Below, in pieces: positions 1-64,000 of a stretch of 64,000 nucleotides of DNA. The position numbers and the translations under genes are program-made. This DNA comes from Calycina herbarum (taxonomy: Eukaryota > Ascomycota > Leotiomycetes > Helotiales > Pezizellaceae): NCBI GenBank assembly GCA_001414485.1, contig LLEY01000069.1, positions 248,001 through 312,000 of the forward strand. Reading direction: 5' to 3'. Numbering within the stretch: position 1 is the first letter of the stretch; every line of letters begins with the position of its first letter. The notes beneath the pieces are model-generated. The model did no database searches. It was given only the letters and a program-made list of their open reading frames with translations, and was not told where the DNA came from.

Positions 1-958
1 TCATCAACATCCATTATTTGTGGTATTTCCATTTTTTCTAAAGGTTGTTTATCTAGGATCTCGTAATCTGCGTCTACGAGGTAGAGCTTGGGATATGGTT
101 CTGGATATGCTTTTGCGTCTGTGGGGAAGGGTTCGGGAATTGGTGGGGGACCGTAGGTTTTTTGGGGGTTGTTTAAGGAGAGGGCTGAGGCGAAGGTTTG
201 GGGGAGGGTTGTGTTTGCTTCGGAGGAGGGTGAGGGTTTCGGTGGTGGAGGTGATGATGTTGTTGGTTTCGCAGCGAAAGGATTTTGTGCCATCGTACCC
301 GTCGTCGAAGTTGAGAAAGGATTCGCCTTACTTCCTCCCGTCGAAAAGGGATTTTCTTTTCCTCCTCCTCCATTCAAGAATGGGTTTGCCCCTCCTTCTT
401 TTCCTATTGTCCCAAAGAGCGTTTCCCCAATATTAATCTTTGGTTTCTCTTCTTTTACCTCTTTCTTGCGGTCCTTCTCCTCGCTCTTCTCCTTTCCCAT
501 CTGATCAGCCTTTCCAGCAGATCCTCTACTCCCCCTCAAAACCCTCACACTCCCCTCCCTCCTCCTACACGCCTTATTCCTACACCCCAAAATATAAAGC
601 CTCCTCTCCTTCCCCGGAAACGTAGTGGGTAAATCGGCGTTCAATTGTAATAAAAGGACTAAAAAGGAATTGCAGACTTTGCATTGGGCTAGGGAAGCTG
701 AGGGAGGCTGAGCGGGGTCGAGCCATGTCTGCGCATCTCGCATTAGTGTGAATTCATGTAGAGTTGTAGAGGAGAGGTTGAGAAGGGGAGTATGGGAGGG
801 GAGTGGAGAAGAGGAAAAGAACATACAGCATTACCCCCCAAATAACTAATAATATCATCACCCGGTTCCTCATCCGCGTATCCAAGGAGAACGTTCGTTT
901 CCGTGTACCCCTCTTCTGCGACCTCTTCCTCCTCGGAATCGCTATCGTATGGTTCCAT
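1..958 (-). CDS. TSR4: TSR4/PDCD2-family ribosome-assembly protein (3' end outside window)
   Basis: Join of exon 1 (958..827) and exon 2 (728..1, continuing past the window edge), with a 98-base intron (donor GTATGT at 826, acceptor GCGCAG ending at 729). Exon 1 gives 44 residues starting MEPYDSDSEEEE and containing TETNVLLGYA and ISYLGGNA, the N-terminal signature of PDCD2-like proteins. Exon 2 opens TWLDP..PPSASLAQCKVC and continues with LNADLPTTFPGKERRLYILGC and CRRREGSVRVLRG, the cysteine-rich zinc-binding block. A low-complexity linker rich in NPF, G and P follows. Yeast Tsr4 is a co-translational chaperone of ribosomal protein uS5 (Rps2) in 40S assembly; that role is inferred from the family. 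The C-terminal PDCD2_C domain lies outside the window. An ATG further upstream in the same frame was not used because the acidic start matches the family. Confidence 0.9.
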
Positions 959-1656
959 CTCGCGTCGCAGAGGCTGTAAAAAGTGTGGCAAGTGTCGCGG
1001 ACAAACCCTGTCGTTAGGTAGGAATTCTTGGTCGTTGGTGTTGCAGAGAACCAGGAGACTGATCTTGGTGTGGGTGGTGCTTGAATCTTGGAGGGGCAAT
1101 TAAATTTATTTTTTCCACAAGGCTGGATGAGAGTTGTCCAATCAGAGGATTCAATTTTGGAAGGTCAGCCTCGTCCCTTTGGCGAGCTCAGAAGTGATAC
1201 AAGAGGGCTAATAAATCACATAAGTTATCAAAGTATTAAAATATCTCGCTCTGATATTCGACACTTGATTCAAAATCATCTAATATACACAACTCTTTCC
1301 ATCCCATCCCATTTCATCTCCCTCTACCCTACTCCATCCCATCCCATTTCATCTCCCTCTACCCTACTCCAGCCCTTCCTTTCCCTTCCTCTCAAACCTG
1401 CTCACTGAACCAAAGAGAACCTGACGCTCCCACGCTTGCGCTACTAAATCTCGCGAAGGCGCGGACGCCTGAAAACAAGGAGAAGAGCGCAAAACAGTAC
1501 TATAATTATGGGATATCATCAAGAAAAACCACGGAGCTGTTTTATGCGCAAACAAAAAAATCATGAGTCGTCATTTACACAAAAATAATACCAAAATCCT
1601 CAACGCCCCAATATGTGCATCGTAAACAAAGATTGAAGATTGAAGCAAAGAATGCG
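959..1656. promoter_or_regulatory. Intergenic: TSR4 promoter and BCK1 3' flank
   Basis: No gene is supported here. The stretch lies between the start of the TSR4-like gene and the BCK1 stop; both genes run on the minus strand. It holds a perfect 35-base tandem duplication of a C/T-rich unit (1301-1335 and 1336-1370), followed by more pyrimidine-rich sequence. Confidence 0.6.
1301..1370. repeat. Perfect 2 x 35-bp pyrimidine-rich tandem repeat
   Basis: Two identical adjacent 35-base units, each beginning ATCCCATCCC and ending CTACCCTACTCC. On the coding strand of the TSR4-like gene this is a GA-rich tract about 340-410 bases upstream of its start. It could be a promoter element or simple replication slippage. 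Confidence 0.9.
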
Positions 1657-4600
1657 CTAGTATGCACCCCGAATCTTAGCGTACAGATTGGTATCGAGGA
1701 AATTATAGTTCTGGTCGATGTAACAGAATGGATGTTGCGAGAGAAGTGTTTCCGCAGTAGGTCGCTCAGAAGGAACACTAGATCAATGAATTAGCAAAGG
1801 AACCCGAGAAGAAATTGAAAATGGGGAACTAACATGGTAAAACAATCAGCCATAAAAGCCACCGCGATAGGACTGATCTCCTGCGCAACATCGTCAGGCA
1901 CGGGAGGCGCTTCATTCAGACTACCAAGTTTGTAGATTGCTCCCACAGTCTCCTCCTTACTCCAAGGACGACGACCAGCAAACATTTCGAGAACCACACA
2001 TCCCAATGACCAAATATCGACCTTGGCAGAATAACCCTGTCCCTGAGACCGTACAACCTCCGGAGCCATCCAGAAGACAGAACCTTGCATGTTATTAGAG
2101 GCATCATTGCCATAGATATTATCCGATTTCTTCGAGATACCAAAATCAGAAATCTTGCAAGTCCCATCAAGATCCAGCAGGATGTTGTCAGCCTTGAGAT
2201 CTCGATGAAGAATTCCCTCTCGGTGGAGATACGCCAGACCAGCCAGCGTTTGACGGGTGAGAGAACTGACAACCTGCTCCTCAAACTTTCCATGTTTCCT
2301 CAAACAACTTCCCACACTACCACCAGAAATATACTCCAAGAAGATACTTATAGACATTTCCTTGCGTTCGCAACCCAGGTATTGCACTATATTCACATGA
2401 TCGAGATGCTGCATAGTATCAATCTCAATGTCGAGAGCGGCAACCATTTCTCGCATCTTTTCTTTATCGTTTCCGGCTGCCTTGGCGCTAACTTCGACTT
2501 GCTTGACAGCTAAAAACTCTCCAGTTGTCGCATTCATACCCAGGTAGACACGCCCATAAGTACCCTTTCCAATCAATTGACCCTTGAACCACCTAAAGGT
2601 TGCTTGTCGCTTGGGTATTGTGTCTTGTGGGATTTGAGGAAGAAGCATGCTACCCCGTTGAGGTTTGATTTGTACAATGTTGGCACCAAACATCTTTGTA
2701 CTCTTCCTACGAAGAATCATGCTTGATGCACCTGATGGCATTGGAGCAGTGCTGGTAGTGAATCGTTTGTTGGCCTCATGAGCTCCTCTGGCAACTTCAC
2801 GAATCGACTTCATGCGACCCAGGCCTCCTGATCTGCGAACATTTCGCTGTGCAATGCTTTGCATAGAGCCGGGCCGTTCTAGAGCTTTTAGTGTTGACTC
2901 ATCCGAACCCAAAGTGTCGCTATCGTTGTAGGAAGAACTATTCCGGAGCGAATCCAAGCGCGATGGGCCCGATGTGCTGATGGACATGCCAGCTTGTGCA
3001 GCCGCAAGCTGTTCCAAGGTATCATTTTCTTGTATAGGTGATACCGGTGGAGAGCTACTTGAGCCTTCTTCCAACACCGGCTGATCAAGGTCGAGGTTGG
3101 GGAAGAAGTCATCAAGATGGTTGATGAGGGCTTCAGCGGGGGGTCTGTTTGCCCATACATCTTCTCGGGCAAATGATTCGCGACGAAGGAGTTTAGCATT
3201 CATTTCCTCAGAAGATTCTGCGGACCAGCCACCCTCAGAAGCGGAACCAGGCGTACGACGATGAGGCCGTCTGGTAGAACTTTGGCTACTTTCATCATCA
3301 AATTGTGGGGTTTTGCCGTTTGATGAAGCGCTCTGCTGAGGTGACGTAAAAGATACTGATAGACCCTTCTTCGACCTCTCGGTTCTGATCGTCAAGCTGG
3401 GCCTCTTACCCATGACATCTTCGTTTCCTGAGGATGCATCACCAGAGAAGTCTCTCCTCACGCTTGGCTTGGCAGCCAACTTTCGGGAAGCCAATGGAAC
3501 AGCAAACAGACCATCATCAGAGTCATCATCAGAGTCCTCTTGCTCTCCTGGATTTGGCGACTTTTCAAATGCGATGCTCGGGTCATCAGTGAAATCGAAA
3601 TTTGGCCCGTAAGATTTGCGATTGCCTGGGACCATCATTCCAGCATTCTGATGGGCACTGGTAGGGCTAAGCTCGGATGGTGAAGGAACTTTCTTGGCTT
3701 CTTCATCGCGCAATTTCGCAACGGAGGATTTTTGAGGAATCTTCAATGACAATGATCTATCTCTTCCTGCAATATCATCATCGCGATAATCTGGAACGAC
3801 GAATGGTGTATCGCCTTTACTCCAAGTCGTGCTTCCAGGAGTGCCACTTTGAGATCTTGGGCTGCTCTTGCCTGACCCCGTAAAGTCGACACTAGCCATA
3901 GCACTTCTGCCCCTGTCAATTTGGCCACTGCTGCTTGGTGGTGATCTTTTGCTAGGCGTCGAAGGTCTATGTCCTGGACCAGGGTGACCAACGCCACCCA
4001 GTCGACTTCCCATTCCAATGAGTGCGGCAGCAATTCCACCTGCGGCTTGTGGCGATTCAGGTTTTCGGCGCGATGGCTGCTCCTGAGGTGCCCAGGCTGG
4101 CTCACCACTACCAGATAGCCGTCTGCCTTCACTATCTATGCTGCTAACAGAAAGACGAGCATTTTGACCGCTCTTTTTGCTCAGAGAGTTGGCTTTGATT
4201 AACGTTGCGGATTCAGCGGGCGGTGGAGGAGGTCTCCTCTGAGGATAGAGGCTATCGGGCTTCTTGTCCTCGAATGGAGAATTTCGTGGCTGGTCAAAAT
4301 CAACATTGCGCCCAACAATGCCAAAGGATCCATCAGCAGAAGGAGTAGTTTCCTTGCTTGCCTTTTTCTTTTCCAGATATGCTTTTTGCTTCCTTTCCAT
4401 CTCAGCTCGGTGATCATTAATAGCTAACTCCATGAAAGCCGTCTTTTCGGCTTCGGAGAGTTGGCTCTCACCATTCTCCTGAGTGGCTTTGAACTGCCTC
4501 AAGCGGTTCTGAATAGCATCATTCTGGTCTATAATCGGTACACTAGGAGGATCTCGACTAGTAGACGGAGCACTTGCCTTGATGGTATTTTGACGAGATG

Positions 4601-7413
4601 TTGGAGGAGAAGAGCTAGATCGTGCTCTCGTTCCATTGAGTCTGGCATATGTATCCTCGTCCATCGGCGTGCCAACGGGCAAGCCAGGAGATACACCCTT
4701 GCTTCCAACGTTCAACCCGAGTCCGGGGGATGCAGCAATTGTTGGTGCTCGAATATAAAACTTCAACCCACCCGGCTGATCTGCCTTTTTCCTTCGCTGC
4801 AAAAGAAGGTTCTTATCATCGAGCGCTTCTTCGTGTTCTGATCTTCCGAGTTCAGTTACAAACAACTGAGCAAGCTCGGAATTGTGAATGCCCATCTGGT
4901 TACATATGGAGCTGCGCAGTTCAGTGGGGTGCTCAATATCAGAGATATCACACATGCGATAGTTCCATCCATCCATCGTAACAAGCACAAAGGTCTTGCC
5001 CAACTTTCGACCTTTATAACCTCCAGCGAATCGATCGTACTCCGAGGCAGAAAATGTAGATAAAGGTCGGTCAAGAGACGTCTCGCTAGAGTTACTGATT
5101 TTACCATTTCCAAGAACAGAAGGCTTGAAGGTTGCATAAGGACTCGTGGGAGACTCCAAATTGGTATCTTCAGGCGATGGAGCTCCACCGTCATCCTTCC
5201 TCTTTTTTCTGAAATGCTTCATCAAAAACCCTTTCGGCTCTTTGGCTGATGCTGGGTGATCCAAACTTGCTGATCGGTCTCCGGGCTCTAATGGCGAGGG
5301 TCGAGCACCATCCACTCCATGGCGGCGACTCTCTTGGTTCCGGACGAGGTTTATTTCTCCTACCGCGCCTCCCATACCACCACGTAATACTTGTGCTGCC
5401 CCAGGAGGAACACCTGATCCATATATGGCAGCATTTGATGAGACCGAATCTGTACTATTGGTTGATCGATGCGAAGAGAATTTTCCACTTCTAGGTGAGG
5501 CAGCCAAGTTTGGGTTGTTGGGGGAATGCAGAATTGCAAATGTTCCAGAGGGGCTTCCGCTTTTTGGGCTTCCGTCCGCACGAAGGCCCCCCCGGAGCAT
5601 ACCATCACCCTCCCCACTGATAGTAGGGCTATGTCGTCGACTCCCTTCACCATCGATGTTCCGAAGAGCATTTCTATGTGTATTTCTATTTTGTCCACCA
5701 TCCGAGATATTAGTATTAGCACCTAAAACAGGCATTGTCGTGCTTCGAACGGATATTTTACGAGAGGGCAGTAGACCACTTTTGAACATGGACTTTCCGG
5801 GGCTATCATCGTCATTTGCTGTATTTGGGGTGTTGACATGTATATCACGTCCAATATTTGGTGACGATTCTAGTGTGCCCTCGGTTCCTGCGCTTGGGAT
5901 ATTTGCGGTCGAGGATTCTCGTCGTACGTGTGACGACTTAGATGGATCTTGAATTTTGCCCGTAACGATTCCTCTGATCAATCGACGCATTCGTTTCCCT
6001 TCTTCGCGCTCTCTGGCTTGGTCCCAGCCAGTTCCACTGTTCGAGCATTCCTTGGCCAGTCGCGGATAAACCTGCTGGTGCATCATTCCAAAGTTCCCTC
6101 TCCCTCCATGACCACTACCCAGTTCCAAAAACATTGAGCCGTAAATATTGAGCGCTTTGAAAGTCTCCTGCCAATCTGCAGAAAATTGGTTACTTGCTAG
6201 CCAAAGTAGTACACGGTCCATTGACCATTGTGATCCAGCTTCGTGTGGAGAAATTGGCGTGTTTGAAGTGCTACTGCTATTTTGTTGGGTTGAAATGGAA
6301 CTGATTCCTCGACTGGACATTTGCGAATTCATATTCGAGCTCGTTGGAGTCGGAGTGTATTCGGGGAGGTGAACATTGGGATATCGAGTGGAAGGTGTCT
6401 GGTATGGTCGATCGCGATCATTGTACCAACTCGTGCCCTCGTCCATGGGTGTATTTAGATCTTTTCTCGAGCCATCAGATATGGCAGAGAATCTATTTTT
6501 GGCAGTATTAGCAATTCCCCGTAAAAATGAAGAAGATCATAAGAAGAAGAAGAAATGAGGTAGAGAACTCGTACTCAGCGCTATCTCCTCTAGTAAAACT
6601 AGGTTCTTGTCTACCAAAACCAGGAATTCCGACTCCAGGCCCAAATGAATCTCCATGTGGTATGTAGGTGGCAGACATCTGATGCTCAGAAGCTGGAGGC
6701 GGGGGTATTGACAAGGGCGGAGGTTGATGATTGACATATGGTTGACTTGGATTGTACGCTTGATGTTGGCCGCTGGTGGGAGGGTTTGGTGGTGGTAATG
6801 GAAACCCTCTCGCATCATAAGACCTGCCCCAACTTCCTTGCCAATTCGACTGTAATCCGCCAGGTGGAGGACCAGGCGGAGGGGGTATCATAACACCCGG
6901 ATGCTGATGCGATTGACCGGTCAAGGGACGAGGAGGCGGGGGAGGTATCGACATCATATGCGGTTGAGAGGGAGGAGACATGGGCGGCGGAGGAGGAACA
7001 TATTGCCTCGAGGCATCTGGCACTCGCTGGCCCGGTTGATACATTGCTGCTGCTCCTGGGCCTACGCGCGTCGAGGGCCGATATGGGGAGTGCGGACTGA
7101 ACAGAGGTGAAGGTAGGGGATCTGCTGTCACGGCAGACCTCGATCTCGGTCTCGAGGGAGCGCTCGAGGCTGCGATGGTTGGATAAGGCGAACCTGTTCC
7201 GCCGACTCCATACAAAGGAATCAGCAAATTGGAGGAGCTGCTGAGGGTGGGTATGTCGTTCAAATACAGAGGAACGGCCAACTCGCGATCGTTGTTGTTG
7301 TTGGAGGGCGCACGCCTGGGAGACGGCTGTGGCCTGTTCAAATCGGAGTGGTTGGAGGTATTGGAACGGGTCGAGGAAGCTCGAGGACGAGAGCTGTATC
7401 CGTTCTGATTCAT
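1657..7413 (-). CDS. BCK1: BCK1-type MAP kinase kinase kinase (cell wall integrity pathway)
   Basis: Three exons: 7413..6575, 6492..1834 and 1777..1657, giving 1872 aa. Intron 1 uses donor GTACGA, a TGCTAATAC branch site and acceptor AAATAG. Intron 2 uses donor GTTAGT and acceptor ATCTAG and lies inside the kinase C-lobe. The order is: a long Pro/Ser/Gly-rich N-terminus; a SAM-like segment near residue 370 (WSMDRVLLWLASNQFSADW); an RA-like segment around residues 780-855 (TFVLVTMDGWNYRMCDISD); a long disordered Ser-rich middle; and a C-terminal kinase from about residue 1576. Kinase motifs visible are GKGTYGRVYLG, AVKQVEV, HRDLKADNILLD, DFGISKK and WMAPEV. After splicing the protein ends KIRGAY. 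In fungi this kinase links PKC1 to MKK1/2 and the SLT2-type MAPK. Residues and splicing look intact. Confidence 0.93.
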
Positions 7414-9165
7414 ATTCCGACGCCGGGCAAGCGCATCTTCGTGCCCGTACTCCGTATTGAATGACCCGACGCGTTCAGTTTAATGATCCTTCCTGGCGAT
7501 GCAAGTGGTTGTCGCAGTTCGCACACTCCACCAAATGTAATCCACCAGAGGGATAATGTTAGGTACCGAGTGGTGGCCCTGGTGGCCCTGCGCGGCGGTG
7601 CAAGTGCAAGTGCCGGTGCGTCGCGTCGGTCGGCTGGCTGTGGGTGGGATGGGTATGAGGTGAGGCTATCGAGAGAAGGGAGTTGAGTGGGAGCAGAAGA
7701 AAGAAGGAGGTTGAAAGAGAATTAGTCGCAATGTTTTGTTTTTGGAGAGAGAATTGGATGTGTTAACCAACAAATTTTGGTAGTGTAGTGGTACCTCAAT
7801 CTAGCAGATCCGGTGCAGTACAACAGAGCCCATTCACGTTGTAAAGCCCCGCTTTTTACGCGCTGCACAGACACTTGCCTTACTAAAACGACCGTACGCA
7901 TACAATGTAATTAGGTGGGGGGATAGTAGGATAGGATAGGCACGGATAGGGTGCGACAGCCGGCAAAAAGTCTCGGGTTACAGTGATGAACCCTGAACTG
8001 AGAAAAAAAGTACTCTACTTTTGCTGAACGGCTCGGTACCTGGAATACGAATTCTTACCTAGTCGGTAATATGCCTACTAGTACTCGAGTAGGCATCTTA
8101 AGCTAAGGATGCTTTTTCCTCAACGGTCTTCACCGTTTTCCCCAAAATCAAAATGATGGACTGGACAATCATACTTGACGCTCCATACCGTCGTCATCCA
8201 CTGTGGGGTACTTGGTACTTGGTACTTGGTACTTCTACTTCTCGCTTTCTTTCCGTCGTGAAATGTTCCACCCGGGTAATCGCTGCATCAAGCGGCTGCT
8301 CTGCACCTGGAAAATCAAGTCAATATTGACTTCTACCGAGTTTACTGTCGAACCGGTGTAACCTTCTCTCTCGGCTTGTTTCTCCGATACGGAATTTCGT
8401 TTTTATATGTCGAAAGTCTCATATATGGCTTGGTCCTCGCCTCAAGCGTTCTCAGGTGAGACTTTTCTGCACCCAAGGATCGACTCGCATCATCCTCCTT
8501 GCATGAGAGAATCATTACTAGCAGGCATTCAAAGATCCTCGATAGACGAAGTAGAAATCCCCGGTTCTATATTTTCTACTTCTTTTGTTCTTTCTTCAAA
8601 ACTCATGTGGACATGGCTCTCTGACCGCCGTCTCAGACGAATAAGGAGAGAACAGGCGATGTCTTCGGGGTGGACGGGAAACGGGTTATTGCATATGGAA
8701 CTCAGTCTGGAACTTTTGGTGTCGCTGCTGGAGAGGCATTATTTCTTCTTTTTTCTTCTAGGTCAAGAAAGTTTGTTGGGTCATGTTATTTATTTCTTGA
8801 TACTCTAAATAGTTGGGGGACTTTCACATGTGAAGGGTTCACCAGTCTCATCAGCAACTGGTTATCCTCTGGTTACGAGGCATAATTATAACAATAGTGT
8901 CTTCTACTTCCCGTCTCGATATTCTAGTAATGGCCCTAATCCTTCCTTTTCCAAAACTTCCTCTTTATTTCGTTTCCCGCCAATCAAAATATTCCAACTA
9001 GGTGTTCAGCGTTATGTAATTAAATCCGATCCACCCGATAAGCTCCGAAATCCTCCAAACTAAAGCTCCAACATACATCTATTGCAAGATATAAATTTGA
9101 TACAACTTTGACTTATAATCTTTTACTTCAAACTTACTCTGGCACGAACCTTACCTTGGCCCAGA
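7414..9165. promoter_or_regulatory. Divergent intergenic region between BCK1 and the Zn2Cys6 gene
   Basis: About 1.75 kb shared upstream region of two divergent genes. It contains GC-rich low-complexity sequence at 7560-7680, a 9-bp-arm inverted repeat at 8071-8096, a GGTACTT microsatellite around 8206-8234 and CT-rich tracts at 8570-8590 and 8740-8760. An open frame at 8407-8808 has no coding character that I can recognise. I see no defined transcription factor site. Confidence 0.55.
8071..8096. other. Short inverted repeat
   Basis: ATGCCTACT and AGTAGGCAT are perfect 9-base inverted arms around an 8-base centre. It lies in the BCK1 / Zn2Cys6 divergent promoter and could be a cruciform or dimeric binding site. 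Nothing else supports a role. Confidence 0.5.
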
Positions 9166-11615
9166 ATGCCCACTCCTGCTGGCTTCCAAACAGTCTTCAG
9201 ATTCGTCAAAGATGTACCTGATGGTACGAACGGTCAACCTCGAGTAACCAAAAGAAATCGCCAGTCAATATCTTGTACCACATGCAGAACCCGAAAGTCA
9301 GACTGTTACATCCTATAATCGTATCAAGTCATCAAAGCTCACAATGTTTACAGATTGAAATGTGATCGACAACGTCCATGTTCCTCCTGTGTGAAAAGAG
9401 GGGATGGTACCCCATGCACTTATGCCGGACCACCGAAAGATGCTCGAAATCGCCATGTCGAGTCGAAAGGTTCAGAAGCTCAAGTTAGGCTTCAAAAACT
9501 CGAGGAGATGGTCACGAGTTTGATGCAACATACCAAAGATCAAAATGAGCATCGTGGGAACTTGTTGGCGGATTTAGCCATGACCCCGCCCGAGATTATT
9601 GATCTGTCTTTGAAGCCCTCTCCTCATAACAGTTCAAATGAAGTCCCCCGTACGTCTTCAACTACTACAGGCCATTTGGATGACAATGACTCGGGAACGA
9701 GGTATTTGGGTGCCACCAATTGGACTACCGTTCTTCAAAATGTACGTCAGCTCACGTCAATATTCCAAATCTACTAATTTACAGTTTCTGTTAGATACGT
9801 GAAATTCAAGATGTACTTGATACTGGTGCAGAAGAGGAACCGACGCCAAACAATTTATCCGCTGAACAAGATATTCTACTCGACCAATCTCCACTGGTGC
9901 CTTTTTCTGTACTGTGCAGCTCGCTTCCACCACGAGCAACAGTTGATAAATTGATGGCTGCTTATTTCAATGCAAAACACAATCAAAGTCGTGAGTCAAA
10001 TAGGCTTGAATTGTAAGATATTGACTAATTGTGGTAGCAATTATTCACAGTACAAAGTTTCTAAGAGAGGTAAATATCCCTTGACTCCTTATCACTCAAT
10101 ACTAAGAAATACTACCAGTACGAAGCATTTTGGAAAGATCAATCATCAGCCTCTCCATTATGGATCTCAATGCTCTACTCAGCAATGTACCTCGCCTCCC
10201 AATTCAACGAAGCAGCCGGCCTAAGCAACGTCTCCCCCACCGACTCCCGCCTATTCCTAACTCGAGCCCGCCAAGCCCTCCTCACAGGCGAATACCAAAA
10301 AGGAAGACAGTACTCTATCGAAGCCCTCCTCTTCTACTCAACATGCAATCACATGCTCCGCGAAGACTACGAATCCAGCACCTGGATGATAATGGGCATC
10401 ACCGCAAAACTCGCCCTGCGAATGGGCTACCACCGCGATCCCAAAACTTTGAAAAACATCACCCCTTTCGAAGGCGAAATGCGAAGACGGATCTTCTTCT
10501 TTGTCGGGGTTATGGATTTGTTACTTTCTTTCCAGGCGGGTCTACCACCTACGATTCAGGAAGATGAATGCGATACCGAACCCCCTAGTAATTTGCTAGA
10601 CACCGATTTCGCGGAGGACTGTCAGGTTCTTCCTCCCTCTCGTCCTTCTAGTGATCCGACGCCTATGCTTTATTTCTGCGAAAAGTCGCGTCTTGCGAAA
10701 TTCCTTCGTCGTGTTATACGACATGCTCTTTCACTTAAGGATCCCTCATACGAAGAAACGATGAGACTCGAATTCGAACTCTCAGAAGCCTACCAAAAAA
10801 TACCCTCTTCTCTCCGTACCCGACCCCTCAATTCTTCGTTCACGGATCAAGCATATATCATCCTTCACCGTCTTAACCTTGAACTTCTTTACCTCCGTTG
10901 TTCCTGCGTCCTCCACAGAAAATATCTAAATCACAACCGTTACAACCCCGCATACCAATTCTCCCGGGAAAAATGTCTGGAATCCGCACTCAAGATTTTG
11001 GAATATCAGAAGGAACTACACATCGCTTGTCTCCCAGGTGGTCAACTATATGCAGATCGTTGGATGCCCTCCTCCCTCATAATGTACGACTTCCTCCTCG
11101 CCGTCATGATAGTATGTCTCGAACTCTACGAGTCCCGTTACGAAAAAGGCGATGAAAGCACAAAGAGAAGACGATACGAAGCAGTCAGACAGAGTTACGA
11201 TATGTGGTGTTCACGAAAATTAACCTCGAAGGAGGCGAGGAGAGCGGCTAATGTGCTAGGTGCTATGCTTAAAAAAGTCGGTAAACCGGGGGAGGTGATG
11301 GCTATTTCTAAGATTGTTGAAGAGAAGGAGGAGAGAGGAGGAGTAATGGATGTTCCTCCTGGTGCGGGGATTGGGATTTCGAGTACGCCGCAGGATTCTG
11401 GGCAGGGGTGGGGGATGATGGATGGGCCCTTACCGGATTATTTCGATGGTGTTTTTGGGGCTGAGAGTAGTGTTGATTGGGTATGTATTCTTTTTCTTTT
11501 GTGCTGAGGTTGAGGCAGTTTTGCTAATAAAGAGTAGGGGTTTGTGGATCATTATTTGGGGGATCAGGTGGTTATTGCTGGGAATCAGGAGTCGTTTTCT
11601 GAATGGCAACTTTGA
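9166..11615 (+). CDS. Zn2Cys6 fungal-specific transcription factor
   Basis: Six exons by splice reasoning: 9166-9296, 9354-9741, 9795-9990, 10038-10069, 10119-11480 and 11538-11615, giving 728 aa. The first intron interrupts the zinc cluster. Once joined it reads SCTTCRTRKLKCDRQRPCSS followed by CVKRGDGTPC, the six-cysteine DNA-binding domain near residues 40-70. A short coiled-coil-like stretch follows (VRLQKLEEMVTSLMQ). The middle is a fungal-trans domain, with LPPRATVDKLMAAYFNAKH, FLREYEAFWK, SMLYSAMYLASQF and later LALRMGYHRDPK and GEMRRRIFFF. These fit the xylanolytic/alkane-type activator family, but the targets cannot be read from the sequence. A 32-base micro-exon (10038-10069) is needed to keep the frame. 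The last intron has branch TTGCTAATAA and acceptor AGAGTAG. Confidence 0.87.
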
Positions 11616-14600
11616 GATCCATTTCAAGCTAGGGATTTGAGTTGGAAGTCTGGGAAGAAGCTTAATATAAGTATCCTATCTTCTGGTCATAGAAGATAAT
11701 ACAATTGCGAGAGGTGAGCAAACCTCTTGAAGCCTTCTCAAAATAAGAGTGCGACCACTCAGAAGTCAATCATAGAACTGTGTTGTTTACCAATTTGTTC
11801 CGGGGGGGGTGTATAAAGAACCTTTGTAATGCAAGGAGCAGATTGCAAAAAAGTCCAACATTCCCCAAACTATGACGCTTTCGCAACCTTACCACAACTC
11901 TATCATAACCAAGTCAAAAATATCGTTCCACGTAACCTGTTATATCTTTTCTTTTTTTTATTTTTACTTTGATTTCATCCTAACCTTGAAAATTCTTGAG
12001 AATATTCTGCTTTGAAGATTTGCCGCTAAAAGCAAAGCTCCTGTCGAAAACCACTTCAATCATCAAGCAAATTGCAAAAGATTTCTCTATCACATCACCT
12101 TATTATGGGGCAATCAATTCACTTCCTCCCCGCGTATTTCACCTACTGCATTATGGGAACTGGTGTCTCCTTCACACGTTCCTCGGAGGATGAGTGGTTT
12201 AGATGTCTCTGAGTGATAACCCGACCTTTCACAGAAACACTGCTCACATTACATAATAGTGCATGCATACATCTTCTAATTCACTTCCACAAGACATCTA
12301 GCTATAAGAATACCCTCGACACAACTCGAACCATTATCTCAAATAAACAAATACAATCAACAATCAGCAACATGTGGTGAGCTGCCAGATTCTAATCGAT
12401 CTCAAGATCCTAAACGTCCTTCTAGATCAAAATACCACCCGGCTATCTCTATTCATCGCATTCTTCTCTTAACAATCAGTTTTTATCTGAAAGTAAGGTG
12501 GTTATTTTCGAAAATAAATCTGCCGTGGAGAAGAATTCGAAATTCAGATATACTTGTCAACTAACAAAATAAGCGATCTCTCATGGAACTTAATTTACTA
12601 ACTTCAATTGTCGAAACTTGTGTCGAGCAGTCTTCTGAGTCGGCAGCGAGTTGAGACGTTGCTTGCAACATTATATGCGGTTATACTTAGCATTTCGGAG
12701 TAAAGTCTAGCTTGGAATCTTTTCATCTTTCTTGAAAAATACTTGAAATTCGTGACTTACATCTTAACCTTATAATAACTCACAAAACAGTGGATTTTCA
12801 TCTCATGCCATTCACCTTCCACGCCATGTCTATCTATAGAAATACCTGACAAGCAAAGCATTGAAACAAATCACTCCGGGAAGATGCCCAGACAGTTTCG
12901 GTTGTGCTGCGTGGCCCAACGGATACCGATAGCTCGACTCTATTTATCCCAACTAGGTAAAACTTCTCGGATAATTCCATTCTCATAACCCTCCTCCCTC
13001 ATGAAATCATCTGAATGTGTTTGAGTCGTTATCGAATTCACTTCCGTCGTCGAAATCAAGTCTACTCTCGCTTATTCTTAATTATTCTCCACTCATTTGA
13101 TTCAAACTTACCATACCTTCCCGATCATGAATTTAATTCACTTCTGAAACCCGTCGAGAGTATATTATAAGATTCTTCTTCTATTTTTCTCCTGCTAGCC
13201 ACTAACTTCGGTGTACAAAAATCTGGTTCAGGCCAGAATGATGTATAAGTGTGGTGCTATGTAGCTAGGCTTTTGAAAGTAATTTTCGATAGCACGTTCT
13301 CGTTGGGGGTTGAAGTGAGTGATCATTAGAGATGAGGGATTGGCTGTAGAGAGGGGCTGGGCTTGATTTCGTTTCAGGAGTTGTCGATAAAACTGTTCTA
13401 GAGCTTCTGGACTTAAAGCAGAAGATGGGGAGAGTTTGAGTAGCAGAAAGTCGTTGTTCACATTTCACTACAACATCAAACCCCCCCAAATTGAGCTTCA
13501 CATTGTGTTCACTTCAACCCCTCGATCTAGCGCGCTTCCTGTTCGCCTGTTTACGTTCACTATATAAGCAGCAGAGAGAACAACTAGAATCACCAGTCTA
13601 CAGCTTCTCTATTAAGCGTTGCACATATCTTTGAAGTCCGTTTCCCAACTTCTCTACGAACACGGGGCGATCTTCTAGTCCAAGATAAGATGAATTCTGG
13701 AGACAGTTACTCTGCATCGTGTCAAAGAGGAAAGATTTTGGAAGACCTGAAAAAAGCTCGTTCACTTAAGGATTTGCTGTCGAAATGTCGCTTGCTGTCG
13801 AGAGAAGATCATAGTTCAAATCTAATTTCAGGAGTTAGTTGGTTTGAAGATTGAAAAATACATAATGTCGAACGTCATACTCTCAGGCGTCACGGATGAC
13901 AACTTAACAGTCCAGTCAGTTCACAATTGCAGCATCACGAATGCTACAACTGGCCATGCCATTATAAGGTGTTATTTGACAAGCTTGGATTAGAAGGATC
14001 CGTGACTATTTAGTTGAATAAGAGCTCACATTCAATATTTTTTTATATCAAGTTGAACAGTTAGATGCGCTGAAAAATATTTCCTATCTACCTACTACTA
14101 GCTTAGATAGAAGGTGTACTCTACAAGTAGCTGCTACTCGGCTACGGATGCCTTGCCCTGAAAACTTTTCATTTGAGAGGTTATTTCCCGTGAAGATTAT
14201 ATTTCTCGTCGAATTCTATGATACTTTCAGATTCACGAAAGAAATATTTGGCTGTTTAATCCCCTCGTAAAACCTATACAAGTGAAGACAAAAAGAAACA
14301 GTATATGTGGTATTCCCACAAAGATTCGGATTCTAATTTCTGCTGCAAACAGGTGAATCTCATTGACTGGAATTGTCATTTAAAGCTGGTAAACTTCATC
14401 AACTAGACTTCAAATTCCTGGAGGATTTTGACGTTTCCAAGGTCCGCAATTAAGTCGGTCTCCTAAGTTACTCTGTATCTCGGTTGCTTAGGAGTCTTCG
14501 AGATCAAGGGGTGCGTTGTTCAGCAGTGCAGTTCTGCAACACTTTACTCAAAAAGATTTACAACACAAGCTGTCATGAAGTTATCATTTGGTGGCTGGTA

Positions 14601-14925
14601 TCCGTGGTCTGAGGTAGGAGCGATAAGGGATTTTACCATATCCAAAGTCCAGACTCCAGAGTACTCATCACTTTCCTAAAATACTATCAAGCGATTTGTT
14701 GTAGAATTCAGGTACCTTTTCCTAAGGAGCCACTTTCTGTAAAAAAATTTGGACATCTTGATGGATTTGTTGCACCACCTAATTTTATGCCGGTCACGAG
14801 GAAGGCTGCAGTGTTATCGGCTTCTGCCGTTGCATTTCTGAGAGCTGACCGGTTTAGGCTGCACACACCAATTCAATAACAAGGTGTTATCTTGCACCTC
14901 AGCAAACCTATTATCGCGGTCGATG
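11616..14925. other. Gene-poor 3.3-kb interval
   Basis: No conserved gene is visible. The base composition is normal, not RIP-like, with many short A/T tracts and a G run at 11803-11810. The only structured piece is a TATATAAG box near 13562 about 130 bases before a 54-codon frame. The interval may contain decayed genes or long UTRs. Confidence 0.5.
13690..13854 (+). CDS. Possible small protein, 54 aa, unknown
   Basis: The ATG-to-TGA frame encodes 54 residues, starting MNSGDSYSASCQRGK and ending SGVSWFED. TATATAAG lies about 130 bases upstream, followed by a CT-rich leader, a layout typical of a fungal core promoter. No signal peptide and no domain is recognised; two cysteines are present. 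It may simply be a chance frame. Confidence 0.25.
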   Translation: MNSGDSYSASCQRGKILEDLKKARSLKDLLSKCRLLSREDHSSNLISGVSWFED

Positions 14926-17544
14926 ATGGCCGAAGGTCTCGCAGTTATAGGTCTTGTGTCCGCGATTGTGCAGTTGGTAGACTTCTCGACCAAGGTTGTG
15001 AACCGTCTCGACGACTTCGCAGCCTCGATCGGAGAAGTTCCGAGGACATTCCGGCACATTAAAACCGAGCTACCCCTCATCGCGGATAGTCTTAGACGGA
15101 TTCAGGACCAAGCCAAAGCTAGCAGCGTTGACGCAGTTACCATCACAGCGACATCTGAAGTGATTGCTGATTGCAAGCGAGATATAGGGCAACTTGAGAG
15201 TATCCTCGATCAGATAGTACCTGCCACTGGAGCCTCGTCGTGGGATCGAAAGAAAAAGGCGCTGCTGAGTTAGAAACAAGTCGAGGAGATCTCAAAATCT
15301 CTGGGGAGATATGTTCGAGTTTTGACTCTTCACCAAGCGGTCCAAGCCAACGATGGGACGAAGCCGTCACCCCAACTTGCCAAGAAAATCAGTCAACAAT
15401 CCTTTACCTTGATTCCATTTGATAGGAACGCAAATTTTGTGGAACGCGAAGATGTGTTTAAGTTGATTGACAATTCTTTCAAAGTCAAGGAGAGAAGCCA
15501 GCCAAAGGCAGCGTTGTTCGGCTTGGGTGGCATTGGGTAAGTTTTTTGCTTTGTCTTTGTGTTTTAGAACTAAGTTTAATGCAGAAAGTCACAGATAGCG
15601 TTGGAATACTGTTTTAGAAGAAAGGAATTGGACCCGGAATGCTCGATGTTTTGGGTCCAGGCTGCTACTGTTGCTCGATTTGAAGAGACGTACAAGCGAA
15701 TTACAAGTGAGTGCGGACTTGTAACTCGGGAGGATTCTCAAATTGATACCATACCACTGGTACAGAATTGGCTCAAAAATCGACACAATGGACGGTGGTT
15801 GATGGTTATAGATAACGTTGACGACGACGACGTCTTTTTCCGACAATCCACATCCAATGGAAAGATTATTTCGCAATCTATTCCACGCACCGGCAAAGGT
15901 TCCTTACTGTTTACGACAAGAAGCAGGGATATTGCTCTTGATTTGATACTCCCACAATCGCCAATACGCGTGCCGTCATTGACAACCCATGAAGGGGAGC
16001 TTTTGTTGCGTACAAGGGTTGCTGGAGGAAATTTGGATGAGCATGCTGCTGAGTTGCTCGAAGAACTCGAAAACATCCCACTAGCAATCACACAAGCAGC
16101 TGCCTTTATGTCGAAGAGACGAAAAACAATTCCACAATACCTCGAATTATACAGAAAGAGCGATTCGACGCGACTTCGGATGCTAAGTTACGAATTTTCT
16201 GACCATGGCCGATAGCACAATTGTATGGAATCGGTTGCCAAAACCTGGATGGTCTCTTTCGAATCCATCCGAAGACTACATCCTAGAGCAGCCGATCTTT
16301 TGTTGCTGATGAGCTGCTTTGATCGGCATTCGATTCCCTCAGCACTTGTACAGAAGGATGAAGATGATGTTTTGGATTTCGAGGAAGCTATTGCAGTACT
16401 ATGTGCCTTTTCTTTCATTGAATCAGACGAGGAAGAAACCAAGTTCGAGATGCATAACCTGGTCCAACTAGCCGCAAAGCTATGGATGGCCGAAGAGGAC
16501 GAAAAGGGGCACTGGGCATTCGAAGGTCTCACGTCACTTGCACATAAATTCCCAGCACCAACACACCACCCAACACAAGAACATCGCACCGCTTGCGCAC
16601 TCTTTCTGCCACATGCTCAGCTAAGTCTCGCGCATCTGTTCAAGGCTCAGCACGAAAAGGTAGAGCTCGCGCGCGCCACTCTGCTTCTTTCCGTGGCTCG
16701 TTTTGTCCATAATCAAGGTGCTTATACAGAGTCAGTCGTAAGAACTGAAGAGTCTCTAGATATTCGCAAGAGAAACCTTGGGTTGAGACACCATAGTTCC
16801 CTACAAGCTCTTGGCCAACTAGCATGAGTGTTATACTTTATTGGTCGGTCATCAGAGAGTGTGACGCATGGTAGAGTATGTCTTGAACTACGTCAAAAAG
16901 TTTTAGGCAGCGATCATCCGGAAACGATTGATTCTCTCAGCGACCTTGCGGCTTCCTTGGCATTGCGGGGTGAAGTTGAAATTGCTGAGCAGATGCAACG
17001 ACAAGCTTTTGAAGCAAGTGAGCGTATTCTTGGGCCTGGACATCCTGACACCCTGAACTGCTTGTCTAGTCTAGCAAGTGCGTTGGCGTATCAAAGCAAG
17101 TTTGAAGAAGCGGAAGCTACTCTTCGACAGTCCATTCGCCTGGAAGTTAATAACCCCCTCATAAAGTTTAATAGATGGCGGCAACATAACCTTGCTGTCA
17201 CACTTGAAAAACAGGGCAAATATGACGAGGCAGAGGAATGGTATAGATGTTCCTTGGAAATGAGAGAGAAAGATCTTGGGAAGTGTAACGTTGAGACTAT
17301 TGTTACTCTGGTGAACTATGTGGTCTTACTAGACGAGCTAGAGAAATGGGCTGATATACGGAAACTTTCTGGGTGGTTCACTGGTGAACCGCGTGAGGCG
17401 TATAAGATGCAGGAGAACGACAACCAAGAATTGCGGAGGGAACTGAGGAAATTAAAGCCCTATGATTTTGATGCGATGGGCTCGGTTTCTCGTTCTGGGG
17501 ATGAAGGCTCAGATGACGGTTTGGATAAAAACTCTGGGTGTTAG
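14926..17544 (+). pseudogene. NLR-like NACHT-N / NB-ARC / TPR protein, broken by three in-frame stops
   Basis: One frame runs 14926-15536, then a 48-base intron (GTAAGT to GCAG), then 15585-17544, about 856 codons. Residues 1-115 match the fungal NACHT-N/SesA-like N-terminal helix bundle (GLAVIGLVSAIVQLVDFSTK). The intron falls inside the P-loop: ALFGLGGIG joins KSQIALEYC. Walker B is WLMVIDNVDDDD, followed by GSLLFTTRSRD and IPLAITQAAAFMSKR. TPR units occupy 16850-17330 (KVLGSDHPETIDSLSDLAAS, ILGPGHPDTLNCLSSLA). Stops interrupt the frame at 15271 (TAG, codon 116), 16213 (TAG, codon 414) and 16825 (TGA, codon 618), while homology continues in frame across each. Such proteins act in fungal non-self recognition and programmed cell death. 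The gene looks recently inactivated by point mutation; sequencing error is the alternative. Confidence 0.82.
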
Positions 17545-17649
17545 AGTACGTAGAATACGGCAACGTGCTGTAGTAGATAGTGTAGTGACAGATTACTCGG
17601 TTTCCTAACATTACTCGGAGTAACTTAAAGTAGAGTATAGTGCAGGATA

Positions 17650-18884
17650 TCATGGCCTACCCTCCCACACACCTGTAAGGAAGTCTTCCGCCTGGGTAAA
17701 CTCATAATGCGGTACAAGTCGATTCCACGCATCACCCACATCCCAAGCACCCTTTGCAGCACTGAGAACAGTTCCAAGAAGAACAGTCTTTAGCATCGCA
17801 GCAAGGTTATTCGCCTCTTCGTCCGTGAAGCTCGGATGACGCTTTCCCAATGTCCATGATGTCTTTAGATTTCCAGCTTCGAGATCTTCAAGTTTGACAA
17901 CATCGGTAGTGAAAGGAGCTCCTGTTTTCTCACGTGAATAATCTTATTGGTGAGAATGGATAGGGTGTGACAAACCTCGAATTTTCTTTCCAAGTTTGAT
18001 GATTTCAGAGATGGCTACCCGATTTCCTCTGATACCACCAGTTTTCGGCCATTCGCCATCGTAATCCACGGCCCGGGTAACAAATCCAGCGATATCTTGG
18101 ACTGTAGTCAAAGTCATGAATGCGTTCTCATAACCCTCGACGACGATTGCACGGCGGTTTTGGAAGTCGATGAAGGTGTCAAGTGGTGTTACGTATTTGG
18201 CTGTCTTATATGGAGATGCCAAATAGTCCAAGAAGAGTCCCGGTTGGAAGAGTGTATATTCTAGAACCTGGAAACAAGAGTTAGAACGAAATGAAACGTC
18301 AAATGAGTAAGGGATTGTTACCTTTCCCGTCTCGTTCACCTTATCCAGATAGTTTTTGATCTCAGTCTTCCCCGCCCAGAATGGCAAGTCCTCTTTACTT
18401 GCACTAGTCTATTTGTTAGATATCATGATTCTTCACACATGATAACATTAACAATTACTTACCATCCATACTCGCTTGGGGCGAACCGTTTCACTCCGGC
18501 AGCAATAGAAGCATCGATGAGGTTTTTCTGGGAATTGTTCGTTCTATCTGTCAAAAACTCATTGATAAAAGACAAAACAGTATGAATTCCTTGGAGGGAT
18601 TCAGCGAGTTCGATCTTCTTGTTGTAATCTACAACTCGCTGGGTAACACCGGTCGGGCTCTCTCCACTAGCGGACTTCTGGGGGTATCAGCAAATCAAAA
18701 ACCCATGATTTGATATTACGACTACTTACATTTCTCGACAAAATTGTTATCTCGTGCTTGTTCGTGGCAACCAGGGCATCTAGAATTTCCCGGGCAAGCT
18801 CTGGGGAGATAGATGAGCATAAATAAAAGGCGTTATTGGGTGTATCTCACCTCCCGAGCCACCAGCAACTGCAATTTTGACCAT
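17650..18884 (-). CDS. NmrA-like / isoflavone-reductase-like NAD(P)-binding protein
   Basis: Six exons: 18884..18851, 18800..18730, 18677..18463, 18403..18322, 18267..17976 and 17942..17650, giving 328 aa. The start MVKIAVAGGSGELAREIL contains the Rossmann glycine motif GGSGELA, assembled across intron 1. VDYNKKIELAESLQGIHTVL, SQKNLIDASIAAGVKRFAPS and EYG follow, the usual NmrA-family order with a substrate-binding C-terminal half (YTLFQPGLFLDYLASPYK). At the exon 3/4 junction the nearer AG would create a stop, so the next AG (18404-18405) is used. The family includes NADP-sensing repressors such as NmrA and true reductases; the sequence does not separate them. Its neighbour is an AflR-type regulator. 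Confidence 0.85.
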
Positions 18885-19395
18885 AATTGCGTTAGAGGAA
18901 AGAATCAGGTGAGATGAGAAAGAATTGATTCAAGTGGCTTGATATAGAAAAATAAAATGGAGGGGAAGAAAGCAGGATATAAATAAATCACTCAAAATAT
19001 TTGGGTTCCTTCGGGAGAGTGCTCGACCAATGGGGAACCACTTTCGCTACCCGAAAGGAGTAAACAAGCTGTGACAAATTCGATTCCCGGGGCAATCCAA
19101 ACATTATTTTAAACACCAAAACAGTTTAGAATATTAATCCAGATCTTTTCGAACAACCATTCCACTTGTCCGAGAACATCAAGTTACAATTCTTCCCCAG
19201 AAATTCAAAACAGCAAGAGCTGTCTACTGCGCGCCTTTGTTGTCCACCACGAGCGAAGCCCTCTCTAGCCTGAACTTATATGCATCAAAAACATTGAAGA
19301 AAATAACTAGACGTGAAATCCAAGATTGAAACATACAGCGAGTGCTAGTGAAAATCTGCGACTGAAAACCGAACCAAAATGAGCGCTATTGTTTT
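18885..19395. promoter_or_regulatory. Intergenic: NmrA-like promoter, AflR-type 3' flank
   Basis: About 510 bases between two genes on the minus strand. No further gene or recognisable site is seen. Confidence 0.5.
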
Positions 19396-20553
19396 TCAAG
19401 ACACAAGGTTCTCGTTCAGAGCACCAAGTCGAAATTTCAAGATCTTGACTGTCCTTGAGTGTTCACTTCTAAGCCATATTGCAAGGCTTGCGTACAAGCC
19501 AGACACACAGCCAGCTGCTGATGATTCCCCCAAATCTTGGGAAGTAAACATATCAATCAGCTCGGTAGTCTTTTTAAGTTCACATAACACCAACTGGTTC
19601 CTGAAAACTGCTTGCATATTTTCGTCCTCGATACTGAAAGTTCCAATCGAAACTGGAACATGCTCAACTGCGAATCCGGTCGCCTTCACCAGTGAGGATG
19701 GGCTGCTTTCTCCTGTGTCGGATGGCGGCGGGGAGGAGGATGAAGATGCAGATGGGTTGGCCATCGAAGAAGGTCGTGGTCCCCAGGAGCTACTGCCAGT
19801 CCAACCAGCTGCTTGTTGATACCAAATCAAGATTCGAGAGACAATGGATGCGTGGACCATGGCTCGATGGCCCGATTTGGCACAGGGACATTTGAGAACC
19901 CGAGTGAGACGCTTCATTGCATCTCTATTGAAATGAAGCACCTCATCTAATCGAGCCGAGACTGGAACAGAATTTGACTCCGGCGCGTGCAGAGAAGGGC
20001 CGGGACATATCAGATCCCGGAAGATCTCATATGACTCCCGAGCGCAATTGTGAGTCTCGGTGTTGGTGGTATTCTTTCCCAAAATGCCAGCGGGATCCAA
20101 ACCAGAAGTGGGCGAGATCTCGAAACCACCCCCGAAACTTTCAAACTGAAGCCAATCCTCGAAGGGGAGGGAGGGATAAAATCCCGAAGTAATCTGGTTT
20201 TGGTAGTTGGATCCGGAAGAGAACTGGATGTTGTTCGAAGTCTCAAATTCCCCTGGTTCATTGACAATTCGGGGATTTATGGCGGAAATATTGTTCGTAG
20301 TAATGACCCGTGGGGAGTAATTCCGTTTCTGGGCGGGTTTTCCAAGGTTTTCACCGGGTCTTTTCCGCGAGGGTTTGCCACACTTTTGTGATAAACCATA
20401 CACACAAGTCAAGCTGAGTGTTGCGCAGCGACCGCATTCAGGCCGAAGTCGATCGCATTTGACTTTCGTGTTTCCACAGGCATCGCAAGAGGATCGCACC
20501 TTTGGGGTCGGAACATGAGAGGACGTTGTCGTTGGGTGATTTGAATCACTCAT
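19396..20553 (-). CDS. AflR-type Zn2Cys6 transcription regulator
   Basis: A single exon of 385 aa, taking the ATG at 20553; an in-frame ATG at 20604 would add 17 residues but lies in a leader-like stretch. The zinc cluster is CDACGNTKVKCDRLRPECGR plus CATLSLTC (CX2CX6CX6CX2CX6C). The C-terminal half has the AflR/aflatoxin-regulator layout: CARESYEIFRDLICPG, VPVSARLDEVLHFNRDAMKR, LKCPCAKSGHRAMVHASIVS and a C-terminal TVKILKFRLGAL helix. Such factors normally switch on a linked secondary-metabolite cluster. No biosynthetic enzyme is next to it; telomere-ward it is cut off by repeats. It could be the remnant edge of a cluster or a stand-alone regulator. Confidence 0.85.
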   Translation of the reverse strand: MSDSNHPTTTSSHVPTPKVRSSCDACGNTKVKCDRLRPECGRCATLSLTCVYGLSQKCGKPSRKRPGENLGKPAQKRNYSPRVITTNNISAINPRIVNEPGEFETSNNIQFSSGSNYQNQITSGFYPSLPFEDWLQFESFGGGFEISPTSGLDPAGILGKNTTNTETHNCARESYEIFRDLICPGPSLHAPESNSVPVSARLDEVLHFNRDAMKRLTRVLKCPCAKSGHRAMVHASIVSRILIWYQQAAGWTGSSSWGPRPSSMANPSASSSSSPPPSDTGESSPSSLVKATGFAVEHVPVSIGTFSIEDENMQAVFRNQLVLCELKKTTELIDMFTSQDLGESSAAGCVSGLYASLAIWLRSEHSRTVKILKFRLGALNENLVS

Positions 20554-20803
20554 GGTTGTTGTTTTTAAGAAAAAGAGGAGGCTGGGTAAGGGGTTTTCAA
20601 ACACTTTAAAAGCGGCTGCTACACTTACACCGCCCTTCTCGCGGTGGACAGAAAAGCGTTAGTAAATATTAGATTCGTATTCTCTATATAATTCGTTATT
20701 CTAATTATTTAGAGTAACTAGTTTTAATTAGGTTAAAGATTTTTACTAATATTAAAAACTAAGAATTTGTATTTAATAGATTAAACTTAGTAAACTTAGT
20801 AAG
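20554..20803. other. Transition from gene space to AT-rich RIP-mutated DNA
   Basis: The first 100 bases are the presumed promoter of the AflR-type gene. From about 20,650 the sequence becomes AT-rich and loses CA/TG dinucleotides. No gene seen. Confidence 0.6.
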
Positions 20804-21142
20804 TGTAACAGTTCCAGTCACATACGACCAGATCACGTGCGACCACGTGACCAGGTACTACCGAGGTTCTGCCGAAGACTCGCTTATTATAGTTAAATAG
20901 AGACAGAGCGTACTAACTCTTCTCTTCTCTCTTTAGTTTAGTTTTTCTTAATATAAAATACTATTTTATAAGTACTTCTTTTAGTATATTTATAAAGAGT
21001 TATTATACTAAAACTAAACCTATACTCTCATCTAGAAAGGTATATAAATATTCTAAAACTAACGACGCTATTTATAAATATAAAATATATATTTATCTTA
21101 TATTAAATCCTTTTATACGTAGTAATAAGCTTCGACGCTTAC

Positions 21143-21335
21143 TGTGACGGTTATAGTCACGAAGGCTGGATGTCACATGTTCGCTTAGATACACGCTAGT
21201 ACTAGCGCACGCACTAGCGCGGATGACTTGTATTTAGTTCCCGGTTCTCTCGAGCTCTTCTGCTCTCCTCGTCTTTTGTCCTAAGAATAGAGTGTTGTTT
21301 GTTCTGAGTCTATTACCTGAAGCACGTCTGTCACA
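21143..21335 (+). repeat. 5' LTR of the TR-GAG element
   Basis: Begins TGTGACGG and ends CTGTCACA. It is 193 bp, the same length as the 3' copy. Confidence 0.93.
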
Positions 21336-21528
21336 TTACAAAAGACCCTTAGTTGAGGCTAAGTAATTCCAGGTCCAAGTTCACGATTACGTCCAGGTCC
21401 CAGGTCCTTGATCTTACGTCTCAATTCCTACGATTCACCATACTCTTGTGCGCAAGAACCCAACACTTCCACGAACACTTCCACGATTTCCACGAAACCT
21501 TCTTCTTTCTTCTTTTCCACTCTTTACG

Positions 21529-22620
21529 ATGGATCCTCTTCAAGTTCAGTCCGCTATTTTCGAGTTGCAAGCTGAAGTCCAGCGTCAGCGCAACGAAATC
21601 GACTTACAACGTGACGAAATTACCTCGCAGCGTAACGAGATTACTTCACAGCGAGACGAAATTCACTTACTTCGATCATCTACAAAGTCGTCAGCGACCG
21701 CCAAGCCAAAAGCCTCTCTTCCAGATCCGGACAAGTTCACTGGTCAAACACACAAGTTCGACACTTGGCTTCCATCTATCCAAGCAAAGCTACGAGTTGA
21801 CGGCACAGCAATAGGAGACGCTACAGCACAATTCTATTACGTCTACCTTAACCTTGACTCTCACGTTCAAGCCATGGTCCTTCCGCAACTCTCTCAAGCT
21901 GAACATACGCAAAGCTGGGACTGCCAGACAATTCTCGAGCAACTCGCACGTGTGTACGACAATCCAAACAAAGCTCAAGAGGCTGAAGACAAGCTTTACG
22001 CTCTTAAGCAGAATGCCGACTCGATCCCTGCTTACATCGCCAAGTTTGAGCGTATCCTTTACGAAGCAAGAGGACAGGATTGGCCAGATGTTAATAAGAT
22101 CTCCACTTTTCGGAATGGCCTTAATTCCACTCTTCGCGGACGACTTTCTTAACAGCTCAACCTGCCTCGCGATTATCCTACATTTATACGTGTCGTTCAG
22201 CAATTAGCTGGTCGCTCTTCTTCTTCTATGCCGCCTTTTCAATCCCACTCCTCTGGTAACGGCAACCGCCATAGCGAACCAATGGACCTAAATGCTATTA
22301 GCATCAATACCATCGAAACATCCTCTTCACCACCACCACGAGCACGTTCTATTTCTCCTGAACGTAGAGACCAATATAGAACTGAAGGCAGATGTGTACG
22401 ATGTGGCTCTTTGGAACACTGGGTTAACGATTGCAAATTACGTCCGTATCCGCCAAAACCAGGAAGTTCGCCAGTACGAAAGCAGGTAGCAAAACCAGGA
22501 AGACATATGACAGACCCAGACAGGGTAGTTATAGCCACTATCAATGACGATGATTACGAAGTGGATTCAGACGATCCAGACCATCCCGATGCTTGGCAAA
22601 AGGGTATTTTTCATAGTTAG
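21529..22620 (+). pseudogene. Retrotransposon Gag with zinc knuckle, one nonsense codon
   Basis: A frame of 364 codons from ATG 21529 to TAG 22618-22620, interrupted only by TAA at 22150-22152 (codon 208). In context (LRGRLS-stop-QLNLPRDYP) this was most likely CAA. The N-terminus has a coiled coil made of QRNEI/QRDEI repeats. The capsid-like core follows (DPDKFTGQTHKFDTWLPSIQ, FRNGLNSTLRGRLS). The CCHC knuckle CVRCGSLEHWVNDC is intact, and an acidic tail follows. Gag packages element RNA; function here would need the stop to be read through. Confidence 0.88.
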
Positions 22621-22673
22621 TTAGTCGGAATTTTCAACGCTCGGGGCGAGCTCTTTTCAAAGGGGGGGGGTAG

Positions 22674-22866
22674 TGTGACGGTTATAGTTACGAAGGCTGG
22701 ATGTCACATGTTCGCTTAGATGCACGCTAGTACTAGCGCACGCACTAGCGCGGATGACTTGTATTTAGTTCCCGGTTCTCTCGAGCTCTTCCGCTCTCCT
22801 CGTCTTTTGTCCTAAGAATAGAGTGTTGTTTGTTCTAAGTCTATTACCTGAAGCACGTCTGTTATA
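22674..22866 (+). repeat. 3' LTR of the TR-GAG element
   Basis: Begins TGTGACGG and ends CTGTTATA, where the 5' copy has CTGTCACA. The C-to-T changes at CpA fit RIP acting after insertion. Confidence 0.93.
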
Positions 22867-23184
22867 CTTACTAATAAGATTTACTACTTTAAAGTTAATA
22901 CTAGATCTATCTTCTAAGGTTCTTAAGAACTAGAAGTATATATACGTTATAAATATATCTCTATAGAGCTAAAGACTAGAGATATCTAATCGCCTTCTAT
23001 TACTTAGTCTTCTAAGAAGATAAGTAGAGTAGAGAATTCTAATATATATTTATAATAGAAGATAACTAGATTATATATACTACTTAGAAGACTAAAGTTA
23101 TAGCTAAGCTATATATTAATACTAACTACTTTAAGTCTAAGAAAGTAAAAATAAACCTAGTATATCGCTATATAGCTAGCTAAG

Positions 23185-25707
23185 TATAACGAAACTTAAA
23201 TAAACTAAACAAAGATAACTAAGTCTCTAAGATTAGTATAATAGTAAGAAGTATAGATACGCTAGATTATTTACTTAGAAGTAAACTCGTTACTTATATT
23301 AAAGATATTAAATAAGATAATAAGATTAATAACTAAAGTTAAGTACGAAGCTCCTATCTAATAGCAGGCGTGCTAGTACTTATAGAACCTCTTATGCTAT
23401 CTAGATCCCTATATAAGCCTAAATCCCTAGATCTCTCTAGATCCTCTAAGAGATCTAAGGGAATCTATTATATAACTACTAACAGTTATCTAATAATAAG
23501 ATCTTAAAATACCTAAATACTTTTATATTACTAATTCCCTTCTATATTACCTTCTATTTCCTAGATATCGTACCTTATCTTATTAGAGCGCTGTCTAGAC
23601 TACTTACTATATATAACGTAATTCGTAATACTATCCCCTTCTTAGCCTAGCGTGTTCTTACGTTTAAGTATAAGCTAAGAAACTCGGTTAGAGTACTAGC
23701 AGTATCCTTTCCTTTCTATTATATCCTATCTTATATAAAAGAAGAAAGAAGAATAAATACTTCTTATAAAAAGTATTAAAATAGTTTATAATAAAATATT
23801 ACTATATTCTTACTATACTTTCTAAAAGCGTAGATATTTTATTAATATCTTCTAATCTTCTTAATATTCTAAATACGTTTAGTTAAAGCTAAAATATAAT
23901 AGAACCGACGATACCTAAGAGAAGAACGTTCTCTATACTAGTAACTAGACCTCTATCGAAAGATAAGAGGAGAAGCTAGAGAGAGAGGAGGAGGAGGCGA
24001 TAGTAAAGATTCTACGGTTACGAAAGTAGAAGGCCTTTCTTAAAGAAAAGCGACATAAGATATCTTATTAAGGACTTCGTTTTCTTAATAAACTTAATAC
24101 TACTAAGGAGGTAGAATAGAAAGAGAAGAAGGAGAAAGAAAAAGAGGAATAAGAGCAGCGAGAGGCGGAGGTTATCTATCTAACAGCCTCGTCTATTCCT
24201 ACTAGTTCCTAATCTAAAATAGTTCTTAACCTAGCCTTCTTTATAGCTTTTCCTTTAGATTATAAAATATAAGTAAACCTAGGTTTTCCTAATAGAACTC
24301 CTAAAGTTCTACTAAGTAATAGTTAAGATTACTTCTTAGCTCTTAAGTATTTTCTAAGTATAGGTAATCTAACTATTTAATTAAATACTTAACTTATTCT
24401 ATAATAAGTTTATAGTTAAGAATTCTCTTAACTTTATATTTAGTGTTTAGGTTTACTAGTTAAATTTCTATAAGTAGAGCTAGTAGTGCTCCTAGTAGTG
24501 CTAGTTCGATGTAACGAAACTTAAACGAACTAAACAAAGATGACTAAGTCTCGAAGGTTAGTATATAGGTAAGAAGTACAGATGCGCCGGATTGTTTACT
24601 TAGAAGTGAACTCGTTACTTATATCAAAGATGTTAAATAAGATAATAAGATTAATAACTAAAGTTAAGTACGAAGCTCCTATCTAATAGCAGACGTGCTA
24701 GTCTTATATAGAACCTTCGTTTATGTTTAGAGTCCTTCTTAGCAGGAGTCCCGAAGATAGAGTCCGACTCTATTTCCAGGGCTCCTTAAAACTAGACTCT
24801 ATTACCTGACCTCTCCTAACCGAGTCACGTGATATAACTGTAATAAGATCCTTAGGATTGTATATTCTATTATACTCAATCCTTTTCTCCTTCTAGGGTT
24901 ATAATAGTACTCGTTCTATTAGAGCGTCGTCTGGACTTTACTTCGTTACGTGCTAGTATGTGATTCGTAACACTATCCCCTTCTTAGCCTAGCGTGTCCC
25001 TACGCTAGAATTCCAATCTCAACTATGTTCGTCGGTAAGGCGTTAACCTTCCTTTATATATAAATATGTCCTCCTTATATACTAAACGAAAAGAGCGTTT
25101 AGCTCTTACTATACGAATCGAATCTGTATAACGTTTAGCTAAGACTTGTTCTTTCTGTCGTAAACAATCCTGTCGATGCTTTCTAGAGCTTTCTAAATCC
25201 TCTCGCTGTTCTAAGTATATTCGGTCGAAAAGGTCCTGTAATAGCCCTAGCTATCTTATTATTCCTGTTCCTAGGCCTTGAAAACCTATGTATCGGTTTT
25301 TCTTTGGCCCTATACGTAAACGATTCTCTATTACTCCTCTGAGTCCTCCTCCTTCGAGTCCTTCTTCTAAGTCCTCTTCTGCCTAGTTTCCCGCCTTCGA
25401 GATAGCTTCTTTCGTTAAACAGGTACTTTCCGATAATATGTCTCTGTCTAACCCTGGTCCCGAGTTCTAGGCAGCACTGGGTTTTATTAGTAGAACTCCT
25501 GAAGTTCTCTTAGGTAATAGTTAAGGTTGCTTTTTAGTTCCTATATATTCTCTAAATATAGGTAGTCTAACTATTTAATCAAATACTTGATCTTGCCTCT
25601 AATAATCTTATAGTTAAGAATCCTTTCGACTTTATATTCGGTGTTTAGATTAACTAGTTAAATTTCTATAAATAGAGCTGGTAGTGCTCCCGGTAGTACT
25701 AGTTCGA
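23185..25707 (+). mobile_element. Short non-autonomous LTR units in tandem (RIP-mutated)
   Basis: LTR-like repeats at 23185-23630 and 24510-24972 start T(G/A)TAACGAAAC and end TTCGTAA(C/T)A. Each is followed by the same internal start, CTATCCCCTTCTTAGCCTAG. The two internal regions (23631-24509 and 24973-25707) share their last ~240 bases, ending AGTTCGA, but differ in the middle. The first middle encodes a charged coil relic; the second a Cys-rich relic (TCSFCRKQSCRCF, SSRCSKYIRSKRSC). The first unit is LTR-internal-LTR; the second lacks a downstream LTR. No polymerase is seen. Confidence 0.65.
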
Positions 25708-25754
25708 GTAAAGATATATAGAATACTAGGTAAATGTTTGTTATAAGCGGCTGC

Positions 25755-25810
25755 GGGTTAGGGTTAGCACAGCGGCAGGCGCGGGACTTCGAAAAAAAAA
25801 AAAAAAAAAA
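25755..25810 (+). other. Interstitial telomeric motif beside a GC-rich piece and a poly(A) run
   Basis: GGGTTAGGGTTAG at 25755-25767 is followed by a GC-rich piece that is not RIP-mutated, and then by 19 consecutive A (25792-25810). A poly(A) end next to a telomeric motif resembles a retrotransposition scar. The source element is not identifiable. Confidence 0.6.
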
Positions 25811-25983
25811 GAACTAAATCGACGTAGAATCCGCTGTTTACCGTTTATTCTTCTCTTAGAATATCCCTCTCTCTACATTTTACTATTCTCTCTTAGTACG
25901 CCGCTGGTCTCTCCCTCCTTCCCTCCCGCTAACGTATAGACTATAGGACGCACTCGTATACTAATTAGCCCCCTTATTAGAGG

Positions 25984-27375
25984 GAGACCTTATCTTTATA
26001 TTACGATATATTATACGAACAGCTATATAAAATAGATTCTAAGCCTTAGGATAGCTGTAATTAAAAGACTATTTATATATACAAAGTTAACTATAGTTAA
26101 CTTCTTATAGTTAACTTTACCCTATAGTAATAAGCTATACTTCTAACTAGAACCACCTTTTAGATCGTAAAGATAGGCTTTATAGATTCGCGGTACTAGA
26201 GTAGTGTCTTAAATATTATTTACTATAAAAAGAATCTTTATTAACCTTTAGTTATATTTCGTAGTATTAGAATATATTATACTAGAAAATTAATAAGTTA
26301 AAGATTATTAGCTTTCGACTAACTATAAAAAGATAGGTCTATTACGTTTTATTCTTATTTTAATTAGCTAGATCTGTTCTTCCTACTCTAACTCTTATTT
26401 AAGAGAGACCTTATCTTTATATTACGATATATTATATGAAGAGCTATATTAAATAGGTTCTAAGCCTTAGGATAGTAGTAATTAAAAGACTATTTATATA
26501 TATAAAGTTAACTATAGTCGACTCTCTATAGTTAACCTTCCTCTATAGTAATAAGCTATACTTCTAACTAGAACCAGTTTTTAGATTGTAAAGATAGGCT
26601 TTATAGATTAGTAGTACTAGAGTAGTATCTTAAATATTATTTACTATAAAAAGAATCTTTATTAACCTTTAATTATATTTTATAGTATTAGAATATATTA
26701 TACTAGAAAATTAATAAGTTAAAGATTATTAGCTTTTAACTAACTATAGAAAGGTAGGTCTATTATGTTTTATTCTTATTTTAATTAGCTAGATCCGTTC
26801 CTCCTACCTTAACTCTTATTTAGAGGAGACCTTATCTTTATATTATGATATATTATATAAATATCTATATTAAATAGGTTCTAAGCCTTAGAATAGTAGT
26901 AATTAAAAGACTATTTATATATATGAAGTTAACTATAGTCGACTTCTTATAGTTAACTTTACTCTATAGTAATAAGCTATACTTTTAACTAGAACTAGTT
27001 TTTAGATTATAAAGATAGGCTTTATAGATTCGCGGTACTAGTATAGTGTCTTAAATATTATTTACTATGAAAAGAATCTTTATTAAACTTTAGTTATGTT
27101 TTATAATATTAGAATATATTATACTAGAAAATTAAGAAGTTGAAGATTATTAGCTTTTAACTAACTATAGAAAGGTAGGTCTGTTACGTTTTATTCTTAT
27201 TTTAATTAGCTAAATCTGTTCTTCCTACTTTAACTCTTATTCGAGGGAGACCTTATCTTTATATTATAATATATTATATAAATATCTATATTAAATAGGT
27301 TCTAAGTCTTAAGATAGTAGTAATTAAAAGACTATTTATATATACGAAGTTAACTATAGTTAACTTCCTTAACTA
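25984..27375. repeat. About 3.3 tandem copies of a ~420-bp repeat
   Basis: The landmark GAGACCTTATCTTTATATTA recurs at 25984, 26404, 26826 and 27247 (spacing 420, 422 and 421). Each unit contains the palindrome AAGTTAACTATAGTTAACTT or a GTCGAC variant. One reverse-complement copy lies at about 40870-41240. Confidence 0.88.
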
Positions 27376-28749
27376 GTGTTTTAAGAGCCTTATATATATA
27401 TTAGAAACAATACCCTTATATTTAGATAAACCTTTGTCTATAGCTTCTTAGTATACCGAACCCTTGTCTATAGCTTCTTTATCTCTAAAAGTGTATTTAG
27501 CCTAGGCTTATCCTACTATAAAAATATAAGCGATTCTCGACCCTCTCCTATCCTTCCTAACTCTCTTACCTTCTATACCCTATCTATCCAGCCTTTATAA
27601 GCTATCCTACGCTTATTAGGAAAGTAGAACTTATAACACTCGTACGTTATTATATAGTCTTAACCTAGATTTAAATATATACTTTATTCTTATAGCTCTT
27701 ATACTACCCTCTTAACTATATACACGTTATAGCCTAGCTTATCACTTTTATAAACATGTACTAACCTTCTTACTTATAGTAGTAACGAATAAGAACATCC
27801 GAAAGCTAAATAGATACCTCTATCTACCTATTATATAATCTATATTACTAATACTATACCTAATTTCCTAGCATTTTCGGCAACGTCTTCTTACGCTTTG
27901 ATACCTGTAGTATAGGACTAGCGCTGTCGTTTTTAGACTCTTTATCAGGTTTTATATCATCGTCTCAGCCTTTAGAGGTAACACACTTCTTTATATTCTT
28001 TTTAACAGCGACTAGAGCTAGAGGTTACTTACTATTCAACGTCGACTCCTAGGAACAGATAATATTAAGCTTTATAAGAGGAGTACTGCGAGGGCTAGTA
28101 GGAGGAACATTAAAGAAGGTAGCTAAAAGGGTAACTAAACCTTCAACGCTATATAACAACTTATTTATATCATAAGGCTACTTTAAAGCTAGTTAACTCT
28201 AAGATAATCGCATATCTAAGACTCCGGGACTAGAGTTAGTAGTGGCGGCAGCGACTCTAGTAGTTGAAGCTAAGACTGGAGCTAGAGCTAGAGGTGTAGA
28301 CGAACTAGAGCAGGAAACATAGTATATAATATAGCCGAAAATTCAAGCAGCCTCAGCAACGGGAACTTTTACTATAGGGTTTATATATCTCTTCTAAACT
28401 CTACTTACTACCTAGATCTCTTTAGTAAGATTCTTATAAACCTTATAGATAGATAGTAACGCTATAAACAGTTAGTACTAAGTCCTAATAGTAATAACCA
28501 AAGTTGACTATAGTTAACTTTTAAGGGTAACTTATAATAGATTCTAACCTCTACTATTTCCTTAGCCTTAGTTACTAATATTAGGTATAAGAGATCTTAT
28601 ATACTATACTTTAAGACCTGATAGCTATTTATATGTATATAGAACTCGATAACCTTGTCCTTATATAACTTCGATATAGCCTTTAAGTAGATATTAGTAT
28701 CCTTTATATCTTCCTCTCTTTTTATATTAGCTTTAGTATTCGGATCTAT

Positions 28750-31700
28750 GTTAGGAACATCTAGGAGTATCTGAACCTTTGCTTCATCCTTTATAAATAT
28801 ATTAATTTCTATAGAGGCGATCTTAATATTACTTATTACTAAGATCTAATTATATATCTTCTCTACTGTAAGTAATTAGAGTGTACTATCATAGGTTCTC
28901 TAGAACGTAAAGACGTAGAAATTCTACTTATTCTTCTAACCTAGATAGTTAAGATAGCTAAGTACTTATAAGAACAACTAGTAGTTGTCTAGAGGGTTTA
29001 TAAAGACTCTTTTACTATAGTTATACTATAGGTTTATTAAAGTCGATATATACTAGACGCTTATAATAAGGAGAGTGTTCTTAGTACGAGGATTATTAAA
29101 GGTTACTGCTATATCTATACATATTTTCTAAGTATATTTAGCACGGATTATAAGGATAGAGACCCTAACGACGACGGAAATAAGTTTAGCTAACTACTAG
29201 ATCGAGGGGTATAGAACAAAGACTAGCAGATTTAGGCCTTTATTTAAACAGATGTTATAAATACGACTTATTAGGGCCTAAAGCTTAATAGAATATATAT
29301 ATATTAACAGCGCTATACTAATATAGTCGTAGTATAGGAGCATCGTATTATCCGAAGTCGAGAGCTAATACTAGTAGTTATAGCCGTGATCCTCGAGTTC
29401 GTTCTATCTACCTATCTTCTCAGTACTATACCTTCTGTAGTTTACTAGTTACAGGTAGACGATAGCCTAGTTAAGAGTACGGTCTAGCCTTATATCTTAG
29501 CTAGTTACCTACGACAATCTGTTATTCTTACGAAGCCGCTTCTACAGAATTTCCTTCTTATAAAGCGTAGTATATAACTTAGCTTCTTAAAGACTTTACT
29601 AAAGCTTAATTATATAGACGTAGTATTGTAGAACCGACTTAGCGATAGTAACCTCTATACTACCGACCAGTATCTTCTAACCCTTTATACGTTAAAGCTA
29701 GACAAGGCCGAGGATAATATATAGAACAACGGCGCTAAGATCCAGGCTGGAGTAGCTATACTTATTAGAATCCATCGTAGTACAAAACGCCTTAGGCTAG
29801 AGAAGGGAGAGAACCTCTAGCTAGTTGATTAAGTTAACTAGAGTTAACTTATTATCTTACTCACGCTCCTTCTAGTAGTCTTTCAAGGTTACCAACTCTA
29901 CCTCGTCTTCCTCTTCTAGATCCTCTAAGTCTTTAACCTCTTTATTAACCTTTTCTAGCAAAGGCTTCTCTAATAATTTTAGTTTAAGAGCAGGGTTTAA
30001 GTATTAAATAATAATTTATAAAATACCTACTATATTAAAGGTTCGGTTAATCGTAATAGTTGCTATAACTAGTAAGATAGACTTAAATTTTATAAGCTAG
30101 ACAGACTGGTGGTTCTAAGTATATATGTTTTTTAACATGTATACCTTGTCGATAAAGCAGAGGTTGAACTATCTAGTAACGTCGCTTATAAGCAAACGTA
30201 GTTCCTTACTATTAAGTTCGCGCTTATCTTCCTCTCTAGATAGAGGATAATCCTTGTTATTATCCTTATTATCTCGATTAGTCCTAGTAGACTCTAAGTT
30301 AGGTACTTTATAGGATATTAAGGAACGCTTTCTAAAGGTTTAGAGTATACTTAGGATAATAACCCTAGTAGTATCTAGGTCAGTAGTATCCTACTTATCC
30401 TTAAACTCTTTTAACACTACTATACTGTTTCTAATAGTAGCGCTGCGATTCTTAATAGAGTTCTTTAATATACTACTAGACTAAATATATAACTTTAGCC
30501 CCTCCTTTGCGAGAGAACCCACTTCCTCGTTCTAGACATTAAAGGCTACAGCTGGGCATAGGACTACTATTAGGGTATAGAGGCTGGTCAATCCTAGGTT
30601 ATATCTAGCTCCTTCAACAGAGTTCTATATAATATAGATTCCTAATTTCAAAGCAGCTAGGGCTTTAAGAGTCTTTCCTAGGCTGACATCGTCGCCTAAG
30701 ACCGGAACTCCTAGTCTAAACTTCTACGTATATAAGATCTACTAAGTGCTAGTAACTTACTAAGGCTTAAACGTCTTTCTTCCTAAGATAGGCTTCTAGG
30801 GATTAAGACCTAAGTCCTTATAGGAATCTTCAAAGCTAACTAGAGTAGAGCTAACTGAGTTAAGTTTATGTTATATAGTATAGAATTCTTCTTACTATAC
30901 TATATTAAGATAGATATTAGTTTCCTTAAGTAACGCCTTAATCTCTATATATATTAAACATTCAGTTACTAACTCGTCTATAATAGTAGTACGTCTAGAG
31001 GTGATTGTTGATAGGCTAGCTGCTATAAGCTTTAGTTAACTATAAAGGTATATAATACGATTACCTATCTTATATACTAGGGCCTTTTACGCGGTAGGCT
31101 TAAGGTATAGGAACGACTTATTACTTGTAGTAGGGTTAGCCTAGGCAACGAGGTTATTAAAACCCTTCTCCTCTATATCTGTGTTATCTAACTCTGACTT
31201 ACTACTACTTATATTATATATTTCCGCGGTCTAGGCGTGCTTATTCTTACGATCTAGGTACTTTAAGAGCTTGTCGCTAACCTCTGTTAGATCTTTCCCT
31301 TCTAAGTTATTAATCCTATAGTAGTTAGCTTTAGTTAGGTAGTAGGGTTCTTCAGCTAGCTTATCTTATGCCTTTAAGGTACTGTCTAAACTGGCGGTAA
31401 GAGCCTTACAGGACTTACTACCTTTATGCTAAAGTAACCTAAGGATATAATAAGTACAGAAGTAGTTCTTGCTAAATACCTTACTAACTATTAATAGGGT
31501 TTCTATAGAGTCTTCTAGGAAGTTATCTAGGAATGCCTTTATAAGCTAGTATATAGTAACAACCTAGCTAATAAAGCTACGTATCTACTTGTCGCAGAGG
31601 AAGGCCTCTTAAGAGAGCAGGATCTGTCTGTAGATAGCCGTCTCTATATCCTCTATTAGATTATTAATAAGATTGAAAACGGTGGCTGAACTCTATAATG

Positions 31701-32140
31701 TCTTACTATCTTTACCTATTATACTAAAACCCTTCTAGTAACTTTGGAAAAAGGCAGCGACATAATCTAGAGCCTTAACCTTAGCTAGGAACTCGTGTAT
31801 AGCTGTAGTTGAAGGATATTATAGATAACCTGCGAGGAGCGGTGTCTCTTCAAGCTCGGTTGCGGTTAGGACGACGATTTATACGCCTAGGGGATTCTTA
31901 GCCTTAGCTTCGACGATTATTTCCTTAGTGATTTTTATAGTCGTTGGCTTTACTATCTTACGTTTACGTACTAAGGCCTTCTTCTGCTTCTTAACTAGAC
32001 TAGCTGATTCTCCTTTACTATAACTATCTTAAACGATTTCTTTAGATAGCCCTAGTCTAGATCTCTTAGGCTTTAGTACTATATCTACATCGCTAGATAG
32101 GTCCGTGCCTCCAGGGCTAGCAGTAGATAAAGCTATCTTA
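28750..32140 (-). pseudogene. SNF2-family ATPase relic (RIP-mutated)
   Basis: On the minus strand at 30810-30640 the frame reads RKTFKP..VTSTQ, then FRLGVPVLGDDVSLGKTLKA, then LAALKLGIY. This is the Q-like motif and Walker A of an SNF2/DEAD-like ATPase (canonical DDVGLGKT). At about 29100-28900 it reads TLLIISV.YISTLINL.YN, then VFINPLDNY, then SYLNYLG.KNK, matching motifs V and VI (NLQ..., DPPDN, QxxxRxxRLGQ) with RIP-type substitutions. An acidic stretch lies at 29880-29940. Stops occur throughout. The limits are approximate; the palindromes at 32144 and 28500 roughly bracket it. SNF2 proteins are DNA translocases; the role in this element is unknown. Confidence 0.65.
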
Positions 32141-35100
32141 AGAGTGGTTAAGTTAACTATAGTTAACTTTCTACTTATATTAGCTCTATTAGTTATAGAA
32201 GCTACTAGAGTGCTTATAATATATTATCTATATACTAAGCTAAAAAAAAGCTGTATAGGCTAAATCGAGCTTATATATAGTGTTGTTACGCTAACCTAAG
32301 TTCTGTAGCTCGCTAAGCGTAGAATCTAAATATTCTTAAGCTATAAGTGTGTGCGAAGGCTAGTACTGTTAAGTATCTGCCGCTGTTAGTATTATTACCT
32401 CTAGGAAAGAGAGGCTTCTTATAAAGTTCGATGTTTAACGTCGATTAACAAATGTACTAGCCTTGTTATTAAGAGCGAGGTAATGCGAATTTAAGGTCTA
32501 TAGCAGGGGAGGAGGTAAGGCCCTTTTATAGTTATATGCTATAGGACTGATATAAGTTAACTATAGTTAAGATTAGCTACGTGCTTACCTTTATAAGTTT
32601 TGTATAGCTTAACGCTTAAAGTAGTAACTTTCCTTACTTTTCTATTTCCTCTTATAATAGTAAGGCGATAGTAGGTTATATAATCTTTATTATAGAGAGA
32701 GTAATTATATAGCTATGCTCTTATTATTATTATTATTATTTTAGTAAACTTCTAGTAGTGCTTTAAGGTATTAGTGTTATATTCACCTTTGTAAAGGTAA
32801 GTGAGGTTCTAAAGTAATTAGTAATTATATATAAAAGAGATCGATCTTCGCGTTTAGAGTAGGATTAGTATACTAGTTAAAGTAGTAGATAAAGCACTTC
32901 TATCTATATTACGCGCTATATATACTAAGATTATATATAGTGTTATTATACTAACCTAAGGTCTATAGCGGGGGAGGAGGAGGGGAACTAAGTAAATAAA
33001 AGGTAATTAGTAGAGGCTTAGGTAAAATAATACTTATAGTTAACACGAGTATAGAGGAGAACTATATAGCTATATAGGTATAGACGACGAGATTAAGAGA
33101 AGGAGGAGTTATAGTACTTATAGAACGAAGGTAATAGATTTATTATTGTTTTTTTATACTTTGTAGTTTATAGTTATAGTAAAGTATAAGAGTAGGAGAG
33201 GTTTTATTTTGGCGCTAGTGCGCGCTAGTACGGCGGAGCGAGGGCAGGCTCTTATGTTATTAGAGTAAACACCCCCTCTTCCCCGGCTCTTTTCAGGTTA
33301 GCGCTAACATTTTAACTATAGTTAACTTCTTCTTTATATATAAGAGATCTAATATAACTTTAATAGAGGCTTATTCTATTCGCTTATAAGCTGTTTACTC
33401 TTCTTTCTCGTTGCTCTATACTGCTAAGTCTTATAGGCTTCTATATACGTATCTAAAGTACTGAACCTTGAAGTAAACATTGCTACGGATACCTTAATAT
33501 TAAGAGAACCTGCTTATAAAATGTTTACTCCTTAACTGGACACTTATACGCTGCTAGGTCTGTTAAGTGCCTGTGAATAAAGCTAGCGTACCTGCTTAAG
33601 AAGTAAATATAGCTACCCGACACCTACATACTACTAGGTTTGTTAAGTGCTTGTGAATAAAGCCAGCGTACCTGCTTAAGAAGCAAACATAGCTACTTGA
33701 CACTTATACGCTGCTAGGTCTATCAAGTGCTTATAAATAAAGCCAGTGTATACGCTTAAGAAGCAAACACAGCTACTCGACACCTATACGCTGCTAGGTC
33801 TATTAAGTGCCTGTAAATGAAGCTAGTACATATACTTAAGAAGGAAACATAGCTATAGTTACTCGATTATAAGAAGCTAGAATATCGTAGTTAATAGGGA
33901 TATCTAATCCTATAAACAGATGTCAGCTATATACATGCTTTATAAATATTCTACTTATCCCCTCTTACTATTTTATTTCGCTAACGTTAGTCCTTTTAGT
34001 AACGATTAAGGAATCTTAACTATCTTCTATAGACTAGAGTTAATTATTTCTTCTAGCTTATAGATTCCTATACTAGTAACTTATGAAAATTATTCCTATT
34101 ATCTAGAGAGGGCGATTAAGAATCGACAACTATATAAGGACTATTACTAGATATATAGGTAATTAGATATAGTTTCTTAATACTTAGTAGTTTAAGGAAA
34201 TATAACTTAGTATAAAATAAATCGTAGATCGACCTATCTACTACTAATTAGCTTAGCTCTACTATAAGAGAATATTTTAAACGTCTAGGTAATAAAGTAT
34301 AGTACTACTAAATGTCCTATATAGTTATAACATCGTACCTAAACCTCTACCTACTTCCTATTTTATATATTAGCCTCTTAGATAATATTAAGCTTTATAG
34401 AGTTAGCTTAGAGTTTGTCTAGAAAACTAAGAAGAATCCAGAGCTTAATATTCTTTAAAATCTATTTAGTATATAAGTGAATTAAGTTAACTATAGTTAA
34501 CTTAGTAATATAATATAATACTAAATAAGAGCTTTTAGACTTCTTAAGTAAGAGGTAAATAAGCCTATCTAGATAACTAATCCCTTACTTCCTAATAAAC
34601 GTATACGTGGAATACTATACTTAATCTAGTTTGTATTTATATATTATATCTATACCATAGGCTAATAGTACTCCTGGTCCAGCTATAGGACCTAATAGAC
34701 AACCCTTCTAAGGAACATCACTATAGAGGGCTAGAAACTCTCTAAAACTTAGCGACTAGATAAAGCGAACGTTATATATAAGCCTAAGTAACATACCCTC
34801 CCTATCCCCTGATAGATAGACCTAATCGCCTAGTAGAATAAACTTTAATAATATAGGATAAGGTAATCTTATAGATCTAAACTATTATAGGTTTCTTCTT
34901 CTAGTACCCCTTCTTATATTTTTATTATAAGGAAAATTCGATTACTTACTTAAAGTAGTAAGCTCTACTTAGTCCTTTATTAAGGTCTTTATTAAATAAA
35001 AACCTTACTTTAAAATATAAGTCATAGTTGTTTTAGAAATATAGATATAATATTTTATAATAATTAGTAGTCTATAATATATTATTTACGTAGGCTTACT

Positions 35101-36050
35101 AATATAAGTTATCCTGTCTAAGATTAGAATTTAGAGTATTAAAATAAAGGCTCTGGTACTACGGTAGGACCTCTAATACTCTTAGACCTACTATGGTAGG
35201 GCGTTACGCTTTATCCTCTTTCTAATTAGCTGTAGGATAACGAGATCTAGATCCTAATATGCGAGTATAGTACTACGCTATAGCTCGTCTTTTAAATCTA
35301 TAACTTTAATTCTAACATGTTTACTTAGAATATATTTATACTATTTTCTTAATATAATAATACTAACTAATTATTTAAATACTACTCTAATATTTTTCTT
35401 AAGTAGGTCCTTAAATATAAATCTTAGATTAATATATTATACTTTATCTTAAACTTAAAACTATAAATAGAGTAGTAGTTTAATTATTAAGTATTCTACC
35501 TTAAGTATACCTTAGAGAAAGTTAACTATAGTTAAGAAAAACTTCTAGCTTAAAAAGACCACCTAACCTGATTAGGACTAGCTTTAATACTAAATATTAG
35601 TGCTAAAATTACTAGCCTTATATTCTTTCTACGTCTTATCTTTTACTTTTTTTCTTCCTTTTTTAACCTCTACCTCTACCTCTACTACTTACGTCGATCT
35701 ATAAGTTATTCCTGTCTTATACTCTCCTATAATCTCTCTATAGATCTATATACAATTCTAACGTCCTACGATATTATAGAAGTACGATAGTCTTATACCT
35801 TACCTTCGTGCTTCTCGCTGCCCTAGTTAAGCGCGTTATACGTCTCTCTCCTCACGTTTACTACGCTCCCCTATATCCTCATCTCTTACCTTTTTAAGCT
35901 GATTAATAACTATAGTTAACTTATATACGATTAGCCTCCCTTCCTGCTATAGACTAAGAGTTAGTATTATTCCTATCATTTTTTCGCCGCGCTTTTCTTA
36001 TTCTTACTTATATAAACCTACTATTCTACCTCCTAAGAATTATCTAGCTA
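32141..36050. other. Spacer between the two divergent helicase relics
   Basis: No coding relic recognised. It contains several copies of the dispersed palindrome, a repeated motif around 32270-32510 and 32935-32960, and the 80-bp tandem array at 33509-33845. Divergent flanking genes make this the likely former promoter or control region of the element. Confidence 0.5.
33509..33845. repeat. Four tandem ~80-bp repeats
   Basis: Unit landmarks CCTGCTTAAGAAG, ACGCTGCTAGGTCT and AAGTGCCTGTGAATAAAGC recur about every 80 bases, with point differences mostly of the C/T and G/A kind. Confidence 0.85.
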
Positions 36051-36399
36051 ACTTAACTATAGTTAACTTTATTTAAGAACGCCCTTTACTAACAAAATCT
36101 ATATGCCTAAGTAGCTTCTAGAATAGGTCCTCCTCCTTTAACACCCGTCTTTAGTAGTAGCCTAGAACTAGAACTAGATCTAATTATTTTAGGTACTACT
36201 AATCCTAAAGATAAGGACGAGCTTAATCCTAAAGTAGAGACCGACCTCCTTCTCTAAAAGAATATATAAGAGCAGGTTATTACTAGAACTGCTCTAACCT
36301 GAGAGTTATTTCCTATATATAAGACTATTATTAAACTTAATAATTAACAATCTTATAAAGACCTTACAACTACTAATCTAGATGTCTTTAAATGTTTGA

Positions 36400-39300
36400 T
36401 TTCTTTCTATACTCTATAAAACCTTCGATCGTCTATTATCCTATATATTGTTTACCTAAGACTATAAAATCATACTGTAAACTCTAAAGGCCTTAATATA
36501 TATAGTATCTTCGTCTAGCTACCTATACCTTCTATTAATTCTATGACTTTCGAGTCTACTAAACCCGAGGGTACTTCTTTCTAAAAGGGTAATAGCTTCT
36601 TAGATATAAACAACGCCCTATATATACTAGTATATATATCTATTAATTACTATTTAGCTTTCATCGTTAGTAGTAACGTCCTATATCTAGCTACAACTAC
36701 TATAACTACCGATGCTCAGGCCCTCGTTAATCGGCTACGATCTAGACCTGCTATCTTAGAGTTTCTTATTTAAGAGTGCAAGGATATAGTCCTATAAAAC
36801 TACGCCGAGTTCTACGTACGATAGAAGGCTAAGAGATAGGCTAACCTGGCCGTCGACTAGTTAGCTAACTCTCTATATACTAATATATTTATCTAGGGTA
36901 ATATCTTAATAGTATTTAATTAACCTTAGATTACTAAATAGTTTACTAAGATAACCTTTATTAATAAGCTAGATTTCTTAATCCTAACAATCTATAGATT
37001 AGTCTACGAGGATAAGTTCTAAGAGATAATCAAGTCCGAGCTTATAGCTACCTTTTTAGAGATAACGGTTATTAAGGTTCCTAGTTCCTCTAGTATAGTC
37101 GACAGTAGCAATTATAATGAAAAGATCGAGTCTTTAGCCTATATATATATTAGATTCATCTCCTTAGATTCTATAGAGATTATACGCCTAAGTATTAGTA
37201 AGAGAGTTAAGATCGTCTTTATAGATCTTAAACTAGCTATGCCTAAGCGAGCCGTAGAAGCTAGAGTATAAAATAATAAAGAAGAGGATATCTCTAATAA
37301 TAAAGACTAGTTAGAGGAAAGAGGACAGGCTACAACCCCCGATAGGCAAGATAAACGAGATAAATAGAGCACCTATAATCTAGTCTAAGAACTAGGCAAT
37401 AATAATAAATATAATATATTCAATAACAAAGATAACCTCGAGAATAACTTAGACAATACCTAGTCAGCTACTGTCATCGAGACCTATAAAATCACACCTC
37501 CTAGATATATAACTGTCGTACTTAAGCAACGTAAGTAACTTAACTCACCTGTCGCCCTTAATCCTCGCCTATTCATTACTACTAAGTTAACTACAGTTAA
37601 CATATACCCACCTTCTACAGCCTCTGCCCTAATAGATCGTATTATAAATAGTTACAAATTAGGCGTCATAGTCAAGGTTGTCTATAGCTAACAGGGTCTT
37701 AAGGATATAGTACATTATACAAATAAGCTATAACGCTCCCCGCAACCGCAGCACGGTCGTATTACTAACGCTCTCCTCTATTACAATCCTAATTAGAGCC
37801 CTTTAACCCGCGTCGATTTCACCCGCTACCTAACTAGTTAATTTACTACTAGTCTTAATAAGGCATAGAGACGAGTACTTAAATCGCTTTAGGATATACT
37901 AGAGCTATACCTACTTTATAGGCTATATAGATCTAGTAAGACTACCTTATATACTAGCATTACTACTAAGGTTATAACCTATCCTACTAATAAAGGCTAA
38001 GTCCTCTACGCTATAGAGACTAATAAGGCAGTTAATAAAGTTATATCTCGCTTATATTAAATCTTAAGCGAAGCTAGTTCTACTACGCGGTTAATTCGCC
38101 TCTATTCCCTTCTAAGAGAGAAGAAGGGTATTTATCCTCTCTTTACTAATCAGACGTCGACGTATATATAACGCTTTAATCCTTTGACCACCGATGAAAT
38201 ACTCGCCTAGTTCGCTCTTATAGCCTACCTTACAAACCTAGGCCGAGTCTACTAAGCTATACGAGAGCGTAGAGACCTACGACGTGTTCTCGTACACTTG
38301 TCCCTAGCCAATGCTATACACGCCTTTTTAGAAGAGATTACTAATCAACAATAGGTTCTCTTATATAATATACTCTACGAATATAGCTGTGATAGTTTTG
38401 CTAGCACCGACTCTTAAACCCGAACTAATATCAAGTTAGTACTAAACGATTTAATAGCTCTTATTATTCGACGTATAGACATTATTATATATACTATTAG
38501 TTATATAGCTAAGGTTAACCTAGTAGAGAACTTTAAACCAGTCCTCGTCGTCTTAGATAAGGCTGCTTATATTACTAAGTTACGTATATCTATTGCCCTC
38601 CGCTTTAGCCCGACTCTTATATTATTAGCCGCCGATTATATATAGTAGGGCCTCTATTGTTAATTCTATAGATAAGATAAGAACACTAATACCCCTTTCC
38701 TTAACCCTTAGTCGTCCTAGCAAAAGTTATTAACATTTAAGCGCCTTATCCGAAATAGATACAAGTACTAGCTTCTTAAGTTATAGCATCGATATATCGG
38801 CGAGATCTCTAATTAGCCCTTAAACACCTTCTATAACAGCTAGGTTAAGACCGCTCTACTAAGTCTAGATTAAACTTAGGATCTAGCTTAAATACGTACC
38901 TTATATCAAATAACCCTAGATACCGATGTCCTAACTAATCGCTTTATACGTAACATCTAGGACTCGCGATCCTAAAAGGAGGAGGGTAGTACTTCTAGTC
39001 TTAACAGCCGCGAGGCCGAATTCCTTATTAACAACCTGATTACTATATCCCGTTAGCTACACTTAATAAGAAGGACGATTACGGTTATGTCGTTCTATAA
39101 GGCCTAGCTAGTTAAGATTCAACGCTAACTTGCTAACTACCCCTAGATTAACGTCTATTTCGTAAACCTATCTATACTAACTGTCGCCAGTTCTTAAGGC
39201 ATAGAGTACGATATAGTCCTGCTCTCTCTTATTACTACTAAGAATATAACCTTTATCAACGAGCTACAAGCCTTACTAGTCGCTATAACTCGTGCTTATG

Positions 39301-39780
39301 CTCTGCTTAGTATCTACACCACCTACCAGATTTATAACCAGCTAAGAAAAACTTCTAACAATTACTAGATTATAGCCCTGCTTATAGATCTAGTAGATAA
39401 GAGATACGTCATCGATTACAGTACTACGCCGAACCTAAAGTACTATAACTACGGAGAGGACAGCTATACTTCAACTGATTATAGCTATGGATTTGTACCA
39501 AAGTACTAATAATACTAGGAGAACGACAGTCGCGATACTATATTCGGTTATATAGCTAGAGACTGCGAGTACTTTCCTTAGACTAAACGATGTAATCGTT
39601 ATATAAGTAATAATTACAAATAAGAGAACCCTCCCCACTTAACTAGGAATTGCCCTTACTTTGGCCAGGATCTGACATATATTTAGTACTGTAAATACTA
39701 TATAATAGGTTATAAGCGAGAGCACTATTCTTAAATAATCTATACTTAGTACTCTACTCGAGGTTATACTTAAAAGAACT
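36400..39780 (+). pseudogene. UPF1-like superfamily 1 helicase relic (RIP-mutated)
   Basis: Reading through stops, the plus strand shows Walker A-like YRSSKTTLYTSITTKVI (37922-37970), motif Ia-like VLYAIETNKAVNKVISRL, and motif II VLVVLDKAAYITKLRI at 38541 (DEAA with Glu to Lys, a RIP-type change). Then come LILLAADYI and TVMSFYKA.LVKIQR.LANY. The motif V/VI block is ASS.GIEYDIVLLSLITTKN (39185) with ELQALLVAITRAYALLSIYT. This is the AAA_11/AAA_12 order of UPF1/SEN1-like helicases. A Cys-containing tail follows near 39650. The N-terminal 1.5 kb is less clear. It is divergent from the SNF2 relic and probably part of the same element. Confidence 0.65.
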
Positions 39781-40869
39781 ACCCTATACTAGTCGTCTAT
39801 ACTAGGTATAATATAGAGGGTTACGTTACACGTGGCTATAAAACTATCCTCAGTCGCCGATACCTCTCTAAAGCCTTATAAGGTTTAGTTCCAAATCCTA
39901 TTTAAACTAATAAGAAACATAGACATTAGAAGACCGCTGTTCTAGGAGATAAGAGTGATGCTAGTAAATCTTAGTAGTAGATAGTACTATATAGAAAGGC
40001 GTCTTTACTAAGAGTTAGCGACTTTGCTTCTCCTGTTATATATTAATACTCTAAAGAACTGTTTACTAATATTAGAGCTTATTAACTCTAGTTAACTTCT
40101 CTATAGTAATACGGCCTCATACGTTCTTATATTCGTTAATAGACGAGTATAACTATTCTTATTAAAAAACCCAGTAGCCCTTTACATATATATATATAAA
40201 TAAGTATCTATGTAATATCTAGTAAACTACTACTGTTAATAGTACTATTACTCTTTATACCCTATATTCCCTATTTCTATTTTAGTTAGTAAGTAACCTT
40301 TTAAGCTCTTCTCTAAAGTGAAATTATACTATAAGATTCCTATTATATCTCTTATATATATATTATCGGGAGTACACGTCTTACCCTATATACCTGGTTA
40401 CCCTAACTCCTCCTACCACCGGTGCTACTACAGACAGACTAGTACTATACGATAAGAAGAGTTAACGGCTAAACTAGAGCGCTATACCAGCGGTTCTAGA
40501 GGAGGCATTATACACTACCGAAGCTACGTCGCCTAGAGGATTGCTAGAACGACATTTAGAGCCTACTATTAACCTATTTATTATATACCCCAGCAGTGGC
40601 TAGTTCTCTATAGATAACGTAGGACCTTATAAATAATTCTATCCTTAACGCCTATTTAGCTAGCCTAATCAAGGTTCTACAAATAGCAGGGTCACCTTCT
40701 AACATAGAATCGTAACCAAGTTATAACAGATATATAATAGATAATTCCTAGCTTCTCAAAGGACGTCCTAAACCCTAGAGAGCTTAAATCAACAGAAAGC
40801 TAGTAAGACGCCCGATATTATTATCGTAGTAAACAGCTCTATTCATTTAGTATTAGACCAGCAGCTAGC
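39781..40869. other. RIP-mutated spacer downstream of the SF1 helicase relic
   Basis: No coding relic recognised. It contains one dispersed palindrome near 40079. Confidence 0.4.
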
Positions 40870-41465
40870 ACCTTAGCTAATTAGAATAAGAATAAAACAT
40901 AATAGACCTACCTTTCTAGAGTTAGTCGAAAGCTAACAATCTTTAACTTCTTATACTACGAAACATAACCAAAGGTTAATAAAGATTCTTTTTATAGTAA
41001 ATAATATTATAAATACTACTCTAGTCCTACAAATCTATAAAGCCTTTCTTTATAATCTAAAAAGTGGTTCTAGTTAGAAGTATAGCTTATTACTATAGTA
41101 TAAAGTTAACTATAGGAAGTTAACTATAATTAACTTTACGTATATAAATAGTCGTTTAATTACTACTATCCGAAGGCTTAAAACCTATTCTATATATAGC
41201 TATTTTATAATATATAGTAATATAAAGATAAAGGTCTCTCTTTAATAAGAGGTTAGGGTAGTAGGAACAGGTCTAGCTAATTAGAATATAAATAAAACGT
41301 AACAAGCCCAAATCCCCGCTATAATAGAAAGTAGGGTTAAGAATCGCTTATATTTCTACAAAGAAGCTATAAACAAGGGTTCAGTATATAAAGAAGCTAT
41401 AGATAAAGGTTCGTCTAAATATAAGGATATTATTCTTAATATATATATAAGGCTCTTAGAACGCT
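40870..41465. repeat. Inverted copy of the 420-bp repeat and its flank
   Basis: 40870-41240 is the reverse complement of the unit repeated at 25984-27375. 41300-41465 is the reverse complement of 27375-27540, including a tandem AAGAAGCTATAGAYAARGGTT pair. The order of the two pieces differs from a simple inverted repeat. Together they bracket the two helicase relics. Confidence 0.7.
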
Positions 41466-41894
41466 AGTTCCTCTACTTATAGAAGGCGTTGGCCTGAGAT
41501 TCTAGGCCAGATATTACATCGTATCCTATCCCTTAGAAATCATTAAGGCACTATCCTCTAGTCCTATTAACACTTATATAATTCTACTACTATAGAATTT
41601 AATTAAACATTCTACCTAGAATAGGTTAGAAGGCATTGTTAGCAGAAGAAAAGGCTAGGAGGGCGAGGGAGCGATAATAATAATACCAAGCTCGTTAAGA
41701 TACCTACTTTAATTACTATATTTTACTACTCTAACTAATATATAAGAAGACTAACTTAATCGTAAGACTATAATACAGAGCCAGATAGAAGCCTTCTAGT
41801 CTAGGATATAGTTAGCGAGGTTAGGGTTATTTAGAGCTTAGGCTACTATACCTCGCTAACTAAGTTATAGCCCTTATCTCAGTAAGGAGAGAGG

Positions 41895-42045
41895 TTCCTT
41901 ACGTTACATAGTCGTAATATTACTTTCTCTCTAAAACCCCTCCTAGTACCTAGTAGTATTGCTAGCAGGAGCAGTTATAATATTACTTTCTCTCTAGAAC
42001 CCCTCCTAACACCTAGTAGTATTACTAGTAGGAGCACCTTATAGA
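41895..42045. repeat. Two ~65-bp tandem repeats
   Basis: ATATTACTTTCTCTCTARAACC and ACCTAGTAGTATT, ending in a GCAGGAGCA/GTAGGAGCA motif, occur twice in succession. Confidence 0.7.
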
Positions 42046-42460
42046 TAGAATTGCTCTTCTTAAACCTATACATCAGTACTAAGCCCCTCTTTTCTATCTT
42101 AGATAGTTCTTAGTAAGATAGTAGATTAATAATTAGGCTTAATTTTAGGAGAAGTACCTTATAGAGAACAACCTTTAAGTAGTATAGTATAACGAGACAT
42201 AGCTCCTAAAACATATACTACTACTAAAAAGTCTCTGTTCTTAACATCTTACTCTAGCTATTCGCGCTCTACTATTATTAACAATATACCTTTAAATACC
42301 TCTCTTTTACTAGAGTATAGACACTTTAAAGCTAATACTATATTTTCGTTAGTAAAGAACAGCAGCCTCGGAGCACCTCTACCTACTAATAGTTCTTACA
42401 CGTTAGGCTCCTTACTATATATACTTAATTATAATCCGTCTCTATTAGATAAATCTCCTT

Positions 42461-43070
42461 ATATAGATAATAACAGGGTCCCTCGCTAGCTATATTCTCT
42501 AACACCAGAAGCAGAACCGAGTAACAAGCTATATTCTCTGTTATCAGAAGAAGACAAGCCTCTAGTAGAACGGCCTAGCTCTAGACTAACTTCGAGTAAT
42601 CTATATAATCCTCTACATAACCCGTCCAACGACTCCGTAGACTTTAAGAGAGATAACAGCTACTAGTAGAACAATAATAGTATAAAGGATAATAATAATA
42701 AAGGCAGCAGCGATAGAGAAGAAGTCTATAAACCTACAACTATGTCTCCTCCTTATATAGATGATAACAAGGCCCCTTACTAACTATATTCTCTAATATC
42801 AGAAGTAGAACCGAGTAACAGGCTGTATTCTCTGTTACTAGAAGAAGACAGGCCCCTAGTTAAACAGCCTAGCCCTAGACTAACTTTGAGTAATCTATAT
42901 AGTCCTCTACGCAACCTGTCTAACAACTCTACAGACTTCGAGAGAGATAACAGTTACTAGTAGGACAGTAATAGTATAGAGGATAATAATAATAAAGGCA
43001 GCAACGATATAGAAGAAGTCTATAAACCTACAACTATATCTTCTTATAGCAGTCTTAGGAGGACAGGATC
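42461..43070. repeat. Tandem duplication of a ~295-bp unit
   Basis: ATAGATRATAACARGGYCCC starts at about 42461 and again at about 42756. The two units agree throughout apart from mostly transition differences. Each contains an internal GTATATTCTCT-type repeat with an AGAAGYAGAACCGAGTAACA motif. It probably came from a repeat-containing protein, but I cannot read one. Confidence 0.8.
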
Positions 43071-43189
43071 TACCAAGGGTATTAGAAGTAAGGATCGACC
43101 TCTAGTAGATACTCTAACTACTCTCTAATCAACATAGGTACTATTATACTCCTATAGTATAATTCGCCTATTTATCTCTTTCGTATTAG

Positions 43190-46100
43190 GGTTATACCCG
43201 CCCTGTTTTTAGTAGCTACTCTAAACACTTAGTAGATAACTAATATTTAATATAGATCTTCGACTTATAGAAGAAGTAGATAGCTAATACTTGCTATCCT
43301 ATATAATAGAGTATTAGTAAGACATTATTTACCCTTTCTATAATAGCCGGTATAAGTTTTTCCTCTTCGACTTACCTACTATCGCCTTTTAGAACGATAG
43401 TACCTAGGCGTCTTACCCTGTTAATTAGCAGAGCCTCCTCGCTAGCTAAGAATATTATGTCCTAGTTCTTAGCTTTAAGTAGTTAAAATTAGAGGAAGAT
43501 TTATAGGATATTAACATAATCTGCTACTAGGATGTTAATAGCTTCTTAGGCCTAATAAACTCTCTTAGCTAGTACTGACTTAGCTTTAAAATATGTTATT
43601 TACTTACTTTCCTTTAAAATGTTTCTTAGAACAATCGAGTACGTTTTTACAGTTATCGATTATATACTCTTAAACACCTCTTTATAGGCGAGGGTGTTCT
43701 TAGTAGTAGTACTAGATATAAGTGTTATATCTACTTCTTGAATATACTAGTTATAGCAAAGTTAGAAACATACTTAAACCTAGCTATATAATAGATATAG
43801 TTTAATAAGATCGTCCTCCTTATACTTTAGAAAAGCTGCCCTTTTGATATATAAGCATATTATCTGTATTCTTTTAAGAATATTTAAGAGAAAGCTTATA
43901 TGAAAAACGAGACCTTTATCTATAGCTAATAACAACTGATGAGTATTATATATGTGATCTTTAAGGAATACCTCGATTACTTTTAGCAGCTTGTAGTTTC
44001 TAAGGCTAGTAACTACTAGACTAGCGCTAACCTATCTATAAACCTATTTAAAGACCCCTTCCTTATAGTTACTGCTAATAACTTAAAGCTTTTTACTAGG
44101 TATAACACTGTTACTAAGGCTGCTAGTAATTACCTTGCCTACCTCGACTAGTTCTTTTTCTTCGATCTAGACAACCCTTTATAGTAGTGCTAGGTGGATC
44201 TAGTAGCTGAGGACTATCTGAATTCGGATAGGATTACTCTCCTCTATAAGACATTATGTCTTACTACGTAGGCTGATCTCTTTAGTTTAGACAGGGGTAA
44301 GAATAAGTATATATCTTAGTAAACGTATCTATAGTATTTAATATTAGAAGCAGGTAGTTATAGTATTAAGCTACTACCCTCTAATAGCTATTGATAGGAT
44401 AACCTTATAACGTATTATAAGGTATATAATATCTATAAAGAGATCTTTATAACCCTGCTTAAAGGTACTATACTATTTTCCTACTACTAACTAAATAGAT
44501 TAGCTTATAATAAGGCGCTTATTAAAAGGTGGTTTATATTTAATAGGCGCTGTAGGACCCTAAGCCCTCCTAATCTCTAAGCTAAGCTTAAGTTAACCTA
44601 TAAGAGGATTGTAATAAGGCTGTTAGATATTATCTATAACTTACTTTTAAGAAGCTTTAACGTTTAATAAGAGTACTAAGTTAAAATAAAACTCCTACGT
44701 TATATCGCGAATAACACCCTTAAGTAGGTATATTCTCCTTCCTATAGTAATAAAGATTATCTTTATAGACCTACTAGTTTTAGGGATCGAACATCATTAG
44801 CTATAAATAGGAGTAGGTCTTTAGAAGACGACTATAGATAAGCGCGATCTAGCTCTCTATTATCTAAGTTAACTAGAGTTAACTTTATAGCGTTAAAGGC
44901 TAATACTAGGGGCTCTTACTAGTTAACCCCTAGCCTTCGTCGATCCTACTCTTTATTATTATTAGTAGAGTATTACTACCTATTTTAGATTCTCTATACT
45001 TAAGTTATTAATGATTTTATTACTACTTAAACTAATTATTAGCTTCTCCTAATAGATACGATTATTGCTAAGTCGAATATAAGAGTGAATAACTTCCCTA
45101 GCCTTTCTACTAAGATCTAACTATTATATAGTATTATAATAACAACTACGTTATAAGTACTATACTATTTATTTATAAGGGATCCTACGAAAATAAATAG
45201 CCTTTTATTAACTAAGTAGCGTCGTTATATCTATTATAAATTAACTATAATAGATTATAGAGATGATAATTTAAACATTAATATAGATAGTAATAGGAAA
45301 GAAATCAACTAACAAGAAACAGTACTATATACCTTTAGACTTAGGGTTCGCAACATCATAATAGAGCGTAGTACTACGTAGCTCCCCTATAATATTTTTA
45401 TATAGAATACTAGGATCTTATATATAACTCCCGCCTCTGTTAAATAATAGACATTTGCTTAGAGTAGATTTTAAGAATCTTTCTTAAAGAATAGAAATAT
45501 TACTTAGAGTATCGTAGCCTAAGACTAAGCTAGGATACGACTTTTAACCTTACTATAAGGCCGCATCCGATCCAAGTATAATACTACGTGGTATAAAGCT
45601 ATAGATCTAGCTTATTAGATAGTAGTCTATAAGTATATAAAGGTTGTTATTAAGACTCTCGCTAGTTAATAAGATAGCGGATCTACAAGTCTAAATACCC
45701 TTACTAGGGTTACTAAGTTTATCGAATATACTAGGCTTATAGTTGATAAAGCATATAGATTCTATAGTCTTACCTATAGTATAGCGACTAAGATGACTGG
45801 TAGAATCCTATAAATTATATCTATTCACTAGAATATAGCACAGAGCAAGTCTCGTAATAGTAAAAGCGTTCTTACGCCCTTTAACTTAGGTTAATAGATT
45901 GACAGGTTTAGGGCACTATTTTACTTATACCTTAAAGAAACAAGTCAAAAGGTAAGGGGATAGGAGAATATACTATTCCGTTTACTAGCCTACGACTTAT
46001 CTACACTGTTTCTCCGCTACAGCGTCTAGGCCTAGCGGGATTTCGAGACGTCGCTCCTATATATCGCTTTAAGATTACTTCTTATTATACTTCAGTTTAA

Positions 46101-46620
46101 CATTAATAAGCTATTAGTAATATATAAAGCTTCAAAGCACCACGGGCAGACCTTACAGGAATAAATTACAGGTATGTCTAAGTTAGACTAGACGAACTAG
46201 GTAGCCTGTTAAGTCCGAGAGGTAGACTAAGAGGACGTCGAGTAGGCGTAGGACTATATATCTTAACAAGGTCTTAGACCAACATCCTACAAAGATAGAC
46301 AGCGCTTAAATCACGCCTAGTAGAAACTAAGTATAGATTCCCTTCATATGTTAAGGTATAACGACAAGGAACATTTCTTCCCTTAAAGGCACGTCGATCT
46401 TATACTAGCTAAATCTCACCTAGAGCGTGATTCAGTCCTACTAAAAGACTTAAGAGACTTTAAAGATAGAAGAGAAGAATATATTATAAGGTTAGTAGAA
46501 GATAAATCGGAATCAATTTTAGAGTTAGAGACCTTAAAAGACTCGGATTTAGAGTAAGTAATAGAGAAGGATCTATAATTATAAGAGGTATTAAGGCGTC
46601 AGAAGTTTTATTTATATACT
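43190..46620 (+). pseudogene. Relic of a long unrecognised protein (~1,100 codons)
   Basis: One plus-strand frame at a time, with TAA/TAG at Gln/Trp-like positions, gives coherent protein-like sequence. Examples are LFDLPTIAF near 43360, VKIKLLRYIANNTLK near 44680, SRSLEDDY near 44815, RFRALFYLYLKETS.KVRG near 45910, LAYDLSTLFLRYSV near 45990 and LRDFKDRREEYIIRLVEDKS near 46450. I recognise no domain. It carries two of the dispersed palindromes, one inside the frame (44868) and one just after its end (46693), so it belongs to the same element as the helicase relics. Confidence 0.5.
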
Positions 46621-46729
46621 AGATTTTATATACCTCTTATTTAAATAATATAACTTACTTCGACACTATATATAAGCAACCTTAATAGTAGAGCAAGTTA
46701 ACTATAGTTAACTTACTTATTAGAATTAT

Positions 46730-47110
46730 ATCCTAACTTACACGCTATAATCATATTTATTCAAGGGTTATATAATAAACATATATTATATACTTACGCA
46801 CTACTAACTATAGCTAGTCCTTATTTATTCCCTACTATTCTTTATTTTAGTATTAGGAAAGAGTCTTCAAAGTATAGAGAGCTAACATTTATCTACTATA
46901 TCTTAGCTTTAACTATATCTTATTCTAAAGAACTAGATATAGCTAAGTTATTAGATATTAGTACTAAGAGTATACTAACAGAGAAGCAGATTATTAAAGC
47001 ATTTCTTACTAAAGTATTTATAGAATCGATTAAGACTAAAGGCTTACTAAGGTTTAATAAGCTCTTTATAGAAAGAGAAAGAAAATAGAGCTTTACTAAG
47101 ATATTAAACT
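46730..47110 (+). other. Short coding-like relic of unknown origin
   Basis: A low-stop stretch reads ESSKYRELTFIYYILALTIS then YSKELDIAKLLDISTKSIL and IKAFLTKVFIESIKTKG around 46860-47050. The helical character suggests a decayed transposon or nucleic-acid-binding protein. No family recognised. Confidence 0.3.
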
Positions 47111-47499
47111 AGTTTTAGTATCTTATATAGCCTATTAGAATATAATAAAAGTCTTCTAGTCCTTATTCTAAATAAAGACTAGATAGATAGAAGTAATTAT
47201 AAGCTAACTAGGTAGAAGTTCTTTATACTTCTACTTCTAGCTTAGAATTTAATATTTAAAATAGAAATAATATAGTTTTATATTCTTTAATAGCTTTACT
47301 TCTTATAATAATATACTTTTAGTTAGTTAAAGAATTTGTTTCTATTTTATTTTCTTTATTATAAATTCTTAATATAGATTTTATATAAAGTCTTACTAAT
47401 ATTCTAAGGTTTTAGTCTTAACTCTAATAAACTAGTTTATATAAGAAAGAGTACTTAGTTTTACTATTAGAATAAGATAATAAAATAACTTAAGTACTA

Positions 47500-47884
47500 A
47501 CGTAGTTTATTAGCGAGTAGCGTATATCACCAAGTCGTATACTTTTTTTATATATAAAAAACGTCTATATATAACTATATACTTTCTTTATTTATTAATA
47601 TAAAATAGTAAAATTAAAAATTTAGTTTTATTATTATATAAATAAATAGGATTTTAATTTTTAAGAGCTTATTAATTATAATTACTTAGTTATTAAGAAA
47701 ACAAATAAAAAAACATAAATATAAGAGTAATTTTAAGCAAATTAGCTAATAAGCTTAGTAAGCTTTTAAAAATTAAAATCCTATTTATTTATATAATAAT
47801 AAAACTAAATTTTTAATTTTACTATTTTATATATAAAAAAAGTATACAACTCGGTGATATACGCTACTTACTAATAAACTACGT
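47500..47884. mobile_element. Foldback MITE with long terminal inverted repeats and TA target duplication
   Basis: The left end ACGTAGTTTATTAGCGAGTA and the right end, whose reverse complement is ACGTAGTTTATTAGTAAGTA, begin inverted arms of more than 120 bases around a ~90-base centre. TA dinucleotides flank both ends (47498-47499 and 47885-47886), as for Tc1/mariner-type elements. The left arm has ~45 extra bases. No coding capacity. Confidence 0.88.
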
Positions 47885-48059
47885 TATATATAAAACCTAG
47901 TTTATTATATTTAAGTATTTAATAAAAGAAAATCTATATTTACTAGTATAACTAGAAAAACTTAAATCTTTTTAGTCTTTACTTAAATAGCTTAGCTTAT
48001 ATAGAGAATATTATATAGCTTTAGCTAAAGAAGATTATAAAAGTCTAAAATATCTTATA

Positions 48060-49230
48060 TATACTAAGTCTCTAGCTATTCTAGTAGTTAAGTTCGCTTA
48101 TTTTTATCTTTTTTCTTGAAATCCTAGAATATTTATATAGTAGACTTTTATAATATTTATATCTTTAATTAAATATAGTTATAGTATAGTATAATAGACT
48201 CTCTAAAGAAGAAACTAAGCTGATAGCCAGTCTCTAGCTATTCTAGTAGTTAAGTTTACTTATTTTTATCTTTTTTCTTAAAATCCTAGAATATTTATAT
48301 AAGAAACTAACTTAGTTCTTAGAACTTAGATTTTATCTAGAGTTTTAAAGAGTTTATTATATAAGATAGTTACTCGAACCTAGTTAGTAATAGTCTAGTA
48401 ACCTCTATAGATAGCTTATAAGAGTTTATATCTTAGAAATAATATTAATATAAGTTATAGTAACTTTAGCTAGAACTCTCTAAAAGTTGTTTTAAAGAGT
48501 CTACTATATAAGATAGTTACTCGAGCCTAGTTAGTAATAGTCTAGTTATCTCTCTAGCTAGTTTATTAAGCTTTAAAGTTAGATATATACTAGATATACT
48601 ATATATAAGCTATAGTAACTTTAGCTAGAACTCTCTAGAAGGTGTTTTAAAGAGTCTACTATATAAGACAGTTACTTATATAACAGTATAAAACGGATAC
48701 TACTATAAAAGAGGTATATAGAAGTGTATTCAATAGAATGACATATCTAAATACTAGGCTCTAATACGAAGGAAAAGTCTAAATTAGTCTTTTCTTAAGA
48801 GAGAGTAAGAGCATCTATATATAAGAGAGCTAGATAATAATAAAAGTCTATACTAATTCGGTTCTAATAGTTCTAAAACTAAAACTATACTATAATCCTA
48901 TTCTGTATACTTAGTATCTACTGTTCTATAACTATCTATACTATACTATACTTAGCACGTATTTTTAGCCGTTTCTATAGCTCGGCAATTCTATTATTAG
49001 CTAGCTATTATAACTCGAGCCTAGTTAGCAATGGTCTAGTTATCTCTCTAGCTAGTCTATTAAGATTTAAAGTTAGATATATACTAGATATACTATATAT
49101 AAGCTATAGTGACTTTAGCTAGAACTCTCTAGGAGGTGTTTTAAGAAGTCTACTATATAAGATAGCTACTTAAGCCTAGTTAGATATAGTCTAGTAATCT
49201 CTCTAGCTAGTCTCTTAAGCTTAAAAGTTA
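48060..49230. repeat. Interspersed AT-rich repeats (two families)
   Basis: Family 1 (TAGCTATTCTAGTAGTTAAG, followed by TTATCTTTTTTCTT) occurs near 48070 and 48235. Family 2 (CGAGCCTAGTTAGTAATGGTC-like, followed by CTCTAGCTAGT) occurs near 48375, 48510, 49015 and 49170. Family 1 reappears in the array at 51.85-52.7 kb. No coding sequence. Confidence 0.6.
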
Positions 49231-50096
49231 AATATCTAAATTAGTTTTAATATTTTAGTATTTTAAGTTATACCTTAGCTTATATAAAATAAAATAGTTA
49301 GTTTTATTCTTACTATTAGCTTAGAACTTTACCTAAGTTATATTACTACTAATAACCTAGTATTTTAAGAGATTTAGTTTTATACTACTTTATAAGTACT
49401 ATAGGATTAAGAGTTCTTTATATAACGTTTTATACTTTAATCTATATGTTCTTTTAAATAGATGTTATTAAATATTTATATTTATTTTATTAAATTAGTT
49501 TAAATTTATATTATACTATTAAAGAGTAGTATAGATATACTTTTATACTATCTTATAAGTATTATAAGATTATAAGTTATAAACTACTTTAGATAAGGTT
49601 TTATACTATAATTTATATGCTTTTTTAGATAAACTGAACTAAAAATTTATATCTATTTTATTAAATTAGTTTAAAATTAAATTAGTAATTCTTCTTAATT
49701 CTTTTATAAATAACTAGAAAAACTAAAACATATATTAACATGTTAGTCTTAGGAGCTATACCCTAGTTTATATAATATAAAATACTACGTTTTACTAGTA
49801 TTATAATAGTAAAAGTCTAAATAAGTTCTATTACTACTACTAGTCTAGTATAACTAGCTATTTACTTTATAAAATCTAAAAACTACTATAAAACTATGAT
49901 TTCTAAAGTAATTCTAATAATAGTTAGACGATTTTAGATGTTTTTATTAGGTTTTAGAATATAATAGACTATATAAAACAGTTTTAGCTAAACCTTGGCA
50001 GAACTCCGGGACCCGGCGTTACTTATTCCTAGCTTTGCTTATACTGCTATTACTTTTAATTTTATTATATATATTTAAATAATAAAAGTACTATTG

Positions 50097-50204
50097 AGTT
50101 TATAATATATTAATTTATAATAAGTACTTACTTAGGTAATTTATAAATAAGGAAGTACTTACTAAATATTATAAGTATTATTAAGTATTAATATATTATA
50201 AACT
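50097..50204. mobile_element. Small palindromic element, 108 bp
   Basis: Perfect 18-base inverted ends AGTTTATAATATATTAAT / ATTAATATATTATAAACT, with a further internal inverted pair AAGTACTTAC / GGAAGTACTTACT nearby. This fits a very short MITE; a chance AT-rich hairpin is the alternative. Confidence 0.5.
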
Positions 50205-50385
50205 TTTTTTAATAAGATTTTAGTTTATACTACTTCTTTATAATTTAAAACTAGAGAGAGTAGTATAGGTCTACTTTTATACTACTTTATAAGTATTATA
50301 AGATTAAGAGTTAGAAAATACTTTATATAAGGTTTTATACTATAATCTATATACTCTTTTAGATAGACTTAACTAAAAATTTATA

Positions 50386-51518
50386 ATATAATCTATTACT
50401 AAGCTATGTATATTACTAAGCTATATACTTTTACTAACTTCTACTACTTTAAAATATAATAAATCAACTATAATAATAGATAAAACTTATTACTTTTTAG
50501 ATTCTAATAAGCTAGATATATTTATAAGTTCTTAATAAGTTTACGTATTATAACTAGTCTTTCTATAAGTACTATAATATTATATAGTTAAAATCTCTTT
50601 CTTATAATTTACTCTTCTAAAGCGCTTATTATATTATATCTACTTATTTACTTCGTCTTAAGCTATAATATTATATATATCATTTATAGTAAGTATACCT
50701 CCTTAATAGATACGATTCTTTTTAGCTCTATAATACTTAGAAAGTGTCTTATTTACTGCTCGAAGTATACGTAGCTTAGTATTAACAAGAGTTAATTTAT
50801 AAGCTAAATACTCTATACCTTACTATTGTCTATTCTCGATTACCTAGTTAAACTATCTTACTCTTACTATGTCGATTAGTATAAGTAATAACTATTCTAG
50901 GACAGATTTAATCTATTATAAAGCTAGTCTTATTAAAGTTATAGAAATTACTATTTACTATACTATATTTTACTTATATATTCTCTACTAGTTAAAACTA
51001 TATACTAATTAACTTAGGATCTTTATATAAGGCTCTTTAAAAGTCGTAAACGTGATTAAAACATGTCTTTAACTCTAGTTATCGAACTATGAATCGTTCT
51101 ACTTAGCACTTTCTAATACGTTTTACTCTACGTATCTTAAAGAGGTAATTTACTATATCTTCTATATTAACTAGCTAAGGTAAAAACCCTCTAGAATCTT
51201 AATTAAATATATATTAAATAATTATTTCCTTCTCTAATTTTATTAGCTTTAAATAATTAGGTTTAGTATTACTATAAGAAGGTTAGCTATTTATTCTAAG
51301 ATAAAGAGTAGATTTAGGAACTTTATAGATTTTTATAACGTTTTTATAGCTTAATTTTTATTTAGATATTTAAATAGCTTTAATAGCTAATATAATTTAT
51401 ACTTCTTAAGTTTAGACTTATATTATAAAAGAAGAAAATATATATTAAAGTAGTAGAGTAGTAAATTTAGTAAGAGTATATAGCTTAGTAATATACGTAG
51501 CTTAGTAATAGATTATAT
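50386..51518 (-). mobile_element. Pogo/Fot1-type DNA transposon, deleted and RIP-mutated
   Basis: The inverted ends ATATAATCTATTACTAAGC / GCTTAGTAATAGATTATAT contain a doubled TTACTAAGCTATRTA motif. They are flanked by TA (50384-50385 and 51519-51520). The flanks AAAAATTTA and TCTATTTTAT join to the uninterrupted paralog at 52936. On the minus strand the transposase N-terminus reads VIKIYKVPKSTLYLRINS and LEKEIII.YIFN.DSRGFLP (51360-51180). The C-terminus reads LSKYYRAKKNRIY.GGILTI near 50740. The DDE core between them is missing, so the 1.13-kb element is a deletion derivative. Confidence 0.82.
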
Positions 51519-51845
51519 TATCTATTTTATTAAATTAGTTTAGAGTTATATATTCTTACTTAGTAATTCTTTCTAAGTTCTTTCTAAGACTACCTACTTT
51601 TCTAAGTTTAAATATATATATTAGACTTAATACTTAATAAAAACTAGTTTTAATTTTAGATTACTATATTTAATTACTTAAAATACTATAATATCTTAAA
51701 ATATTATAACTTTTAATAAAGTAAAGCCTAATATATAAGATTTTAGTTTTAAGTTTAGATATAATATAGATCTACTTTTATACTACTTTATAAGTACTAT
51801 AAGATTAAGAGTTAGAAACTAGTTTATATAAGGTTTTATATTATA

Positions 51846-52735
51846 AGAAACTAAGTTAATAGCTAGTCTTTAACTAATTTAGTAGTTAAATTCGCTTCTT
51901 TTTATCTTCTTTTCTAAAAATTAAAAACATTTATATAAGGAACTTATATAATACTTAAACGTTAGATTAGATATAGTTAGAGTATAATATAATAGACTAT
52001 CTATAGAATAAACTAAGTTAATAGCTAGTCTCTAACTGATTTAGTAGTTAAGTTTATATATTTTTATCTTCTTTTCTAAAAATTAAAACTATTTATATAA
52101 GAAAGCTCTTATATCTTATAAAGTTAGACTAGATATAGCTACTATATAGTATAAGAGACTATCTAAAGAAGAAACTAAGTTAAAACTAGTTTATAGTATT
52201 TTTAATAACTAAGTTTATTTATTTCTAACTTATTATCTTTAAATTAAAAATATTTATATAAAGCACTTCTATAATACTAAGACCTTAGATTAAATATAGT
52301 TATAGTATAGTAGAATAGATTCTCCTAAGAAGAACCTAAGTTTATAAGTAGTCTCTAGGTAAATTAGTTATTATATTAGTTAATTTATAAATTTTCTTAT
52401 AATAAACTTAGATTCTATATAGAAAACCTATTATATTTTAAGAAGTTATATTTAATATTAAGGTTATTAAATATAAGATACTATTTAAAGAAGAAACTAA
52501 GTATATAGCTAGTTTTTAGGTAAACTAGTAGTAGTAGTTAAATTTACTTATTTTTAAGTTTTTTCTTAAAAACTTTTAACTTTATATAAGAAACTTAGAG
52601 TTATTCTAAGAAAGTAGATTAGATATAAGAATTATAAAGTATAAAATAGTATTTAAAGAAGAAAGTTAGTTAATAGCTAGTTTATAGCTTTTTAAAAAAC
52701 TTAGTTTACTTATTTCTAATCTTTTAAGTTATTTT
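51846..52735. repeat. Six degenerate ~160-bp tandem repeats
   Basis: The landmark GAAACTAAGTTAATAGCTAG (or variants) recurs near 51846, 52011, 52171, 52331, 52492 and 52661, each followed by a YTTATTTTTATCTTYTTTTC-like stretch. Another copy lies at 48210. Confidence 0.75.
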
Positions 52736-52739
52736 CTAC

Positions 52740-53756
52740 TTTATTTATTATAAGTAGCTAAGTCTTATTCTCGACAAGATTTTGCCTTACACCACCTCTC
52801 TATAATCGAAAAATAGAGGGGGTGGTATAGGTCGGTTTTTGCACTACCCTATAAGTACTATAAGATTAAGAGTAAGAAAATACTTTATATAAGCTTTTAT
52901 ACTATAGATTAGACGAACTTTCAAATAGACTTTACTAAAAATTTATATCTATTTTATTTAATTAGTTTAGAGTTACGCTTTCCTGCTTATTAATCGTTCC
53001 TGATGTTTTCCCGAGTCTACCTACTTTCTTAACTTTAACTATATATATTAGATATAATACTTAATAAAAACTAATTTTAACTTAAGATTACTATATTTAA
53101 CTACTAAAAGTACTATAGTATATAATAATATTATAACTTAAGTCTTATTCTTAATAAGGTTTTACTCTATACTACCTTTTTATAAACTAAAAACAGAGAA
53201 AGTAGTATAGATTAGTTTTTACACCACTCTACAAGTACTATAAGATTAAGAGTAAAAAAGTACTTTATATAAGCTTTTATACTATAAATTAGACGAACCT
53301 TTAAATAGACTTTACTAAAGATATATAACTATTTTATTTAATTAGCTAAGTCTTATTCTCTCGAAAAATATAGAAGTAGTATAGGTCGGTTTTTATACTA
53401 CTCTATAAGTACTATAAGATTAAGAGTAAGAAAATGCTTTATATAAGCTTTTATACTATATATTAGGCGATCCTTTAAATAGACTTTACTAAAAATTTAT
53501 ATCTATTTTATTTAATTAGTTTAGAGTTACGCTTTCCTACTTATTAATCGTTCCTAATGTTTTCCCAAGTCTACCTACTTTCTTAACTTTAACTATATAT
53601 ATTAGACATAATACTTAATAAAAACTAATTTTAACTTAAGATTACTATATTTAACTCTTAAAAGTACTATAGTATATAATAATATTATAACTTAAGTATT
53701 ATTCTTATTAAGATTTTACCTTATACTATCTTTTTATAAACTAAAAACAGAGAAAG
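52740..53756. repeat. ~550-bp direct repeat with a partial third copy
   Basis: GTTTAGAGTTACGCTTTCCT occurs at 52969 and 53519, and ACTTAAGT followed by ATTATTCTTA-like sequence at about 53140 and 53691, both about 550 bases apart. A partial third copy lies at 53190-53340. The right copy ends directly at the LTR of the gypsy element (53757). Confidence 0.75.
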
Positions 53757-55686
53757 TGTGACAGTCCCAGTCATATACGACTAGATTACGTGCCGAGGTT
53801 CTACCGAAGTCTCGCTTAGTATATATAAATAGAGACAGAGCGTACTAACTCTCCTCTTCTCTCTTTAGTTTAGTTTTCTTTAAATATAAGTACTATTCTA
53901 TAAGTATCTCTTTTAGTATATTTATAGAGAGCTATTATACTAAAACTAAACTTACACTCTTACTTAGGAAGGTATACGAATATTCTAAAACTAATGAACG
54001 AAAACATATATATTTACCTTATAGCAAATCCCTTTATACACAGTAATAAGTTATAACGCTCCTCTCTTAGCTAGCTTAATAAGTAATTAGACGAAGAGCC
54101 TCTACCTTTACCTTTACCTTTGCTACCTACTATTAATACTAGCTCTCGAAAGACTAAGACCTCTTCCTAAGCTATAGCACTACTACCTCTACCTACTAGT
54201 AAGGCTACTACTAGCTCTTCTACAGTAGCAAAGTCTGAGTTACCTCCTCCTCTTATAGTCGACGATGCCTTATAATAAATCCTTTAGACGATAACCACTC
54301 TCACGGATAAGGTCTACTACCTTAAAGTTAATACTAGATCTACCTCTTAAGTAGTAGAAATGTATATATGCTATAAATACACTCTTATAGAGCTTAAAGC
54401 TGAAAAGGTTGCCTAATCTACTTCTACTACCTAGTCTTCTAAGAAGACTAGTAAAGTAGAGAATCTACGTACGTTTACAATAGAAGACGACTAGATTATA
54501 TATAATACTTAGAAGACTAAAATTATAGTAAAGCTATATATTAATACCGACTACTTTAAATCTAAGGAGGTAAAGATAAATCTAGTATATCGTGCTACTA
54601 CTAGCTAAGTACGTGATTATATTTACCTAAAATATAAGTTCAATGTTAACAACTGATTTACTACTTATAACAAGATACTAGCTTACTTCTATAACATTGT
54701 AGTTAGTCTATATATTCGTAACGAGGCTTATAAGAAGTACTAAGAGCTACAAATAGCTTAAGAGACGTTCTACGAGTTTCGAGCAAAGTTCTAAAAGCTA
54801 GTAGACAAGTCTAGGGCTCTAAAGTAAGACAGAATTAATAACCTTTTTAACAAGTTAACTATTAACCTCTGACAAGCTCTTATAGTTGTTAGACTTCAAG
54901 CTAAGAGAGACATAGACCTCTTTTATACTCTTGCTAGTAGCGTCGACAACGACCTATAAGACATTATAGAAGAAAAGGCTAGAAAGCGTATAAGCAAGTA
55001 TCTACCTACTGTAGCTATAAATATAGCTATAGCTATATGTTCTCTAGAAATTCCTGCTTGCGTAGCTGGCATTTACCCCTCTACTGATATGTGTTATAAC
55101 TGTAGAGAAGTCAGCTATTATATCAAGTCCTGCCTATAGCTAAGAGTTTATAAGAAGGTAGACTTAAGCGAGCTAGAGAAAGAAGAAGAAGCTGGATCTA
55201 AGTTAGGAAACGAATATATCTAAGGGAAGACTCCTTCGTAGGTAAATATAGGATTAATCTCTTTAAGATTAATCTATGGTTATTAGTTAGTAGAAAAGCA
55301 TTTACTTTACCTAGTATAATAATAATTAATAGATATAGTATATAAACTACTGCTCTTAGTAACCTAGGAGTAAATATATTCTCTTTTATAGACGCCTAAT
55401 TCAGCTATAACTTAGCGAAGTTCTATAACCTTAAAATAAAAAGACTTCCTATACTTATAAAGATTCGCGAATATAATAGAGAGATTAGTAGAGAAGCTAC
55501 TTACTACCTCTTCTCTAATTATATATTAGATAGCTATAAATTCTTTAACATACCCTTTATTCTACTAGACCTAGGATTATATAACGTTATCCTTAGCTAA
55601 AAATTCTTTAAATACTTTTATATTAATATCGACGTAACTTATTAAAAGTTACTCTAGCTAGAGGAACTTAAGCCTTACCTTTCTGC
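53757..55686 (+). mobile_element. Gypsy-type retroelement, gag to protease, cut off by telomeric repeats
   Basis: Starts with an LTR-like TGTGACAGTCCCAG. The gag relic follows, with a zinc knuckle at 55089-55130 reading CYNCREVSYYIKSC: the CCHC histidine has become tyrosine, a RIP-type CAC/CAT to TAT change. A protease-like stretch follows (SFIDA near 55385, NVILS near 55585). The sequence stops at 55686, directly before (TTAGGG)3. No reverse transcriptase or integrase region remains. Confidence 0.72.
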
Positions 55687-55707
55687 TTAGGGTTAGGGTT
55701 AGGGTTA
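55687..55707 (+). repeat. Interstitial telomeric tract (TTAGGG)3TTA
   Basis: Perfect TTAGGG repeats in telomere-end orientation join the broken gypsy element to the first Penelope-type flanking repeat. Confidence 0.95.
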
Positions 55708-56380
55708 TCAAATAATAAGTGTAAACACGAGAAGAGGTATGAAAAAACTGATGAGAAGCAAGAATCCTAAAACACTAGGGTATGACCGACAGTGAGTTTT
55801 CGCCTTAAAGGCTTATTAGGGAGTATAGTTTGCTTTATATAAATACCTAACAGCTTGTCGCGCACTGGTCGCGACTAGGCTCCTGGAGTAATCAAAGTGA
55901 GAGGTTGGGGCAGCGGACGCGACGTAATAGCCAAGGCCGCCAGCGTATCCGGGTAACTAAGACTAATATCTCTTCGATTTATCCGAGCCAGTGATTGACA
56001 TATAGAGGCTTTCGCCACCCTATTTCTGTTAGAGTATTATACGATGTCAACTTTTCAGTTAATAACGGGAATCGCCTGAGCTAATAACGGTTCGAATTAA
56101 TCCCACTTAGTATCGTAATAGATACATCAGGATAAGCGCCACCGCGAGGGTGGTAAACGGGCCGAAACCTGACACAAACACCTTTTGCTTATAACGTAGA
56201 CGAAACGTCGGGGCGACATTTATATAGAAACCAGCTCTAGCCCGAAGGCGGAACGTTGGGACCTCTACCAGGTCAACCGACCGAGTAGAGCGAATTCCTC
56301 TAGAGGCAGCCGAAGCATCGAATAGTAACGACGTGTTACAACTATTAGAGTAACCATTCATCCTTAAAAGGATAGCGGTT
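55708..56380 (-). repeat. Flanking repeat C (pLTR-like), copy 2 3' side
   Basis: About 670 bp, homologous along its length to repeats A and B. The hammerhead core is mutated (CTAATAAG on the minus strand). The small frame at 56361..56107 is retained with changes (MNGYSNSCNTSLLFDASAAS). Confidence 0.85.
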
Positions 56381-56395
56381 CGGGTTAGAGTTAGG
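56381..56395 (+). repeat. Degenerate telomeric tract
   Basis: CGGGTTAGAGTTAGG. One G-to-A change separates it from the intact equivalent at 61053-61067. It lies between the RT body and flanking repeat C. Confidence 0.85.
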
Positions 56396-56554
56396 AATAG
56401 GATAGGGTAGTAAGTCTGATCCTATTCAGGTCTAGCATCTCGTGCTATCTATTTCTAACTTTCTATTATATAGTAAGGTGTAGAAGTTCCTTTGAAGTCA
56501 GAGGAGCTCTAAGAACAGGACCTATCAGACGCCCGACTCGTTCGCTTATACGAG

Positions 56555-59500
56555 CTACTTAAGGTATACACCGCTTCGCAGCGGGAGAGACAGAGGGACA
56601 CTAGTAGTGTCGAGCGGCGAGCTCTTAAGGACTGCTTTATTCTAGGCAGACATCTTATTAAAAAGGTTGTCTGTCCTTTTTAGACTTTTAATAATTAGAC
56701 TAGTGAGTAAGGGGGGTAAGGGTTCCCCGCATTTCACCTATTAGTTCATCATTATTTAAAAAACATCTTAGAGATTAGTATATTCCTATATCTCATCGTA
56801 GGAAGAAGGAAGCATAAGTGGATAACCTCGAGCCTCTATATCCTTTCGCTTAGACAAGGTATACAGGCGGTCCTTATACTTCACTTACCTCTTCTATACT
56901 TTAAGAATAGTTGACGGGTATCCACGTCGTCCTAGGGCTAATATAAACTTATCAACTCTCTCTTCAAAGAGTTGTTTAGTAGAGCATATAATCATGTAGC
57001 AGGTTAACTCAGCTTTGATAAAAGCTTTTTTCACCGATTAAGGGTAAGCTAAGGACTAAGGAATATATTAATATTGATTTATACGTTTCTGGAAGACCTT
57101 TGATTATATCTCTACAGGTCTAAAACCATGCTTAAAGAAGAACTCAACGTCTAAGAATAAGGCCGGTTCGCGTATAGAATGAATTTTCTATTTAATCTTA
57201 AATAATTTCAGTCTGTTTGATATAATCGTGAGACAAGATTGAAGGTCTGTTAGAGTTCCTTTAAACACGGAAAAAATATTATTAATATAACATAGGTAAA
57301 GGATCAGACCATTCTTAGACACGACGTTTGCTTTTATAATTAATTCGATAAGTTGTTCTCTAAGTCTTAAAGCAACGTTAGCAAATACTAGGGCATATAA
57401 AGTTCCTATTACGACACCGTTGACTTGATAATAGAATTTTCCGTTGAACTTAAAACAGTTATAGTCTATAACCGTTTCTAGAAGGTCTAGGATTCGGTTA
57501 TAATCTACTCCGTAGCTGCTTCCTAAGCTAGCGAGTAATAAACGTAAATGTTCGATTATATCAGCGGTTAGAATATTAGTATAAAAGGATTCCACGTCCT
57601 CTATAATAATCTAAGTATCGTTTGACCGAGTTATAGTATGTTTTATAAGTTAGGAGATGACTTCCTTAGTTAAATCCACAATCTATAGGAACTCCTTCTT
57701 ATAGAACATTCGAAGAGTAAAATCGCAAACTTCTAAAGCGCGTTTAGTGACCTAAGAGTGACTAGGTACGATTAGACGTAGTTTCTACACTAGTTTATAG
57801 ACTTTAGGGATCGTATAAAACATAGGTATTAACTTGTCTTCCTTAGACGTAAGCAGGTATTTAGAGGTTTCAGATGAAAAGGTTCTATCTTTAGCGAGAA
57901 AACATATACGTTCGAGCGCTTCGTGTTAGTAATATTCTATAATGTTAGCAAGTAATATCTTATCGTATATGGTTTCATCTAGTAACATTGAGTTACACTA
58001 CTCTAGATACTAGGATTTCGAGATTGCTGCCACGCCGAGGTTCTTATTAGTGATCTTTAGCAAGAGTTTACTCGATTATAAGAAGTCTTTAATAGATCTT
58101 ATGTCTAGATTAGACATATGACGATTAAGAGAGGGTAGGGCCGCTGTTTTAGAGAATAGTAAGTCTATTCCCTCTTAAAAGCCTTTCTCGATCTAAAAGT
58201 TCCTTTGTTCAGCTGGTAGTGTCTACGACTTTTTAGGTACGTAGAATTTCGATTATATATAATCAGAGTTACGGAAGTACCATCTGAGACAGACGCTTCT
58301 TTTAAGGAGTGGCCACGCTTAATAAACTCGAAGGGGATTCAGAGGATAATATAGGATAAATTTAGAATTTAAAGCTAATTTATATTTAATAATTTAAGGT
58401 ATAACTACGCTAGGTCCTTTAAAGATACCGTCTACGAACCTATGACCAGGTTCAAACAGCTGTATAGGAGTATGTGACGATATAAACTATAATATTCCAG
58501 AGTTGGAAATTCTATAGAACAGTTCCAAATAAAGTTCAAGCATTTATATAGCTATATCTATGTTATATAGGGTACGGTCTAAACGTCGAATTGTTGTCAA
58601 GGGGACAGACTTAGTATATACGTCCTACCTGTTCCCCGAAGGTACTAGCGCCGATCCGGAAACCATGCCTCTTAAAACCCTTTCTAACTTTTCAACTTAC
58701 CTTAAGTCTTCTTCCCGCCTTTCCCTTTTCCTTTTCCCGTGCCGGCTTTAGTAACCTTCGCAGTCTACGGTTTAGGTTTCCCTTTCAGGGTAGGTTTGGC
58801 TTTTTTAGTCTATCGACCGTTTCCGTTTCCTAGGAATGTCAGTGTTAGCTTCTTTAGTCTGCTGAGCAGGTTTAGAGAAAGTTATACCAGGTTTAGTTAT
58901 TTTATACTCTTTAATAAGTACATCCAGTTTTCGGCTAACTAGAGCATCAACAGTTTCGGTTTTTGAAGACGTGTCTTACATTTCGACGTCTTTATCTGCC
59001 TTACGTTTAAGAGACAGAGACTTGAATTTCTTCGTAGTCTCTGCCTATACTGCTATGTATGCCAGGGTAATAGCTCTTTATAGGAACCGTTCCTTAGTTA
59101 CACCGTAGGTATCGACGTCTACTTTAATCCACGGTGGCAATCCTACGAGATTGGGTTTGCCATCGGCAAGTGCTGATTCCACACCTGCGTCGCTGGCTAA
59201 AGCAGTGATCATATCATGGCCGATTTCGACCAAATCCTCCTTATATTTGCTTTCAGTAAACAGGGACTGGAGGTATGCGGCCTCCGCTCGTTTCGTAGAA
59301 ATGGCGGATTCTAACATAGCCACTTTGTATACTCGAGTCGCGGTGTCACGAGCTGCCGAAAGCTCTTTTGACTCGGCAGAGGCTATGAACTCTTTCGAGA
59401 TTTAGAGGGAGGGAGGGTTGATACGTCTACCGATTTCAGGGGGGAACGTATTGTCTTAGTAGTGCTTTTCGAGAGTGGACAGGTAAGAACGAGCATGGTT

Positions 59501-59671
59501 TGACTTGATTACTGCTCTATATACCGCGTTTATAAGGTGTTGTATTCGTAGGCGGAAAACTACAGGCACCAATTCGAGAAGTTCGCTAAGGGAGCCTGCT
59601 TTAGAAATGGAGGTTTAGAGACTAACATTATCTACTAGGACCTAGCGGAAAGACATAATAGAGTTCGGCAT
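56555..59671 (-). pseudogene. Penelope-like reverse transcriptase, RIP-inactivated
   Basis: The homologous frame runs from ATG 59671 to TAG 56555-56557, exactly 1,039 codons, with no net insertion or deletion relative to the intact copy. At least four early stops are visible in the N-terminal 90 codons (TAG or TAA at Gln/Trp positions). The catalytic YIDD has become YINN (LCYINNIFSVFKG) and DVESFYTN has become VESFYTNIL. All are C-to-T or G-to-A changes. The start lies only 19 bases from the telomeric tract at 59690. It also shows that the intact copy should begin about 116 codons beyond the first codon visible in this window. Confidence 0.88.
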
Positions 59672-59689
59672 GTTTTTTCGTATTCGAGA

Positions 59690-59700
59690 GGTTAGGGTTA
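59690..59700 (+). repeat. Telomeric tract inside copy 2
   Basis: GGTTAGGGTTA between flanking repeat B and the 5' end of the RT body. Confidence 0.85.
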
Positions 59701-60367
59701 TCAAATAATAAGTATGAACACGAGAAGAGGTATGAAAAAACTGATAAGAAGCAAGAATCCTAAAACACTAGGGTATAACCGACAGTGAGTTTTCGCCTTG
59801 AAGGCTTATTAGAGAGTGTAGTTTGTTTTGTATAAATACCTAACAGCTTGTCGCACACTGGTCGCGACTGGGCTCCTAGAGTAATCAAAGTAAGGGGTTG
59901 GGGCAGCGGACGCGACGTAACAGCTAAGGCCGCCAGCGTATCCGGGTAACTAAGACCAACATCTCTTCGATTTATCTAAGCTAGTGATTGACATGTGGAG
60001 GCTTTCGCCACCCCATTTCTGTTGGAGTATCGTACGATGTCAACTTTTCAGTTGATAACAGGAATCGCCTAAGCTAATGACGGTTCGAATTAATCCTACT
60101 TAGTATCGTAATAGATGTATCAGGATGAGCGCCACCGCGAGGGTGGTAAACGGGCCGAAACCTGACACAAACACCTTTTGCTCGTGACGTAGACGAAACG
60201 TCGGGGCGACATTTACATAGAAACCAGCTCCAGCCCGAAGGCGGAACGTTGGGACCTCTACCAGGTCAACCGACCGAGTAGAGCGAATTCCTCCAGAGGC
60301 AGCCGAAGCATCGAACAGTAACGACGTGTTACGACCATTAGAGTGACCATTCATCCTCGAAAGGATA
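59701..60367 (-). repeat. Flanking repeat B (pLTR-like), copy 2 5' side
   Basis: About 667 bp, much less mutated than repeat C. It contains the 84-codon frame 60354..60100. The hammerhead core is disrupted (CTAATAAG). Its outer end, GGATA, abuts GGGTTAGGG directly. Confidence 0.88.
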
Positions 60368-60379
60368 GGGTTAGGGTTA
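60368..60379 (+). repeat. Telomeric tract separating the two Penelope-like copies
   Basis: GGGTTAGGGTTA, exactly between the distal end of copy 2 and the 3' end of copy 1. Confidence 0.93.
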
Positions 60380-60443
60380 TCAAGTAATGAGTGTGAACAC
60401 GAGAAGAGGTATGAAAAAACTGATGAGAAGCAAGAATCCTAAA

Positions 60444-60500
60444 ACACTGGGGTATGACCGACAGTGAGTTTTCGCCTTGAAGGCTCATCAGGGAGTGTAG
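60444..60500 (-). ncRNA. Hammerhead-ribozyme-like motif
   Basis: On the minus strand CTGATGAG (60491..60484) is followed by stem II GCC-TTCAA-GGC, then GAAA (60473..60470) and, after a 10-base stem-loop III region, GTC (60462..60460) as the cleavage triplet. Stem I can form from CC with GG right at the core and from ACACT with AGTGT further out, leaving a 9-base internal loop on the 3' side, as natural type I hammerheads often have. The weak point is stem III: only A-U and C-G pairs fit, and an extra A follows GAAA. Penelope-like pLTRs are known to carry hammerheads. Repeats B and C have the core mutated. Confidence 0.6.
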
Positions 60501-60718
60501 TTTGCTTTGTATAAATACCCAACAGCTTGTCGCGCACTGGTCGCGACTGGGCTCCCGGAGTAATCAAAGTGAGGGGTTGGGGCAGCGGACGCGACGTGAC
60601 AGCCAAGGCTGCCAGCGCATCCGGGTAATTGAGACCAACATCTCTTCGATTTATCCGAGCCAGTGATCGACATGTGGAGGCTTTCGCCACCCCATTTCTG
60701 TTGGAGTATCGTACGATG

Positions 60719-61033
60719 TCAACTTTTCAGTTGATAACGGGAATCGCCCGAGCCAATGACGGTTCGAATTAATCCCACTTGGTATCGTAATGGATGCATC
60801 AGGATGAGTGCCACCGCGAGGGTGGTAAACGGGCCGAAACCCGACACAAACACCTTTTGCTCGTGACGCAGACGAAACGTCGGGGCGACATTTGCATGGA
60901 AACCAGCTCCAGCCCGAAGGCGGAACGTTGGGACCTCTACCAGGTCAACCGACCGAGTAGAGCGAATTCCTCCAGAGGCAGCCGAAGCACCGAACAGTAA
61001 CGACGTGTTACGACCATTAGAGTGACCATTCAT
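60719..61033 (-). CDS. Small frame conserved in the flanking repeats, unknown
   Basis: The same frame occurs three times: 61033..60719 (104 codons), 60354..60100 and 56361..56107 (84 codons each). It starts MNGHSNGRNTSLLFGASAAS and contains VPTFRLRAGAGF and APTFRLRHEQKVFVSGFGP, with PTFRLR repeated, then a hydrophobic stretch TTLAVALILMH. The copies differ mainly at the ends. Conservation may reflect the DNA repeat rather than a protein, and no family is recognised. Confidence 0.3.
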   Translation of the reverse strand: MNGHSNGRNTSLLFGASAASGGIRSTRSVDLVEVPTFRLRAGAGFHANVAPTFRLRHEQKVFVSGFGPFTTLAVALILMHPLRYQVGLIRTVIGSGDSRYQLKS

Positions 61034-61052
61034 CCCCGGAGGGATAGCGGTT

Positions 61053-61067
61053 CGGGTTAGGGTTAGG
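61053..61067 (+). repeat. Telomeric tract inside copy 1
   Basis: CGGGTTAGGGTTAGG between the RT body 3' end and flanking repeat A. It is the same junction as at 56381-56395. Confidence 0.93.
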
Positions 61068-61226
61068 AATAGGATGGGGTAGTAAGTCTGATCCTATTCA
61101 GGTCTGGCATCTCGTGCCATCCATTTCTAACTTTCCATTGTACAGTGAGGTGTGGAAGTTCCTTTGAAGTCAGAGGAGTTCTAAGGACAGGACCCATCAG
61201 ACGCCCGACTCGTTCGCCCACGCGAG

Positions 61227-64000
61227 CTACTTGAGGTGTGCACCGCTTCGCAGCGGGAGGGACAGAGGGACACTGGTGGCGTCGAGCGGCGAACTCTTGA
61301 GGACTGCTTTATTCCAGGCAGACATCTTATCGAAAAGGTTGTCTGTCCTTTTCAGACTTTTGATGATTGGACCCGTGAGTGAGGGGGGTAAGGGTTCCCC
61401 GCATTTCACCCATTGGTTCATCATTGTTTGAAAAACATCTCGGAGATCAGTATATTCCCATATCTCGTCGTAGGAAGAAGGAAGCATGAGTGGATGACCT
61501 CGAGCCTCTGTATCCTTTCGCTTGGACAAGGTATACAGGCGGTCCTCATACTTCACTTGCCTCTTCCATACTTTGAGAATGGTTGACGGGTATCCACGTC
61601 GTCCTAGGGCTAACATGAACTCATCAACTCTCTCTTCAAAGAGTTGTTTCGTAGAGCATATGATCATGTAGCGGGTCAACTCAGCTTTGATAAAAGCTTT
61701 TTTCACCGATTGAGGGTGAGCTGAGGACCAAGGAATATATTGATGTTGATTCATGCGTTTCCGGAAGACCTTTGATTGTATCCCCACAGGTCCAAAACCA
61801 TGCTCAAAGAAGAACTCAACGTCCAAAAATGAGGCCGGTTCACGCGTAGAATGAATTTTCCATTCAATCTTAAATGGTTTCAGTCCGTTTGATATGATCG
61901 CGAGACAAGATTGAAGGTCTGTTAGAGTTCCTTTAAACACGGAAAAAATATCGTCAATGTAACGTAGGTAAAGGATCAGACCATCCTTAGACACGACATT
62001 TGCTTTCGCAATTGATTCGATGAGTTGTTCTCTAAGTCCCAAGGCAACGTTGGCAAATGCTGGGGCACATGAAGTTCCCATTGCGACACCGTTGACTTGA
62101 TGGTAGAATTTTCCGTTGAACTCAAAACAGTTGCAGTCCATAACCGTTTCCAGAAGGTCTGGGATTCGGTCATGATCTACTCCGTGGCTGCTTCCTAAGC
62201 CAGCGAGCAATGAACGTAAGTGTTCGATTGTATCGGCGGTCGGAACATTGGTATAAAAGGATTCCACGTCCCCTGTGATAATCCAAGTATCGTTCGACCG
62301 AGTCACGGTGTGTTTCATAAGTTGGGAGATGACTTCCTTGGTTGAATCCACAATCCATGGGAACTCCTTCTTATGGAACATTCGAAGAGTAAAATCGCAA
62401 ACTTCTGAAGCGCGTTTGGTGACCCAAGAGTGACTAGGTACGATTGGACGTAGTCTCCACACTGGTTTATGGACTTTGGGAATCGCATGAAACACAGGTA
62501 TTGACTTGTCTTCCTCAGACGCGAGCAGGTATTCAGAGGTTTCAGATGAAAAGGTTCCATCTTTAGCGAGAAAACATATGCGTTCGAGCGCTTCGTGTTG
62601 GTAATATTCTGTGATGTCAGCAAGTGATATCTCATCGTATGTGGTTTCATCCAGCAACATTGAGTTACACTGCTCCAGATACCAGGATTTCGAAATTGCC
62701 GCCACGCCGAGGTTCTTATCAGTGATCTTCAGCAAGAGTTCGCTCGATTGCAAGAAGTCTTTGATGGATCTTATGTCTGGATTAGACATATGACGATCAA
62801 GAGAGGGTAGGGCCGCTGTTTTGGAGAACAGTAAGTCCATTCCCTCCTGAAGGCCTTTCTCGATCCAAAAGTTCCTTTGTTCAGCTGGTGGTGTCCACGA
62901 CTTTTTGGGTACGTAGAATTTCGACTGTACACGATCAGAGTTACGGAAGTGCCATCTGAGACGGACGCTTCTTTCAAGGAGTGGCCACGCTTGATGAACT
63001 CGAAGGGGATTCGGAGGATGATGTAGGATAAATTTAGAATTTAAAGCCAATTTATATTCAATATTTTGAGGTATAACTACGCCAGGTCCTTTAAAGATAC
63101 CGTCTGCGAACCTATGACCAGGTTCAAACAGCTGTACAGGAGTGTGTGACGATACAAACTGTAACATTCCAGAGTTGGAAATTCCACAGAACAGTTCCGA
63201 ATGAAGTTCAAGCATTTGTGTAGCCGTATCTGTATTGCACAGGGTACGGTCTGAACGTCGAATTGTTGTCAAGGGGACAGACTTAGTATACACGTCCTGC
63301 CTGTTCCCCGAAGGTACTAGCGCCGATCCGGAAACCATGCCTCTCAAAACCCTTTCTAACTTTTCGACTTGCCTTGAGTCTTCTTCCCGCCTTTCCCTTT
63401 TCCTTTTCCCGTGCCGGCTTTGGTGACCTTCGCAGTCTGCGGTTTGGGTTTCCCTTTCGGGGTGGGTTTGGCTTTTTTGGTCTGTCGACCGTTTCCGTTT
63501 CCTAGGAGTGTCAGTGTTGGCTTCTTCAGTCTGCTGAGCAGGTTTGGAGAAAGTCATACCAGGTTTGGTTATTTTATACTCTTTAATGAGTGCATCCAGT
63601 TTTCGGCTGACTAGAGCATCAACAGTTTCGGTTTTTGAAGACGCGTCTTGCATTTCGACGTCTTCATCTGCCTTGCGTTTGAGAGACAGCGACTTGAATT
63701 TCTTCGTAGTCTCTGCCTGTACTGCCATGTATGCCAGGGCAATGGCTCTTTGTGGGAACCGTTCCTTGGTCACACCATAAGTATCGACGTCTGCTTTGAT
63801 CCACGGTGGCAATCCTGCGAGATTGGGTTTGCCATCGGCAAGTGCTGCTTCCACACCTGCGTCACTGGCCAAAGCAGTGATCACATCTTGGCCGATTTCG
63901 ACCAAATCCTCCTTGTACTTGCTTTCAGCAAACAGGGACTGGAGGTATGCGACCTCCGCTCGTTTCGTGGAAATGGCGGATTCTAACATGGCCACTTTGT
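61227..64000 (-). CDS. Penelope-like reverse transcriptase, no endonuclease domain (5' end outside window)
   Basis: Open from the window edge to TAG at 61227-61229: 922 residues visible, about 1,038 expected by comparison with copy 2. The first visible codon in the long frame is GTG and is not the start. An N-terminal region with two basic clusters (PRKRKRS and GKRKRERREE, near visible residues 165-205) could be nuclear localisation signals. The RT core shows IPKVHKPVWRLRPIVPS (near 504), GDVESFYTNVP with the catalytic Asp at about 576, VNGVAMGTSCAPAFANVAL (near 636) and RYIDDIFSVFKG with Asp 681-682. The thumb-like segment is KVFRKRMNQHQYIPWSSAHP. About 150 residues follow without GIY, YIG or a zinc finger. 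Endonuclease-deficient Penelope-like elements attach to telomere ends instead of cutting a target. Confidence 0.92.
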   Translation of the reverse strand, partial: KVAMLESAISTKRAEVAYLQSLFAESKYKEDLVEIGQDVITALASDAGVEAALADGKPNLAGLPPWIKADVDTYGVTKERFPQRAIALAYMAVQAETTKKFKSLSLKRKADEDVEMQDASSKTETVDALVSRKLDALIKEYKITKPGMTFSKPAQQTEEANTDTPRKRKRSTDQKSQTHPERETQTADCEGHQSRHGKRKRERREEDSRQVEKLERVLRGMVSGSALVPSGNRQDVYTKSVPLTTIRRSDRTLCNTDTATQMLELHSELFCGISNSGMLQFVSSHTPVQLFEPGHRFADGIFKGPGVVIPQNIEYKLALNSKFILHHPPNPLRVHQAWPLLERSVRLRWHFRNSDRVQSKFYVPKKSWTPPAEQRNFWIEKGLQEGMDLLFSKTAALPSLDRHMSNPDIRSIKDFLQSSELLLKITDKNLGVAAISKSWYLEQCNSMLLDETTYDEISLADITEYYQHEALERICFLAKDGTFSSETSEYLLASEEDKSIPVFHAIPKVHKPVWRLRPIVPSHSWVTKRASEVCDFTLRMFHKKEFPWIVDSTKEVISQLMKHTVTRSNDTWIITGDVESFYTNVPTADTIEHLRSLLAGLGSSHGVDHDRIPDLLETVMDCNCFEFNGKFYHQVNGVAMGTSCAPAFANVALGLREQLIESIAKANVVSKDGLILYLRYIDDIFSVFKGTLTDLQSCLAIISNGLKPFKIEWKIHSTREPASFLDVEFFFEHGFGPVGIQSKVFRKRMNQHQYIPWSSAHPQSVKKAFIKAELTRYMIICSTKQLFEERVDEFMLALGRRGYPSTILKVWKRQVKYEDRLYTLSKRKDTEARGHPLMLPSSYDEIWEYTDLRDVFQTMMNQWVKCGEPLPPSLTGPIIKSLKRTDNLFDKMSAWNKAVLKSSPLDATSVPLSLPLRSGAHLK

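What the first reader, a model, noticed from the sequence alone, without database searches (positions are those of the whole stretch)
61068..64000. Intact telomere-attached, endonuclease-less Penelope-like retroelement in an ascomycete
Seen: a full RT core (DVESFYTN, AMGTSCAP, YIDD) of Penelope type, no GIY-YIG in the C-terminal part, no RIP damage, and a 3' side leading to TTAGGG tracts. Known: Athena and Coprina elements lack the endonuclease and attach to chromosome ends; Coprina was described from basidiomycetes. Inference: this is a potentially active relative that can add DNA to a chromosome end in a filamentous ascomycete.
Basis: partly seen in the sequence, partly recalled or inferred. 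Interest (0 to 1): 0.9.

Follow-up and report, generated by a model that had tools for sequence, protein, structure and literature searches.

The report
Telomere-attached Penelope retroelement in an ascomycete
At the end of a fungal contig, an intact reverse-transcriptase reading frame sits in head-to-tail retroelement copies that are separated by telomere repeats and joined to a cut-off copy of another repeat; the element likely copies itself onto exposed chromosome ends, as similar fungal elements are already thought to do.

Summary
The window's last 8.8 kb is a head-to-tail array of a 3,993-bp endonuclease-less, Penelope-like element (PLE), sense on the minus strand, reaching the contig end 488 bp past the window. 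Order: cut-off high-copy retroelement | three TTAGGG | R1 + inner ORF (RIP-mutated) | TTAGGG | R2 (RIP-mutated, 5'-truncated) | TTAGGG | R3 + intact ORF | TTAGGG | start of R4. The outer ORF (1,038 codons from the conserved Met) is un-RIPped and keeps 211 of 213 family-invariant residues. Eleven other copies of the flanking retroelement continue where this one stops, at TTAG. This fits attachment to a broken or eroded chromosome end, but the contig ends inside a repeat, so the physical end is not shown. The kind is known: putative telomere-localised, endonuclease-less PLEs were reported in the ascomycete Zymoseptoria tritici in 2014. Newer points: RIP marks the order of addition, the cut-off target is readable, and the 3' part holds a hammerhead-like motif 69 nt from the telomeric repeats (unproven).

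The parts
54200..55690 (+). right-hand piece of a RIP-mutated high-copy retroelement, cut off at ...CTGCTTAG
   Evidence: 40 scored places in the genome, this one included; 11 other copies continue past this point at 88.7-94.9% identity to each other, the window does not
55687..55707 (+). three TTAGGG repeats plus TTA at the junction of cut-off retroelement and array
   Evidence: sequence
55699..56376 (-). R1: 3' part of the inner copy, RIP-mutated
56377..56396 (+). internal TTCGGG/TTAGGG-like tract of the inner copy
56397..59689 (-). inner ORF body, RIP-mutated (17 TAG and 21 TAA in the reading frame)
59690..59700 (+). GGTTAGGGTTA junction between inner body 5' end and R2
59692..60364 (-). 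R2: R unit without ORF, RIP-mutated, 5'-truncated at GGATAG
60365..60379 (+). telomeric-repeat junction ATAGGGTTAGGGTTA between R2 5' end and R3
60371..61048 (-). R3: 3' part of the intact copy, not RIP-mutated
60437..60494 (-). hammerhead-ribozyme-like motif (CUGAUGA, stem II, GAAA, candidate cut after A at 60440), 69 nt before the 3' end
   Evidence: prediction only
61049..61068 (+). internal GGTTCGGGTTAGGGTTAGG tract between ORF side and R3
61227..64000 (-). intact RT ORF, continuing 343 bp beyond the window to the conserved Met (312,343 of the contig)

Best explanation
This is a head-to-tail array of a 3,993-bp retroelement, likely an endonuclease-less Penelope-like element, with one intact ORF at the end of a contig, and it most likely grew by reverse transcription onto an exposed chromosome end. 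Shown: unit structure, orientation, telomeric repeats at every junction, a retroelement cut off at TTAG where the array begins, RIP damage in the inner units and none in the outer. Inferred: the element RNA carries CCCUAA at its 3' end, which pairs with the G-rich TTAGGG strand of a chromosome end or a broken end; the RT uses that 3'-OH as primer and copies the RNA, so no endonuclease is needed; copies that stop early (R2) are re-capped with TTAGGG; the next round adds another unit outward. Also inferred: the R unit of the outer neighbour supplies the upstream region for the next ORF inward.
Against: The contig ends inside R4, not in a telomere, so the chromosome end is not seen. The other end of C346 has no telomere either. 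Both ORF bodies have the same 5' junction, which tandem duplication would also give. The C273 relic (5'-truncated after 71 bp of the body query) is followed by unrelated sequence, not by TTAGGG, and about 16.9 kb of contig follows on the side where the chromosome end should be. Ten of ten other telomeric contig ends fetched finish in plain TTAGGG arrays, and the genome has a telomerase RNA-binding domain, so the element is not the usual end-maintenance system. Foldseek's own list puts telomerase first but mixes in group II-type, retron and spliceosomal RT folds, with TM-scores of 0.3 or less by query length. No transcript or activity data.
Confidence: 0.8

Rival explanations
1. The units are a PLE, but the array grew by tandem duplication or unequal exchange between telomeric tracts, possibly at an internal site, rather than by repeated terminal reverse transcription.
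For: Both full units have the same length and the same 5' junction; the contig ends in a repeat, so the array may be internal.
Against: R2 has its own 5' truncation point and its own telomeric cap, and repeat numbers differ between junctions; the left flank is cut at TTAG; the outer unit is not a copy of the RIP-mutated one.
Confidence: 0.15
2. R is a separate telomere-associated repeat with telomeric sequence on both sides, and the ORF part is a shorter element that attached to it.
For: R2 stands without an ORF, and the tract between R and the ORF part contains TTAGGG.
Against: The junction of R and ORF part is the same in R1, R3 and the more distant C273 copy (R 85% identical) apart from RIP-type changes, which fits one transcription unit.
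Confidence: 0.07
3. It is a cellular or domesticated reverse transcriptase gene (rvt-like) that happens to lie near a telomere.
For: Few copies; intact frame.
Against: Repeated units with telomeric 3' ends, a RIP-damaged sister copy and a 5'-truncated relic; telomerase-like predicted fold.
Confidence: 0.02

Closest known systems
Telomere-localised putative PLE family 4 of Mycosphaerella graminicola (Zymoseptoria tritici), PMC4522978 (sections 9 and 17 read, further passages seen)
   Same: Ascomycete; described as lacking the endonuclease; one to three TTAGGG at the 3' end; 3' end pointing away from the telomere; truncated copies in tandem with full-length ones; RecQ-type helicase genes in the subtelomeres.
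   Different: 34 full-length copies, on 26 of 41 ends, there; two ORF copies found here. Elements 3.4-3.5 kb there, 3,993 bp here.
Athena and other endonuclease-deficient PLEs (passages of PMC3846280; the original 2007 paper is not held)
   Same: No endonuclease; said to prime apparently from exposed 3' ends at telomeres or breaks; telomeric repeats added to truncated 5' ends.
   Different: PMC3846280 says that the endonuclease-deficient PLEs of protists and fungi do not share the direct/inverted-repeat organisation of canonical PLEs; here full units stand head to tail.
Terminons of bdelloid rotifers (passages of PMC6431247)
   Same: Hammerhead motif near the 3' end, upstream of reverse-complement telomeric repeats; 5' truncation by telomeric repeats; tandem arrays.
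   Different: Terminons are giant; this is one ORF in 4 kb, and its hammerhead is only predicted, 69 nt from the repeats rather than immediately upstream.
MoTeR telomeric retrotransposons of Magnaporthe (recalled, no call)
   Same: Telomere-attached, and (recalled) with TTCGGG variant repeats, which also occur here at 56377 and 61049.

Membership tests
Endonuclease-deficient telomeric PLE | RT related to telomerase and Penelope | tested here: met
   Top 14 rows of the second-look structure list are telomerases; RVT_1 at E 4.4e-8. Met for the telomerase side only: no named PLE was available for a direct match.
Endonuclease-deficient telomeric PLE | Position beside named Coprina/Athena in an RT tree | tested here: inconclusive
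   Quick tree of 61 rows (window plus 60 of the 165 proteins fetched) places it in a 34-row clade (SH-aLRT 100) with a Diaporthe eres protein; the only other row with an organism name is one labelled Candidatus Pacebacteria.
Endonuclease-deficient telomeric PLE | No GIY-YIG domain | tested here: met
   the only GIY-YIG match reported in the genome is on another contig, C199; none in the precomputed domains of the 47 and 120 relatives listed.
Endonuclease-deficient telomeric PLE | Telomeric repeats at the 3' end, 3' end pointing away from the chromosome end | tested here: met
   Four junctions in C346, one degenerate in C273. Direction assumes that the contig end is distal.
Endonuclease-deficient telomeric PLE | 5'-truncated copies capped by telomeric repeats | tested here: met
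   R2; the C273 relic is truncated but not capped.
Endonuclease-deficient telomeric PLE | Copies confined to chromosome ends | tested here: inconclusive
   2 of 2 ORF bodies found lie at one contig end; 1 relic lies 2.4 kb from the start of a 20-kb contig with about 16.9 kb beyond it; no physical telomere seen.
Canonical PLE with GIY-YIG | GIY-YIG endonuclease domain | tested here: not met
Terminon | 3' hammerhead ribozyme followed by telomeric repeats | tested here: inconclusive
   Descriptor match in R3 and R4; 7 of 1000 shuffles of the array have one (the descriptor was written after the motif was seen). Rfam: no hammerhead at E up to 5 on 4.5 kb; 14.5 bits against a cut-off of 48.5, E 1.7, on 192 bases.
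Terminon | Giant size | tested here: not met
   One RT ORF in a 3,993-bp unit.

The most novel reading that the evidence does not exclude
A compact fungal Terminon-like element: an active, endonuclease-less PLE whose RNA is trimmed by its own hammerhead ribozyme, presents CCCUAA to a broken or eroded chromosome end, and caps that end before telomerase does, building head-to-tail arrays in which each outer copy supplies the control region of the next inner one. A RIP record dates the layers.
Probability: 0.3. Interest if true: 0.7.

Novelty: new member of a known kind. Interest (0 to 1): 0.48.

Why it matters
PLEs share ancestry with telomerase, and endonuclease-less ones are a living model of a selfish element that extends chromosome ends. 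Here an intact copy, a damaged older copy, a truncated capped copy and a cut-off target lie side by side in an ascomycete whose RIP process time-stamps the layers. It makes the proposed end-priming mechanism testable, and the hammerhead-like motif would tie this fungal element to rotifer Terminons if it cleaves.

Tried and rejected
Relatives' DNA: one scan of viral contigs and one of genome contigs found none, as did plasmid records, so tandem arrays in relatives rest on proteins only. Contig length as a hint: 20 of the 26 relatives of at least 1,000 aa lie on contigs of 3,653-4,339 bp, near one unit length; suggestive only, their DNA was not read. PDB sequence searches gave no telomerase or PLE match: nothing for the single protein, only a bacterial defence RT (E 2.4e-5) for the profile. 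Rfam gave no confident RNA. The predicted minimum-energy fold of the R 3' region is not the hammerhead: on 72 nt -13.7 against -7.1 kcal/mol, and on 151 nt CUGAUGAG pairs with CUCAUCAG downstream, z -0.89, 41 of 200 shuffles folding as well. A second possible cleavage triplet (GUC, starting 11 nt after the G of GAA) could not be separated from the first. A TERT-rooted or Coprina-labelled tree was not possible for lack of named rows; the tree used window plus 60 of 165 fetched proteins (shorter rows and most of P0050-P0165 were left out), quick method, midpoint root. All three protein searches scored only the roughly 8,000 candidates sharing most words. PF26215 and PF28514, listed for most relatives, are not reported by the held Pfam (PF26215 is not in it), so their meaning was not used.

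Papers: sections 9 and 17 of PMC4522978 read; passages seen of PMC4522978, PMC7473861, PMC6829926, PMC11167929, PMC6431247 and PMC3846280; other papers seen only as search listings. The statement that an ascomycete precedent exists rests on PMC4522978; passages of PMC6829926 also mention Penelope elements in Macrophomina phaseolina. I make no claim that a hammerhead in a fungal PLE is unpublished; searches listed no paper whose title or shown abstract start reports it, and the library lacks the 2007, 2014 and 2017 papers looked up.

Full report
What is there. The window is C346:248001-312000 of a 68.8-Mb, 379-contig assembly; C346 ends at 312,488. In sense orientation (minus strand, read from right to left) each unit consists of an ORF, a tract CCTAACCCTAACCCGAACC, and a ~0.68-kb R part ending in TAACCCTAA. 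Two complete units of 3,993 bp and one R-only unit (R2) stand head to tail, and the contig stops about 125 bp into a further R (R4).

Relatives. A search gave 28 proteins at 48-71% identity, and a profile search 47, fragments and distant rows included; both scored capped candidate lists. One is named, from Diaporthe eres, an ascomycete (47% identity). In a quick tree of 61 rows the window protein lies in a 34-row clade (SH-aLRT 100) that also holds the Diaporthe protein.

RIP as a clock. Against the outer unit, the inner body has 316 differences, of which 297 are C>T or G>A; 237 of 451 CpA sites are hit, against 9 of 415 CpT, 11 of 376 CpC and 40 of 328 CpG. The same kind of change makes up 54 of 57 differences in R1, 36 of 39 in R2 and 103 of 107 in the C273 relic, each against R3. 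The 127 bp present of R4 match R3 at 100%, and R3 and the outer body show low TpA/ApT (0.70 and 0.64) against 1.31-1.91 in the other copies. So R1, the inner ORF and R2 likely went through a RIP-active cycle, and R3 plus the outer ORF likely came later. No other intact copy was found in the assembly to serve as source; the unassembled distal part could hold one.

The cut-off target. The sequence left of the array belongs to a retroelement with 40 scored places. I compared 11 of the 39 other copies: past the junction they stay 88.7-94.9% identical to each other, while the window matches them at 37-41%. The element stops at ...CTGCTTAG, and the TTAG runs into three TTAGGG repeats; CTTAG also stands there in 4 of the 11 copies. 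This is what a break or eroded end would leave if its last TTAG was extended with telomeric repeats or served directly as primer (inference).

Other copies. The only further trace found is on C273 (20,001 bp): an R unit at 85% identity with 71 bp of the body query, beside a piece of a helicase (Helicase_C, E 1.4e-11). Repeats on its left flank recur at window 46.8-52.7 kb, so both places look subtelomeric, but about 16.9 kb of contig lies beyond the relic. Ten other contigs whose ends I fetched finish in plain TTAGGG arrays (the listing showed 100 of 247 places, and these ten are the contigs in it).

A hammerhead-like motif. The sense strand of R3 holds CUGAUGA-GCC(UUCAA)GGC-GAAA, a stem III with 7 of 9 pairs in register, a UUA triplet and a 3-bp stem I; R4 is identical there. 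A descriptor of this kind, written after the motif was seen, has a hit in 7 of 1000 shuffles of the array, and 7 hits in 100 shuffles of the 64.5-kb sequence. Two relatives whose ORFs happen to extend upstream, P0012 and P0021, translate the same stretch (MSLQGE...LSV) at the same place, about 100 nt before a peptide NPN that AACCCTAAC would encode; a third, P0010, has LTLT, which TTAACCCTAACC would encode. So these relatives probably also stand head to tail (inference from protein letters). Against the ribozyme: Rfam gives 14.5 bits for Hammerhead_3 against a cut-off of 48.5, and other folds are more stable. RIP has changed the core CUGAUGA to CUAAUAA in R1, R2 and C273. I put a working ribozyme at about 0.5.

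Mechanism. Passages state that endonuclease-deficient PLEs apparently prime from exposed 3' ends at telomeres or breaks and that telomeric repeats are added to their truncated 5' ends (PMC3846280), and that Terminons expose telomeric repeats next to a 3' hammerhead (PMC6431247). The anatomy here matches the first point well and the second in part; activity is inferred.

Known or new. A telomere-localised family of putative endonuclease-less PLEs in an ascomycete, with 1-3 TTAGGG at the 3' end and tandem truncated copies, was reported in 2014 (PMC4522978), and Penelope-like elements at chromosome ends are mentioned for the basidiomycete Agaricus (PMC7473861). This is therefore a new member of a known kind, well preserved and unusually readable.

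Noticed in passing
L020 (C273) 1-2374: A piece of a helicase gene (Helicase_C) and subtelomere-like repeats lie directly left of the 5'-truncated PLE relic; similar repeats recur at window 46820-52727.
   Followed up: partly
window 51845-52368: Array of 162-bp repeats in the RIP-mutated stretch left of the PLE array.
   Followed up: partly
window 36000-55700: No stop-to-stop frame of 150 aa or more: a stretch without long frames, AT-rich towards the array.
   Followed up: no
window 61049-61060 and 56377-56388: A TTCGGG variant repeat beside TTAGGG inside the element; TTCGGG variants are recalled from MoTeR elements of Magnaporthe.
   Followed up: no
window 60719-61033: A 104-aa frame in R3 on the sense strand; not examined for conservation.
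   Followed up: no
C199:2032-2166 (L045): The only GIY-YIG match reported in the assembly, weak and with a stop inside; on a contig without any PLE match.
   Followed up: no
protein P0145: A PLE-like RT labelled Candidatus Pacebacteria in a public record, possibly a eukaryotic sequence in a bacterial bin.
   Followed up: no
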